Source: Sorghum bicolor (taxonomy: Eukaryota > Streptophyta > Magnoliopsida > Poales > Poaceae). Taken from it: DNA of 64,000 bases. The notes beneath the pieces were generated by a model. The model searched no databases. It saw only the letters and a program-made list of their open reading frames with translations, and was not told where the DNA came from. The DNA is taken from assembly GCF_000003195.3 (NCBI RefSeq), contig NC_012873.2, forward strand, positions 16,977,202 through 17,041,201, given 5' to 3'. Each line of letters opens with the position of its first letter. Within the stretch, counting starts at the first letter, position 1. Below are positions 1 through 64,000 of this stretch, in pieces. The position numbers and the translations under genes were made by a program.

Positions 1-1895
1 AAAATCATGCCGTTGGCACGCTCGACCTGGCCGTTAGTTCGAGGATGGGCCACTGCAGACCAATTCACACAGATGTGATGCTGATCGCAAAAGTCCAAGA
101 ACTTTTTGCCGGTGAACTGGGTGTCGTTGTCGGTGATGATTACGTTGGGGATCCCGAACCGGTGGATGATGTCGGTGAAGAAAAGGACGGCCTGCTCGGA
201 GTGGATGTTGGTGATGGGTCGAGCCTCGATCCATTTGGAGAACTTGTCGATAGCTACCAGCAAGTGGGTGTACCCCCCTTTTGCCTTTTGCAGAGGCCCT
301 ACTAAGTCCAGCCCCCACACCGCAAACAGCCATGTGATGGGGATCATCTGAAGAGCGTGGGCGGGCAAATGTGTCTGTTTGGCGTAGAACTGGCACCCGT
401 GGCATGAGCGTACGAGCTCGATGGCATCAGCTACGGCCGTTGGCCAGTAGAAGCCTTGTCGGAAGGCGTTCCCTACGAGGGTCCATGGAGCAGCATGGTG
501 GCCACAAGCCCCCGAGTGCAGATCCTCGAGGAGTTTCCGGCCTTCTTCCACGGTGATGCAACGCTGCAAGATCCCCGTCGGGCTTCGTCGATATAGCTCG
601 TTGTCCTCGCCATAGATCACATATGACTTGGCCTGTCGAGCGATACAGCGGGCCTCAGATCGATCTTCTGGCAGCTCGCAGCGGATTAGGCAGTCGAGGA
701 ACGGTGTGCGCCAGTCGAACGGTCGACCGGGCCGCTGTTCTACCTCCATCACCTCAGCTGCCATCAATAATGCGTCGACGGTGTCGGTTTGCTGGGCAGG
801 AGCGGCATCGACACCAGCCCCCGAGCCTAAGTCGACGGACGGCTCGTGAAGATCTCTTGAGAACGCGTCAGGTGGTACCGTGCCTCGGGTCGACGCGATC
901 TTGGCGAGTTTGTCGGCTGCCTTGTTGTAGCGTCGGGCGACGTGGACGAGCTCAAGGCCATGGAATTTGTCCTCGAGTCGACGTACTTCCTTGTAGTAAG
1001 CCTCCATTTTCGGGTCGTGGCAGTTTGAGGTCTTCATCACTTGGTCGATGACGAGCTGGGAGTTGCCTCGGACGTCGAGGCGTCGGACTCCTAGCTCGGT
1101 GGCGATCTTGAGACCGTTGACGAGGGCATCGTATTCTGCGACGTTGTTGGATGCGGCAAAGTGAATTCTGATGATGTACCTCATATGAACGCCCAGGGGC
1201 GAGATGAACAGCAGGCCGGCGCCAGCTCCCGTCTTCATGAGAGACCCGTCGAAGTACATCGTCCACAGCTCCGACTGGACTTGAGTTGGGGGGAGTTGGG
1301 AGTCTGTCCATTCCGCGACGAAATCCACCAGGGCCTGTGACTTGATAGCCTTACGGGGCGCATAAGTGAGAGTCTCACTCATGAGCTCGACCGACCATTT
1401 GGCTATTCTTCCTGTGGCCTCCCTATTTTCGATTATCTCGCCCAAGGGGAAGGACGAGACCACCGTGATGGGGTGGCCGAGGAAATAGTGTTGCAGCTTG
1501 CGTCGGGCGAGGATTACGGCGTATATTAGCTTCTGGATTTGAGGGTAACGCATCTTGGTCTCTGAGAGAACCTCGCTGATGAAATAGACCGGTCTCTGGA
1601 CTGGCAACGCATGCCCCTCCTCCTGCCTTTCGACAACCACAGCTGCACTGACGACCTGAGTCGTTGAGGCAACGTTAAGGAGCAGTGGTTCTGCAGGTTG
1701 AGGTGGGACCAGGACCGGTGATGAAGTCAGCGTTTTCTTCAAGTTTTCGAGGGCTTCCTCAGCCTCGGGAGTCCAAGAGAAACGCTCGACTTTCTTCAGG
1801 AGCCGATATAATGGTAACGCCTTTTCTCCTAACCTCGAGATGAAACGGCTCAGCGCCGCTAGGCATCCCGTGACTCTCTGCACACCCTTGATGTC
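1..1895 (-). pseudogene. Element B pol, C-terminal part: RNase H, archaeal-type RNase H and start of integrase
   Basis: Directly after a TGA codon (1896-1898) the same frame continues open to the window edge. In order it shows the end of RT, the usual RNase H (about 1310-1800), a second RNase H with motifs MYFDGS and NNVAEYDAL (about 880-1290), a HHCC-like zinc finger with CHGC near 400, and the integrase core. The integrase has LDLVGP, ITDNDTQF and the stretch ending NGQVERANG at the edge, so the D, D and E residues are present. The second RNase H has GNS where the family has GDS, so a catalytic aspartate appears changed to asparagine. Partial at the window edge. Confidence 0.85.
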
Positions 1896-2699
1896 TCAGA
1901 TCGGCCCCATTCTTGTGATGGCCGAGACTTTCTTGGGGTTGGCCTCGATGCCACGCTGGGAAACAATGTAACCCAGGAGCATGCCTCGGGGCATGCCAAA
2001 AACGCATTTCTCGAGATTGAGCTTGATCTGGTTGGCGCGTAAGCAGCTGAAAGCGATCTCGAGATCCCGGATCAGGTCTCCTTGCCGCTTTGATTTGACG
2101 ACGATGTCGACGACATAGGCCTCAACCGTCGACCCTATGTGCTTGCCAAACACGTGGAGCATGCAGCGTTGATACGTAGCTCCCGCGTTTCGAAGCCCAA
2201 ACAGCATGGTTACATAACAATACATCCCAAAAGGTGTGATAAAAGACGTCACGAGCTGATCGGACTCTTTCATTTTTATTTGGTGGTAACCAGAATATGC
2301 ATCAAGGAAAGAAAGGGTTTCGCATCTCGCAGTAGAATCAACAATTTGATCAATACGTGGTAAAGGAAAAGAAACTTTCGGACATGCTTTATTTAAACTC
2401 GTATAATCAACACACATCCTCATTTTCCCATTCTTTTTCTTAACTAGTACAGGGTTTGCTAACCAGTCGGGATGGTGAACCTCCTTGATGAATCCGGCCG
2501 TCAAAAGCTTATGGATCTCCTCGCCAATGATCTTGCACTTTTCCTCGTCGAATCGGCGCAACCTTTGCTTTACTGGCTTGGAGCTGGCTCGAATTTCCAA
2601 GGAGTGCTCGGCGACTTCCCTCGGTATGCCAAGCATGTCCGAGGGACTCCATGCAAACATGTCGGCGTTTGCACGGAGAAAGTCGACGAGCACAGCTTC
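1896..2699 (-). pseudogene. Element B reverse transcriptase segment, catalytic residue lost
   Basis: Encodes the RT fingers and palm of a Tat-type pol. Landmarks are MFAWSPSDM near the start, LVKKKNGKMRMCVDYTSLNKACPK-type primer/fingers sequence, LDAYSGYHQIKM and FGLRNAGATYQRCM. The catalytic box reads AYVVDIVVKS where the family has YVDD, so the first of the two metal-binding aspartates is valine. The frame is bounded by TAG (2700-2702) on the gag side and TGA (1896-1898) on the RNase H side; both sit where related elements have a sense codon convertible by one C-to-T change. Gag and pol were one frame. Non-functional RT is very likely. Confidence 0.88.
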
Positions 2700-4652
2700 C
2701 TATTTGGGGTCGAGGTCGGCGCTGATCGTCAGCACCTTGTCGTTGGAGTTGTTAGGGTCGAGCGGGATCTTCTTGGTTCCTTCGGCTGGCTCGAAGCTGC
2801 CTGCGTGGCGCTTGGGCTCTGGAGCCTCAGCGGCCAGGGCCTCGAGCTTTGCGATGAGCTCGGTGGAGTTCTCGACTGCCTCCCCATACTCGACGCACTC
2901 AACGTCGCACTCATAAGCGTGCTCGAAGGAGGAGGTGACGGTGATGACGCCTTTGGGACCGGGCATCTTCAGCTTCAAGTAGGTGTAGTTGGGTATAGCC
3001 ATGAACTTGGCGTAGCCCGGGCGCCCGATGATGGCGTGGTACGTGCCCCGGAACCCGACCACCTCAAAGGTGAGGGTCTCCTTCCTGAAGTTGGCCGCCG
3101 TGCCAAAGCTTATCGGTAAGTCGATTCGACCCACTGGCAGCACCTTTTTCCCTGGCACGACGCCATGGAAACCGCCGGCGCTTGGTTGGAGCCGTCCCCT
3201 ATCAATTCCGAGGAGGTCGAGGGTCTCGAGGTAGATGATGTTGAGGCTGCTGCCGCTGTCCATTGGCACCTTTGAAAGCCGGGTGTTGACGATGATGGGG
3301 TCGACGACAAGCGGGTAGACGCCTGGGGCGACTACCCTATCCGGGTGGTCCTCTCGATCGAAAGTGATGGGAGTGCTCGACCAGCTGAGATACTGGGGCA
3401 CCGCCATTCTTGCCGCGAAGACCTCACGTCGTTCCCTTTTGCGCTGCCTGGTGGTCAACTGCGTCGAGGGCCCTCCATAAATCATGTAGCAGTCGTGGAC
3501 GGCTGGGAAGCCGTCGTCATCTTTGTTGTCCTCCTTGCTGCCGCCCTTCTCCTTCTTTGAATCGTCACGCGCATCCTTTTTGAACCCGAGACCGTCGAAA
3601 TGCTTTTTCAGCATACGACAGTCCTTGAGCTTGTGGTTGGCGCCTCTCTTATGGTAAGGGCATGGCGCTTCTAGCATCTTGTCGAAAATGCCTCCATCTG
3701 GAGGGCCTCGAGGCCTCTTGCGTTCCGTGACGGCGACGAGATCGTCGTCGAGGTCTTCCTGCTTGAACTGCCGCGCTTTCTGCTTCTTCTTGTTTTTCTT
3801 GGGCTCTCGACTGGGGGTCCCATCTTCATCGGCGGGCTGCTTGCTTTTCCTTCCTTCATAGCTGAAAAAGGCACCGACTGCTTCCTCCCCTGCTGCGTAG
3901 TTTGCCACTACGTCCATCAGCTCATCGACGGTCTGAGGGCGATTCTGACCCAATTCCCGTACCAGGTCTCGACTGGTGGTACCAGAGACAAAGGCTAGGA
4001 TGACGTCGTGGTCAGGGATATGTGGCAGCTCGGTGCGTTGCTTCGAGAATCGTCGAGCATACTCTCGAAGAGTTTCTCCTGACTTCTGTTTGCACTTGCT
4101 GAGGTCCCACAAGTTCCCGGGCCGTATGTAGGTCCCTTTGAAATTACCCTCGAAGACTCTAACTAAATCGACCCAGTCGTGGATCTGATTAGCTGGAAGT
4201 TCCTCGAGCCACCGACGGGCGGTATCAGAGAGGAAAAGTGGTAGCTGTCTGATGATGGCTCGATCGTCTCCTCGAGCGCCTCCCAGCTGACAAGCCAACC
4301 TGAAGTCTGCCAGCCACAGTTCTGGTTTGGTTTCACCGTTGTATTTCGCGATGCTGGTCGGGGGTTGGAACGGACTGGGTAGTGGTGTGCTGCGGATTGC
4401 CCTGCTGAACACTCATGGGCCTGGTGGCTCGGGGGCCATTCGGTCCTCGTCGCTGTCATACCTCCCGCCACGATGTGCACTGTAACCGCGTTCTTCCGCG
4501 TCCCCATGCCGGCGGCGTCGATTCTCTTCGATGTCATGCCGCGCATCGTGTCGACGCTGATTGTCGACGGGGAGAACGAGCGTGGTCTTTCTTCCTCGAG
4601 GGGGGCAATTGATGGACTGATACCTCCTTTCCATTTTGGGGTGGCTCATCAT
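2700..4652 (-). pseudogene. Element B gag and aspartic protease
   Basis: From 4412 downwards the frame holds the Retrotrans_gag core (WLADFRLA, ARRWLEELPANQI, FKGTYIRPGNLWDLS, ETLREYARRFSKQRTELP). A short Cys/His cluster follows (CPYHKRGANHKLKDC), then a basic/acidic linker and a retropepsin-like domain with active site VPMDSGSS and IIGRPGYAKF. The N-terminal stretch 4413-4652 is in the same frame but separated by TGA (4413-4415). Upstream of about 4650 the frame shifts. The protease DSG triad is intact, but the protein cannot be made whole. It would form the nucleoprotein particle and process the polyprotein. Confidence 0.85.
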
Positions 4653-4728
4653 GCTTTTCAGTGGCAGCTCCTCGTCGTCGAGAAGCCGAGCTTTCGGCTT
4701 GTTGAACTGCCGCCACCTGGAGCAGAGT

Positions 4729-5384
4729 CTATACCTCGTCTCGAATACGTCGGGCTTGGGAGTTCGATAGCTCTGGCATATTGCGCAGCAACATTGTCGC
4801 CGCCACTACATTCTGGCTAGCTCGAGGGAAATGGCTGACAGGCTGCTCTGGCTCTGTGTCTCCGACGATTTGTCGGTGTACCTCTCGAGCGCGTCTGCGG
4901 ACACTTCCGCCAGGCGGGTAGGGCAAGTCTTGCTCGAGGATTTGCTTGAGCAGGATGAGGCGCTCACGATCCTCGTCAAGCTTGGTCTTGAGCTCTCGTA
5001 ACTGCGCGAGTTGCGCGGCCCTGTCTTCCTGTGGAAGCGGGTCGACCTGTCCGTCGTTCCCAGGCGTCCTGGGATCTTCTCTTGCCGCAGGGGCTCGACC
5101 GCCGGCAGCCGCATCCTGCGTCTCGTCGGTAGTTTCTACTGCCCCATCGATGTGATAGCATTCCCTTGTAGGGTCGTAGCTATCGGTCTCGGAGTCGGAG
5201 TCCGGCTCGGCGGCGTAGTAACATCCACGTCCTTCCTCCAGCAGCCGCTGCCTGAGCGAGGTGATCGTGTATCGTCCAGGGCCTAGGCGGCGGAGGCCTC
5301 GTACCCGGGAGAGGTCCAGCAACTCGGACGTCGGCGGCCGTGCTTCGGAGTCACGTGGGAGGACCATTGGTCTTTCCACGTACG
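4729..5384 (-). pseudogene. Element B gag N-terminal region, broken by insertion of element A
   Basis: The frame from 5384 to 4729 encodes an acidic segment (EPDSDSETDSYD), then a charged heptad-like helix (AQLRELKTKLDEDRERL), then an Arg-rich part, and ends at TAG (4729-4731). At 5384 it meets the LTR of element A. Its upstream continuation is at 47184-47651, and the reading phase is the same on both sides of the duplicated GTACG. This N-terminal extension precedes the conserved gag core of Tat-type elements. The function of this part is not known to me beyond likely gag multimerisation through the helix. Confidence 0.75.
5380..5384. repeat. Target-site duplication of element A, left copy (GTACG)
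   Basis: GTACG lies immediately left of the TGTTG start of the LTR and is repeated at 47184-47188, immediately right of the ACA end of the other LTR. A 5-bp duplication is what Ty3/gypsy integrase makes. Confidence 0.97.
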
Positions 5385-6072
5385 TGTTGATGCAAAACTG
5401 GTCTGCAAACACAAAGGGCTAATACCCAATTCAAACGTTAAGGCGTGCCAGCCGATTTGACCTTACTATCGGCAAAGGTGATAACTCGAATACTTTAGTC
5501 CTGACAACAGCGATGCGCCCGGATGTCACGGCTAAGAGGTACTCACGCGGAACTCGAGAACACGCCGAGCTTAAGTCGACGAATTCCTAAGAACTCGTAA
5601 TAAAAGGAAAAAGTATGACGAAGTCGTCGAAAAAGTAGATGCTGGAATATGAGTAAAAACGTGTGTTTGATTGATTTCTTGATTCATTATTACAAGGTCC
5701 TAGGGTTTATATTTATACCCTGCTCAAAGAGCTACAACCAGACACGATTAGAATTCAAATTCCAAATTACACGGAATCCGTATACAAAACGATGCAAATA
5801 ATTAAGGAAATAACAAAACTATCCTTTGTGACAAACCGAAACTCCTCCACATGACAACTGGCAGCTTCCGGACTCCTCCTTTGCATCATCGGCAATCCAT
5901 TTGCCATAGTCATCGGCAGACCTTTTTATCCAGCTATCGGCACCATATTACTGCCTGTGGACTTAGTCACATTCAACCTCTCCCTCATCGGCAACCATCC
6001 TCATCGGCAACCCGCATCGTACTGCCACCCTATCCTGCCATCCTAGACACGTGCCCAAAAACGGTGTCAACA
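5385..6072 (-). repeat. Element A 3' LTR (left LTR)
   Basis: Begins TGTTGATGC and ends GTGTCAACA, giving the usual TG...CA ends within a TGTTG/CAACA inverted repeat. It matches 46496-47183 along its whole 688 bp. TATTTATA near 5711 could be the LTR TATA box read on the minus strand. Six copies of the ATCGGC/GCCGAT hexamer beyond the first base pairs fall in the LTR. Two more LTRs of the family are at 50503-51194 and 58396-59111. Confidence 0.97.
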
Positions 6073-6084
6073 CATGCCCCCCAG
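6073..6084 (-). other. Element A polypurine tract
   Basis: On the minus strand a run CTGGGGGGCATG directly precedes the 3' LTR. The same string stands beside the LTR of element A' (50491-50502), so it is conserved and is the probable plus-strand primer. Confidence 0.7.
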
Positions 6085-6711
6085 TTTCGGAGTATAAAAC
6101 TATTAATGCTCCGAAATTCTCTGCAGTAATGATGCCTTCTCCGCAATTAATGCTCCTAATCTGGTAACCGACAACCTCAATCTGGACAACTCTGATCCTA
6201 ATCCTCCGCAGATTCCTCGAAATCCCCAACTTCCCAAACGGGCATTTTTCCCAGTCGTACATCGGTAACAATACCGTTACAAAGATCTGCCGATGCTCTG
6301 ACCAGGATATTCGTAAAAATGGTTACTTCCCCCCTATCCGCCCATCGGCAAGATGGCCGTTATAGAATATCGCCGATGGACCGACCAGGAGATCTCGCAC
6401 AGTAAAATATCTTCAGATAATGACCGCTTCCCATCAAATCACCTGCACAATCCCTGGATTACCGTGCGAACAGTTACCATATCCACCTGAGTACCCTCGG
6501 GCTTCTCGGATGCGGCAAAGAGATAAGTCGAATTTGCCCTTGCCCATCTTGTCCTATAAATAGTTCCTTCTTGGGTACTCCTCCCCCATCACACCATTCT
6601 ACTATCCAACTTTACTTTTCCAGCGGCGGCGCCATTTACAACCTTCAAGACCTCCGACAAGCACTCCTCTTCATCAACTCCGGTGCCCTCCAACGTCCTC
6701 TTCACGACAAG
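6085..6711 (+). promoter_or_regulatory. Promoter and 5' UTR region of the antisense PMD gene, TATA box at 6555-6562
   Basis: This stretch between the 3' LTR and the antisense gene has no ORF. TATAAATA at 6555-6562 stands 150 bp before the ATG at 6712 and is followed by a C/T-rich leader. The A' copy keeps the same box (50095-50102, minus strand) 143 bp before its ATG, although the surrounding bases have diverged. ATCGGC/GCCGAT occurs several times upstream (about 6281, 6353, 6371). I infer a core promoter firing on the plus strand, opposite to gag-pol. Confidence 0.75.
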
Positions 6712-9700
6712 ATGGCCATTGGCTTCGTCGTCCCTGAGGTCAGATTTCCATCTCATCTTCTGTGTATATTCCTATTCATCCGCAATTCATCTTACTGAAT
6801 ATTCTCCTTTTCCTTTTTCTTTGTATTTTTATTCCCCCAAAATCACTAGGAATTGTCCAATAAAATTGTCAGCCCCACCGATCAACCACACCTTCAATGT
6901 CTCGGTCCTCTAGGGGATTCAGATCCAACCAATCTTATCAACGCAGAAACCAATAGAATCCCCTTTAGAGCTGAAAACTTTTCTGTAGATCTGTGGAAAG
7001 ACACTTTTCGCTCTTGGCCCAGCCCTACCGTAGGGTGGAAAGACTGGTTCTTGAGGGTCAGCAATTCTTATGAAGTCCAGTGGGGTGAGAGGAAGCTAGC
7101 CCAATGCATTAGGCTATCCATTGCCGACATGCACAGGAACGAGTCACTGCTGATAGCTGCATCCTACTTTTGGTCAGACACTCTCAATGCTTTTGTTTTT
7201 GGCCACGGCCCTGCTTCTCCTACCCTTGCCGATGTAGCCATGCTCACTGGGCTAGATATATCTTCTGCCGATAGCACCCACTTTTTTGATACTGCCCCCA
7301 GTGCCAAAGTGGAGACTCGCGCTATCGGCGGTTGGTCAGGGTACATTCAGAAGTACCGCGGGAGAGGGCCTGTCACCATAAAGGAGCAAACCACCTTTCT
7401 GAACATGTGGCTGGACAAGTTTGTATTCTGTGGTCGATCGGCAGGACCGACTTCTGTCTATCTATCGGCAGCAGAAAGACTGGCTAACGGTGGCCAATTT
7501 CCTCTCGGCCGATATTTGCTCAGCGCTGTTTACCACCTTCTTCATCAGGTAGCCCAGAAACTCCTACTTGGCCAATCCATCGGCAACTTGGGAGGCCCCT
7601 GGTGGTTTATCAATGTGTGGCTCAATCTGCACCTGCATAAGCGCCTTGATTTCAACTTGTTCTCCCAGCACTTCCCAAGAGATATAGCCGAAAATCATGT
7701 GTTGGGTGAAGAGGAATCGGCAACGCGTGCCCCCTTGAACTTTGGCGAAGCCGTTATAGTCCTACCCGGTTCTGGGAATAATCCGGATCAGATCGGCCGA
7801 TTCTTCGAGACTCTGTATGAGGGTCTGGCCAGAGATGAACGACCATGGCTGGCTTATGATGACCCAGATAGCATGCTCCCTCTGACCTTCAATCCATTTG
7901 ATGAAGCTCTCGACAGGGATAATGAGGCGATGATGGCAATTGTGACTCCCAGAGCCATTCCAGTGAATTTCTTCGGTAGCATGAAAACTTCTCCCCAGAC
8001 TTACGAATTTTACAATCCATCGGCATTAGCTCGCCAGTTAGCTTTCGGCCAGTTGCCGATTGCACTTCCTTATGCCGATGTGATAAAACCCAGAGAAACC
8101 ATCAACAACCTTCTTGAGTGGACTCGAGTAGCCCAACTACCACCAAACGCCGATGTAGATGTAGATCTGTCAGAATGGGTTCCGGCTGCTTTTATCACTC
8201 AGGCATACAAGTTATGGTGGGCAGAATGGAAAGAGCATCTATTCTGCAGATCGGCACTTTCATACCGCGGCATGATTGACCCCGAATACGAAGTTCCCGA
8301 TGACACTGTAAGTAACTCAAACCAACGTTTCATTTTCTCACTATTACTTCCATCGGCAGCTTACCCTTGTATTCCTTTTGCAGGCTGATAATATTCCTCC
8401 ATCGGTTAGTAGGAGTGGCAAGCCGATCGACTTGTTTCCATCAGGCCCGATTTCCTCAATCGGCCACAATGCTCCCACTCTGGCTTCCATCGTGCATCGG
8501 GGCGTGCGCCTTAGGAAAGTTACGACTAGGAGAACCTAGACATCACCAACGGTAGCTGCTCCCACTCTGGCGCGGGTTTTCAAGGCAATTTGTCAAATCT
8601 TTATCTTTTACGCTGACTATCTTTATATCGGCTTTATTTATACTTATAAACCCTTGTTCGTTTTTGCAGCAAACCAGTGCATCGGCAAAGGTCACACGTC
8701 AAGGTGCCGATGCCACCCAGTCCAGCCAGCCAAAGAGGAAGAGTGTCAAGAGCACCAGGGCCAAAACGAAACGCCAAAAAGTGGCAACTCCCCCTCCTCC
8801 TCCGGTATCTCCAATCCCAGTAGAGTCTTCTCCTTCTTCTCCAGAAGTCCAGACACAGCAAGCGCCATTTCTCCAACCAATGCAGGATGCACCACAGATG
8901 GAAGAATCCCAGCAGGAAGAGCCTCAAACAGAAGGTACATCAGTTGATATGGGTGAACAAACGACTGGTCCGGTGGGTCCAATTATATCATCGGCGGCTC
9001 TCCCGATTCAGACAACCGTTGTTCCCCCTCCAGGTAACATACTTTAACAATACCGTTGCCGATGAACTCATTCTCATTTGTTCTCATAACCTTTCTTGTC
9101 TTCTTTCAATCGATGTCGTCCCATCGGCAACTTTAGCCGATCAACCTGTAGTTCCATCGGCATCTTTGGCCGGTCAGTCCGCAGCTCCGTCAGCACCTCC
9201 CAGTCCAAGGCAAGAGATCGCCTTGAAGCAAGTAAGTCACCGTTTACCGCTAGCATCATTTGCCGATTCTCTGAATATGAGCTAACCTTGCTTTCCCTCC
9301 CAGGAACAAGATTCTCCTGATAGCCTATTTTCCTTTGCCATTGATCTCTCCGAAGAAGAAGGCGAAGAAGCAAGCTCTTCTCAGACAGTTGGCATTACAT
9401 CGGTAGAGATCAGGGCCAGGCTGGAAGAATTGTCAGCTCTCCTTCACCAGGATACAGCGCATTTGGTCGATGACTCCGACCCTACCAAGATCCTGTTCAG
9501 AACTCTCAGAGGCCAAATCCCGGCCGACGTCGAAGAAATCCTGTTCCAAGCCGCTCATCTGGAGAGTCGCCAGCTGCAGTACCAGAGAGCTTCTCGGCGT
9601 CTTGCCGATAGAGCTGCTCAGACTCAACTCTCCGATGAAATGAGGAAAGAGAAACTCCTGACCGATGAGAAGCACAAGAACATCGGTATCCTGAAATCTT

Positions 9701-9999
9701 CAGGAGATGCGCTGAAGCAGAAGATATCCGATCTATCGGCAAGAAGAGAATCTCTGTTGGCGGAACTCAAGGAAGTGGAAAACGCCTTATCCCAAGCCCA
9801 ACAGGAAGAGAACCAATTGCCAGAGACCATCAGGCTTCTTGAGCACGAGCGAAATGTTCATGGTCGCAAGGCACTCCAACTGAAGAAGAAGCTAAAGCCG
9901 ATAGAAGGGTCTGCCGATGATGATATCAAGGAGATAGAAGCAGCCAACCAAATTCGGCTACGTGCTATATCGGCTATCCAGACGCTGCTTAACACGTAG
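6712..9999 (+). CDS. Antisense, intron-containing gene of element A: plant mobile domain (PMD) plus coiled-coil protein
   Basis: My six-exon model is 6712-6738, 6850-8307, 8384-8551, 8670-9033, 9110-9231 and 9304-9999. All introns start GT, all but one end AG, and the phases fit exactly (2835 nt, 945 codons with stop). Exon 2 is a PMD / aminotransferase-like domain (PF10536 type): LADVAMLTGLD, FLNMWLDKFVFC, LGGPWWFINVWLNLHLHKR, EWKEHLFC. Exons 3-5 are Pro/Ser/Gln-rich with a basic KRKS/KTKRQK stretch that could be a nuclear signal. Exon 6 is a long coiled coil (about 9415-9930). Two lesions are seen: TAG in exon 3 (8537-8539) and CAA for CAG at the acceptor before exon 5 (9107-9109). Antisense extra ORFs after pol are known in Tat elements. 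PMD proteins of Arabidopsis (MAIN, MAIL1) act in transposon silencing. The role here is not known. Confidence 0.82.
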
Positions 10000-10152
10000 A
10001 GTTTCCATCGGCATTGTATCTGCGCTTTCCTGCTTCCTCAGCTTTAAGTCTAGCTGATAGGACTGTTATCGGCGCCTAAACTTTTGAAACACCAAGTCTT
10101 GTTCCCAATCATTTGGCTCCAGCCGATAGGAGTGTTATCGGCACCTAAACTT
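10000..10152. other. Spacer between converging pol and antisense gene, with a degenerate direct repeat
   Basis: Pol (minus) and the PMD gene (plus) end tail to tail 153 bp apart. A unit of about 35 bp (AGCYGATAGGASTGTTATCG...) occurs at 10052-10086 and again at 10121-10155. It may hold both 3' ends and polyadenylation signals; no clear AATAAA is seen. Confidence 0.5.
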
Positions 10153-12389
10153 CTATGCATCGACCCATATACTGGGGTAGTACTTCTTTAAATATTTGCC
10201 GTTTAATGCTCTGGGAAATTCAATTCCTTCGAGGGTTTCTAGAATGTAGGCATTACCAGGAGCCGATCGACTTATCCGATAAGGACCCTCCCAATTAGGA
10301 GACCACTTTCCAAACTTCGAGCTTTTGGTCCCAACTGGTAAAATTAATTTCCATACCAAATCCCCATCGGCAAACTCTTTAGCCTTTACTTTCTTATCAT
10401 ACCCATTAAAGCTTTTAACCGATGCCCTGCTAGATCATCCAATTCATCGGTCATCAAAGTGGCATAATTGTCGGAAGTTAATTGATCTTGAAAAGATAAT
10501 CGCCTAGATCCAGCCTTAATTTCCCAAGGCAACACGGCATCATGTCCATACACCAATTGATAGGGTGATACCTTGGTCGATCCATGACAAGCCATCCGAT
10601 AAGACCACAATGCTTCATTTAATGATGTATGCCACCGCCTAGGATTTTCTTCAATCTTTCGTTTAATAAGCTTGATAATTCCTTTGTTAGACGCTTCGGC
10701 CTGCCCATTGGCTTGAGCATAATAAGGATAAGAATTCAACACTTTAATCCCCATACCGATTGCGAATTCATCGAACTCCCCCGACGTGAACATGGTGCCC
10801 TGATCGGTAGTAATCGTCTGGGGAATCCCAAATCGGTAAATAATATGCTCCTTCACAAAATCAATCATATTGGCCGATGTGACTTTCTTCAAAGGAATAG
10901 CTTCGACCCACTTAGTGAAATAGTCAGTGGCAACTAGAATGAACTTATGCCCTTTGCTAGATGGTGGATAAATCTGGCCGATCAGATCGATGGCCCATCC
11001 CCGGAACGGCCAAGGTTTTATTATAGGATTCATAGCCGATGCGGGTGCTCTCTGGATATTACCGAACTTTTGACAACCTTGACATCCCTTGAAATATTTA
11101 AAACAATCTTCAAGTATGGTTGGCCAAAAATATCCATTCCTTCGGATCATCCACTTCATCTTAAAAGCTGACTGATGCGCTCCACACACTCCTTCATGGA
11201 TTTCCCCCATCAAACTTCTGGCTTCATCATCACCCAAGCATCGGAGAAGAATTCCGTCGATAGTTCGATAATACAATTCATTTTCAAGGAGCACATACTT
11301 GGTTGCCTGAAATCGAACCCGTCTTTCAACTTTTTTGGATGGATCTTTTAGATAATCAATAATTTCTTTCCTCCAATCACCGGCACCGACTGCCGATGTC
11401 GCATTAATCATTGGCTGATATCCCGAGGCATGCTGAGCTAATCGATTAGCGTCTTCATTATGCAATCGGGGAACATGCTCCAATCGGAAGTCCTTGAATT
11501 CCTTTAACAGTTGCATACTTCTCTCGAAATAGGTTATGAGAACTTCACTTCGGCATTCATAGCTCCCGGCCAATTGATTTATAACCAACATAGAATCCCC
11601 GAATATTTCAACAGCATCAGCACGAACTTCTCTTAACAACTCCAATCCCTTGATCAGAGCTTGATACTCAGCCTGATTATTTGTTGATGTAGCAACAATC
11701 GGCAAGGAAAACTCATACTTCCTCCCCTTAGGAGAAACTAATACAATGCCGATTCCTGCCCCCCGGTCACAGGTAGATCCATCAAAGAAGAGCGTCCAGG
11801 GTGCAATTTCCATGGTTTCCACTAGACCGCAATGCTGAGTCACAAAATCGGCCATAATCTGCCCTTTGACTGCCTTAGCCGATTCGTAACGCAAATCGAA
11901 TTCCGACAGCGCTAAAATCCATTTACCGATCCTACCACTCATAATCGGCATAGATAGCATGTATCGGACCACGTCATCTTTGCAAACAACAGTGCATTCG
12001 GCCGATAACAGGTAATGTCTCAGCTTGATACATGAAAAATATAAGCATAAGCATAGTTTCTCAATGGCCGAATACCTGGTTTCAGCATCAATCAACCTCC
12101 TACTCAAATAATAAATTACCCTCTCTTTCCCTTCAAATTCTTGAACTAAAGCTGAACCGATAACCGATCCATCGGTAGATAAATACAATTTGAAGGGCTT
12201 CCCTTGTTGAGGTGGAACTAAAACTGGAGGATTTACTAGATACTTCTTGATTTCATCCAGAGCCAACTGCTGTTCTTCTCCCCAAACAAACTCTTGATCG
12301 GCTTTCAATTTAAGAAGAGGACTGAAAGCACGAATCCTCCCAGATAAATTCGATATAAATCTTCTGATAAAATTTACCTTGCCGATCAA
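10153..12389 (-). pseudogene. Element A pol: RNase H, archaeal-type RNase H and integrase
   Basis: The long frame 12389-10386 starts in the RT connection and runs through RNase H (LYLSTDGSVIGSALVQ). It continues into a second RNase H (TLFFDGSTCDRGAGIG, NNQAEYQAL, IFGDSML, HNEDANRLA), whose acidic residues are all present, and then an integrase. The zinc finger shows CQGCQKFGN; the core has WAIDLIGQ, TTDQGTMF and NGQAEASNK, so D, D and E are kept. Frameshifts lie near 12385 and near 10360-10386. The last piece (10359-10153) is the integrase C-terminal beta domain (WEGPYRIS, GKYLKKYYP). No chromodomain is present, as expected for Tat. Confidence 0.9.
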
Positions 12390-13353
12390 GGATTTGGAGC
12401 TCGGTTTTATTGGTAGGGGCCACTATTTTATTGATGGCATCAATAGATCTTCGACTAATTTCAATACCCCTCTGATGTACCATGAAACCAAGAAACTGCC
12501 CTGCCGATACGCCAAATGCACACTTGTTGGGATTCATCTTCAATCCATGCTTCCTTGTGCACTCCAACACTTTTCGTAAATCGGCAAGATGCTTTCAGAA
12601 ATCTCCAGACTTAACCACCACATCATCAATATAAATCTCTACGAGCTTGCCGATGAACTCATGAAATATAAAATTCATAGCCCTTTGATAAGTAGCACCA
12701 GCATTCTTTAACCCAAAAGTCATGACTATCCATTCAAATAGTCCAACATGACCAGGACACCTGAATGCGGTTTTTGGAATATCCTCCTCTGCCATGAATA
12801 TTTGATTGTAACCTGCATTACCATCCATGAAGCTGATGACCCGATGGCCAGCCGCAGCATCAACCAGTAGATCGGCGACAGGCATTGGGTATCCATCCAT
12901 CGGTGTAGCTTTATTGAGATTCCTGAAATCAATGCACACCCGAAGCTTCCCATTCTTCTTGTAAACCGGAACAACATTGGAAATCCATTCGGCATACCGA
13001 CACTGCCGAATAAACTTAGCTTCAATAAGTTTAGTGATTTCGGCCTTAATATCAGGTAGAATGTTAGGATTACATCGGCGGGCTGGTTGCTGATGTGGCC
13101 GAAATCCAGACTTGATGGGTAACCGATGTTCAACAATTGATCGGTCTAAACCAGGCATCTCTGTATAATCTCAAGCAAAGCAATCTTTATATTCCTTTAA
13201 CAAACTAGTCAATTGTCGCTTACACTCAGGATCTAATTTAGCACTAATAAAAGTAGGCCTAGGCTTATCACCACTACCTATATCTACTTCTACCAAATCA
13301 TCGGCCGATGTGAATCCCTGGCCTAATTTTCCATCATCGGCGAATCTATCCAT
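12310..13353 (-). pseudogene. Element A pol N-terminal part: reverse transcriptase
   Basis: Pol begins at an ATG (13353) that overlaps the gag-protease stop. The first 60 codons end at TGA (13171-13173), where A'' has TGG. RT proper (about 13158-12595) shows VYKKNGKLRVCIDFRNLN, FMDGNAGYNQIFMAEED, FGLKNAGATYQRAM and the intact catalytic box YIDDVVVKS. It ends at another TGA (12595-12597). The thumb region continues at 12570-12310 (NPNKCAFGVS, LGFMVHQRGIEIS) and then shifts frame. It is therefore a complete RT in content but broken by two stops and a frameshift. Confidence 0.9.
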
Positions 13354-13355
13354 TA
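13351..13355 (-). promoter_or_regulatory. Overlapping stop/start UAAUG between gag-protease and pol of element A
   Basis: On the minus strand TAA (13355-13353) ends gag-protease and ATG (13353-13351) opens pol in the -1 frame, sharing one base. The same TAATG is at 62789-62793 in A''. Such an overlap is used for termination-reinitiation in other retroelements (for example SART1). Function here is inferred. Confidence 0.65.
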
Positions 13356-14426
13356 AAAACCGTCGTCAGAACCGACTGCTTGGATCGGTGGAATCTCATA
13401 ATCGGCAACTTTGAGAAAATCTTTCTCCCAAACTTCTCCTGAAATGCACCTGGTCCTTTCGTAAGTATCCGCTTCTGCCGATGCGATAACATAAGAAGAA
13501 TCTCCTGGGACGATCTCAATCTTGTCACCTACCCACTGAACCAAGCACTGATGCATTGTAGATGGGACACAACAATTGGCATGAATCCAATCTCTCCCCA
13601 ATAATAAATTGTAGGCACCTTTTCCGCTGATCACGAAAAAAGTTGCCGGCAAGGTTTTGCTGCCGATGGTCAACTCTGCACATATCGCCCCCTTGACTGG
13701 AGACACGTTTCCTTCAAAGTCTTTGAGCATCATATCGGTCTTGGTCAAATCTTGATCCCCTTTCCCAAGCTTCCGATATACTGCATACGGCATAATATTA
13801 ATAGCAGCTCCACCATCAACTAGGATCTTGGTCATTGGCTGCCCATCAACCCTTCCTTTGAGGAACAAAGTTTTAAGATGCTGCCTCTCGTCATCGGCAG
13901 GTTTCTCAAAAATAGCCGTCATCGGATCCAGAGCCAACTGAGCTATCTGATCAGAAAATTCCAACTCATCGTCACTGGCTGGTGCAAGAAACTCCATCGG
14001 CAACATGAAGACCATGTTGACGCCTGCCGATGGACCTTCCCTCTTAGTGTCTGACGGCTGCCGACTTCCAGAGTTCTCTCCCTTGTTTAGCTCCTCTTGC
14101 CTTTCTCGTTGCAATCTCCTTTTCTGTGTCTTGGTTAATCCTCGAGGGCACCATGGAGGAAGTGGCCTTTGTCTTGCCGTCGGGCGTCGATTCTCCCTTG
14201 ACTCCATACGATGCGTGTTAGCATCCCTGCAAAATATGAATTCATCGGGAACCCGCGCGTCAGCCATTCCTTCGAGCTCCTCTTGGTTCCTGGGAAAATA
14301 CTGGACACGGTCACTAAGTCTGTTGTGCCCACTGAATCTGTCGCCCCAGCCGGTCATGAACTGACACCCTTCCTCTGATTGGCCCATTAGCTCGCCGTTC
14401 ATCATCATGATAATGCCGATCGATCC
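13353..14426 (-). pseudogene. Element A gag C-terminal part and aspartic protease
   Basis: From the insertion point of element C (14426) the frame is open to the TAA at 13353-13355. It encodes the end of gag (basic RERQEELNKGE region), then a retropepsin-like domain with active site ILVDGGAAINIMPY and a flap/hydrophobic motif NLLLGRDWIHA. DGG in place of DSG/DTG is common in Tat elements and is also found in A'' here (ILIDGGAAINIMPY), so it is not decay. The N-terminal part of gag is at 43870-46449, on the other side of element C. Confidence 0.88.
14422..14426. repeat. Target-site duplication of element C, left copy (GATCC)
   Basis: GATCC precedes the LTR start TGTCACAG and recurs at 43870-43874 directly after the other LTR end GTTACA. 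Confidence 0.97.
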
Positions 14427-17400
14427 TGTCACAGAACCGACCAAATTATAAGAGTTCAAGTGCAGAAACGATCGTCAAACAATCAAGTTTCTAAACTTGA
14501 GCCCATATAATCCCGGTAGTCAATCGAAATCACGAAGGACTTCAAACCAACTCGCAACAAACCAAGATCGTAATAGTTCAACATAAATACAACGAATGTT
14601 ACATGGTCATTCATTGCCGTCGAAGCGGCACCACATCGGAGTATTAAGTTATTACAACACTTGTTCGAAGTAGCGGAAGCAAAATAATTACACACACTGG
14701 TTCAAAGTTCAGTTCACAAGTTTGTTACTGCCAGAGTCTAGGTCATCCTTCCAAAAGCATCATAGACGAGAAGATTAGAGAACCGTGCCCAACGGTTAGT
14801 CCTCATCCCCAGCAGGATGGAGACAGGTCTTGCAGAAACCGTCATAGAAAATATCATCTGCAACAGGTGGGAATAAACCCTGAGTACGAGGATGTACTCA
14901 GCTAGACTTACCCGTCTAGTAAAACATAAAAGACACCAAAGATCATGCAAGGCTGAATATCAAGTGGAGTTGGTTGACTCACTCTTTTGCCAAAAGCTTA
15001 AGTTACAACTAAATTAGTTTGGGAGCATCATCTTTATTTATCATCAGCCTACCACTAGATTAGCACCTGTACTACAACACATCACTTGATTATTACAAAC
15101 AATAATAACCATACCAAATTCATCATATGTTCTTCTTGCTATCATCATTATCATGAACCAAGTTCATTAGTGAATGCTACGTTTGCCGCTGCTCTGTCAA
15201 GTTCTCACTAACCGGGAGAGACGGCGATTCGAATCGAATTCCTATCCAGCTGGAGGTTTATTCCTAGCACTCACCCAAGCATCCCCTGCCGGAGAGCCAA
15301 CGGGTCACCTTTGGTACAACTCAGGAATCGCGGCTCCGATCAGCGCCGCACTCCCAGGGCTACCACTCTGCCAGGGAGGTCAGGAATTTTAACTCACCTG
15401 CCTTTGGGCTTACGCCAATGGTCCCCCGCACACCGCACTTCCTCCGGTAGTGCGCACTTTATACTTGCCGGTCTTCCGGCCTGAGTCATACTACTCGGCT
15501 TCGCGGTCGGAACGAGTTATCCGGCCAACTAAGTGTCAGGCATGCGTTCAACATGACAAGAGGACGTACAACGATCGGTCCTTAGCTGCCACAGACGGAG
15601 TTACTACAAACTTGCAAAACTCCGCCCGGCTTAAATCAATTTAATCAGGTTCCATCCACGATAGCACATATAGACCATCGCGACCCGACACAACCCTATA
15701 TCGCGCGGATGACAGAATATCACCCGACTTCTACCGGTTAAAGCATAACTAAGCTGCTACTCGGACCTAACTCTACAACCAGGGAGGGTGAGTTATCTGG
15801 ACAGGGATAGAGTAGAATGCAGCAACATTTTCATCACAACTCCTATACGTAATGCATCAATAGATATAACGTATTAAGTAAACATTCGAAAATAGAGGAG
15901 GCTTAGAATGCTCCGGGGCTTGCCTTTCACGAACGATGCCGGCTCGTGATTCGGGCACTCAACTTCTTCTTCGGGCTCCTCGAGTCCGGCTTGCTGGACC
16001 TCCACCTCCTGGCTGCCTTCCTGGCCTTCGGGGTTCGCTTGGAGCTCGAAGGAAACTGCCACGCCCGGTGCACCTATTGCATGCTCGATGAATGAGAAGG
16101 TGCACATGCTACAGATGAATGCTTAATAACACAAGCAACTCACTGTACACTCATTTACGGAGCAAGAGTTATATTAACTCACATGAATAAACAAGTTAAC
16201 ATAACCCAAAACCTATCATGGCACCAAAGCAGCAAACGACACAAAACAAGTATGCTCAGTAAATAAATCATAATTATAGATAGACAGGTCCAACAAACAT
16301 GAGTAAGGACATTCTCGAAAGCTTAGGAAATTGTCTACAACTCATCTTTAAACATGACAGCAAGATTCAAACATTAAACTAGTCATTTTAACAAAGTTCC
16401 AGGTTCTGTCCCAGAAAAACAGAGAACCCCTATTTCTGGAACCCAACTTGGAACAGCTATAACTTTTAAACTACTTGGCCAAATGACCTCAAATTTAAAC
16501 CACAGTTAGTTCAACAAGTTTAGAACAACTTTGTTTTATACAAGTTTCACAGAAAGTCAAGTTATCATTAAGCAAAGTTAAATTACTCACTTGCTGTCCA
16601 GACAGCATTTAACCCTATAGTTAATTATTTAATGATATGATCAAAACACAAACCATGCCAACCATATGACTCATGAGCACAAACATATTACAAGGTCACC
16701 AGATCATCAGTTGAAAACCCCAAAACAATTACTTAACAAGGCATTTATTAATTAATTTTAGATAAGGCATATTTACAAGATATTAGTTAAAGTGCTCAGA
16801 AAAATCTACAAAAATTACAGAGGCACAAGTATAACATCAGATCATCACCATAAAAATTTCAGGACCATTGCACATGCCAAATTAAATATATGCATTTAAC
16901 ATGTATCAAGGCATTTATTTCATAAATTCATAGACATGACTTATATAGTGTCAAACAACAGATTTCAGATTATTTATATCTTAGGAATACCATAAACAAG
17001 TTTACCACCAAAATAGAGCACCAGCCTAAGCACCAATTATTTTATATGATTTAATTAAAGAAACAAGCCATATTTCAAACACAAATTACATATCACAACT
17101 GCAGTGCTCCAAAAATCATTAAATAATTATCAGAGCACTCTAATGCCATGCAAAGACCACCATAAAATTTTCAGAGCAAACTAATCAGTAAAACCAGAGA
17201 TATGCATTTATCCATAAATAACAAGATTAAATCCTTAATAAATAATTTCTCAGAAAACATGATTCATTTTATATTTTTATTAAATACTAGCCATCTCAAG
17301 AAACAACACAAAATTTGTTTCACAATTTTTGGAGCACTAGAACTAGAGATATGCTTTTTACAAAATCAGCTCAAACTCTGATTTAAACAAAGGAGAAAGA

Positions 17401-18836
17401 GAGACTGACAGAGGGGACCCGCGCGTCAACGGACCCCACCTGCCAGTGACCCGGAAGCAGAGGCGCGGCTTGACCGCCGGAGATCTCGCCGACGGCGAGG
17501 TCTCGGCGCTGGCCAAGGGCACCATCGTGCTCCCCACTGCATTCCGCATCTAGCGGTACCCAAAACCCTAACTCTACCGAGCTCTAGGTATCTCGCCCTC
17601 GCGAATGGCGGCACGGCGGTGGTGCGCGGCCGACCGCCGGCGTCTCTGGCCGGAGACAGGGCAGAAGAGAACGAGGACGAGCAACAGCAAGACCTAGCGA
17701 AGCTTTTGGGACAAGAATGAGAAGGAATGGTGGACTACAGAGCCCTGGCCACGACGCCGGTGGCCATGGCGGAACTCCGGCGAGGTAAGCTCGCGTCGGA
17801 GCAGGCAATGCGGGCTCACCGAGGCTCGGCAGTCGCAACCAGCTCGACGACGGTGGAGAGGAGAGGCTTGCGGAGCGCTGGACCGAGCTGCTTGGCCGGA
17901 GACACGGAGATGTGCGCGCGCGAGCTCGCCGAAGCAACGGCGGCGACGCGGAAACGACGACGCGCGAGAGAGAGAGGACACCGGGAGCGGAAATGGCTCT
18001 GTCCACGCGACCGGGGCGCCGGGGCGAGATGAAGGACGCGCGGAGGACTGACGGGCGGGGCCAACGGCGACGTACGGACGCCACGAGTCCAACACGCGGC
18101 ACACCGGCGAGCTTCCCCTGACTGACGACGATGCGATTCAGTTTCCCCCGAGCCGACTGAAACTCGATTTTGCCCGACGATTTACTCCCTAATCACTCGA
18201 TGATTTTGCTGGCTAATTGCTCCATGCTGGAGAGCTACACGAGTACTCCAACATTGCTTACAAGATCAAGGCTTGATTCGCTCTAGAATTCAAACGGGAA
18301 GGTGAAGAACACCCCCTCGAGCAAACTGCAAAGCACCCAGGACTTAGAAAATTTTCTAAGTGTTGAAAACAGCCCCAAATCTGCCTTGTGGGCCACTTTT
18401 GAGCTATTTGTGGTCATTTTCATGAGATGGCCATAAAACAACTTTTGTTCCTTATAAAATTTGCTACAACTTTGCTGTAGGAAGTTTTGACATGCAAACA
18501 TTTTATGAAACACTTTTTAAAAGCCTAAGCAAAAGAGGTCTCTAGGGCCTATTTGCATAAGTAGGACTTAAGTGATTATTTTGGAGAAGTGATCAACATG
18601 AACATTGTTCCCAAGATTAAGTTAAGCATAGATAAGCTATTTACCAAGGCATTAAGCACAAACACTAGCATTGTTCACTCAAACATAAGCATAGGAAGCC
18701 TATTTAAGCAATTTAAAACACATTTTTGCAAAGAATGACATGTCTCAAGATAGATGATGATCATGGATGCTTTGAATAAATGATGATGCTCATGCTATGC
18801 ACATGTTTGATGCAACCATAACACTGGGGTGTTACA
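14427..18836 (-). repeat. Element C 3' LTR (left LTR)
   Basis: Starts TGTCACAGAACC and ends GGTGTTACA. It has a striking two-part composition. About 16100-17390 is AT-rich without coding; 17390-18130 is GC- and CpG-rich and gives overlapping ORFs on both strands that recur unchanged in the other LTR and match no protein family I know. The remainder, 14427-16100, has mixed composition. The GC-rich block lies about 0.7-1.4 kb inside the 5' edge of the LTR as transcribed, so it may hold the promoter and leader. Related LTR: the solo copy E. Confidence 0.95.
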
Positions 18837-18849
18837 GCCCTCCCCCCTT
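18837..18849 (-). other. Element C polypurine tract
   Basis: Minus strand AAGGGGGGAGGGC immediately precedes the 3' LTR; a near-identical tract stands at 25913-25925 in element D. It is the expected primer for plus-strand DNA synthesis. Confidence 0.88.
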
Positions 18850-18878
18850 ACAAAAATCTCGTCCCGAGATTTGAAAGC

Positions 18879-21864
18879 TTACTGATTTTCGAAGAAGGTT
18901 TTGTAAACTTCTTTTAAATAATCCTCCGTCTCCCAAGTGGCATCTTCTTCCCCGTGGTTGCTCCACAACACCTTGTAGAGTTTAACCACACGATTACGCG
19001 TTTCCCGTTCCTTGCGATCAAGAATCGCTACGGGTTTCTCCTCATACACCAAGTCTGACTTCAACTTGATATCTCGAATTTCCACTCGTTCCTCCGGTAC
19101 ACGAAGGCACTTCTTCAATTGTGATACGTGGAAAACGGGGAAGATAGCTCGAAGCGCAACTGGGAGTTGAACTTTGTATGCCACATTCCCTTTCTTTTCG
19201 AGAATCCGATAAGGTCCCACATAGCGAGGCGCAAGCTTTCGCTTGACTCCGAACCTTTGTACACCCTTCATCGGAGACACCTTGATGTACACATGGTCAC
19301 CAACCGAATACTCAATCGGCTTCCTTCTCTTCTCTGCATAACTTTTCTGACGAGCTTGAGCAGCTTCCAGGTGTTGCTGGATAACACGGACTTTCTGCTC
19401 CGCTTCGTTCACGAAATCGATGCCGTAGTATCTTCGCTCTCCAGCTTCTACCCAATTCAACGGGGTTCGACACTTTCGACCGTACAAGGCTTCAAATGGA
19501 GCCATTTTGATACTCTCCTGATAACTGTTGTTGTAGGAGAACTCAGCTAATGGCAACCACTTAACCCAAGAACCTTTTGATGAGAGAGCACATGCCCTCA
19601 ACATATCTTCAAGGATCTGGTTAACTCGTTCAGTTTGACCTGCTGTTTGGGGATGATAAGCAGAGCTGCGGACCAAATGAGTACCAATTTGCTCATGCAG
19701 ACATTCCCAAAAATGAGCAGTGAACTGTGGTCCACGATCAGATATGATTGTTCGAGGCACACCATACTGACGAACAATGTGCTCGAAATACAACTCCGCA
19801 TACTGATGGGGACGATAATCAGTTCGAACTGGAATAAATCGAGCAACCTTGGTCAAACGATCTACAACCACCCAGATGGAGTCATAACTCTTAACATAAG
19901 TTGGGAGTCCACTGATGAAATCCATGCTGACTTCTTCCCATTTCCAACCAGGAATTGACAAGGGTTGAAGCAAACCAGCTTTCATGTGAACAGCCTTCAC
20001 ACGACAACAATTGTCACAACGAGCGACAAAAGCCGCTATCTCCTTTTTCATCTTTGTCCACCAAAACAAAGGTTTCAGATCCTGATACATCTTGCTACTA
20101 CCAGGATGGATAGACATTTTGGATGAATGAGCTTCAGATAAGATCTGATTTCGCAGCTCGCGGTCTTTTGGGACCACAAGTCGATCCTTGAACCGAAGAA
20201 TTCCGTTTTCATCAACCCAGAAATGCTTGGTTTCTTCTTCTTTCATCTTTCTCTTGATATGGTGGATGCCTACATCTGTCTGCTGCAATTCGATGACTCG
20301 ATTGCGAATGGTACTTTCCAGAGAAATCTGGTTGAGCACAAGTGGATGCATAAGATGTGACAACAACGGATCTTCCACTTGGATTGAGTGACAGTGCGCT
20401 TTCCGACTCAAGGCATCCGCCACCACGTTTGCCTTGCCCGGATGATAGTGCACTTGGAGATTATAGTCTTTAATCAACTCAAGCCACCTTCGCTGCCGCA
20501 TGTTCAGTTCAGGTTGAGTGAAGATATACTTGAGGCTCTTATGATCGGTGTAGATATTACACAGATTACCCAGCAGATAATGCCTCCAGATTTTCAAAGC
20601 ATGAACAACTGCTGCCAATTCTAAGTCATGAGTGGGGTAATTGACCTCATGCTTTCGAAGTTGGCGCGAGGCATACGCGATAACGCGACCTTCCTGCATC
20701 AACACACAGCCTAAACCAATGCCGGATGCGTCACAAAAGACATCGAAAGGCTTCTCGATATCAGGTTGAGCTAGGACAGGAGCTGATGTCAACAGTGTCC
20801 TCAACTTGTGGAATGCCTCTTCACACTCAGGTGTCCACACGAACTTTTCATCTTTCTGAAGTAGACGAGTCATAGGCTTGGATATTTTGGAGAACTCCGG
20901 AATAAATCGACGGTAATACCCAGCCAGACCGAGAAAACTCCGAACCTCGTGTACCGAAGTTGGAACTTTCCAATCCAGCACCTCTTGCACCTTAGCCGGA
21001 TCCGCTGATATGCCTTCTTCAGATAAGACATGGCCCAAGAAAGGTACTTTCTTTAGCCAAAACTCGCATTTGCTAAACTTAGCATAAAGCTGATGTTCGC
21101 GCAAACGCGACAACACTACACGCAGATGCTCTGCATGCTCCTCTTCATTGCAAGAATATACCAAGATATCATCAATGAAGACCACTACAAACTTGTCCAA
21201 TTCGGGCATGAACACCGAATTCATAAGATACATGAAATGAGCAGGTGCATTCGTAAGCCCGAAGGACATGACAAGGTACTCATACAACCCATACCTCGTC
21301 GAGAAAGCCGTCTTAGGTATATCTTCGGGACGGATCTTGATCTGATGGTACCCAGATCGCAAATCAATCTTGGAGAATACCTTAGCTTTAGACAACTGAT
21401 CAAACAAGATGTCAATGTGAGGAAGAGGGTATTTGTTCTTGATAGTCACCGCATTTAGGGGACGATAGTCCACACACATGCGCAAAGATTGATCCTTCTT
21501 CTTCACAAAGATAGCCGGACAACCCCAAGGAGAAGAACTAGGACGGATAAGACCCTTCTGCAACAACTCATTTAGTTGGGTCTTAAGCTCAGCTAATTCA
21601 TTAGGCGGCATCCTATACGGTCTTCTAGAGATCGGAGCGGTGCCTGGAATCAATTCAATTTTAAACTCCACATCCCGATCCGGAGGAAGCCCGGGTAGAT
21701 CATCAGGAAAAACATCCGGAAACTCACACACCACCGGAATATCCTGAATAGCCTTAGAGGTAACTGCATTCACAGTGCTACGGATTCGAATATCACGAGG
21801 GAGTTGCACTAGAAATGCCTCCTTGGTATCTGGGTCTTTCAACATCACTACACGAGTGGTGGTG
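18879..21864 (-). CDS. Element C pol: RT, RNase H, integrase with chromodomain (5' end cut by element D)
   Basis: An uninterrupted frame of about 990 codons runs from the D insertion point to 18879. RT shows [53 protein letters not shown] and the catalytic FIDDILVYS. RNase H has [11 protein letters not shown] and YTDHKSLKY. The integrase has a HHCC zinc finger (ending CDNCCRVKA), then [17 protein letters not shown] and the NQILEDML region with its glutamate. The C-terminus has the GPYRILEK domain and a chromodomain ([32 protein letters not shown]). Chromodomains of this kind steer integration to heterochromatin. The frame is in phase with gag at 35836 across the D insertion. Confidence 0.96.
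21860..21864. repeat. Target-site duplication of element D, left copy (TGGTG)
   Basis: TGGTG stands directly before the LTR start TGTGGCAG and again at 35831-35835 after the LTR end ATGTTACA. Confidence 0.97.
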
Positions 21865-24800
21865 TGTGGCAGAACCCCCTAAGTGTTTGGGCCCACCGGC
21901 ACCTGCCATTGTCCTAAGGACCTCTGACGGTGATGCCGGGAGTCCTCCCACCTTAGAAGTCCGATGAGCATCGCGGGACGCTCATTCCACTGCTACCTGT
22001 GGCGTGCCTAGCTGGCTCGTTCTGACCACTAGCAATGGTCAAACAACGAGAACTGCTTCTTCTCGCCCTTACAGGATAGCAAGTGGCCACCTTAACACCA
22101 GGATCATTCGTTGCGAAGATAAAGCAGTAACTCAAACGACACAAGACTAAAATAATATTTCAGAGTAAAACAGCGGAAGTGTTACATAACTTAATTTACA
22201 AAAGGAGTTCTTCCAAATAGTAGAGTGTTATTACAAGCCTGGTCCAGCGGAGCAACTTAAACTTTAATACAGAGAATACAAATTTACAGACCCTGCCCAT
22301 GGGTCACGCTCACTCTTCTTCATCGTCAACCTCGACGACGGTCACACAACAGGGTCCGAAACAAGTCGGCTCCTGCGCTTCACCTGCAATAGGGGTATTG
22401 GAACCCTGAGTACGGGAGTACTCAACAAGACTTACCCGATGGGAAAAGAGGAGAACTTAGGGATGCAGGCTTAGGGTAGACAAGGGGTGGCTGAGCAAGG
22501 AGCCAAAATGTTTTGCTAAAAGCTTACTAGTAGTGCATCCTTGTTTTCAAGTTTTAACCGCGAATTCCTCTCCCGCAGAGGCCGAGGAGTTCGAGGATAG
22601 TTTAACTAGTTGTTCCCCACAGACGAATCCGTGAGTTCCTAATCCTAACTTCAAGTATTATTTATCGATGGCCATAGCTTCATGTCGCTATGAGTCCGGG
22701 AATTGGGATCCGAACCTCATGAGACATTTTCCCCTTTCTCATTTTATCATTCAGTTGCTTATTTACATACGATGAGGGTCGAAGGAATTGAGTCTCCCAA
22801 TCGGGGAGCAACGACGATTCGAATCGCTTAGCAATCCAGCTGGAGTTCCTAACCACCCGACATATGTAGAACCAAATCTTGCATATATCAACCCAAATCT
22901 AGCTCTCCCCAAATTTGACCAGGTTCGCGGCACCCGAGAGCACAGTACCCCACCATCCTACAGCCGATCTAGATGTTTTTCCGGTCATCTCAGATCCGTA
23001 AGGTGGGCACACGTTACTCCTGCCATCTTTCCACTCCCAGTGCGCGAGTAGCTGTTCGCGTCGAGGGATCACAAGACCGGGCTTACTGAGGGCAAGTGGC
23101 TAGTACTATAAATTCTCAACCCAGCAGGCCATCAACGGAACGGTCCTTAATCGACACAGTTGGAGACACTACTTTAAGACTCCATTCTTAAAGCAAGTCC
23201 ACCGACCGGTCTCAAATTGAAACATCATTGATCATAAGTGTATTCCACAACAACCCTTCAAACTTTGCTTGAAAACCTATCTAGTAGCAGGGCTAAGCAT
23301 CCCTACGCAGTTTTTAAAGTAAAACAGGTGCCAAGGACAAGATAAAAAATATCAAAGTAGTAAATGCAGCAAGTAGGTTCACCCAATTCTCAACTATCTA
23401 ATGCAGCATTTTCAATTCATAAGTGATAAAAGATTTAAAACATTCAAGGAGGGGTAATGCATCCGGGGCTTGCCTTGGTTGCAGGGCAGAGAGGGACCCT
23501 CGGAGACTTCCCAAGTCTCGGATCCGACTTCCTCGAACGGAGCACCGACCTCGGGGTTCGGTTCAACGGGCGCTCCTTCGGTCACGGACACTACACGCAA
23601 AATGATGAATGCTCATGATAGGTGTATGACAATTATGCAAGAAGGACCGAATCGAGTACAACTCGCCTTCTTGATGCAATACAGAATTATCACTAAATAA
23701 AGTTGCTTAATATCTTAATGTTTTTACCCAAAAGGTGGCATCTGTAAACTAAGACTTTATTTAATTCATATTTATTTTAAATTAGTAATTATTAATCCTA
23801 ATTACTTTAATTAATTCTTAATTAACTATTAATGACAGTAATTAAGCATTAAGGCTAAATAATAATAAAATGTCAAAGGTCATTAGGGTTAACGACCTCA
23901 GGTTATCACACAATCCCAAAATCACTCAACCCCAATTATGAGGAGCTAAACAATCACTATTTAATTATTTTGGAATTATTATTTAAGTGCTAAATAAGGA
24001 TTTATTAATGTTTTAATCAAATATTATCCAAATGCCACCAAATTTTGTGTGGAGCCCGGGAATACCACTCAGAGGCTCTCCACAATTTTTGGTGATTTTT
24101 GGACCTCCTAATAAATTACTAAAATTCCTAGAAGTTTTATTCACTAATTAAAGAGCCAATTTTTATAGACATGCAAACTATCAGAGAAATAAATTCTAAT
24201 ATTTTTCCTAGGCTCTATACATTTTCTGGAACCTACCCAAAAAGTTTCACTATTTTTGGACCACTACACAATTCAATATTCAAATTCAAATATCAAACAT
24301 TTTTAAACAAAAAGGAAAAAAAAAAGTGCACTGTGCAGTGCTGGCGGCCTGCTCGGACCCGGCCCAAGACGGCCCGCGAGCTCTCCCGCGCTCAGCGCCC
24401 TCTCCCTCTCTCTCTCACGCGGTCGCTGACGGGCGGGTCCCGCCCGTCAGCTCCGTCTCCTTCCTAGCGCCGCGGCTCCGGCGAGCTCCAGTGAGCCGTC
24501 GGCGAGCTCTCGGCCTCCGCGGTGAGACGCGTTAGCTTCCTCGACCTCCCGCGCACCCAGGGGCACCCTTTTCTCCCACTCTCCTCTATCCTAACCCCTG
24601 TGACCACGGGCACGGCGGACGGCCGTCTCGGCCGAGCAAACGCCGGCCAGTACGAGCGAGTAGAGCGTGACTTGAGCAGCGCAAAAGCACCAGGGGCTCA
24701 CCACGACCTCAACCGAGCAAGAAGCGGCAGCGGAGAGGCTCTGGCTGACGCTGGCCACGATGACGTGCTTGCGGTGGCGCTCGGCCGGAGTTGAGAAGGG

Positions 24801-25912
24801 AAACGGCTCGGGTGGGAGCTACGGTAGAGTAGAGCGTGTGTTTGGGGGTGCAATCGGTGGCGGGGCTCAAGGCGGAGCTGCTGGGGTGCTCAAATGGCTT
24901 GGAATGGCAACGGGTGAGGCGAATTTGGTCGGCGCAGGAAACTCGTCGGCGTCGGGGTTCAAGATAAAAAAGAGGGAACTCCGGCCACTCGGGGCTTTAT
25001 CCCCACGACAGAAGGCGGTTCGCGGATGAGGACGTCCACGCGAAGCACAGCAGCAAGCAGCTGCGTGGCCAGCTGCGTGGCGGCGTGCGCGGAGGCGGCT
25101 CTGCCCCGGCGGCAGAGCACCCCCCCTGCCGATCACTGTAGGAGTCCTCATCCACAGTTTGTCTTGCGAAATTCGACCAAAACTTGAACTAAAGTCAAAT
25201 TTCCACCAAAACGAAAGTTGTACAAAATTTTGTAAACTACAAATCATCTTTTGGTGGCCATAGCTGATTCCGAGTGGAAGATAGCCAATTTGGCTAAACA
25301 GTTTGGAATTTCAACTCAAATCGATGAAATTCAAATTTTTGAATTGGGGGCAAAATAGGATTTCCAAAATTACTTTTGTTTTTCCTAAACAACTTGAAAA
25401 ACTCCCAACATGAAAGTTGCTCAACTTTTTGTGCTCTACAACTTTCATGTTGACCACTTTTCAAAATTCCAAATGGATTTTGAATTGGGGGCTTAAGTTG
25501 GAAAAGGGGACACTTTTCGGAAATCTGTATTTTCAAAATTACTTTGAATTTTGTATTGAAACTTCAAAAACTCAAAACACCAAAGTTGTACATCTTGCCA
25601 AGAGCTACCACTTTGCTTTTGAACTCAACCACAAATTTTGCTTAGTTTTTGACTTATGCAAAAGGGGCAAATCTAGGATCCAGAAATCAGGGTTTTTCCC
25701 CCCCTTAGCTTTTCGGAAAATTTCCACCCTAGGGTTTAGCAAGCACACAAGCATCAACACACCACATAAGCACACTCTACCTCCCTAAGCTCAAGCAATA
25801 AAAATAAACTTGTTTTAAGTTGATGCATACAAATGTGCTTTAACAATTATGCTTTACAATGCTTATGATGACATGATCCGTTTTTAGTAACCGTAACATC
25901 AGAGATGTTACA
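21865..25912 (-). repeat. Element D 3' LTR (left LTR)
   Basis: Starts TGTGGCAGAACC and ends GATGTTACA. As in element C, an AT-rich block (about 23700-24330) adjoins a GC-rich, CpG-rich block (about 24340-25135). That block includes a perfect 25-bp palindrome (24426-24450). The last 700 bp carry repeated AT-rich phrases around AAAGTTG and CAACTTTC. Short ORFs within it recur in the other LTR and look like no known protein. Confidence 0.95.
24426..24450. repeat. Perfect 25-bp palindrome in element D left LTR
   Basis: Two 12-bp arms, CTGACGGGCGGG and its complement, flank a single T, giving a GGGTCCC centre. The same palindrome is at 34490-34514 in the other LTR. The C and E LTRs have weaker versions with GGGACCC centres near 17404-17430 and 56692-56717. 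Confidence 0.85.
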
Positions 25913-25925
25913 GCCCTTCCCCCTT
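25913..25925 (-). other. Element D polypurine tract
   Basis: Minus strand AAGGGGGAAGGGC abuts the 3' LTR, matching the tract of element C at 18837-18849 in position and nearly in sequence. The 191 bp from here to the pol stop hold no other feature. Confidence 0.88.
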
Positions 25926-26116
25926 AAAGAAATCTCGTCCCCGAGATTTAAAACCTTAGGGTAAGTAATGGAAAAGGAAATTTGTCAAAATTCTTTCATC
26001 TTCAACTTTTCCATAAGGCAAGAAGTTGAGGAAAATACTTCATTATAAGCATATATGTACATTGAGTGCATGGCTCTGGTGACTCTTTTCCTTCACTAGA
26101 GTACACTCTCTATTTA

Positions 26117-29100
26117 TCACGTGTTGTCCTGAAGAGAAGCGTGGAATTCAGGAAAATTCTCTAACAAGTAATCTTCAGATTCCCAGGTGGCTTCCTCTTC
26201 AGAGTGCTGGCTCCATTGTATCTTGTACCATTTGGTGGTTGTTCTTCGAGTAACTCTATCTTTCTGATCCAGTACTCGGATAGGATATTCCGAATAAGTT
26301 AGATCTGGTTCAAGTTCTACACCTTCAATATCTTGAACTCGGTCTGGTACCCGAAGACACTTTTTCAGTTGAGACACATGGAATACATTATGCACCCCGG
26401 ATAATCGTTCGGGCAGTTTAAGGCGGTAAGCGACCTGTCCACATCGGTCAATGATTGGAAATGGACCAATGTAACGAGGCGCTAACTTGCCTTTAACACC
26501 AAAACGATTTACTCCTTTCATTGGGGATACTTTCAAATACACATGATCACCTTTGACGAACTTTAATGGTCGACGTCTTTTATCAGCATAACTTTTCTGT
26601 CGAGACTGAGCAACTTTCAAGTTATTTTGGATTTGTTTCACTTTGTTCTCAGTCTCTTTCACTAGGTCAACTCCGAAGAACCATCTTTCTCCAGGTTCCG
26701 ACCAGTGTAATGGAGTTCGACATCGGCGACCATACAGTGCCTCAAAAGGAGCCATCTTGATACTCTCTTGGTAGCTATTATTGTAAGAAAATTCTGCTAG
26801 AGGCAAGCAGTCATCCCACTTATCTGGAAAATTCAGGGCACAAGATCTTAATAGATCTTCTAGGGTTTGATTCACCCTTTCAGTTTGTCCACCGGTTTGA
26901 GGGTGGTAGGCCGTGCTGTATAAAAGTTTAGTGCCCAGGGACTCGTGTAAACATTTCCAGAATTGGGAGACAAATTGTGTGCCTCTATCTGACACTATTG
27001 TCTTTGGCACCCCATGTAGACTTAGGATACGGTCAAAATAAATCTTAGCATAGGTGGAGGCAGGATACAATAGCTTTACAGGCAGAAAATGTGCTGTTTT
27101 GGTGAGACGATCTACTATGACCCAAATGGAATCAAAGCCCTTGGCCGTCTTGGGCAATCCTACTATGAAATCCATACTTATGTCATCCCATTTCCATGCG
27201 GGGATAGGCAAAGGTTGCAACTCCCCAGCGGACTTGAGATGAATAGCTTTGACCTTTCGACAGGTGTCACATTGGGCCACATAGCGAGCTATCTCTATCT
27301 TCATTTTTGTCCACCAAAACCTTTGCCTTAGGTCCTGATACATCTTATTGCTTCCCGGATGAATAGAATACCTCGTGGTATGAGCTTCATCTAGGATTTG
27401 TTGACGTAGCTCAGGTACCTTTGGAACCACTAACCGGTTCTTGAACCAAATTACTCCTGCATCATCCACCTTAAAGTCTGTGGGTGCTCTATTAGAAATC
27501 TTCTCTTTAAGATGTCTCATGCCTTTGTTTTCTTTTTGTGCCCTTATGATTTGAGCTTTGAGATTGAAGTCGATCTTTAAATTGGCAAGGCTTCCTTGGG
27601 AAATCATTTCTATTCCCAAGTTCTCTAGCTCTTGGCACAAAGTTATATCCCTAGGCGTCACTGTTAAGCAATTACAGTGAGCCTTACGACTGAGGGCATC
27701 CGCTACTACATTTGCCTTTCCCGGGTGATAATGCACCTCAAGGTCGTAATCTTTAATTAACTCTAGCCACCTTCGTTGGCGCATATTAAGCTCAGCTTGA
27801 GTAAAGATATACTTCAAGCTTTTGTGATCTGTATATAGATGACATGTGTTCCCCAACAGATAATGACGCCAGATCTTTAATGCATGTACCACGGCGGCTA
27901 GTTCAAGATCATGGGTCGGGTAATTCTCTTCATGGGGTTTGAGTTGTCTGGAAGCATATGCAATTACGCGACCCTCCTGCATTAGCACATAGCCTATCCC
28001 GATTCCTGATGCATCACAATATACATCAAAGGGTTTTTCAATATCTGGCTGGGCTAAGACAGGTGCAGTTGTCAACAACCTTTTCAGAGTCTGAAAGGCT
28101 TGCTCACATTGGGGTGACCAAACAAACTTAGTTTGATTTTTGAGCAAGGTTGTGATTGATTTGGCGACTCTGGAAAAGTTCGGGATAAAACGACGGTAAT
28201 ATCCCGCCATACCCAGAAAACTACGGACCTCATGTACCGTAGTCGGGGGTTTCCAATTCAACACATCTTCTACCTTGCCTGGGTCTACAGCGACTCCCTC
28301 CGCTGATAATACATGACCCAGGAAATGGACTTTGTCCAGCCAGAACTCACATTTGCTGAACTTGGCGTATAGCTGATGTTCCCTGAGACGAGTCAGCACG
28401 ACCCTCAAATGTTCAGCATGTTCTTTCTTAGTTTTGGAGTAAATCAAAATGTCGTCAATAAAGACTACAACAAATTTATCTAGTTCTGGCATGAAGACAG
28501 AGTTCATCAGGTACATGAAATGGGCCGGTGCATTGGTCAACCCAAAGGACATCACCAAGTATTCATATAGCCCGTAACGGGTTGTAAAAGCTGTCTTGGG
28601 CACATCTTCCGGCCTAATTTTAATTTGGTGGTACCCCGATCTCAAGTCAATTTTTGAGAATACTTTGGCCCCAGCTAGCTGGTCAAACAATAAGTCAATG
28701 CGGGGCAATGGGTACTTGTTCTTAATCGTCACCTCATTTAGGGGACGATAGTCGACACATAGCCTTAATGTCTGATCTTTCTTTTTCACAAACAAGGCTG
28801 GGCAACCCCATGGAGAAGAACTGGGCTGAATAAAACCTTTCTGTAATAACTCTTGTAATTGGGTTTTTAATTCGGCCAGCTCTTTCGGTGCCATTCTGTA
28901 GGAACTTCGAGATATTCGGGCTGTTCCTGGTTTCAATTCTATACTGAATTGTACATCCCGGTCCGGAGGCAGACCTGGTAAGTCTTCAGGAAATACATCC
29001 GGAAAATCTCGAACTACCGGAATATCTTCGACTTCAGACACATTAGCGGCATGAACTTGCCCAATTGTCCGCTTGGGAGTAACTAATTGAATTAGCAAAT

Positions 29101-29173
29101 AAGAATTCTCATTGGGCAATGGGATTTTAATGGTTCGATGCAAAGTGTCTAGCACAACCCCTCGTTGCGCCAT
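26117..29173 (-). CDS. Element D pol: protease end, RT, RNase H, integrase with chromodomain
   Basis: An open frame of 1018 codons starts at ATG 29173, directly after an amber codon (29174-29176) that cuts it from gag. RT carries [33 protein letters not shown] and catalytic FIDDILIYS. RNase H has [11 protein letters not shown] and YTDHKSLKY. Integrase shows the zinc finger end CDTCRKVKA, then [17 protein letters not shown] and NQTLEDLL. The C-terminus has GPFPIIDRC and a chromodomain ([32 protein letters not shown]). All catalytic acidic residues are present. Downstream of the amber codon it could be made only by readthrough or reinitiation. Confidence 0.96.
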
Positions 29174-30638
29174 CTAGTTCATGCCCAAGATGACATCAAT
29201 TTCTTGGTCCTTAAGAACAATCATGCTAGTAGAAAAATTATGCCCACCAAATTCGATGGGTACTTGGTGAACCATTTCTTTGGACATCAGCCGTCCTCCT
29301 GGCGACTGTATATAAAAATGATCTTGTGTTTCCCCAATGGGTATGCCATGCTTTAACACAAAGGTGCGATTAATGAATGTATGAGATGCACCAGAATCGA
29401 AGAGCATTAAAGCAGGATGTTTCGCAACAGGAAACGTACCCATCATCACTGGTTCACCCTCTGGAATCGTCTCCACTTCAGTATGGAAGACTTGCCCTGT
29501 CTTCTTTACCGGTCTACCTTTCTGTACCTGTTGCCCTTTTTGAGCCCCAGTCCTGAACTGACTCGGCTGGGGTTGGCCCATAGGTGGCCTTTGAAAGGTA
29601 GGGTTGGTTTGGCGGGGAAAAGGGCACTCTTTAGAGAAATGCCCAGGCTTACCACAATTGAAGCAAGGGTAATTGTGGCTGGGTGAAGCAGTGGGGCGAA
29701 CACCCGGGGCGTTCGGCTGGCGTGGTGCAAAGGCGATGGCAGTAGGTCGAGAATATACCTGCTGCCCGGGTCTGTACTGTGGAGGGGAGAAAAGACCACG
29801 ATAAGGTAACGGCGCTTGGAAACGTCCGTGGCCCTGTGGATGATAAATGATTCTCTGGCGCTTTTGACCGCGACCAGAGAAAGAAGAGGAAGCAGCCTTC
29901 TTCTTGGCTTCCTTGTGTTTTCTATTCTTTTCCTCTGAGGCGATCGCAATATTTACCGCCTCATAGAAAGTAGCATTTTGGCAAGTGGTCATCATGGTCT
30001 GAAGTTTAGTATTTAGACCACGCATGAAACAGGCTTTCTTCTTTCTGTCAGTGTTCACATGATCCGTGGCATATTGAGAGAGATGATTAAACCTTGCCAC
30101 GTACTCCATAACACTTTTATCGCCTTGCTGCAAGGCGAGAAACTCTTCGGCCTTCATGGCCATGAGCCCTTCGGGGATGTAGTGGGTGCGAAACGCGTCC
30201 CTAAACTCGGTCCAGGTAACCTGGTGACCGGGAGCTTGGATAGCTAAGAAGTTCTCCCACCAGGCACCTGCAGCTCCCCGAAGCTGCTGGGCTGCAAACA
30301 GGGGCTTCTGAGTTTCTGAACACTGAATCAAACTGAACTTATGCTCCATGGTTCGGAGCTTCTAAAGGCTCATCGGCCTTAGCGAACACCGGGGGCCTGG
30401 TCTCGGTAAAGTTCACATACCGAGTCTCTCCGTCCCCGTTGCGCGGTGCCCTGAAGTTTGGAGCAGGGTGTGGTTGACGCTGTGCTAGCTCGCGCAGTAA
30501 GCGAGCGTTATCAGTTGTGGCACTTAGCAGAACAGCAATGGCGTCAGCCAAAGAAGGTGGAGCAGGTGGAGGGTTGGGGATATCATCCCCTCCCTGGGAT
30601 GTCCCAGCTCCCTCAGATCCGCGAGTACGCATCGGCAT
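29174..30638 (-). pseudogene. Element D gag and aspartic protease (one frameshift, one amber codon)
   Basis: Gag starts at ATG 30638 with a Pro-rich acidic N-terminus and shifts frame near 30340-30350, where a few bases seem lost. From there to 29177 are the Retrotrans_gag core (AAGAWWENFLA, FRDAFRTHYIPEG, EEFLALQQGDKSVMEY, ARFNHLSQYA) and a basic linker. A CCHC zinc knuckle (CFNCGKPGHFSKEC) and the protease (LMLFDSGASHTFI, MIVLKDQEIDVILG) follow. A TAG at 29174-29176 stands where element C has a TGG codon, so tryptophan probably became stop by one G-to-A change. Particle formation by this copy would need help. Confidence 0.93.
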
Positions 30639-30851
30639 CTGTTACAAGAGTTGTAGATACCTGTTACCACGTGAAATTTATAACACAGAACATATCTTAC
30701 ATTCTTCCATTCACTTATTAAACATTAGTTCAACACACCAAGAGTAAACAGGTACAACTTCTCAAACCGAAAGAGAACTTATATTACAAACCCGAACCCC
30801 ACTACGGCAAGCTAGAACTCCTACAACGACGTTGCCCTCGGTTTCATCGAA

Positions 30852-31556
30852 CTAATCGGTGTGGCCAGAGCTGTAGCCCGGGTCGTCATTGCCATCATCC
30901 TGATTACCCCCTGGGTTGTGGTCATCGGAGTCGGACTCCTCTTCATCACTGAGGCCGGGGTCGGGTTCCCCATCGTCTGCCAACTCGCCATCCGTATCCA
31001 TTTCCCCTTCGCCGGGAGGTGGGTGGAGTTGATGATACAGATCAAATGCAATATCACGATATTGCATAGCTAGGTCATTGACTGTATCTAAGTGATGTGC
31101 CAGCTCCAGTTTCTCCAGCTGGAGCTGGTCCTCTCTTTGCCACGCGACATCCCGCTGTGCGGTGACCGTGGCCGCCATCTTTACATACAAATCCTTAAGA
31201 TACCTTGCCTTGCCCAACTTTGCGTTCATCCTAGTTAGCTCATGCCTATGTGTGCTCCTAGCTTCTTCCTCTCGGGCAATGGCTGCATTCCGCTCCTCCA
31301 CCATCCGGGACAACATAGCCTCACAGTTCTCTGTAGCTTGTTTTTCTTTGGCCAGTTGAGCTTTAAGTTTACCAATCTCCATAACATTGTACATTCTCTC
31401 TCTCATCACCTCAGTCAACTCGGCGGACAACCTGTCCACCTCCTGCTGAGGCGGTGAACGGCTACTACTGGCTTGATCACTGCGTGGAGCTAGCTGGTGT
31501 CGGGGAACTCCTTTTGGACCGGTCCGCTTACGCGGGGTCTGCTTCTGACGAGCCAT
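30852..31556 (-). CDS. Element D extra ORF before gag: histone H3-tail-like N-terminus, coiled coil, acidic tail
   Basis: A 234-codon open frame lies between leader and gag, 213 bp upstream of the gag ATG. After Met the protein matches the pattern ARxKQTxRKxTGxK of the histone H3 tail with no gap (10 of 14 identical, including the K4, K9 and K14 positions). After a one-residue insertion it continues PRxQLA (H3 positions 16-21). No histone fold follows. Instead residues about 38-150 form a charged coiled coil, then LYHQLHPPP and a strongly acidic tail (residues about 185-234) with DEEESDSDD. Element C has an ORF at the same place with the same coiled-coil, LHP and acidic-tail layout but a different N-terminus. 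No function is known to me. Confidence 0.88.
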   Translation of the reverse strand: MARQKQTPRKRTGPKGVPRHQLAPRSDQASSSRSPPQQEVDRLSAELTEVMRERMYNVMEIGKLKAQLAKEKQATENCEAMLSRMVEERNAAIAREEEARSTHRHELTRMNAKLGKARYLKDLYVKMAATVTAQRDVAWQREDQLQLEKLELAHHLDTVNDLAMQYRDIAFDLYHQLHPPPGEGEMDTDGELADDGEPDPGLSDEEESDSDDHNPGGNQDDGNDDPGYSSGHTD

Positions 31557-31929
31557 CCTGTAGAGGGTAAGTTTAGATTAGTAAGAGAGACCTTAAAGGT
31601 TAGCAAGAATAGGATTGATTCTATTCACCCAACCCAAACAAGGAGGAAGGAACTTAACCAGTTAATACATCATGATGCATGCACGAACTTACGATTCCTA
31701 CTAACAATTCGTAACGTTATTACTTTAAACTTTTACAACATAGGGCAATACTTTATGTTGCTCCTCCATACCACTTCCAAAAATTCTAAGAAAGCCTATA
31801 GACAGGGGTAGATTAGGACTAAGCACTTGGACTCAAAATAGGCAGGTTCATAGTATTAGATCCAAACGAATTTTGAAGTTTTTCAATAGTTACAGCAGTC
31901 ATCTTAGCAACGAATGCTCTGATACCAGC
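31557..31929 (-). other. Element D 5' leader with tRNA-iMet primer-binding site (31916-31927)
   Basis: The 373 bp between the 5' LTR and the extra ORF contain no gene. TGGTATCAGAGC on the minus strand (31916-31927) begins two bases from the LTR end and is the exact standard plant initiator-methionine tRNA primer site. Confidence 0.95.
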
Positions 31930-34489
31930 TGTGGCAGAACCCCCTAAGTGTTTGGGCCCACCGGCACCTGCCATTGTCCTAAGGACCTCTGACGGTGATG
32001 CCGGGAGTCCTCCCACCTTAGAAGTCCGATGAGCATCGCGGGACGCTCATTCCACTGCTACCTGTGGCATACCAAGCTGGCTCGTTCTGACCACTAGCAA
32101 TGGTCAAACAACGAGAACTGCTTCTTCTCGCCCTTACAGGATAGCAAGTGGCCACCTTAACACCAGGATCATTCGTTGCGAAGATAAAGCAGTAACTCAA
32201 ACGACACAAGACTAAAATAATATTTCAGAGTAAAACAGCGGAAGTGTTACATAACTTAATTTACAAAAGGAGTTGTTCCAAATAGTAGAGTGTTATTACA
32301 AGCCTGGTCCAGTGGAGCAACTTAAATTTTAATACAGAGAATACAAATTTACAGACCCTGCCCATGGGTCACGCTCACTCTTCTTCGTCGTCAACCTCGA
32401 CGACGGTCACACAACAGGGTCCGAAACAAGTCGGCTCCTGCGCTTCACCTGCAACAGGGGTATTGGAACCCTGAGTACGGGAGTACTCAACAAGACTTAC
32501 CCGATGGGAAAAGAGGAGAACTTAGGGATGCAGGCTTAGGGTAGACAAGGGGTGGCTGAGCAAAGAGCCAAAATGTTTTGCTAAAAGCTTACTAGTAGTG
32601 CATCCTTGTTTTCAAGTTTTAACCGCGAATTCCTCTCCCGCAGAGGCCGAGGAGTTTGAGGATAGTTTAACTAGTTGTTCCCCACAGACGAATCCGTGAG
32701 TTCCTAATCCTAACGTCAAGTATTATTTATCGATGGCCATAGCTTCATGTCGCTATGAGTCCGGGAATTGGGATCCGAACCTCATGAGACATTTTCCCCT
32801 TTCTCATTTTATCATTCAGTTGCTTATTTACATACGATGAGGGTCGAAGGAATTGAGTCTCCCAATCGGGGAGCAACGACGATTCGAATCGCTTAGCAAT
32901 CCAGCTGGAGTTCCTAACCACCCGACATATGTAGAACCAAATCTTGCATATATCAACCCAAATCTAGCTCTCCCCAAATTTGACCAGGTTCGCGGCACCC
33001 GAGAGCACAGTACCCCACCATCCTACAGCCGATCTAGATGTTTTTCCGGTCATCTCAGATCCGTAAGGTGGGCACACGTTACTCCCGCCATCTTTCCACT
33101 CCCAGTGCGCGAGTAGCTGTTCGCGTCGAGGGATCACAAGACCGGGCTTACCGAGGGCAAGTGGCTAGTACTATAAATTCTCAACCCAGCAGGCCATCAA
33201 CGGAACGGCCCTTAATCGACACAGTTGGAGACACTACTTTAAGACTCCATTCTTAAAGCAAGTCCACCGACCGGTCTCAAATTGAAACATCATTGATCAT
33301 AAGTGTATTCCACAACAACCCTTCAAACTTTGCTTGAAAACCTATCTAGTAGCAGGGCTAAGCATCCCTACGCAGTTTTTAAAGTAAAACAGGTGCCAAG
33401 GACAAGATAACAAATATCAAAGTAGTAAATGCAGCAAGTAGGTTCACCCAATTCTCAACTATCTAATGCAGCATTTTCAATTCATAAGTGATAAAAGATT
33501 TAAAATATTCAAGGAGGGGTAATGCATCCGGGGCTTGCCTTGGTTGCAGGGCAGAGAGGGACCCTCGGAGACTTCCCAAGTCTCGGATCCGACTTCCTCG
33601 AACGGAGCACCGACCTCGGGGTTCGGTTCAACGGGCGCTCCTTCGGTCACGGACACTACACGCAAAATGATGAATGCTCATGATAGGTGTATGACAATTA
33701 TGCAAGAAGGACCGAATCGAGTACAACTCGCCTTCTTGATGCAATACAGAATTATCACTAAATAAAGTTGCTTAATATCTTAATGTTTTTACCCAAAAGG
33801 TGGCATCTGTAAACTAAGACTTTATTTAATTCATATTTATTTTAAATTAGTAATTATTAATCCTAATTACTTTAATTAATTCTTAATTAACTATTAATGA
33901 CAGTAATTAAGCATTAAGGCTAAATAATAATAAAATGTCAAAGGTCATTAGGGTTAACGACCTCAGGTTATCACACAATCCCAAAATCACTCAACCCCAA
34001 TTATGAGGAGCTAAACAATCACTATTTAATTATTTTGGAATTATTATTTAAGTGCTAAATAAGGATTTATTAATGTTTTAATCAAATATTATCCAAATGC
34101 CACCAAATTTTGTGTGGAGCCCGGGAATACCACTCAGAGGCTCTCCACAATTTTTGGTGATTTTTGGACCTCCTAATAAATTACTAAAATTCCTAGAAGT
34201 TTTATTCACTAATTAAAGAGCCAATTTTTATAGACATGCAAACTATCAGAGAAATAAATTCTAATATTTTTCCTAGGCTCTATACATTTTCTGGAACCTA
34301 CCCAAAAAGTTTCACTATTTTTGGACCACTACACAATTCAATATTCAAATTCAAATATCAAACATTTTTAAACAAAAAGGAAAAAAAAAGTGCACTGTGC
34401 AGTGCTGGCGGCCTGCTCGGACCCGGCCCAAGACGGCCCGCGAGCTCTCCCGCGCTCAGCGCCCTCTCCCTCTCTCTCTCACGCGGTCG

Positions 34490-34514
34490 CTGACGGGCGG
34501 GTCCCGCCCGTCAG
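34490..34514. repeat. Perfect 25-bp palindrome in element D right LTR
   Basis: The same 12+1+12 palindrome as at 24426-24450, with a GGGTCCC centre, unchanged in this LTR. Confidence 0.85.
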
Positions 34515-35409
34515 CTCCGTCTCCTTCCTAGCGCCGCGGCTCCGGCGAGCTCCAGTGAGCCGTCGGCGAGCTCTCGGCCTCCGCGGTGAGACGCGTTAGC
34601 TTCCTCGACCTCCCGCGCACCCAGGGGCACCCTTTTCTCCCACTCTCCTCTATCCTAACCCCTGTGACCACGGGCACGGCGGACGGCCGTCTCGGCCGAG
34701 CAAACGCCGGCCACTACGAGCGAGTAGAGCGTGACTTGAGCAGCGCAAAAGCACCAGGGGCTCACCACGACCTCAACCGAGCAAGAAGCGGCAGCGGAGA
34801 GGCTCTGGCTGACGCTGGCCACGATGACGTGCTTGCGGTGGCGCTCGGCCGGAGTTGAGAAGGGAAACGGCTCGGGTGGGAGCTACGGTAGAGTAGAGCG
34901 TGTGTTTGGGGGTGCAATCGGTGGCGGGGCTCAAGGCGGAGCTGCTGGGGTGCTCAAATGGCTTGGAATGGCAACGGGTGAGGCGAATTTGGTCGGCGCA
35001 GGAAACTCGTCGGCGTCGGGGTTCAAGAAAAAAAAGAGGGGACTCCGGCCACTCGGGGCTTTATCCCCACGACAGAAGGCGGTTCGCAGATGAGGACGTC
35101 CACGCGAAGCACAGCAGCAAGCAGCTGCGTGGCCAGCTGCGTGGCGGCGTGCACGGAGGCGGCTCTGCCCCGGCGGCAGAGCACCCCCCCCTGCCGATCA
35201 CTGTAGCAGTCCTCATCCACAGTTTGTCTTCTTGCGAAATTCGACCAAAACTTGAACTAAAGTCAAATTTCCACCAAAACGAAAGTTGTACAAAATTTTG
35301 TAAACTACAAATCATCTTTTGGTGGCCATAGCTTATTCCGAGTGGAAGATAGCCAATTTGGCTAAACAGTTTGGAATTTCAACTCAAATCGATGAAATTC
35401 AAATTTTTG

Positions 35410-35664
35410 AATTGGGGGCAAAATAGGATTTCCAAAATTACTTTTGTTTTTCCTAAACAACTTGAAAAACTCCCAACATGAAAGTTGCTCAATTTTTGTG
35501 CTCTACAACTTTCATGTTGACCACTTTTCAAAATTCCAAATGGATTTTGAATTGGGGGCAAAATAGGATTTCCAAAATTACTTTTGTTTTTCCTAAACAA
35601 CTTGAAAAACTCCCAACATGAAAGTTGCTCAATTTTTGTGCTCTACAACTTTCATGTTGACCAC
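35410..35664. repeat. Tandem duplication in element D right LTR
   Basis: A unit of about 114 bp beginning ATTGGGGGCAAAATAGG and ending TGTTGACCAC occurs twice, separated by 27 bp. The left LTR has one copy. The TTGAATTGGGGG string present before both copies is a likely point of template switching. Confidence 0.88.
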
Positions 35665-35830
35665 ACAAGCATCAACACACCACATAAGCACACTCTACCT
35701 CCCTAAGCTCAAGCAATAAAAATAAACTTGTTTTAAGTTGATGCATACAAATGTGCTTTAACAATTATGCTTTACAATGCTTATGATGACATGATCCGTT
35801 TTTAGTAACCGTAACATCAGAGATGTTACA

Positions 35831-35835
35831 TGGTG
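35831..35835. repeat. Target-site duplication of element D, right copy (TGGTG)
   Basis: Matches 21860-21864 exactly and lies directly after the LTR end. Confidence 0.97.
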
Positions 35836-37196
35836 TCTATAAGAACTCCATTACCACTCATCCACTTCATCCCCAGAATTACATCTATGCCCACACCGGG
35901 TAAAACAACCAGATCAGCAAGAAACTGACGGCCTCCTATCTCCAGAGTTGCCCCCAAAACCACTTGATTGGTGGAAATATCATTTCCCGCAGCACTAATA
36001 CAATATCTGCCCTTATCAAGTGTGATGGTCTTGATGCTATGCTTAGATACAAATTCAGAACTCACAAAAGAATGCGATGCTCCAGAATCAAAAAGCACGA
36101 GTGCATCATGTTGATTGACCAGAAACTTACCAGCCGTGACTACCTCACCAGCAGGGATTGCCTCCACAGTTGTGTAATGAACACGCCCCTGACGGACGTT
36201 CCCCTGGTTGCCCTTCTTTGGCGGGTAAGGACAGTTGCTCTGCCAATGCCCGGTCTGATTGCAGTTCCAGCACGGACGGTTGGCAGGTGGAGTCTTGGCA
36301 TAGTTGGGACCTGTGTTGCCCCTAGGAAGAGCAATAGAGTACCCCTTGCGAAAACCCGTCTTTGCCTGATTCTTCTTCACCGGAGGGCGGTATCGCTGGT
36401 TGGGGGTTGGAGCACGGAATGGTGGCTTAGTTGCCATGGGAGTCTTGGACTGAGATGATCCTGCCCCGGCCTCAAAAGCCCTCTTGCGAGTCTTGGTCGC
36501 AGTGTACACAGTGTTATAATTCTCTTGAGTAAGAGCATCACTGACAAACTCGTTGAAAGTTGCACACTTAGTGCGGCCCATAGTCTTCAGCAATTTGGGA
36601 CCCAAACCCCGCTTGAAACTAGCGATCTTTTTCGTCTCCGTGTTCACAAACTCAGGAGCATACCTAGACAAGTGATTGAAAGCATGAAAATACTCCTTCA
36701 GAGTCTTGTTGCCCTGCGTCAGCTGCATGAACTCGGTGTGCTTCATCTCCATAACACCCGGAGGAATGAAATGCCCTTTAAAAGCATCACGGAAAAGATT
36801 CCAATCAAGCACGGTGTCGGCTGGAAGAGCTTCCCGATACTGATTCCACCAGATGCCTGCCGGTCCTTGCAGTTGATGAGCTGCATACTCCGCCTTCAAA
36901 CCTTCAGTCAAACGAAGTAGGCGAAACTTTTGTTCCACCGTATTCAGCCACTCTTCAGCTTCTCTGAAAGGTGGGGGCTTCGTATCCATGAAGTCCTTGA
37001 AGCTACTATACTGGTTAGGAGCTGGCCCTTCCTGTGCATTACGGCCACCCTGATTTGCCATCCGATTGATGGTCTCAGTGAGCATCCTCTGATTTTCCAC
37101 CATCATTTGCATCAGCTCAGCTGGATTTGGTGGTGGAGGAGGAGGTGGTGGATTCATGTTTGCACGCTGTTCCGCACCTCGGGTGCCACGAGACAT
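35836..37196 (-). CDS. Element C gag and aspartic protease
   Basis: I take ATG 37196 as start because the sequence from there (MSRGTRGAEQ..., then a run of eight prolines) resembles gag N-termini; the frame is open 86 codons further upstream but looks non-coding there. The Retrotrans_gag core follows (FMDTKPPPFREAEEWLN, GIWWNQYRE, FRDAFKGHFIPPG, YFHAFNHLSRYA). Then come a basic linker, a CCHC knuckle (CWNCNQTGHWQSNC) and the protease (LVLFDSGASHSFV, VVLPGVGIDVILGMKW). The frame is unbroken up to element D and in phase with pol at 21864. Gag-pol was therefore a single frame before D inserted. Confidence 0.94.
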
Positions 37197-37552
37197 CTGA
37201 AAAGACACAGTCAGTGAGCATTGATGATGACAAGATTTGCCGTAGAAGAACTTATATTCATGCCTGAAAGTATTCGAGAGAATAGCTTTACAGAAAGGCA
37301 CAACAATTCCATTCCACAAAACAACATCACCAATCCAACACATGACATAGATATCCGCAAAACGCACCACAACGGAAAACATCGGCATAACATAACGATC
37401 ATAAAGACTGCACATAGGGCCCATGAAGTTATTACCCCTTACAGTACATGCCATGAGTCAAGCTCAAAGTTTCGGATTACAACATGGTTACAAAAGCACC
37501 ACAGCCGACTGGCATACAACAAAAGATCCTGGCAGCAACTACCCACTACTCC
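37197..37552 (-). other. Spacer between extra ORF and gag of element C
   Basis: 356 bp with no convincing coding content and no recognised signal. Element D has a shorter spacer (213 bp) at the same position. How ribosomes reach gag past an upstream ORF of 361 codons is not evident; splicing or reinitiation are possible. Confidence 0.5.
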
Positions 37553-38638
37553 CTACACTCCAGGCTCGTCATCCGAATCAGCGTCGAAGATCGCCTCTCC
37601 ATCCTCGTCGCTAACCGGCTCAAGCTCCTCGTCCTCCACGTCCTCGTGTAAAGGTGGTGCAGCCGCTGCTGGTCCATCAACCTCCATACCATCATCATCG
37701 GCCACAATCACCTGAGGTCCCACCTCTGGATACACGGGTATAGGGCGAGGAATAGGGTGTAGCAAGTTGTTGAGACGGTGAATCTCCACAAGACCAGCCT
37801 CAATCTGACCCTGTAGATAGTTCTCCCGCTCAAGCGACTGAACTCGGTGCATCTCCCATGCTCGGCGCCTGTTCTCCGACACACGGAGTGCAGTATCCCT
37901 CTCACGGGTGAGCTGCACCAAGCGCTCCTGCAAAGTCTCCCTCTCTCGAGCTAACTGGCTCATCTGATCCTGCTTATGATCTCTCTCTCTGATGGCCTTC
38001 ACCCACTGCTGTCTACGGTACTCCGCTATGTCCTCCCAGTCATTGCGGTCCTTCTGAGTTTGCTCCAGGAGTCTAGCTTGCTTGCGAAACTTGCGAGCAC
38101 GCTTTTCAGCCTTCCGCTGCATCTCCTGGGCCCTGCGAACAGCCACCATCACCTGTGCATAGGTGCCCTCTCGCTGACTGATCAGCTTGAGTACAGCCAT
38201 CATAGCACTCATAGCAGGACTAGAGCTCTCAGCTCTCTCTCCTCTGCCTCGAACCAAAGCACAACCATCAGCCTGTTTCCACTCCGCGGCTGCTGGGTCA
38301 GCACTAGGAATGGAGGCCGCTGGTCCTCTCGTCAGCTCGTCACCACACCTCTGACATATATCTAGCAGGATAGTCTGGGCTGCAACCTGAGCTGCCTCCC
38401 AGGGAGTCTGCCCATCTGAGCTGCATGTCCAGCCTGTCCATGCAGGCTTGTCGCCATGTGGAGGGACAACTCCCTGCACAGCAAACCACTGGATCCCTCC
38501 TGTGCTCTCCATCTCCCACCAAGAATACTGAGGTGGCTCAGTATACCCAACAGTCCGTAACACTCTCCAGAGCAGGGTAGGAGTGCCAAACTCATGCAAG
38601 AAAGTGTCACTGGGACGAGGTGAAGCGGGTGCGTCCAT
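37553..38638 (-). CDS. Element C extra ORF before gag: possible dsRBD-like domain, coiled coil, acidic tail
   Basis: A 361-codon open frame between leader and gag. Residues about 20-95 have the order helix, three strands, helix of a double-stranded-RNA-binding domain: PPQYSWWEME, IQWFAVQGVV, WTGWTCSSDG, then the alanine-rich helix EAAQVAAQTILLDIC. This is my reading of the pattern, not a database match. Residues about 140-300 are a long Arg/Gln/Glu-rich coiled coil (QRKAEKRARKFRKQARLLEQ and beyond). Then LNNLLHPIP and an acidic tail ending DADSDDEPGV. The coiled coil, LHP motif and acidic tail parallel the D ORF at 30852-31556. Unbroken, so perhaps under selection until recently. Function unknown. 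Confidence 0.82.
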   Translation of the reverse strand: MDAPASPRPSDTFLHEFGTPTLLWRVLRTVGYTEPPQYSWWEMESTGGIQWFAVQGVVPPHGDKPAWTGWTCSSDGQTPWEAAQVAAQTILLDICQRCGDELTRGPAASIPSADPAAAEWKQADGCALVRGRGERAESSSPAMSAMMAVLKLISQREGTYAQVMVAVRRAQEMQRKAEKRARKFRKQARLLEQTQKDRNDWEDIAEYRRQQWVKAIRERDHKQDQMSQLARERETLQERLVQLTRERDTALRVSENRRRAWEMHRVQSLERENYLQGQIEAGLVEIHRLNNLLHPIPRPIPVYPEVGPQVIVADDDGMEVDGPAAAAPPLHEDVEDEELEPVSDEDGEAIFDADSDDEPGV

Positions 38639-39461
38639 CTGTGGAAAGGAATAGGATTACCATGGGTAAAAGAGGATTAGTTGAAGCAACATTTATTTAT
38701 TTAAAAAGGGACGAAATTGCAAGGGAAGGAGCAGACAAAATGTATGTATGAATGCGACATGATGCATGCACGAACCGTACGTCCTCACAAACTTAGAAAA
38801 TTAATATTCTAACGGATATACGGTGGCATACATTCGTCTCTCGATACGGTAACTATCGGTTTACACGTGCGCTGTTAGAGTACCTGCAGAAAACTTCATT
38901 TCAGCCCAACAGTTCCCAATATATATCACTCAAGAAAGCAGTAAACTAAGTGCACATTGCTTGGACATGCCCAACATGCCCCAACAATGACACCACAACT
39001 ACCCGAGAAATTAAATGCTCCCCAATTAAGTTTCTTTCGTGGCTCCATGGTTTCGACATGTGACCACTCCAGAAAACCACCGCGAACACTCCCCTAGATC
39101 GCCGTTTGGACGATCATGCTCTCACAGCTCACACTTACCTGAGCGTAGGTGCGACGTTGCATGATTTAAATCTAGCGACATATGTGGCTAATTCACATAT
39201 GAAGGCTACCTCCACCATTAGACCACAGGGTAGCATAGTGCGGTCATCACACATCCATACCTGAGTACTGCCGGAGATGCATAAATAAAACCCCCCAAGT
39301 CAGTACTTAAATAGCCACCTAGAGTCCTTATATGGGCAAGGAGGATTCGACCACTGGCATAACTTAATTATTTGTTTTACACCATTTTATTTAAAAAAAA
39401 TTCTTTTGTTTTAAATACACAAACGCTGCATTTATAATGCTGAACTTGCTCCGATGCCAGC
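38639..39461 (-). other. Element C 5' leader with primer-binding site (39448-39459)
   Basis: 823 bp between the 5' LTR and the extra ORF without coding signal. On the minus strand TGGCATCGGAGC (39448-39459) begins two bases inside the LTR border. It differs at two positions (T to C, A to G) from the standard initiator-methionine primer site seen in D. Confidence 0.8.
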
Positions 39462-42400
39462 TGTCACAGAACCGACCAAATTATAAGAGTTCAAGTGCAG
39501 AAACGATCGTCAAACAATCAAGTTTCTAAACTTGAGCCCATATAATCCCGGTAGTCAATCGAAATCACGAAGGACTTCAAACCAACTCGCAACAAACCAA
39601 GATCGTAATAGTTCAACATAAATACAACGAATGTTACATGGTCATTCATTGCCGTCGAAGCGGCACCACATCGGAGTATTAAGTTATTACAACACTTGTT
39701 CGAAGTAGCGGAAGCAAAATAATTACACACACTGGTTCAAAGTTCAGTTCACAAGTTTGTTACTGCCAGAGTCTAGGTCATCCTTCCAAAAGCATCATAG
39801 ACGAGAAGATTAGAGAACCGTGCCCAACGGTTAGTCCTCATCCCCAGCAGGATGGAGACAGGTCTTGCAGAAACCGTCATAGAAAATATCATCTGCAACA
39901 GGTGGGAATAAACCCTGAGTACGAGGATGTACTCAGCTAGACTTACCCGTCTAGTAAAACATAAAAGACACCAAAGATCATGCAAGGCTGAATATCAAGT
40001 GGAGTTGGTTGACTCACTCTTTTGCCAAAAGCTTAAGTTACAACTAAATTAGTTTGGGAGCATCATCTTTATTTATCATCAGCCTACCACTAGATTAGCA
40101 CCTGTACTACAACACATCACTTGATTATTACAAACAATAATAACCATACCAAATTCATCATATGTTCTTCTTGCTATCATCATTATCATGAACCAAGTTC
40201 ATTAGTGAATGCTACGTTTGCCGCTGCTCTGTCAAGTTCTCACTAACCGGGAGAGACGGCGATTCGAATCGAATTCCTATCCAGCTGGAGGTTTATTCCT
40301 AGCACTCACCCAAGCATCCCCTGCCGGAGAGCCAACGGGTCACCTTTGGTACAACTCAGGAATCGCGGCTCCGATCAGCGCCGCACTCCCAGGGCTACCA
40401 CTCTGCCAGGGAGGTCAGGAATTTTAACTCACCTGCCTTTGGGCTTACGCCAATGGTCCCCCGCACACCGCACTTCCTCCGGTAGTGCGCACTTTATACT
40501 TGCCGGTCTTCCGGCCTGAGTCATACTACTCGGCTTCGCGGTCGGAACGAGTTATCCGGCCAACTAAGTGTCAGGCATGCGTTCAACATGACAAGAGGAC
40601 GTACAACGATCGGTCCTTAGCTGCCACAGACGGAGTTACTACAAACTTGCAAAACTCCGCCCGGCTTAAATCAATTTAATCAGGTTCCATCCACGATAGC
40701 ACATATAGACCATCGCGACCCGACACAACCCTATATCGCGCGGATGACAGAATATCACCCGACTTCTACCGGTTAAAGCATAACTAAGCTGCTACTCGGA
40801 CCTAACTCTACAACCACGGAGGGTGAGTTATCTGGACAGGGATAGAGTAGAATGCAGCAACATTTTCATCACAACTCCTATACGTAATGCATCAATAGAT
40901 ATAACGTATTAAGTAAACTTTCGAAAATAGAGGAGGCTTAGAATGCTCCGGGGCTTGCCTTTCACGAACGATGCTGGCTCGTGATTCGGGCACTCAACTT
41001 CTTCTTCGGGCTCCTCGAGTCCGGCTTGCTGGACCTCCACCTCCTGGCTGCCTTCCTGGCCTTCGGGGTTCGCTTGGAGCTCGAAGGAAACTGCCACGCC
41101 CGGTGCACCTATTGCATGCTCGATGAATGAGAAGGTGCACATGCTACAGATGAATGCTTAATAACACAAGCAACTCACTGTACACTCATTTACGGAGCAA
41201 GAGTTATATTAACTCACATGAATAAACAAGTTAACATAACCCAAAACCTATCATGGCACCAAAGCAGCAAACGACACAAAACAAGTATGCTCAGTAAATA
41301 AATCATAATTATAGATAGACAGGTCCAACAAACACGAGTCAAGACATTCTGGAAAGCTTAGGAAATTGTCTACAACTCATCTTTAAACATGACAGCAAGA
41401 TTCAAACATTAAACTAGTCATTTTAACAAAGTTCCAGGTTCTGTCCCAGAAAAACAGAGAACCCCTATTTCTGGAACCCAACTTGGAACAGCTATAACTT
41501 TTAAACTACTTGGCCAAATGACCTCAAATTTAAACCACAGTTAGTTCAACAAGTTTAGAACAACTTTGTTTTATACAAGTTTCACAGAAAGTCAAGTTAT
41601 CATTAAGCAAAGTTAAATTACTCACTTGCTGTCCAGACAGCATTTAACCCTATAGTTAATTATTTAATGATATGATCAAAACACAAACCATGCCATATGA
41701 CTCATGAGCACAAACATATTACAAGGTCACCAGATCATCAGTTGAAAACCCCAAAACAATTACTTAACAAGGCATTTATTAATTAATTTTAGATAAGGCA
41801 TATTTACAAGATATTAGTTAAAGTGCTCAGAAAAATCTACAAAAATTACAGAGGCACAAGTATAACATCAGATCACCACCATAAAAATTTCAGGACCATT
41901 GCACATGCCAAATTAAAGATATGCATTTAACATGTATCAAGGCATTTATTTCATAAATTCATAGACATGACTTATATAGTGTCAAAAAACAGATTTCAGA
42001 TTATTTATATCTTAGGAATACCATAAACAAGTTTACCACCAAAATAGAGCACCAGCCTAAGCACCAATTATTTTATGTGATTTAATTAAAGAAACAAGCC
42101 ATATTTCAAACACAAATTACATATCACAACTGCAGTGCTCCAAAAATCATGAAATAATTATCACAGCACTCTAATGCCATGCAAAGACCACCATAAAATT
42201 TTCAGAGCAAACTAATCAGTAAAACCAGAGATATGCATTTATCCATAAATAACAAGATTAAATCCTTAATAAATAATTTCTCAGAAAACATGATTCATTT
42301 TATATTTTTATTAAATACTAGCCATCTCAAGAAACAACACAAAATTTGTTTCACAATTTTTGGATCACTAGAACTAGAGATATGATTTTTACAAAATCAG

Positions 42401-43869
42401 CTCAAACTCTGATTTAAACAAAGGAGAAAGAGAAACTGACAGAGGGGACCCGCGCGTCAACAGACCCCACCTGCCAGTGACCCGGAAGCAGAGGCGCGGC
42501 TTGACCGCCGGAGATCTCGCCGACGGCGAGGTCTCGGCGCTGGCCAAGGGCACCATCGTGCTCCCCACTGCATTCCGCATCTAGCGGTACCCAAAACCCT
42601 AACTCTACTGAGCTCTAGGTACCTCGCCCTCGCGAATGGCGGCACGGCGGTGGTGCGCGGCCGACCGCCGGCGTCTCTGGCCGGAGACAGGGCAGAAGAG
42701 AACGAGGACGAGCAACAGCAAGACCTAGCGAAGCTTTTGGGACAAGAATGAGAAGGAATGGTGGACTACAGAGCCCTGGCCACGACGCCGGTGGCCATGG
42801 CGGAACTCCGGCGAGGTAAGCTCGCGTCGGAGCAGGCAATGCGGGCTCACCGAGGCTCGGCAGTCGCAACCAGCTCGACGACGGTGGAGAGGAGAGGCTT
42901 GCGGAGCGCTGGACCGAGCTGCTTGGCCGGAGACACGGAGATGTGCGCGCGCGAGCTCGCCGAAGCAACGGCGGCGACGCGGAAACGACAACGCGCGAGA
43001 GAGAGAGGACACCGGGAGCGGAAATGGCTCTGTCCACGCGACCGGGGCGCCGGGGCGAGATGAAGGACGCGCGGAGGACTGACGGGCGGGGCCAACGGCG
43101 ACGTACGGACGCCACGAGTCCAACACGCGGCACACCGGCGAGCTTCCCCTGACTGACGACGACGCGATTCAGTTTCCCCCGAGCCGACTGAAACTCGATT
43201 TTGCCCGACGATTTACTCCCTAATCACTCGATGATTTTGCTGGCTAATTGCTCCATGCTGGAGAGCTACACGAGTACTCCAACATTGCTTACAAGATCAA
43301 GGCTTGATTCGCTCTAGAATTCAAACGGGAAGGTGAAGAACACCCCCTCGAGCAAACTGCAAAGCACCCAGGACTTAGAAAATTTTCTAAGTGTTGAAAA
43401 CAGCCCCAAATCTGCCTTGTGGGCCACTTTTGAGCTATTTATGATCATTTTCATGAGAGATGGCCATAAAACAACTTTTGTTCCTTATAAACTTTGCTAC
43501 AACTTTGCTGTAGGAAGTTTTGACATGCAAACATTTTATGAAACACTTTTTAAAAGCCTAAGCAAAAGAGGTCTCTAGGGCCTATTTGCATAAGTAGGAC
43601 TTAAGTGATTATTTTGGAGAAGTGATCAACATGAACATTGTTCCCAAGATTAAGTTAAGCATAGATAAGCTATTTACCAAGGCATTAAGCACAAACACTA
43701 GCATTGTTCACTCAAAAATAAGCATAGGAAGCCTATTTAAGCAATTTAAAACACATTTTTGCAAAGAATGACATGTCTCAAGATAGATGATGATCATGGA
43801 TGCTTTGAATAAATGATGATGCTCATGCTATGCACATGTTTGATGCAACCATAACACTGGGGTGTTACA
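39462..43869 (-). repeat. Element C 5' LTR (right LTR)
   Basis: 4408 bp, matching 14427-18836 with a 4-bp deletion near 41690, a 2-bp insertion near 43458 and about 26 substitutions by eye. The GC-rich block is at about 42420-43160. As the 5' LTR of a minus-strand element it would carry the active promoter. Confidence 0.96.
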
Positions 43870-43874
43870 GATCC
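43870..43874. repeat. Target-site duplication of element C, right copy (GATCC)
   Basis: Exact match to 14422-14426, adjoining the LTR end GTTACA. Confidence 0.97.
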
Positions 43875-46449
43875 TATCGTACCGATCATAACCGTTGCAT
43901 TCAGGGCAGTCTCTGACAGTAGGAAGCTTGATATTTTCCTCCCAACAATGGATGAAGAATGGACAATTCCAATGATCCCTGTGCCGATTCCACTCCTGTC
44001 GGCGTCTTTCTTCTTCCCGTTGATAATCTTCCTGCTGGCGCCGATACCGATCTTCTCGTTGTTGCCATTTTTCTCGAGGCCTTCTATGAGTTATGACGAT
44101 ACCAGATCGAGGAAGCCTTCCTGAGCTAGTTCCTTCCTGGACCAAGCCCTTACTTCTTGCATCGGCAGTAGTAACTTGATGCTGAGGATCTACCGATGCA
44201 CTCTTCTTAGCTGTCTCCGACGTTAAGACCTTAGCCTTCCCCTTAGCATCCAACATGTTCGTCGGGAAAGGATGTTGGTCTATCTTCATCGGCTTCTGGG
44301 CTTTGGAACTGTCAAACTTGATTCTCCCTGACTCTATAGCCGATTGCAGCTGTTGTCTGAATACTTTGCACTCGTTGGTGTCATGTGAAGTTGCATTATG
44401 CCACTTGCAATATCTCATCCTCTTCAACTCTTCTGCCGATGGGATCACATGGTTAGGTGACAGTTTGATTTGACCTTCCTGAAGTAGAAAGTCAAATATC
44501 CTATCGGCCTTGGCGGTGTCAAAGGCAAACTTCTCTGGTTCCTTCTGCCCAAAAGGACAAGACATCGGCTTCTTGTTTTTTACCCACTCTGCCAAACCGA
44601 TTACTGGTTCCTCATCGGAATCTGAGCTTGTTGCTTCATCAACAAATGACACTTTCTTATTCCATGCCCTCTTAGGCTCGAAAGGCTTGATGTCTTGATC
44701 AGATATCCTCTGCACCAAATGACTTAAACTTTCGAACTCCTGAGAGGCATACTTATCCCTGATATGTGGCAACAAACCTTGGAAAGCCAAATCGGCTAGC
44801 TGCCGATCATCCAGAACCAGGCTATAGCATTTATTCTTGACCTCTCGTATCCTCTGCACAAATCCCTCGACCGACTCATCATTACGTTGCCTCAACTTGA
44901 CCAAGTCGGTGATCTTCTTCTCATGAACCCCCGAGAAGAAGTATTTGTGGAATTGCTTCTCTAGATCGGCCCAAGTAATTACTGAGTTGGGAGGTAATGA
45001 TATGAACCAAGTAAAGGCCGATCCAGACAATGATGATGAAAATAGACGAACCCTCAATTCGTCCCTGTTACCAGCCTCTCCACATTGAATAATGAACCTG
45101 TTGACATGCTCCATGGTTGACGTGTCGTCCTGTCCGGAAAACTTTGTAAAATCTGGTACCTTGTACCGATGTGGAAGCGGGATCAAATCATACGCTGGAG
45201 GATACGGTGTCCGATAAGAATAAGTGTTGACTTTGGGTTTTATCCCAAATTGTTCCCTCATTACTTCAGCAATCTTATCGGCCCAATACGCATCGGCATC
45301 TTGCCGATGAGGCGGCTGCGGATCTGGCACTTGGTGGCGAACCTCCATGTGTCTGTTCGGGACGTGATCTGCATGGAACATTGTATTGGTCACCTGTCTT
45401 TCAATCTGCGGACCACCAAACTGCTGTCCACCGATTGGCTGTCCTCCGAGTTGCTGTCCAAAATTCATTGGCTGGTTGGGAATCCCCTGACCTTGGAACC
45501 CGGGATAGACCTGCCCTTGCTGGAACCCTGTAGTCTGATAACCCTGCTGGGGTGATTGTGGAAAGGCTTGCTGTCCAAGCCATCCATTATTAGCGTTCAT
45601 CGGCATAGGTGCTGCTGATGATTGGTAATTGGGTACCGTCGTTGAATTGACATACCCCGACTGGGCCATAGGCCTCTGTTGCATCAGCATTGACTCTGCC
45701 GATGCGTTGGGCATCTAGAACATTGAATCTTGAGGATTCCCAGTGTGGGGCCTTGCAGTAGTAGTTGTGGTATACCGAGGACTCTGGTTCACCGGCGCAT
45801 TGGGAGGTGCGGATGTCATAGGAGTTTTGCCCCTCATGTCAGTTATTTGTGATGTTCCCGGCGTCAACTCTGGAGGCATACCATAACCCCACCAGTTGGG
45901 AGGAAGAGTCAACCCTGACATTGCCGATGCCAACATATCTGTTGTCAGTTTATGCTGCCCAACTGACATTTGTGGGTTGGTTGCCATCGGCATAGATAGT
46001 GCACCGGTAGTCCCCAATGTACTTGGAGGGACGGCAGACTGTGCACTTGCATTCGTCAAGGCAGCCGATGGAGCCGTGACCTCTGGTGCCGTTGGCTGAT
46101 GATGGGAGGGCCCCACATAATCCGGCGGGATTTGTCCTTCCTTGAAAGTTCTTGCCACGGCGTTGAAAACTGTATTAGACAGTACACCAGCTTGGTTAAT
46201 CAACGCTCGATTGATGGCATTGTCAACCATATCTTGAAGCTTGCCAGGATTGGCGTCAAAGGTGACCTGCCGTGGTGCCGGCAGTGCATCTTTCTGGACC
46301 ACTTCGCCGCTCCTGTTTATGCTGAAAGACCTCAGGCATTGCTGCTTGAACTCTTCCATGGCTTGGGCAATAGCTTGCTTCTGCTCATCCTTGAGGTTGG
46401 CCTCCGTCACGGGGATGACGTTCTCTTGATCGAGGTCAGAGATCGACAT
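43870..46449 (-). pseudogene. Element A gag, N-terminal and core parts
   Basis: I choose ATG 46449 as start because it matches the ATG of A'' gag (59155) and follows the primer site closely. The N-terminal 244 codons (acidic start, then a conserved helix region with NAINRALINQAGVLS) end at TAG 45715-45717, where A'' has CAG. The frame continues from 45714 through a long Gln/Gly/Pro-rich linker to the gag core (SGSAFTWFISLPPNSV, FFSGVHEKKITDLVKLRQ, RIREVKNKCYSLVLDDRQLADLA). After that comes the cysteine set CKWHNATSHDTNEC and a second set CPFFIHC...CPEC. Element C cuts it at 43870. Gag resumes at 14426. Confidence 0.9.
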
Positions 46450-46470
46450 GTTGATCTTGATCTTGAATCG

Positions 46471-46488
46471 GTCCCACTGGGCGTGCCA
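46471..46488 (-). other. Element A primer-binding site
   Basis: TGGCACGCCCAGTGGGAC on the minus strand begins seven bases from the 5' LTR end. A'' has TGGCATGCCTAGTGGGAC at 59119-59136 with the same spacing. The TGG start fits a tRNA CCA end; I cannot name the tRNA with confidence. Confidence 0.7.
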
Positions 46489-46495
46489 AAAGATG

Positions 46496-47183
46496 TGTTG
46501 ATGCAAAACTGGTCTGCAAACACAAAGGGCTAATACCCAATTCAAACGTTAAGGCGTGCCAGCCGATTTGACCTTACTATCGGCAAAGGTGATAACTCGA
46601 ATACTTTAGTCCTGACAACAGCGATGCGCCCGGATGTCACGGCTAAGAGGTACTCACGCGGAACTCGAGAACACGCCGAGCTTAAGTCGACGAATTCCTA
46701 AGAACTCGTAATAAAAGGAAAAAGTATGACGAAGTCGTCGAAAAAGTAGATGCTGGAATATGAGTAAAAATGTGTGTTTGATTGATTTCTTGATTCATTA
46801 TTACAAGGTCCTAGGGTTTATATTTATACCCTGCTCAAAGAGCTACAACCAGACACGATTAGAATTCGAATTCCAAATTACACGGAATCCGTATACAAAA
46901 CGATGCAAATAATTAAGGAAATAACAAAACTATCCTTTGTGACAAACCGAAACTCCTCCACATGACAACTGGCAGCTTCCGGACTCCTCCTTTGCATCAT
47001 CGGCAATCCCTTTGCCATAGTCATCGGCAGACCTTTTTATCCAGCTATCGGCACCATATTACTGCCTGTGGACTTAGTCACATTCAACCTCTCCCTCATC
47101 GGCAACCATCCTCATTGGCAACCCGCATCGTACTGCCACCCTATCCTGCCATCCTAGACACGTGCCCAAAAACAGTGTCAACA
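46496..47183 (-). repeat. Element A 5' LTR (right LTR)
   Basis: 688 bp, same length as 5385-6072, with about five differences seen by eye (about 0.7%). At the usual grass LTR rate of 1.3e-8 per site per year this would be roughly 0.3 million years; treat as approximate. Confidence 0.97.
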
Positions 47184-47188
47184 GTACG
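47184..47188. repeat. Target-site duplication of element A, right copy (GTACG)
   Basis: Matches 5380-5384 and lies directly after the LTR end CAACA. Confidence 0.97.
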
Positions 47189-47651
47189 TTTGGGCGTTTG
47201 GGCATATCGTCCTGGCGAGCGACGTCGCGGTGTTGTCCAACCCGAATGGCAATGCCCTTCTTGGGGTGAACAACCCATGTGGAAGCAACCTAGCGGTGGG
47301 GGCGAGCGCTCGGGGCGCGTCACCTCTTGTCGTTGTATGGTGTTGGGCTGGTATGCCCACGGTTCCGGTACGCGGCACGGCCGGCTCCTGCGCCACCTCC
47401 TGCCTAGCACGAACTGCCGGTCGTGACGAGGCAGAGGGGTGACGATGGTGTTGCCCACGCCTCTTCTTAGGCGGGGAGGCGTGATGTCGAGGGCGTCTTG
47501 GAGCCCTCGTTCGCATTGGTGCAACGCGAGCTCCTCCCGGTCCTTTGATCGAGAGCAAGATCATGTCGTAGCCGGAGCCCGTCGACATGAACTCAAGGCT
47601 CCCAAACCAAATCACCATGGAGCGCGGAATCGGCGAGGCGAGAGTGGCCAT
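47184..47651 (-). pseudogene. Element B gag start region (right of element A)
   Basis: From ATG 47651, about 40 bp after the primer site, the minus strand is open to the A insertion and in phase with 5384-4729 beyond it. The product is Arg/Pro-rich (RTRAPRRPRHHASPPKKRRG) with no domain I recognise. An upstream ATG at 47684 is in frame but lies against the primer site, so I prefer 47651. Confidence 0.65.
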
Positions 47652-47690
47652 CTGGAAAGGAGTGGGAAATCGATGAAAAAACACACAGGA

Positions 47691-47708
47691 CCCCTACCTG
47701 GCGCGCCA
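47691..47708 (-). other. Element B primer-binding site
   Basis: TGGCGCGCCAGGTAGGGG on the minus strand begins two bases from the LTR end. The first ten bases are themselves a palindrome. The tRNA is not assigned. Confidence 0.7.
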
Positions 47709-47710
47709 AC

Positions 47711-48754
47711 TGTCGGTGTTTTCCCCACGGGGGGTCACACCAATGAGTAAATTTGTATGCGTGCTCCCTTTCCCAGATGGTGATGCAAGAAGACACAAAG
47801 ATTTATCCTGGTTCGGGCAAGAGAAGGCCCTACGTCCAGCGGGGGAGGGAAGTTTGTATTATCTTGCACCTAAGTGCTTGTACAGGAGCGAATACAAGTG
47901 TGTATGAACCGGGATGGAGTATGGAGACTTCTCTACGTGTGTGCGTTGTGATACGTGATGTATGTCTATTCCCGGGTCTCCCCTTTTATAGCTCCAAGGA
48001 GAGACCTAGGGTACATGTATAGGTGTCAGAGTAGGGGTCGATAGAGGTATGGCGTGCTGACCTACTCGAGGCCTCCGTACCGACGTGGTCTCGAGCCGTC
48101 CCGTCTTGGTAGCTTGATGATGATTACGCGTGCCCCCGCATCCTGCTCTGCGCGCCGTCTCGGGCTGGTTCACCGGTCGCACGCCTATACGGTATAGCGG
48201 CAGATCCGGCGGAGTGGATGCGGTGTTGTCAGTCGACGCCCAACTCTTCCCCAGGAAGGAATCATGTCTGGTCGAGGGTCAGACGCCGTGCAGTGCCTTG
48301 ATGTCCAAAGCGTTGACCTTGGGTGTCTCGAGGGGGTCCCGATTAGACGCTCCATCCCAGCTTCCCGCGTCCTGACACGCTCTGGGTCATCTGGTGGGGA
48401 AGGCTGCAGAAAGAATGACGGGACGGGTGCCTGTTCCCTATCACGCTACCCGTGACCAGCGTGTTAGGTGGGAAAGCGACAGGCGCATTAAATGCCCTGG
48501 TTCTCGTGCGCGCGTCAGGCGGAAGACGGTGTCCTTGCGCTCGACGCCTCCGATTCGCTCGAGCCTATTTCCGTATTTGACGGTAGTTAGCGCTCGACCC
48601 CAGAGTGGTTCGCTCGACGTCTTTTCCGTCTTCGAGGCTGCGGCCGTCGATGACCGCATGGCTTATTAGAACGTCGAGTTGAGGGCCTCGATTTGTGCAC
48701 GGGTAATCTCGTTATGTGCATCAGTTAGGGTACCCCTTACTGATAACCTCAACA
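47711..48754 (-). repeat. Element B 5' LTR
   Basis: On the plus strand it runs TGTCGGTG...CTCAACA, i.e. TGTTGAGG...CACCGACA on the element strand, 1044 bp. It is bounded on one side by the primer site and on the other by foreign sequence (the PMD exon of element A'). TATAAAAGG on the minus strand (47985-47993) is a good TATA box. At least a dozen TCGA tetramers are present. The partner LTR is outside the window, so the duplication cannot be checked; the five flanking bases here are AGATG. Confidence 0.88.
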
Positions 48755-49947
48755 AGATGGAAGACCAAAGGAAATCTGGTGTCTGGATCTTCATAAGGCA
48801 TCCATGCTCGTTGTTCTCTGGTCAGGCCCTCATACAGAGTTTGAAAGAATCGGCTAAACTGGTCTTCGTTACCACCTGTGCCGGGCAAAACTATAACAGC
48901 TTCGCCAAAGTTCAGAGGGGAACAAGTTGCCGATTCCTCTTCATCCAGTTCATAGTCCTCTGCTATATCCCTGGGGAAGCGTTATGCAAAGAGATCAAAC
49001 TCAAGGCGCTTGTGCATGTGGAGACTTAGCCACATATTGATGAACCACCAGGGACCCCCTAAGTTGCCGATGGGTTGACCAAGCAGTAATTTCTGGGCTA
49101 CCTGATGGAGGAGGTGATAAGCAGAGCCGAGCAGGTATCGGCCAAGGGGAAATCGGCCACCATTAGCTAATCTTTCTGTTGCCGATAGATAGACAGAAGT
49201 TGGTCCTGCCGATCGACCACAGAATAGAAACTTATCTAGCCACATATTCAGGAAAGTGGTCTGCTCCTTTATATTGACAGGTCCTGTTCTTCGGTACTTC
49301 TGAATATACGCTGACCAACCGTCGATAGAACGAGTTTCCACGTTAGCGCTTGGTTTGGTGTCAAACAGGTGGGTGCTATCGGCAGAGGATATATCTAAGC
49401 CAGTGAACATAAGCACATCGGCAAGAGTGGGAGAAGCAGGGCCATGGCCGAAAATAAAAGCATTAAGTGTGTCTGACTAGAAATATGATGCAACAATCAA
49501 CAGTGACTCATTCCTATCCATATCGGCAAGAGACATCCTAATACATTGGTCCAGTTTTCGCTCGCCCCATTGAACTTCATTTGAATGACTGACTCTCAAG
49601 AACCAATCCTTCCATCCCTTAGTAGGACTGGGCCAGGAACGGAAAGCATCTTTCCATAGATCTAGAGAAAAGTTTTCGGCTCTCAAAGGAATTCTGTTTG
49701 TCTCTGCGTTTATCAGATCGGTGGGATCTGGATTCCCTAGTGGGTCGAGAGATTGGAGGTGTGGTTGATCGGTAGGGATGACAATCTTATTGGACAAATC
49801 CTAAAAGTTTTTTTAGGATAAAAAGAAGAACAACAGAAAAAGGAGAGGAATGTTCAATAAGATGAATTACGGATAAACAAGGGCATGGTAAAAGTAAAGG
49901 ATGCGGGGTGGTGAACTGACCTCAGGAACAGCGAAGTTGATGGCCAT
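48755..49947 (-). pseudogene. Antisense PMD gene fragment of element A' (exons 1 and 2)
   Basis: Exon 1 (49947-49921, 27 nt), a GT...AG intron (49920-49801) and exon 2 (from 49800) have the same borders and phases as the gene of element A. The exon 2 product shares FLNMWLDKFLFCGRSAGPTS and LGGPWWFINMWLSLHMHKR with it. Stops at 49477-49479 (TAG for TGG) and 48982-48984 (TAA for CAA) break it, and the B LTR removes the rest at 48754. Conservation of the first intron in two copies supports the exon model. Confidence 0.88.
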
Positions 49948-50502
49948 CTCCTCGCAAAGAAGACGATCGAAAATTTTGGGTTTGGCGGAGAAAGGCTTTC
50001 GTTGGAGATCTTGGAAGCCTTGGGTGGCGCCACCGCTGGGAAAGTAAGTTTTGGGCTGTAGAATGACAAGGTGGAGGAGTACCCGAGAAGGAAGTATTTA
50101 TAGGACAAAACGGGCAGGGGCAAAACTGACTTATCTCTTTGCCGCATCTGTGAAATCCGAGGGTGCTCAAGTGGATATGGTAACTGTTCGCACGATAATC
50201 AAGGGATTGCGCAGGTGATTTGACAGCAAGCGGTCATGATTTTGGAGATATTCCACTGTGCAAGATCTCCTGGTTGGTCCATCGGCAGTTCCTTCTATCG
50301 GTTATATTGCCGATGGGCGAATAAAGTGTGGGTGTCCAGTTTGGGAGGTTGAGAAATTCATGGAATCCGCAGAAGAATGGGCCAGGGTTGTTCGACTTTA
50401 ACGGTCGGTTGCTAAATTGGGAGAGTTAATTACGGAAAGACGTCATTAATGCAGAGAATTTCGGAGCATTAAGGATTTTATACTCCGAAACTGGGGGGCA
50501 TG
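49948..50502 (-). promoter_or_regulatory. Promoter region of the A' PMD gene (TATA 50095-50102) and polypurine tract (50491-50502)
   Basis: TATAAATA on the minus strand at 50095-50102 is placed as in element A relative to the ATG. The plus strand CTGGGGGGCATG at 50491-50502 directly precedes the LTR as a polypurine tract. No ORF of note. Confidence 0.72.
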
Positions 50503-51194
50503 TGTTGACACCGTTTTTGGACACGTACATGGGGACCAGTGGAGTATAGATCGGCAGGTGGGGCAACGGTAACTAGACTGCAGGAGAGTTGCCGATGAGG
50601 AGAATTGCCGATGAAGAGGCAGATGAATGTGACTAAGTCCAGAAGTGGTGAAGCGTTCATGCCGATGGCTATGATGAGAAATCTGCCGATGACTCGAAAG
50701 GAGAACGTGAAGGTTGCCGATTGATCTATGGTGGTATCCCGGTTTATCACGGGAAGATAATTTTATGTTTTCCATAGATATTTAAATTCGTTTTTTATAC
50801 GGATTCCGTTTAATTTGGGATTCGAGTCCTAGTCGTGTCTGATTGTAGCTCTTTGAGCAGGGTATAAATGTAGACCCTAGGGCCTTGTAATGAGACATCT
50901 ATCAATCAATCAAATACAAGTCTTTACTCACATTCCAGCATCTACTTTTTCGACGACTTCGACATAGTTTTCTTTTTACTAAGAGTTCTTAGGAATTCGT
51001 CGACTTAAGCTCGGCGTGTTCTTAAGTTCCGTGTGAGCACCTCTTGGCCGTGACATCCGGGCGCATCGCTGTTGTCAGGACCAAAGTACTCGAGTTATCA
51101 CCTTTGCCGATAGTAAGGTCAAATCGGCTGGCACGCCTTAACGTTTGAATCGGGTATTAGCCCTTTGTGTTTGTAGATCAGTTTTGCACCAACA
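50503..51194 (+). repeat. Element A' 3' LTR
   Basis: 692 bp, TGTTGACACCG...GCACCAACA, homologous to the A LTRs on the other strand but clearly diverged. The next five bases, CTTAT (51195-51199), would be one copy of its target-site duplication; the other copy is outside the window. Confidence 0.94.
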
Positions 51195-51690
51195 CTTATG
51201 TTTTTTAATTTATGTCTCTCTCCCTCTTTATAAATTTCTCAATTTATTTATCCACATGTATGTATGTTCAGTGAGTGAGAGAGAAGAATAGCTAGCTTCT
51301 TGTCTTTATTTGTTGATATGGTTAGATGAGGTTGCTTAATATGGTTGGATAATGTCTCTCCTCTCTCCATTTTCATGATTGCTTCTCAATTTTAGAGAGA
51401 GAAATGTAAGATTGAATCATTGGTGTGTTCTTGTATATTTATGTAGAGAGAGAAATGTAGATTGGGTTTTTTAATTATGTGGTACTTTGGTTTTTTACTT
51501 CAATATCTCTCCTTATTTCTCAATTATTTTTTTCACATCAATCTATTTCTAATGAATTTTGTGTTTCTATAATTATGCTATGTACTTAGATTTTTTTAAT
51601 TATGTAACTTAGGTTTTTTCCTTTAATCTCAAGCTAAGCCATAAACCCTAGCTAATAAACCCTAGATAAATCCTTTGTAAACCCTTAGAT
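51195..51690. other. AT-rich non-coding part of the CACTA remnant
   Basis: About 500 bp with no ORF. Repeated phrases such as GAGAGAGAAATGTA (near 51398 and 51449) and TCTCTCC/TTTCTCAATT may be degenerate subterminal or promoter repeats of the transposon. TAAACCCTAG/ATAAACCCTA occurs near 51640-51660. Confidence 0.5.
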
Positions 51691-51715
51691 CATGAATGGT
51701 GTTTTACAGGTAGTG

Positions 51716-53647
51716 ATGGAGAGGTCATTTTGGATGTATAATTTATCAAGACTAGATACATCATACATAACTGAGGTCCAGAGGTTTGTTGATGCTGCTC
51801 AAAACCATGCTTCAAGAACAAGAAAGACGCACATACATTGTCCATGCATGGACTGTAGAAATCTTGTTGTACTGATGACATTCAACAAATCCTTACTCAT
51901 CTGGTCCGTCGAGGATTTATGAAGGATTACTTGATTTGGACAAAGCATGGAGAGGGTAGCTCTGCACCTTATACAACTGGAATTGTTGACGGATTTGACT
52001 TCGTACACAAGACACAACAACTTGATACTGATGGTCTAGCCACTGAACATGTTATGCCAAATGTTCCTGATCATGGTTTTGCTGGAGAAAATGAAGATGG
52101 CACCAAAACTAACATGGCTGCGGAAAATGCAGAATTTTTAGAGGCAATGTTGCATCGTCATGCGAAAGATCCATCAATGTTCTTCATGAAAGGTATGGAG
52201 ACCGTAATGAAGGCAGCAGAAGAGCCTTTGTATGACGAGTCCAAGGGTTGCACCAAGGAGTTCACGACGCTGCGGTGTGTGCTAAAGTTGTTGGTGGGCA
52301 AAGCTAGATATGGTCTTTCTCATGCTGGCTTTGATGCGTTCTTGAGCATTATCACAGACATGCTTCCTAAGGATAACAAAGTGTCTGCTAACATGTATTA
52401 TGCAAAGAAGCTAATCAGCCCACTCACAATGGGTGTTGAAAAGATCCACGCTTGTAGAAATCACTATATCCTATATCGAGGCGATGATTATAAGGACTTG
52501 GACAGCTGTCCCAAGTGTGGTGCAAGTAGGTACAAGACAAATAAAGACTACATAGAGGAAGAGTGTGTTGCCTCTGTGCCTAAGGGAAAAATGAAAGAAG
52601 GCCCAACAAAAGACCCAGAAGAGTAGTTCAAAACCCACCGCCAAAGAAAAGGAAGAAGTAGACTATTATGCGCAGAAAAAAGATTCCTGCTTTGGTGATG
52701 TGGTACCTTCCTATGGTCGATTGATTGAGGTGTTTGTTTGCTAACCCAGAGGATGCCCAACTTATGAGCTGGCATGCTTCTGATGAGCACAAAGACGATG
52801 GGAAGCTTTGGCACCCAGCCAATGGCCAGCAGTGGAAAGATTTCAATGAAAACCACAAGGACTTAGCTAATGAACCAAGGAATGTCAGGTTTGCACTGAG
52901 TACTAACGGAATGAATCTATTTGTTGAGAGGAGCAGCAAGCACAGCACATGGCCAGTGATCCTCACCATCTACAACCTCCCTCCATGGTTGATGCAGAAG
53001 CAAAATTACCTTTTACTAACCATCCTTATCTCTGGACTTACACAGCCCGGAGTTGATATGGATGTTTTCTTAGAGCCCTTAATGCAGGACATGAAGATAC
53101 TGTGGGAAACAGGTGTTCAAATGTTGGACGAGTACCACAAAGAATCATTCACACTGAGAGCAATTATCTTTGTTACGATCAATGACTAACCAGCTCTCTT
53201 TACATTATCAGGGCAGTTCAAGGGAAAGCTAGGTTGTGTGGTATGTATAGATGACACCGTTTACGTGTCCCTAACTGCATCTAAGAAGATAGTGTACATG
53301 AGGCACAAATGCTTCTTATCAAAAGGACACAGGTACCGGCAGAAAAAGACGGATAAGTACTTTGACAATAATAGTGAACTACAAACTACTGCTCCATCAG
53401 GTAACAGTAAAGGCAAAAGAGTTTTCAGCATAGTCAGCAAACTCAAATTTATTTTCGGGAAGAAAACAAAAGATGGAAAACCAAGAAAGAATGTTAAACC
53501 TGCTCCAGGGGCTACATTCAAGAAGAATTCAATTTTCTTTGAGTATTTGGAATACTGGCCAGAGTTAGACGTACGCCACACAATCAATTGTATGCACGTT
53601 CAGAAGAACGTGTTTGAAAGCATAATTGGCACCTTGTTGGACATGAA
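51716..53647 (+). pseudogene. CACTA transposase (TNP2-like), N-terminal and catalytic parts
   Basis: ATG 51716 opens a Transpos_assoc-type domain (MERSFWMYN, then HIHCPCMDCRN with paired cysteines). The frame shifts near 51870. From 51919 to 52626 comes the linker region with FDAFLSIITDMLPKDNK and the zinc-like CPKCGASRYK, ending at TAG. From about 52725 the Transposase_21 (PF02992) core follows: LANEPRNVRFALSTNGMN, TIYNLPPWLMQKQNYLLLTI, FLEPLMQDMKILWETG, and LSKGHRYRQKK near 53310. A stop near 53187 separates two further pieces. It ends at E in the motif HVQKNVFESIIGTLLDM. Transposase would cut CACTA ends; this copy cannot. Confidence 0.88.
53643..53647. repeat. Target-site duplication of solo LTR E, left copy (ATGAA)
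   Basis: ATGAA before the LTR and again at 58119-58123; the transposase frame reads sensibly through one copy. Confidence 0.92.
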
Positions 53648-56600
53648 TATAATAGAACTGTCCAATTTATAAGAATTCAAGTGAATTAGCGACCACGGAG
53701 GCAGTCAAGCCAATGGACTTGAACCCATATAAACCCGGTAGTCCGACGAAATCTCAAAAGACCTCGATTCAACCAACATACAACCAAGATCGTACATGAT
53801 CAAGCATCACCATCACAGATTACAACATTCATCATAGAACATAGTTTTACATCACATCAGAGTTTAAAGTGGTTATTACAAACCATAGCAGTAGCGGAAA
53901 CAAAGTAGTTTTGAAGCAATACCAACTCAGTTTATAATACATGCCAGTTCCATGGTCAAGTCCCAACAAAAGCACAACTGAAGATAAAGGAGGTGATCAC
54001 GCCCATGATCTATTCATCATCCGCAGCCGGGTGATGACACTTAGCACAGTAGCCGTGGTAAACGATGTCATCTGCAACAGGGGTAAATAAAACCCTGAGT
54101 ACGAGAATGTACTTAGCTAGACTTACCCGTCATAAACCAGAAATAAAGTGACACCAAGGAGTATGCAAGGCTGATCTTTGTGGACTGGTTTGACTCACCT
54201 TTTGCATAAAAGCCTTTGTTGTAAGTAACTCATTTATCATATTTCAGCAGCAAGTTCCTTATTTAGCAACTATCCACTAGATTAGCACCTGTTCTAAGCA
54301 TACACTTGTGTATTAAGCATTACAATAATAACCATATCCAGATTTTCACATAGCTATCATCATTCTCATCATAACCATTAGGTTTGTTTAGTGAATTCTA
54401 CGTTGCCGCTTCCCAAGTCAAGTTCTCACTATCCGGGAGAGACGGCGATTCAAATCGATTCCTATCCAGCTGGAGGGGTATTCCTAACACTCACCCAAGC
54501 ATACTTCATGACGGCAGCTCGGATCACCTTTAGCACAACTCCGAACCAAGTCGCAGGTCCGTACGGCGCCGCACCCCCAGGGACCGCCAATCTGCCAGGG
54601 TCAGGACTCTAACCTGACACCTCGGTCTTACGCCATTGACTCCCCGCACATCCTTGCTACCAACCGGGGTGCGCACTTGAACCGAACGGGGTATCCGGCT
54701 GGAGATGCACTCGTAGGCTTCGCGGTCGGAACGACTTATCCGGCCAACTAAGTGATAGGCATGCGTTCAACATGACACGGGGACGTACAGCGATTTGGTC
54801 CTTAAACGACACAGACGGGGATAGGTTCACACCCAAGACCTCCATGCCTTGTTGCTGCACTATCGTCATCCCGCCCGGTCTCAAGTTCATTATTAGCACA
54901 TGGTTATTTCCACGATAGCAAATATAGCCAACCGTGATCATCATCCACCTATCTCTCGCAGTTGACAGGAAATCACCCGGCTTCTACCGAGCTAAGCATG
55001 GCTAAGCAATACTTCGATCCTGGACCTACTTTGGTGAGGTATGCGGTGGACAAGGTAGTCATTATGCAGCAAGGGTGTCATATCAACGCCTACCACTTAA
55101 TGCAACAATATATATCACCATAGTCAATTGATAGCTGAACACAATTAACAAAATAGTAGGAGGCTTATAATGCTCCGGGGCTTGCCTTCACGTAAGTGGA
55201 TGGACGATGGTCGGGACACTCCGGCAAGTCCTCCTCCTCCTCAGCTCCTTGAGGTGGCTCCCCTTGCTGTCCTTCCGGCTCCGGCAACTCGAACTCCAGC
55301 ACCGTCACGCCCTTGGGTACACCTATGGATGCATGACAAGAAGATGAATATAGAGAATGCACATATGATGCATGATGTCATGATGAAGAGCCAAAGGGAC
55401 ATAGACAAGGTATAACCAGTAAATGCATACTTCTTCTCTAGTAGAGAGACTAAGTAGACAAGTTAAACAAGTCCTAGCTACTCCTACTCAGCCACTGGTT
55501 TAGTAGACAAACCAACCTGTCACAAGTTTCAGCCATAACTTAAGCATCAGTTAACTAAACTAAGCAAGTCAGAACTTTCTGGAAAGCTTAGCAAATTATC
55601 TACAATTCACTTTTAGACATCCTAGACTGATTCCTAACTTAAATATGCCAAAACCTACAAAGTTGGCTGGCTGCTCTGGAAAATCCAGAGAGCAAGCACT
55701 TTGCAGCAGCTACTTGCAACATGCATAACTTTCAAACTACTCAACCAAATGTCATGAAATTTGGACACGAAGTAGATCAGTAAGTTAGCTACAAGTTTGT
55801 TGTAGACAAGTTTCCCAGAAAACATAATCTTCAAATAGTTCTTAATCATTTTCTATCAACTGTACAGAAATGCTCTAGGAAAGGCAATAATAGCTAAAAT
55901 AATATTTTGCACATATTGAGAATGTATCACAGGGATAAACCAATTGCACCAACAGATAGAACATGACTAAGAAACACTAGAAAATATCATGGCAAGGTCT
56001 AAATTCATTTCTATCATCACCTTTTTCATTTATTTAATTATTAAGGTGATTTAATGAACATGCATTCCAAGTGTTCCAAAAATCCTAAGAAACTCACAGC
56101 AAGCTACTTATGCTAACACAAGGTCACTGTAAAATTTTCAGAACACTTGCACATACATATTGTGAGGTATAAAAATAACAAGCTAGTAAAGGCATGCAAG
56201 GCATAAATGTGAAACCCTATCAAAAAGTGTCAAACAACAGATTTCAGATTTTTCCTAGCTTTGTCTACACATAAGTACAACACTTAGCAAGTTTCATCAC
56301 AAAAGGAGCTATAACGTATTTATTAAAAATATCACAAGAAACTCCTATTTAAGCAAGAATTATTTTTAACTCCTCAACCAGGCTTCCAAAAATCATGATA
56401 AATTTATCAGAGCGTATTCATAACATAAGAAACAAAACCCTAAATTTGCATGGCCAGCAGATCAATAGATTTCAAGATATAATTACCCACTAAAAATCCA
56501 AGATTAATTTATATCTATTTATTTCTGCAAAAACATGGCATGTTTCATATTTTTATTAAAAACTAGAATCATGCTGGAACCTAGCAAAATTGGAATCACT

Positions 56601-58118
56601 TCATTTGGATCTCTAAAACTCGAGATATGAATTTTTCAAAAACAGCACAGGCTCTGCAACAACAGTGAACCAAGGGAGTGAAACCGAGAGGCTGACACCC
56701 GGGACCCGCGCGTCAGTGAGACAGTGACAGGGGAGAAGCTCGCCGCCGGCAAAGCTCAACGACGACGAGGTCTCCGTCGGATCCAAGGGCATCTACGTGT
56801 TCCTCTCATCAAGGCGACTCCGTTGACCTACTTTACTCGCGCTCTACTGGACCCTAAGGTGCTCGCCGTCGGGAATGGCGGAGCGGCGGCGCTGCGCGGC
56901 GGTACGCCGGCGGATCCAGGCAATGGCGACGCGGTAGAGGTTCACGCCGAGCATCAGTGAACCAAGGGGAAGCGATAGGAACAAGAATGGAGGAAAATGG
57001 TGGAGCAGAGAGGCCTGGCCACGTTGTCGGTGAGCTCGAGCGGAACTCCGGCGAGGAAGAACTGCTCGGAGCTCGGCAATGCCGCCTTACCCGTGCTCGA
57101 CAGTGGCCAAGGAGGTGACGCCGAGGTAGAGGAGGCTCTGGCGAAGCTTTTGGCGGGCTGGCTTGGCCGGAGACGGCGAGAAGAGCTCGGGCGACGCGGC
57201 CGTTCCACGGCGGAGCTCGCCGAGGCGAAATGGAGAAGGGAGAGAGCGCTGGGGAGGCGAAATGAGGACGGCCGAGGCTCGGGGTGGCGTCGTGGCGTCC
57301 AAGTGAAGGCGCCGGGGCTGACAGGCGGGGTCGCCGTCGACGTACGGCCGCCACGGGTCGTCCACGCGTCCGCCGGTCGGTGTCTGACGAAACTGAATCA
57401 CGCGATTCAGTCGTCGCCAACAGTGACAGAAACCCGATCTTCAACAACGTTTTACTCTCAGCTCAATCGATGGTTTTGGCTGGGATTTGATCCTCTGGAT
57501 AGAGCTACATGAGTTCTACAACTTTGATTACACGAGCTCAGTCTAAAATGGTCTGGATTTCAAACTACAAGGCTCCCAATCACCCTATGTCAAAACTGCG
57601 TGATTCAACACTTAGCCAAATTCGGCTAAGTATGAAATCAGCCCTGATTTTTGGCTTGTGAGCAATGTTTGGATGTGTTCTAAGCTTTTGCATAAAAAGT
57701 CATCAACATAACTTTTGTAGCTTATGAAATTCTCTACAACTTTGTTTCAGGTGTCAAAGACATGCAAGGTATCTAACACCAGTTTCATAAAACATCTTTG
57801 AAAAGAGGTCTAGGGGGTCAAAAAGGTCATTCTAGGGTTAACCATGACTTAGGGGTGTTTTTGGACAAAACCTTCAACATGAACTTGGTTCAAAATGATG
57901 TTCTAAACATGATTAAAGTAATTTGGAAGACAATGTACAATTGTTTGCATTGGTTACCCCTTATAGTCACTCAATTCAAGTCACACAAGCAATTCACTCA
58001 CACATGATATACATGGGATGACATGTGATCATGATGGATGCTTATGAATGAGCATGATGATGCTTATGTTGATGCAATGCTCATGGTTAACATGCAAACT
58101 AACACTAGGAGTGTTACA
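53648..58118 (-). repeat. Solo LTR E, Tekay-type, 4471 bp
   Basis: The sequence is homologous to the element C LTR from end to end (same start after alignment, same GTGTTACA end, AT-rich block followed by GC-rich block at about 56690-57400) but much more diverged. The first base pair is TA instead of TG, a single G-to-A change. No internal region or second LTR is present and the flanks carry a perfect ATGAA duplication, so it is a solo LTR left by recombination between two LTRs. Short ORFs in the GC-rich block resemble nothing I know. Orientation follows element C. Confidence 0.9.
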
Positions 58119-58395
58119 ATGAAGGGCAAGACAAAGGAAGGATTAAATTCACACTTGGACATGGTATAGTTAGGCATAAAAAAGAACTTCACCCTGTTAG
58201 GCTAGAAAATGGGAAGTACCACCTCCCGACAGCAAGCTACAACCTCAACAATGAAGAGAAACATGCGATGTGTGTGTGGTTGAAGAAATTGAAAGTCCCA
58301 TCTGGATTCTACTCTAGCATACGGAGTATTGTGTCAATGAAAGACCTTACACTCACCAACTACAACTCACATGATTGTCATGTCATACTGACTAC
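58119..58395 (+). pseudogene. CACTA transposase, continuation after solo LTR E
   Basis: Reads MKGKTKEGL, KKELHP, KYHLPTASYNLNNEEKHA, LKKLKVPSGFYSSIRSIVSM and NSHDCHVILT, the well-conserved stretch of TNP2 after the GTLLDM motif. A stop lies at about 58167-58169. It ends where the LTR of A'' begins. ATGAA at 58119-58123 is the second copy of the E duplication. Confidence 0.88.
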
Positions 58396-59111
58396 TGTTG
58401 ACACCGTTTTTGGACACGTATTTGAACAGTTAATGGAGCTTGGATCAGCAGGCGAGAAAGTGATGACTGTTGACAAAAGAATTGCCAATGGGTTATGACG
58501 CCGATGATAAAGCAGCAGGATATAACCAAGTCCAGGAATAACGGTTGATCTATGTCGATGGCTAATATTGGCAGTTGCCGATGGCGATGGAGGATGATAT
58601 ACCGATGATAGTGGAGGAAGGCGTAGGAATCATTGGGGAGATGATGATGGTGTGCCGATCGCTTGGGATAGATAATTAATGTTTTCCATAGTTACTAGAG
58701 TTTGTCTTGTATACGAATTCCGTTTAGTTTGGAATTAGAATTCTAGTCGTACCTAGTTGTAACTCTTTAAGACAGGGTATAAATATAGACCTAGTAGCGA
58801 TGTAAGAAATAACACAATCAATCAAACACAAGTTTTACATCTATTCTAGCATCTACTTTTCGAGGACTTCATCAAATCGCATATTTTCCTTTTTCTTACG
58901 TGTTCTTAAGAATTCTTCGAGTCAAAATCGACGGGTTCTCGAGTTCCGCATGAATACCTCTTGGCCATGACATCCGGGCGCATCGCTATTGTCGGGACCA
59001 AAGTATTCGAGTTATCACCTTTGTCGGTTGTAATGTCAAATCGGCTGCCACGACTTAACTTTGAATCGGGTATTAGCCCTTTGTGTTTACAGATCTACTT
59101 TTGCACGAACA
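58396..59111 (+). repeat. Element A'' 5' LTR
   Basis: 716 bp, TGTTGACACCG...GCACGAACA, homologous to the A' LTR in the same orientation. TATAAATATAG at about 58778-58788 lies where the other family LTRs have TATAAATGTAG or TATAAATATAA, so it is the likely TATA box. The primer site is at 59119-59136. Confidence 0.95.
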
Positions 59112-59154
59112 CATCTTTTGGCATGCCTAGTGGGACAAATTTATCAAGATCAAC

Positions 59155-62100
59155 ATGTCTACTACTGAGCTCGACGCAGACAACGTCATTGCTGTGACAG
59201 AAGCTGATCTCAGGGATGAGCAGAAGCAAGCTATGGCAAGGGCTATAGAGGAATACAAGCAGCTTTGTTTGAAATCCTTCAGCGTCAACAGGAGCGGCGA
59301 AGTAATCCAGAAGCTGGAGTTCCTGACGCCTCGGCAAATCACTTTTGAAGCCAATCCTGGTAAATTACAACATATGATTGATAATGCTATTAATCGTGCT
59401 TTGATCAACCAATCCAGTGTGCTGTCCAATACTGTCTTCAACGCTGTGGCTAGAACTTTCAAAGAAGGACAGGTACCACCATCATACTTGGGCCCTACTT
59501 ATCATCAGCCAGGATTATCATCGGTTACCACTCCATTGGCTCCTCCGGCCGTTGCGGATACAAAAGTTACTTCTCCTCCAAGAACAATAGGGATGACAAT
59601 GGACAATCTACACCAATGAGGACTAATCCAGCAACATCAGAGGGTCAGGTTCAACTTGCCACAGATCTATTGGCATCGGCAATGTTAGGATCTGTATTCC
59701 AGAATTGTCACATTCCTCCTAATTGGTGGGGGTATGGTATGCCACCAGACTTTTTTGCGAATAGTTCTAGAACATCTCAAGTGGCTGACGTGACAGGCAA
59801 GGCTCCCATGACATCGGCACCTCCAGTATCGCCGATGACTCAGAATCCTCAATATTCTACAACCACTATTGTGAGGCCTGTTACTAGGAACTTTCAGATG
59901 CCGACATTCCAAATGCCTAATGCATCGGTGGATCCGCTGCCGACTCATCAAAGGTTTATGACTCAAGCAGGGTATGTCAACCCCATGATGACGCCCAACT
60001 ATCAACCATCGGCAGGACCTACGCCGATTAACGCTAACAATGGGTGGACACGGCAGTTTGTTTTTCCACAAATGGCACAACAGAATCATCAGGCTACGGG
60101 ATTTCAGCAGGGACAGATGTAGCTTGGTTTTCAGAACCAACCCATCAGTCGATGAATCTCGCTCAACAGATAGGTGGCCAGCAACCCATGGCTAACGCTA
60201 TGTTCCTTGGAGATCGTGTACCTCAAAGACACATAGAAGCTTATCAGTAGGTGCCAGAACCTCAGATCGCACATCGGTAGGATGCCGATGCTTATTGGGC
60301 CGATAAGATAGCTGAAGTTATGAGAGACCAATTCAGAATAAAACCGAAGGTCAATACTTACTCTTATCGGACACCATATCCTCCTGCATACGACTTGATT
60401 CCACTTCCAAATCGGTACAAGGTGCCAGATTTCACTAAATTCTCTAGACAAGATGATACGTCGACCATGGAACATGTTAATTGGTTCATCATCCAGTGTG
60501 GAGAAGTTGCCAACCGAGATGAATTAATAGTTCATTTATTCTCATCATCTTTGTCTGGATCAGCCTTTACTTGATTCATTTCATTGCCTCCAAATTCAGT
60601 AATTACTTGGGCTGATATGGAGAAGCAGTTCCATAGGTACTTCTTTTCTGGGGTTCATGAAAAGAAGATTACCGATTTAGTTAGGCTGAGGCAATGCAAT
60701 GATGAATCGGTTGAAAGTTTCGTGCAAAGGTTGCGAGATGTCAAGAACAAATGCTATAGTTTGGTTCTGGATGATCGGCAGCTAGCCGATTTGGCTTTCC
60801 AAGGATTGTTGCCACACATTAAAGACAAGTATGCTTCTCAAGAGTTTGAAAGTCTAAGTCATTTGGTGAAGAGGATTTCCGATCAAGATATCAAGACTTT
60901 TGAACCAAGAAAGGCTTGGAACAAGAAGGTGTCATTTGTTGATGAGGCAACAAGTTCAGATTCTGACGAAGAACCAGTCATTGGTTTGGCAGAATGGGTG
61001 AAAAACAAGAAACCAATGTCCTATCCTTTCGGCCATAAAGAACTAGAGAAGTTTGCTTTTGACATCACTAAAGCCGATAGGATATTTGATTTTCTGCTTC
61101 AGGAGGGGCATATTAAGTTGTCATCAAATCATGTGATCCCATCGGCAGAAGAATTGAAAAAGATCAAGTATTGCAAGTGGCATAATGCATCATCTCATAA
61201 TACAAATGAGTGTAAAGTATTCAGACAACACTTGCAATCGGTTATAGAATCTGGAAGGATTAAATTTGATAGCTCCAAAGTTTAGAAGCCGATGAAGATT
61301 GATCAGCATCCTTTCCCTACAAATATGCTAGAAGCTAAGGGAAAGACCAAAGTCTTGACATCGGAAGTATCTGAGAAGAGCGCATCGGTATATTCCCAGC
61401 ATCAGATTACTGCCGATGATGCTAAAGGAAAAGGATTAATCCAGGAAGGCACCAGTTCTGGGAGACCCCCTCGATCCGGCATTGTGATCACTCATAGGCG
61501 GCATCGGGAAACATGGCAACAACGTGAAGATCGGTATCATTGCCAGCAAGAGGATCGTTGCCGATAAGAGGAAAGACGCCGACAAGAGTGGAATCGGCAT
61601 AAAGATCATTGGAATTGCCCTTTCTTTATTCATTGTTGGGTTCAAAACATCAAACTACCAACTGTCAGAGACTGCCCTGAGTGCAATGGTTATAATCGGC
61701 ATGATAGACCAAATCGGCGATATCAGGACGATGATCGATGTTTTAATGGGCCGATTAGAGGAAGGATGTCAGTTCATGATCGGCTGGGTGGCTGGCACAG
61801 TGTGCATGACAGGCTTGGTGGACGTGTTGGTCATTTTCCAAGAAACCAAGTGGAACTGGAGGAGATGGCTAATGCACGGGTACCCGATGAGTTTATTTTC
61901 TGCAGGTATGCTAATACTCATCGGGTGGAATCAAGGGAGGTTCGCTATCAGCCACTAAGGCAAATACAGCTTCCCCAGTGGTGTCCAGAAGGGTTGACAA
62001 GAACACAGAAAAGGAGGATATAGCGAGAACGGCAAGAAGAATTGAATAAGGAAGAAAATTCTTCTAAGTCTGAGAATCGCCAGCAGTCGGATCATAAGGG

Positions 62101-62791
62101 AAAAGGACCATCGGCAGACGTTAACATGGTATTTATGTTGCTGATGGAATTTATTGCACCCTTTAGTGCTGATGAGGAGGTAGAGTTTCCTGATCAAATA
62201 GCTCAGTTGGCTCTTGATCCAATGATAGCTATGTTTGAAAAACCTTTTGATGATCAGAGACAGCATCTCAAAGCTTTGTTTGTTAAAGGCAGAGTTGACA
62301 GGCAGTTGATGTCTAAAATACTCATTGATGGTGGAGCTGCTATTAACATCATGCCGTATGCAGTCTATCGGAAGCTTGGCAAAGGAGATCAGGATTTGAC
62401 CAAGACTGATATGATGTTGAAGGATTTTGAAGGGAATGTCTCTCTAGTCAAGGGGGCTATATGTGTTGAATTGACCATCAGCAGCAAGACTTTGCCGACG
62501 ACCTTCTTTGTCATCAGTGGAAAAGGTGCATACAATTTGCTATTAGGGAGAGACTGGATTCATGCCAATTGTTGTATTCCCTCTACAATGCACCAGTGCT
62601 TGGTTCAGTGGGTAGGAGACAAAATTGAAATTGTCCCCGGAGATTCTTCATATGTCATTGCATCGGCAGAGGCAGATACTTATGAGAAGACTAGATGCAT
62701 TTCAGGGGAAGCTTGGGAGAAAGATTTTCTCAAGGTTGTCGATTATGAAATTCCACCGATCCAAGTAGTCAGTTCTGATGAAGGATTTTAA
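59155..62791 (+). pseudogene. Element A'' gag and aspartic protease
   Basis: Starts at ATG 59155 (acidic N-terminus, then NAINRALINQSSVLS). It shifts frame near 59610 and carries stops at 60120, 60248, 60278, 60572, 61283, 61565 and 62021 (first bases). Most sit where element A has Gln or Trp codons. The gag core (SFVQRLRDVKNKCYSLVLDD, HVIPSAEELKK, CKWHNASSHNTNEC) is clear. The protease at 62042-62791 is open, with ILIDGGAAINIMPY and NLLLGRDWIHA. It ends in TAA at 62789-62791, overlapping the pol ATG. Confidence 0.9.
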
Positions 62792-62793
62792 TG
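62789..62793 (+). promoter_or_regulatory. Overlapping stop/start UAAUG between gag-protease and pol of element A''
   Basis: TAA (62789-62791) and ATG (62791-62793) share one base, exactly as in element A at 13351-13355, with the same flanking TTTTAATGGATAG. Confidence 0.65.
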
Positions 62794-64000
62794 GATAGGT
62801 TCACCGATGATGGAAAATTAGGTTAGGAGTTTACATCGGCTGATGACCTAGTAGAAGTAGATATAGGTAATTGCGATAAGCCAAGACCTACTTTTATTAG
62901 TGCTAAGTTAAATTCTAAGTGTAAGCAACAATTAACTGATTTGTTAAAGGAATATAAAGATTGCTTTGCTTGGGATTATACTGAGATGACTGGTTTAGAC
63001 CTATCGATTGTTGAACGTCGGTTGCCTATTAAATCTGGATTTCGGCCGCATCAGCAACCAACACGCTGATGCAATCCTAATATACTCCCTGATATTAAGG
63101 CCGAAATAACTAAACTTATTGAAGCTAAATTTATTCAGCATTGTCGGTATGCCGAATGGATTTCTAATGTTGTTCCTGTCTATAAGAAGAATGGGAAGCT
63201 TCGTGTCTGCATTGACTTTAGAAATCTCAATAAAGCTACGCCGATGGATGGTTATCCAATACCAGTTGCCGATTTGTTGGTTGATGCTACAGCTGGACAT
63301 CGGATTATTAGCTTTATGGATGGCAATGCAGGGTATAATGAAATATTCATGGCTGAAGAAGATATTCCCAAGACGGCATTTAGGTGTTCTGGTCATGTTG
63401 GATTATTTGAATGGATAGTCACGACCTTTGGTTTGAAAAATGCTGGTGCTACTTATCAGAGGGCTATGAATTTCATCTTTCACGAGTTCATCGGCAAGAT
63501 AGTGGAAATCTATATTGATGATGTGGTGGTTAAGTCTGGAGATTTCACAAAACATCTAGCCAATTTGCGAAAGGTGTTGGAATGAGCATGGTTTAAAGAT
63601 GAATCCTAATAAATGTGCATTTGGTGTATCGGTAGGACAATTTCTTGGTTTCATGGTGCATCAAAGGGGGATTGAAATTAGTAGGAGATCCATTGACACC
63701 ATCAACAAGATAGTTGCTCCCACCAATAAAACTGAACTTCAATCATTGATCGGTAAGATAAATTTTAGAAGACGATTTATATCTAATTTGTCTGGTAAGA
63801 TTCGTGCTTTCAGTCCTTTGCTGAAGTTAAAAGCTGATCAAGAATTTGTGTGGGGAAAAGAACAACAGTTAGCATTGGATGAGATCAAGAATTATTTGAC
63901 AAATCCCTCGGTTTTGGTTCCACCTCAACAAGGAAAACCCTTCAAATTATATTTGTCTTCCGATGGAATGGTCATCGGTTCAGCTCTAATTCAAGAATTT
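62791..64000 (+). pseudogene. Element A'' pol: reverse transcriptase and start of RNase H (partial)
   Basis: Opens at ATG 62791 with stops at 62824-62826 and 63067-63069. RT shows VYKKNGKLRVCIDFRNLN, FMDGNAGYNEIFMAEED, FGLKNAGATYQRAM and catalytic YIDDVVVKS. The frame shifts near 63580 and continues with MNPNKCAFGVS, LGFMVHQRGIEIS and the RNase H start to the window end. The TGG at about 62969, inside the CFAWDYTEM motif, shows which codon became TGA in element A. Confidence 0.9.

Follow-up and report, generated by a model that had tools for sequence, protein, structure and literature searches.

Genomic context of the extra ORF

The window, by which we mean the whole 64,000-nucleotide stretch of Sorghum bicolor DNA that was analyzed, contains two recent chromovirus insertions, one nested in the other. 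The inner one, here called element D, is a young chromodomain retrotransposon whose copy in the window lies on the minus strand, inserted within the gag region of an outer element. Its 5′ LTR occupies positions 31930..35830 (−) and its 3′ LTR positions 21865..25912 (−), with 23 mismatches between the two in a 3632-column alignment piece, and the element is flanked by the target-site duplication TGGTG (21860..21864 on the low side and 35831..35835 on the high side). A stretch of 120 bases is present twice in the 5′ LTR (35405-35664), as identical copies 140 bases apart, and once in the 3′ LTR (25337-25456) at 81%. The primer-binding site, TGGTATCAGAGC (31916..31927, −), is of the initiator tRNA-Met type.

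Pfam matches in element D cover gag, protease, RT, RNase H, integrase and chromodomain, with the integrase core and the chromodomain below the cut-offs. From the ORF list and Pfam, the part with gag capsid, zinc knuckle and protease was placed at 29174..30349 (−), and pol at 26117..29173 (−). In the copy in the window, gag is split over two frames, its N-terminal part lying upstream in the other frame, and pol is cut off from gag by an in-frame stop. The integrase chromodomain that an earlier, sequence-only reading of this DNA had attributed to the element was recovered (26144..26296, −; PF00385, E 3.2e-5, 24.2 bits against a cut-off of 25.1). It is 52% identical to the chromodomain-like end of the outer element and aligns weakly with Clr4 (E 0.03). 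With the aromatic cage assigned here by HP1 numbering, two of its three positions are presumably occupied by Y and W, and the remaining one by H. The Tekay-type label used here for element D derives from its layout, its chromodomain and the label given in the sequence-only reading.

Between the 5′ LTR and gag, in the same sense and as the first long ORF after the 5′ LTR, element D carries an extra ORF of 234 amino acids (30852..31556, −; stop codon at 30852-30854). Its codons 1-26 (31479..31556, −), on the evidence of translation, profile search, shuffles and a table of families, encode a tail resembling that of histone H3, with a net charge of +8. Residues 36-177 (31026..31451, −) are modeled by AlphaFold2 as a single long helix or coiled-coil rod, with pLDDT > 90 in nearly all 10-residue blocks, and residues 178-234 (30855..31025, −) form an acidic disordered C-terminal tail with a net charge of −21 (AlphaFold2, composition). 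The model therefore comprises a disordered N-terminal tail, one helix and a disordered end, as the sequence-only reading of a coiled coil and an acidic tail in place of a histone fold had supposed. A histone fold was rejected, since AlphaFold2 gives a single helix and the histone family (PF00125 fold) is not among the Pfam hits of either this protein or that of the second family described below. A Foldseek search against viral models returned nothing at E 0.001, and one scan of viral contigs for the short D-type relative P0060 yielded no relatives of it. The D ORF has the features of a Tekay 5′ additional ORF, namely a sense orientation, a place between 5′ LTR and gag, a long helix and disordered segments. 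The D ORF is also abundant: all 150 genomic places scored, out of 1487 candidates in the 709 Mb of its own genome, match at 97-100%, some with stops, which gives at least 150 copies.

Resemblance of the N-terminus to histone H3

After the initial Met, the D ORF reads ARQKQTPRKRTGPK, which is gap-free with H3 residues 1-14 and identical at 10 of the 14 positions, and after one inserted residue it continues PRHQLA, so that the N-terminal H3 match claimed from the letters alone holds. The positions of K4, K9 and K14 are all present. When the N-terminal register is fixed and one insertion is allowed, the tail has 15 identities to H3 in 24 positions. It departs from H3 at A7→P and S10→R, two replacements that would be expected to weaken HP1-type recognition.

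We considered whether such a tail could be a chance or convergent basic sequence unrelated to H3. In favor of this, the D ORF alone gave no significant match in the PDB: H3 rows came at E 0.3-1.8, behind an unrelated enzyme whose match lies in the rod (E 0.078). However, among 200,000 shuffles of the same residues the best had 12 identities and none reached 13, against the 15 observed. Further, a profile built from the tails of 13 relatives retrieved H3 from the PDB at E 2e-7 to 3e-5. The best 60 of its 139 rows were all H3, H3 variants (one named Cse4) or H3-tailed chimeras, and the matches in these 60 began at residues 1-5 of the H3 entries. The tail of a second family from the same genome, taken by itself, matches H3 gap-free at E 7.7e-7. 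Chance or mere basic composition is thus refuted as the origin of the tail by shuffles, profile and family-2 tail together, and we consider it scarcely credible; judging from these comparisons, the H3 likeness of the N-terminus is real and beyond chance. The same three lines identify the segment as an H3 N-terminal tail sequence.

A second family in the same genome

A search of the same genome with a distant relative, P0048, uncovered a second family (family 2), whose 5′ ORF encodes 347 amino acids (L131:286-1329, minus). Its majority start, ARTRLTARKSTGGRAPRHQLAARSSRHK, is gap-free with H3 and identical at 17 of the first 21 residues. It has R in place of K4, K14 and K23 and H in place of K18, and K9 stays; K9 is present in all 27 family-2 tails read, which represent 25 distinct places, two of them read twice. 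In this family, which matches H3 most closely, the flanks of K9 are also kept (TARKSTGG). Downstream stretches were fetched for two family-2 ORFs: one (L152) contains an RT region 72% identical to the pol of element D, and the other (L151) gave no match.

Two entries for one place, L111 and L145 (C4:27028537-27028998), show a family-2 variant of 173 amino acids in which the H3 tail is retained and most of the middle module is missing, together with the beginning of the rod. This variant may illustrate how the short D-type architecture came about.

Relatives and conservation of the tail

A first protein search with the D ORF gave 58 relatives, and a profile search, from which the best 120 of 2086 were taken, enlarged the set. 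As the sharing of 5-residue words could favor tail-bearing relatives, we also searched with the body only and took the best 120 of 2530; the relatives listed are thus the best-scoring part of the family only. The first search and the profile search together gave 162 proteins, of which 124 fit an anchor pattern for the end of the tail, 120 of them in full register and with 85 unique tails. Of the remaining 38, P0162 carries part of a tail that escaped the pattern, P0007 has an unrelated start, and the rest begin downstream of the tail or at its end; most of the proteins lacking a full tail in these searches would appear to be fragments or late start calls. The body-only search added 63 new proteins. 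The anchor pattern fit 36 of these, some of which begin inside the tail or, like P0183, differently. The other 27 were sorted by eye into six with a tail missed by the pattern, 17 beginning inside or downstream of the tail, and P0167, P0172, P0174 and P0180, which start differently.

Six body clusters were built from the 116 of 120 proteins with bodies of at least 110 residues. Between clusters, mean identity is 68% for the tails and 33% for the bodies, and the tail is the more conserved part in 15 of 15 pairs; the H3-like N-terminus pointed out in the sequence-only reading is therefore conserved between families with diverged bodies. Adding family 2 yields a table of seven families (5, 1, 2, 74, 21 and 13 proteins plus the 27 family-2 tails), in which position counts have to be read with two of the seven holding just 1 and 2 proteins. 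T6, R8, K9, T11, G12, P16 and L20 hold the majority in every family, Q19 and A21 in six. Among the lysines, K9 is the only one with this status in 7/7 families, compared with K4 in 5/7, K14 in 3/7, K23 in 1/7 and K18 in none. The sequence-only reading had stressed K4, K9 and K14; all three are kept in family D, but across the relatives only K9 holds, and the seven-family table led us to reject the emphasis on K4 and K14 beyond family D. In the largest body cluster, most tails have an extra residue at the start and R at position 4.

At position 18, H takes the place of K as the majority residue in all seven families. Because this replacement is common to all of them, the simplest origin is that a real H3 tail was captured a single time, a proposal that is drawn from protein similarity and the shared H18.

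Conservation at this point of the element might also be caused by a nucleotide signal at the ORF start. Between the D and family-2 tails, 16 of 25 aligned codons encode the same amino acid, and 11 of these 16 differ synonymously, so that the peptide rather than the DNA is conserved. A nucleotide signal was rejected on this ground, and the D copies also argue against it, with 21 unique silent changes in the 26 tail codons against 153 in the other 208.

Within families the picture is mixed. Across 110 D copies (of the 150 places), the tail has 8 replacement or stop changes against 111 silent ones and the body 279 against 1205 (p = 0.0002 when cells are counted), and when only unique changes are considered the contrast is weak (7:21 vs. 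98:153, p = 0.10); these loci were drawn from places ranked by protein score, which under-counts amino-acid changes in both regions. In 12 family-2 copies (14 less one duplicate place and one misaligned copy), the tail has 25 replacement and 20 silent changes and the rest of the ORF 219 and 367. These copies are old and decaying, and no extra constraint on the tail is seen among them. Neutral change since their insertion, or a relaxation of selection in this family, may explain the pattern, and the counts are evidence against a strong present constraint on the tail there. Selective retention of an H3-like motif with its modifiable lysine, as expected of a histone mimic, is indicated between families, among the D copies only when cells are counted, and not within family 2.

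Architectures and a tail-less relative

The outer element of the window, with LTRs at 14426-18837 and 39461-43870 that are 99.3% identical over 4414 columns, has a 5′ ORF of its own that encodes 361 amino acids (37553..38638, −). It belongs to the same rod family and has no H3 tail, which demonstrates that tail-less relatives exist. The family-2 protein is 33% identical to it over 305 columns (E 1e-35), and the match begins at residue 22, that is, at H3 position 21; the outer element therefore has all but the tail. Since its LTRs are nearly identical, the tail is dispensable for transposition in that lineage. AlphaFold2, run on the single sequence, gives the 361-aa protein a helix at residues 160-293, with low confidence elsewhere.

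The three architectures (short D-type, family 2 and outer element) have the rod in common, as well as a region with an LHP motif and an acidic end after it. Family 2 and P0060 share the tail (15/26) and the rod (50/116), and the middle module of family 2 is not shared with P0060. According to PMC11728184, the 5′ ORFs of maize Tekay and sorghum Sb7 show a weak DRBM-like structural match; in the family-2 middle module, Pfam did not find a domain of the DRBM type.

Expression signals

A splice-acceptor-like CAG lies one base upstream of the ATG of the D ORF (31558..31560, −), and CAGG precedes the ATG in every D-family sequence with flank (31 of 31). In family 2, the ATG is immediately preceded by AG at each of 23 distinct places, 16 of which read TGCAGCAG, and the 361-aa ORF of the outer element begins right after CACAG. 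The D leader from the primer site to the ORF (31557-31929, −) contains seven upstream ATGs. It is a reasonable inference that the D ORF is expressed from a spliced mRNA using the acceptor-like CAG.

Possible roles of the H3-like tail

Plant retrotransposons are silenced through H3K9 methylation tied to DNA methylation. We hypothesize, tentatively and at somewhat less than even confidence, that the captured H3 tail is used as a multivalent ligand or pseudo-substrate of the H3K9 type. In this model, the D-type protein would be made from spliced or leader-initiated RNA, enter the nucleus and multimerize through its rod, which would expose many tails, and host H3K9 methyltransferases or readers would then engage the exposed tails as an H3K9-like ligand or pseudo-substrate. 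The use that we prefer is that the H3K9 silencing machinery would be diverted from the element; alternatively, readers of the K9 type might tether the protein, and thus the particle or the integrase, to heterochromatin. Our first choice is diversion, with heterochromatin tethering second and an import signal third.

Of the lysines, K9 alone is kept in every one of the seven families, which fits a role centered on K9 rather than on K4 or K14. Also in favor of a mimic are the modeled exposure of a disordered tail on a helix with an acidic end and the presence of a chromodomain in the same element. Counting against it are the A7→P and S10→R replacements in D, the additional residue and the R4 of the largest cluster, the absence of tail constraint among family-2 copies and an outer element that has no tail; a simple decoy would in addition be vastly outnumbered by the cell's own H3.

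The H3 tail is itself an import signal. The segment might thus be only a ready-made basic stretch for nuclear import or nucleic-acid binding, to which its charge of +8 would be suited, and other Tekay 5′ ORFs are predicted to be nuclear (PMC11728184). However, a plain basic signal needs neither the uncharged residues that are kept (T6, T11, G12, P16 and L20 in 7/7 families, Q19 and A21 in 6/7) nor the change of the basic K18 to H in 7/7, and we regard this explanation as rather unlikely. A somewhat lower probability is given to a role as an assembly or targeting tag instead of a decoy, with the tail bound either by the integrase chromodomain of the same element or by readers of heterochromatin. 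Element D does have a chromodomain that keeps the cage Y and W in its weak Clr4 alignment, and group II chromodomains are without a known partner according to PMC3350952 and PMC6317226, but the third cage position is H, and the outer element, with an end that is likewise chromodomain-like, has no tail to be bound. More doubtful again is that the tail is a neutral, functionless relic of the capture of an H3 gene: the family-2 tail gathers replacements faster than the rest of the ORF, and the outer element manages without it, yet the tail exceeds the body in conservation in every cluster pair despite synonymous turnover, with K9 as the majority residue in every family.

The reading that we favor, the tail as a K9-type ligand or pseudo-substrate, can be extended to a fuller scenario, in which one capture gave rise to a K9-only mimic that would be displayed in many copies on the acidic-ended rod of a modular accessory protein, built with or without a middle module, and would counter silencing at both the RNA level and the H3K9 level; we consider this scenario unlikely.

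Relation to known systems

An abstract by Steinbauerova and colleagues in Genetica (2011) reportedly described extra ORFs of some Poaceae chromoviruses as partly similar to a histone H3 gene, and is said to have proposed gene transduction or recombination as their origin. That work reportedly likewise concerned 5′ extra ORFs in grass chromoviruses and, unlike the present analysis, is not known to have included K9-centered conservation, a comparison of architectures or a mimic function. The H3 resemblance of grass chromovirus extra ORFs is therefore probably already known, and the statement in the sequence-only reading that no description was known is probably wrong. What appear to be additions are the K9-centered conservation confined to the tail, the three architectures and the existence, in this very genome, of a family with a gap-free match.

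Histone H3 mimics are known from the NS1 protein of influenza H3N2 (ARSK), from SARS-CoV-2 ORF8 (ARKS) and from G9a, each a few residues long. As in these viral and cellular cases, an H3-like peptide with a modifiable lysine is here part of a foreign protein; the difference is that the peptide spans about 21 residues, is located at the exact N-terminus (in one family), probably derives from H3 and belongs to a retrotransposon.

Tekay 5′ additional ORFs have already been described (PMC11728184, PMC6317226). Those in the former likewise lie upstream of gag and have a long helix and disordered parts, and that paper reports that the sunflower Tekay ORF has no amino-acid similarity to grass 5′ ORFs; nowhere does its main text use the word histone. 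The word is likewise absent from a 2026 review (PMC13317346), and histone H3 is not mentioned in a portion of the review PMC7264820. Among the open-access papers listed by our searches, we recognized no description of an H3-tail mimic in a plant retrotransposon. A plant transposon protein that counters silencing has a precedent in VANC of VANDAL transposons, which are sequence-specific anti-silencing proteins by the abstracts of PMC5735166 and PMC10398659; such an activity is only proposed for the H3-tail protein, and the opening lines of those abstracts do not mention an H3 tail.

If the proposed role is true, a high-copy element, with at least 150 copies of the ORF at 97-100%, could be a direct antagonist or a passenger of the H3K9 silencing pathway.
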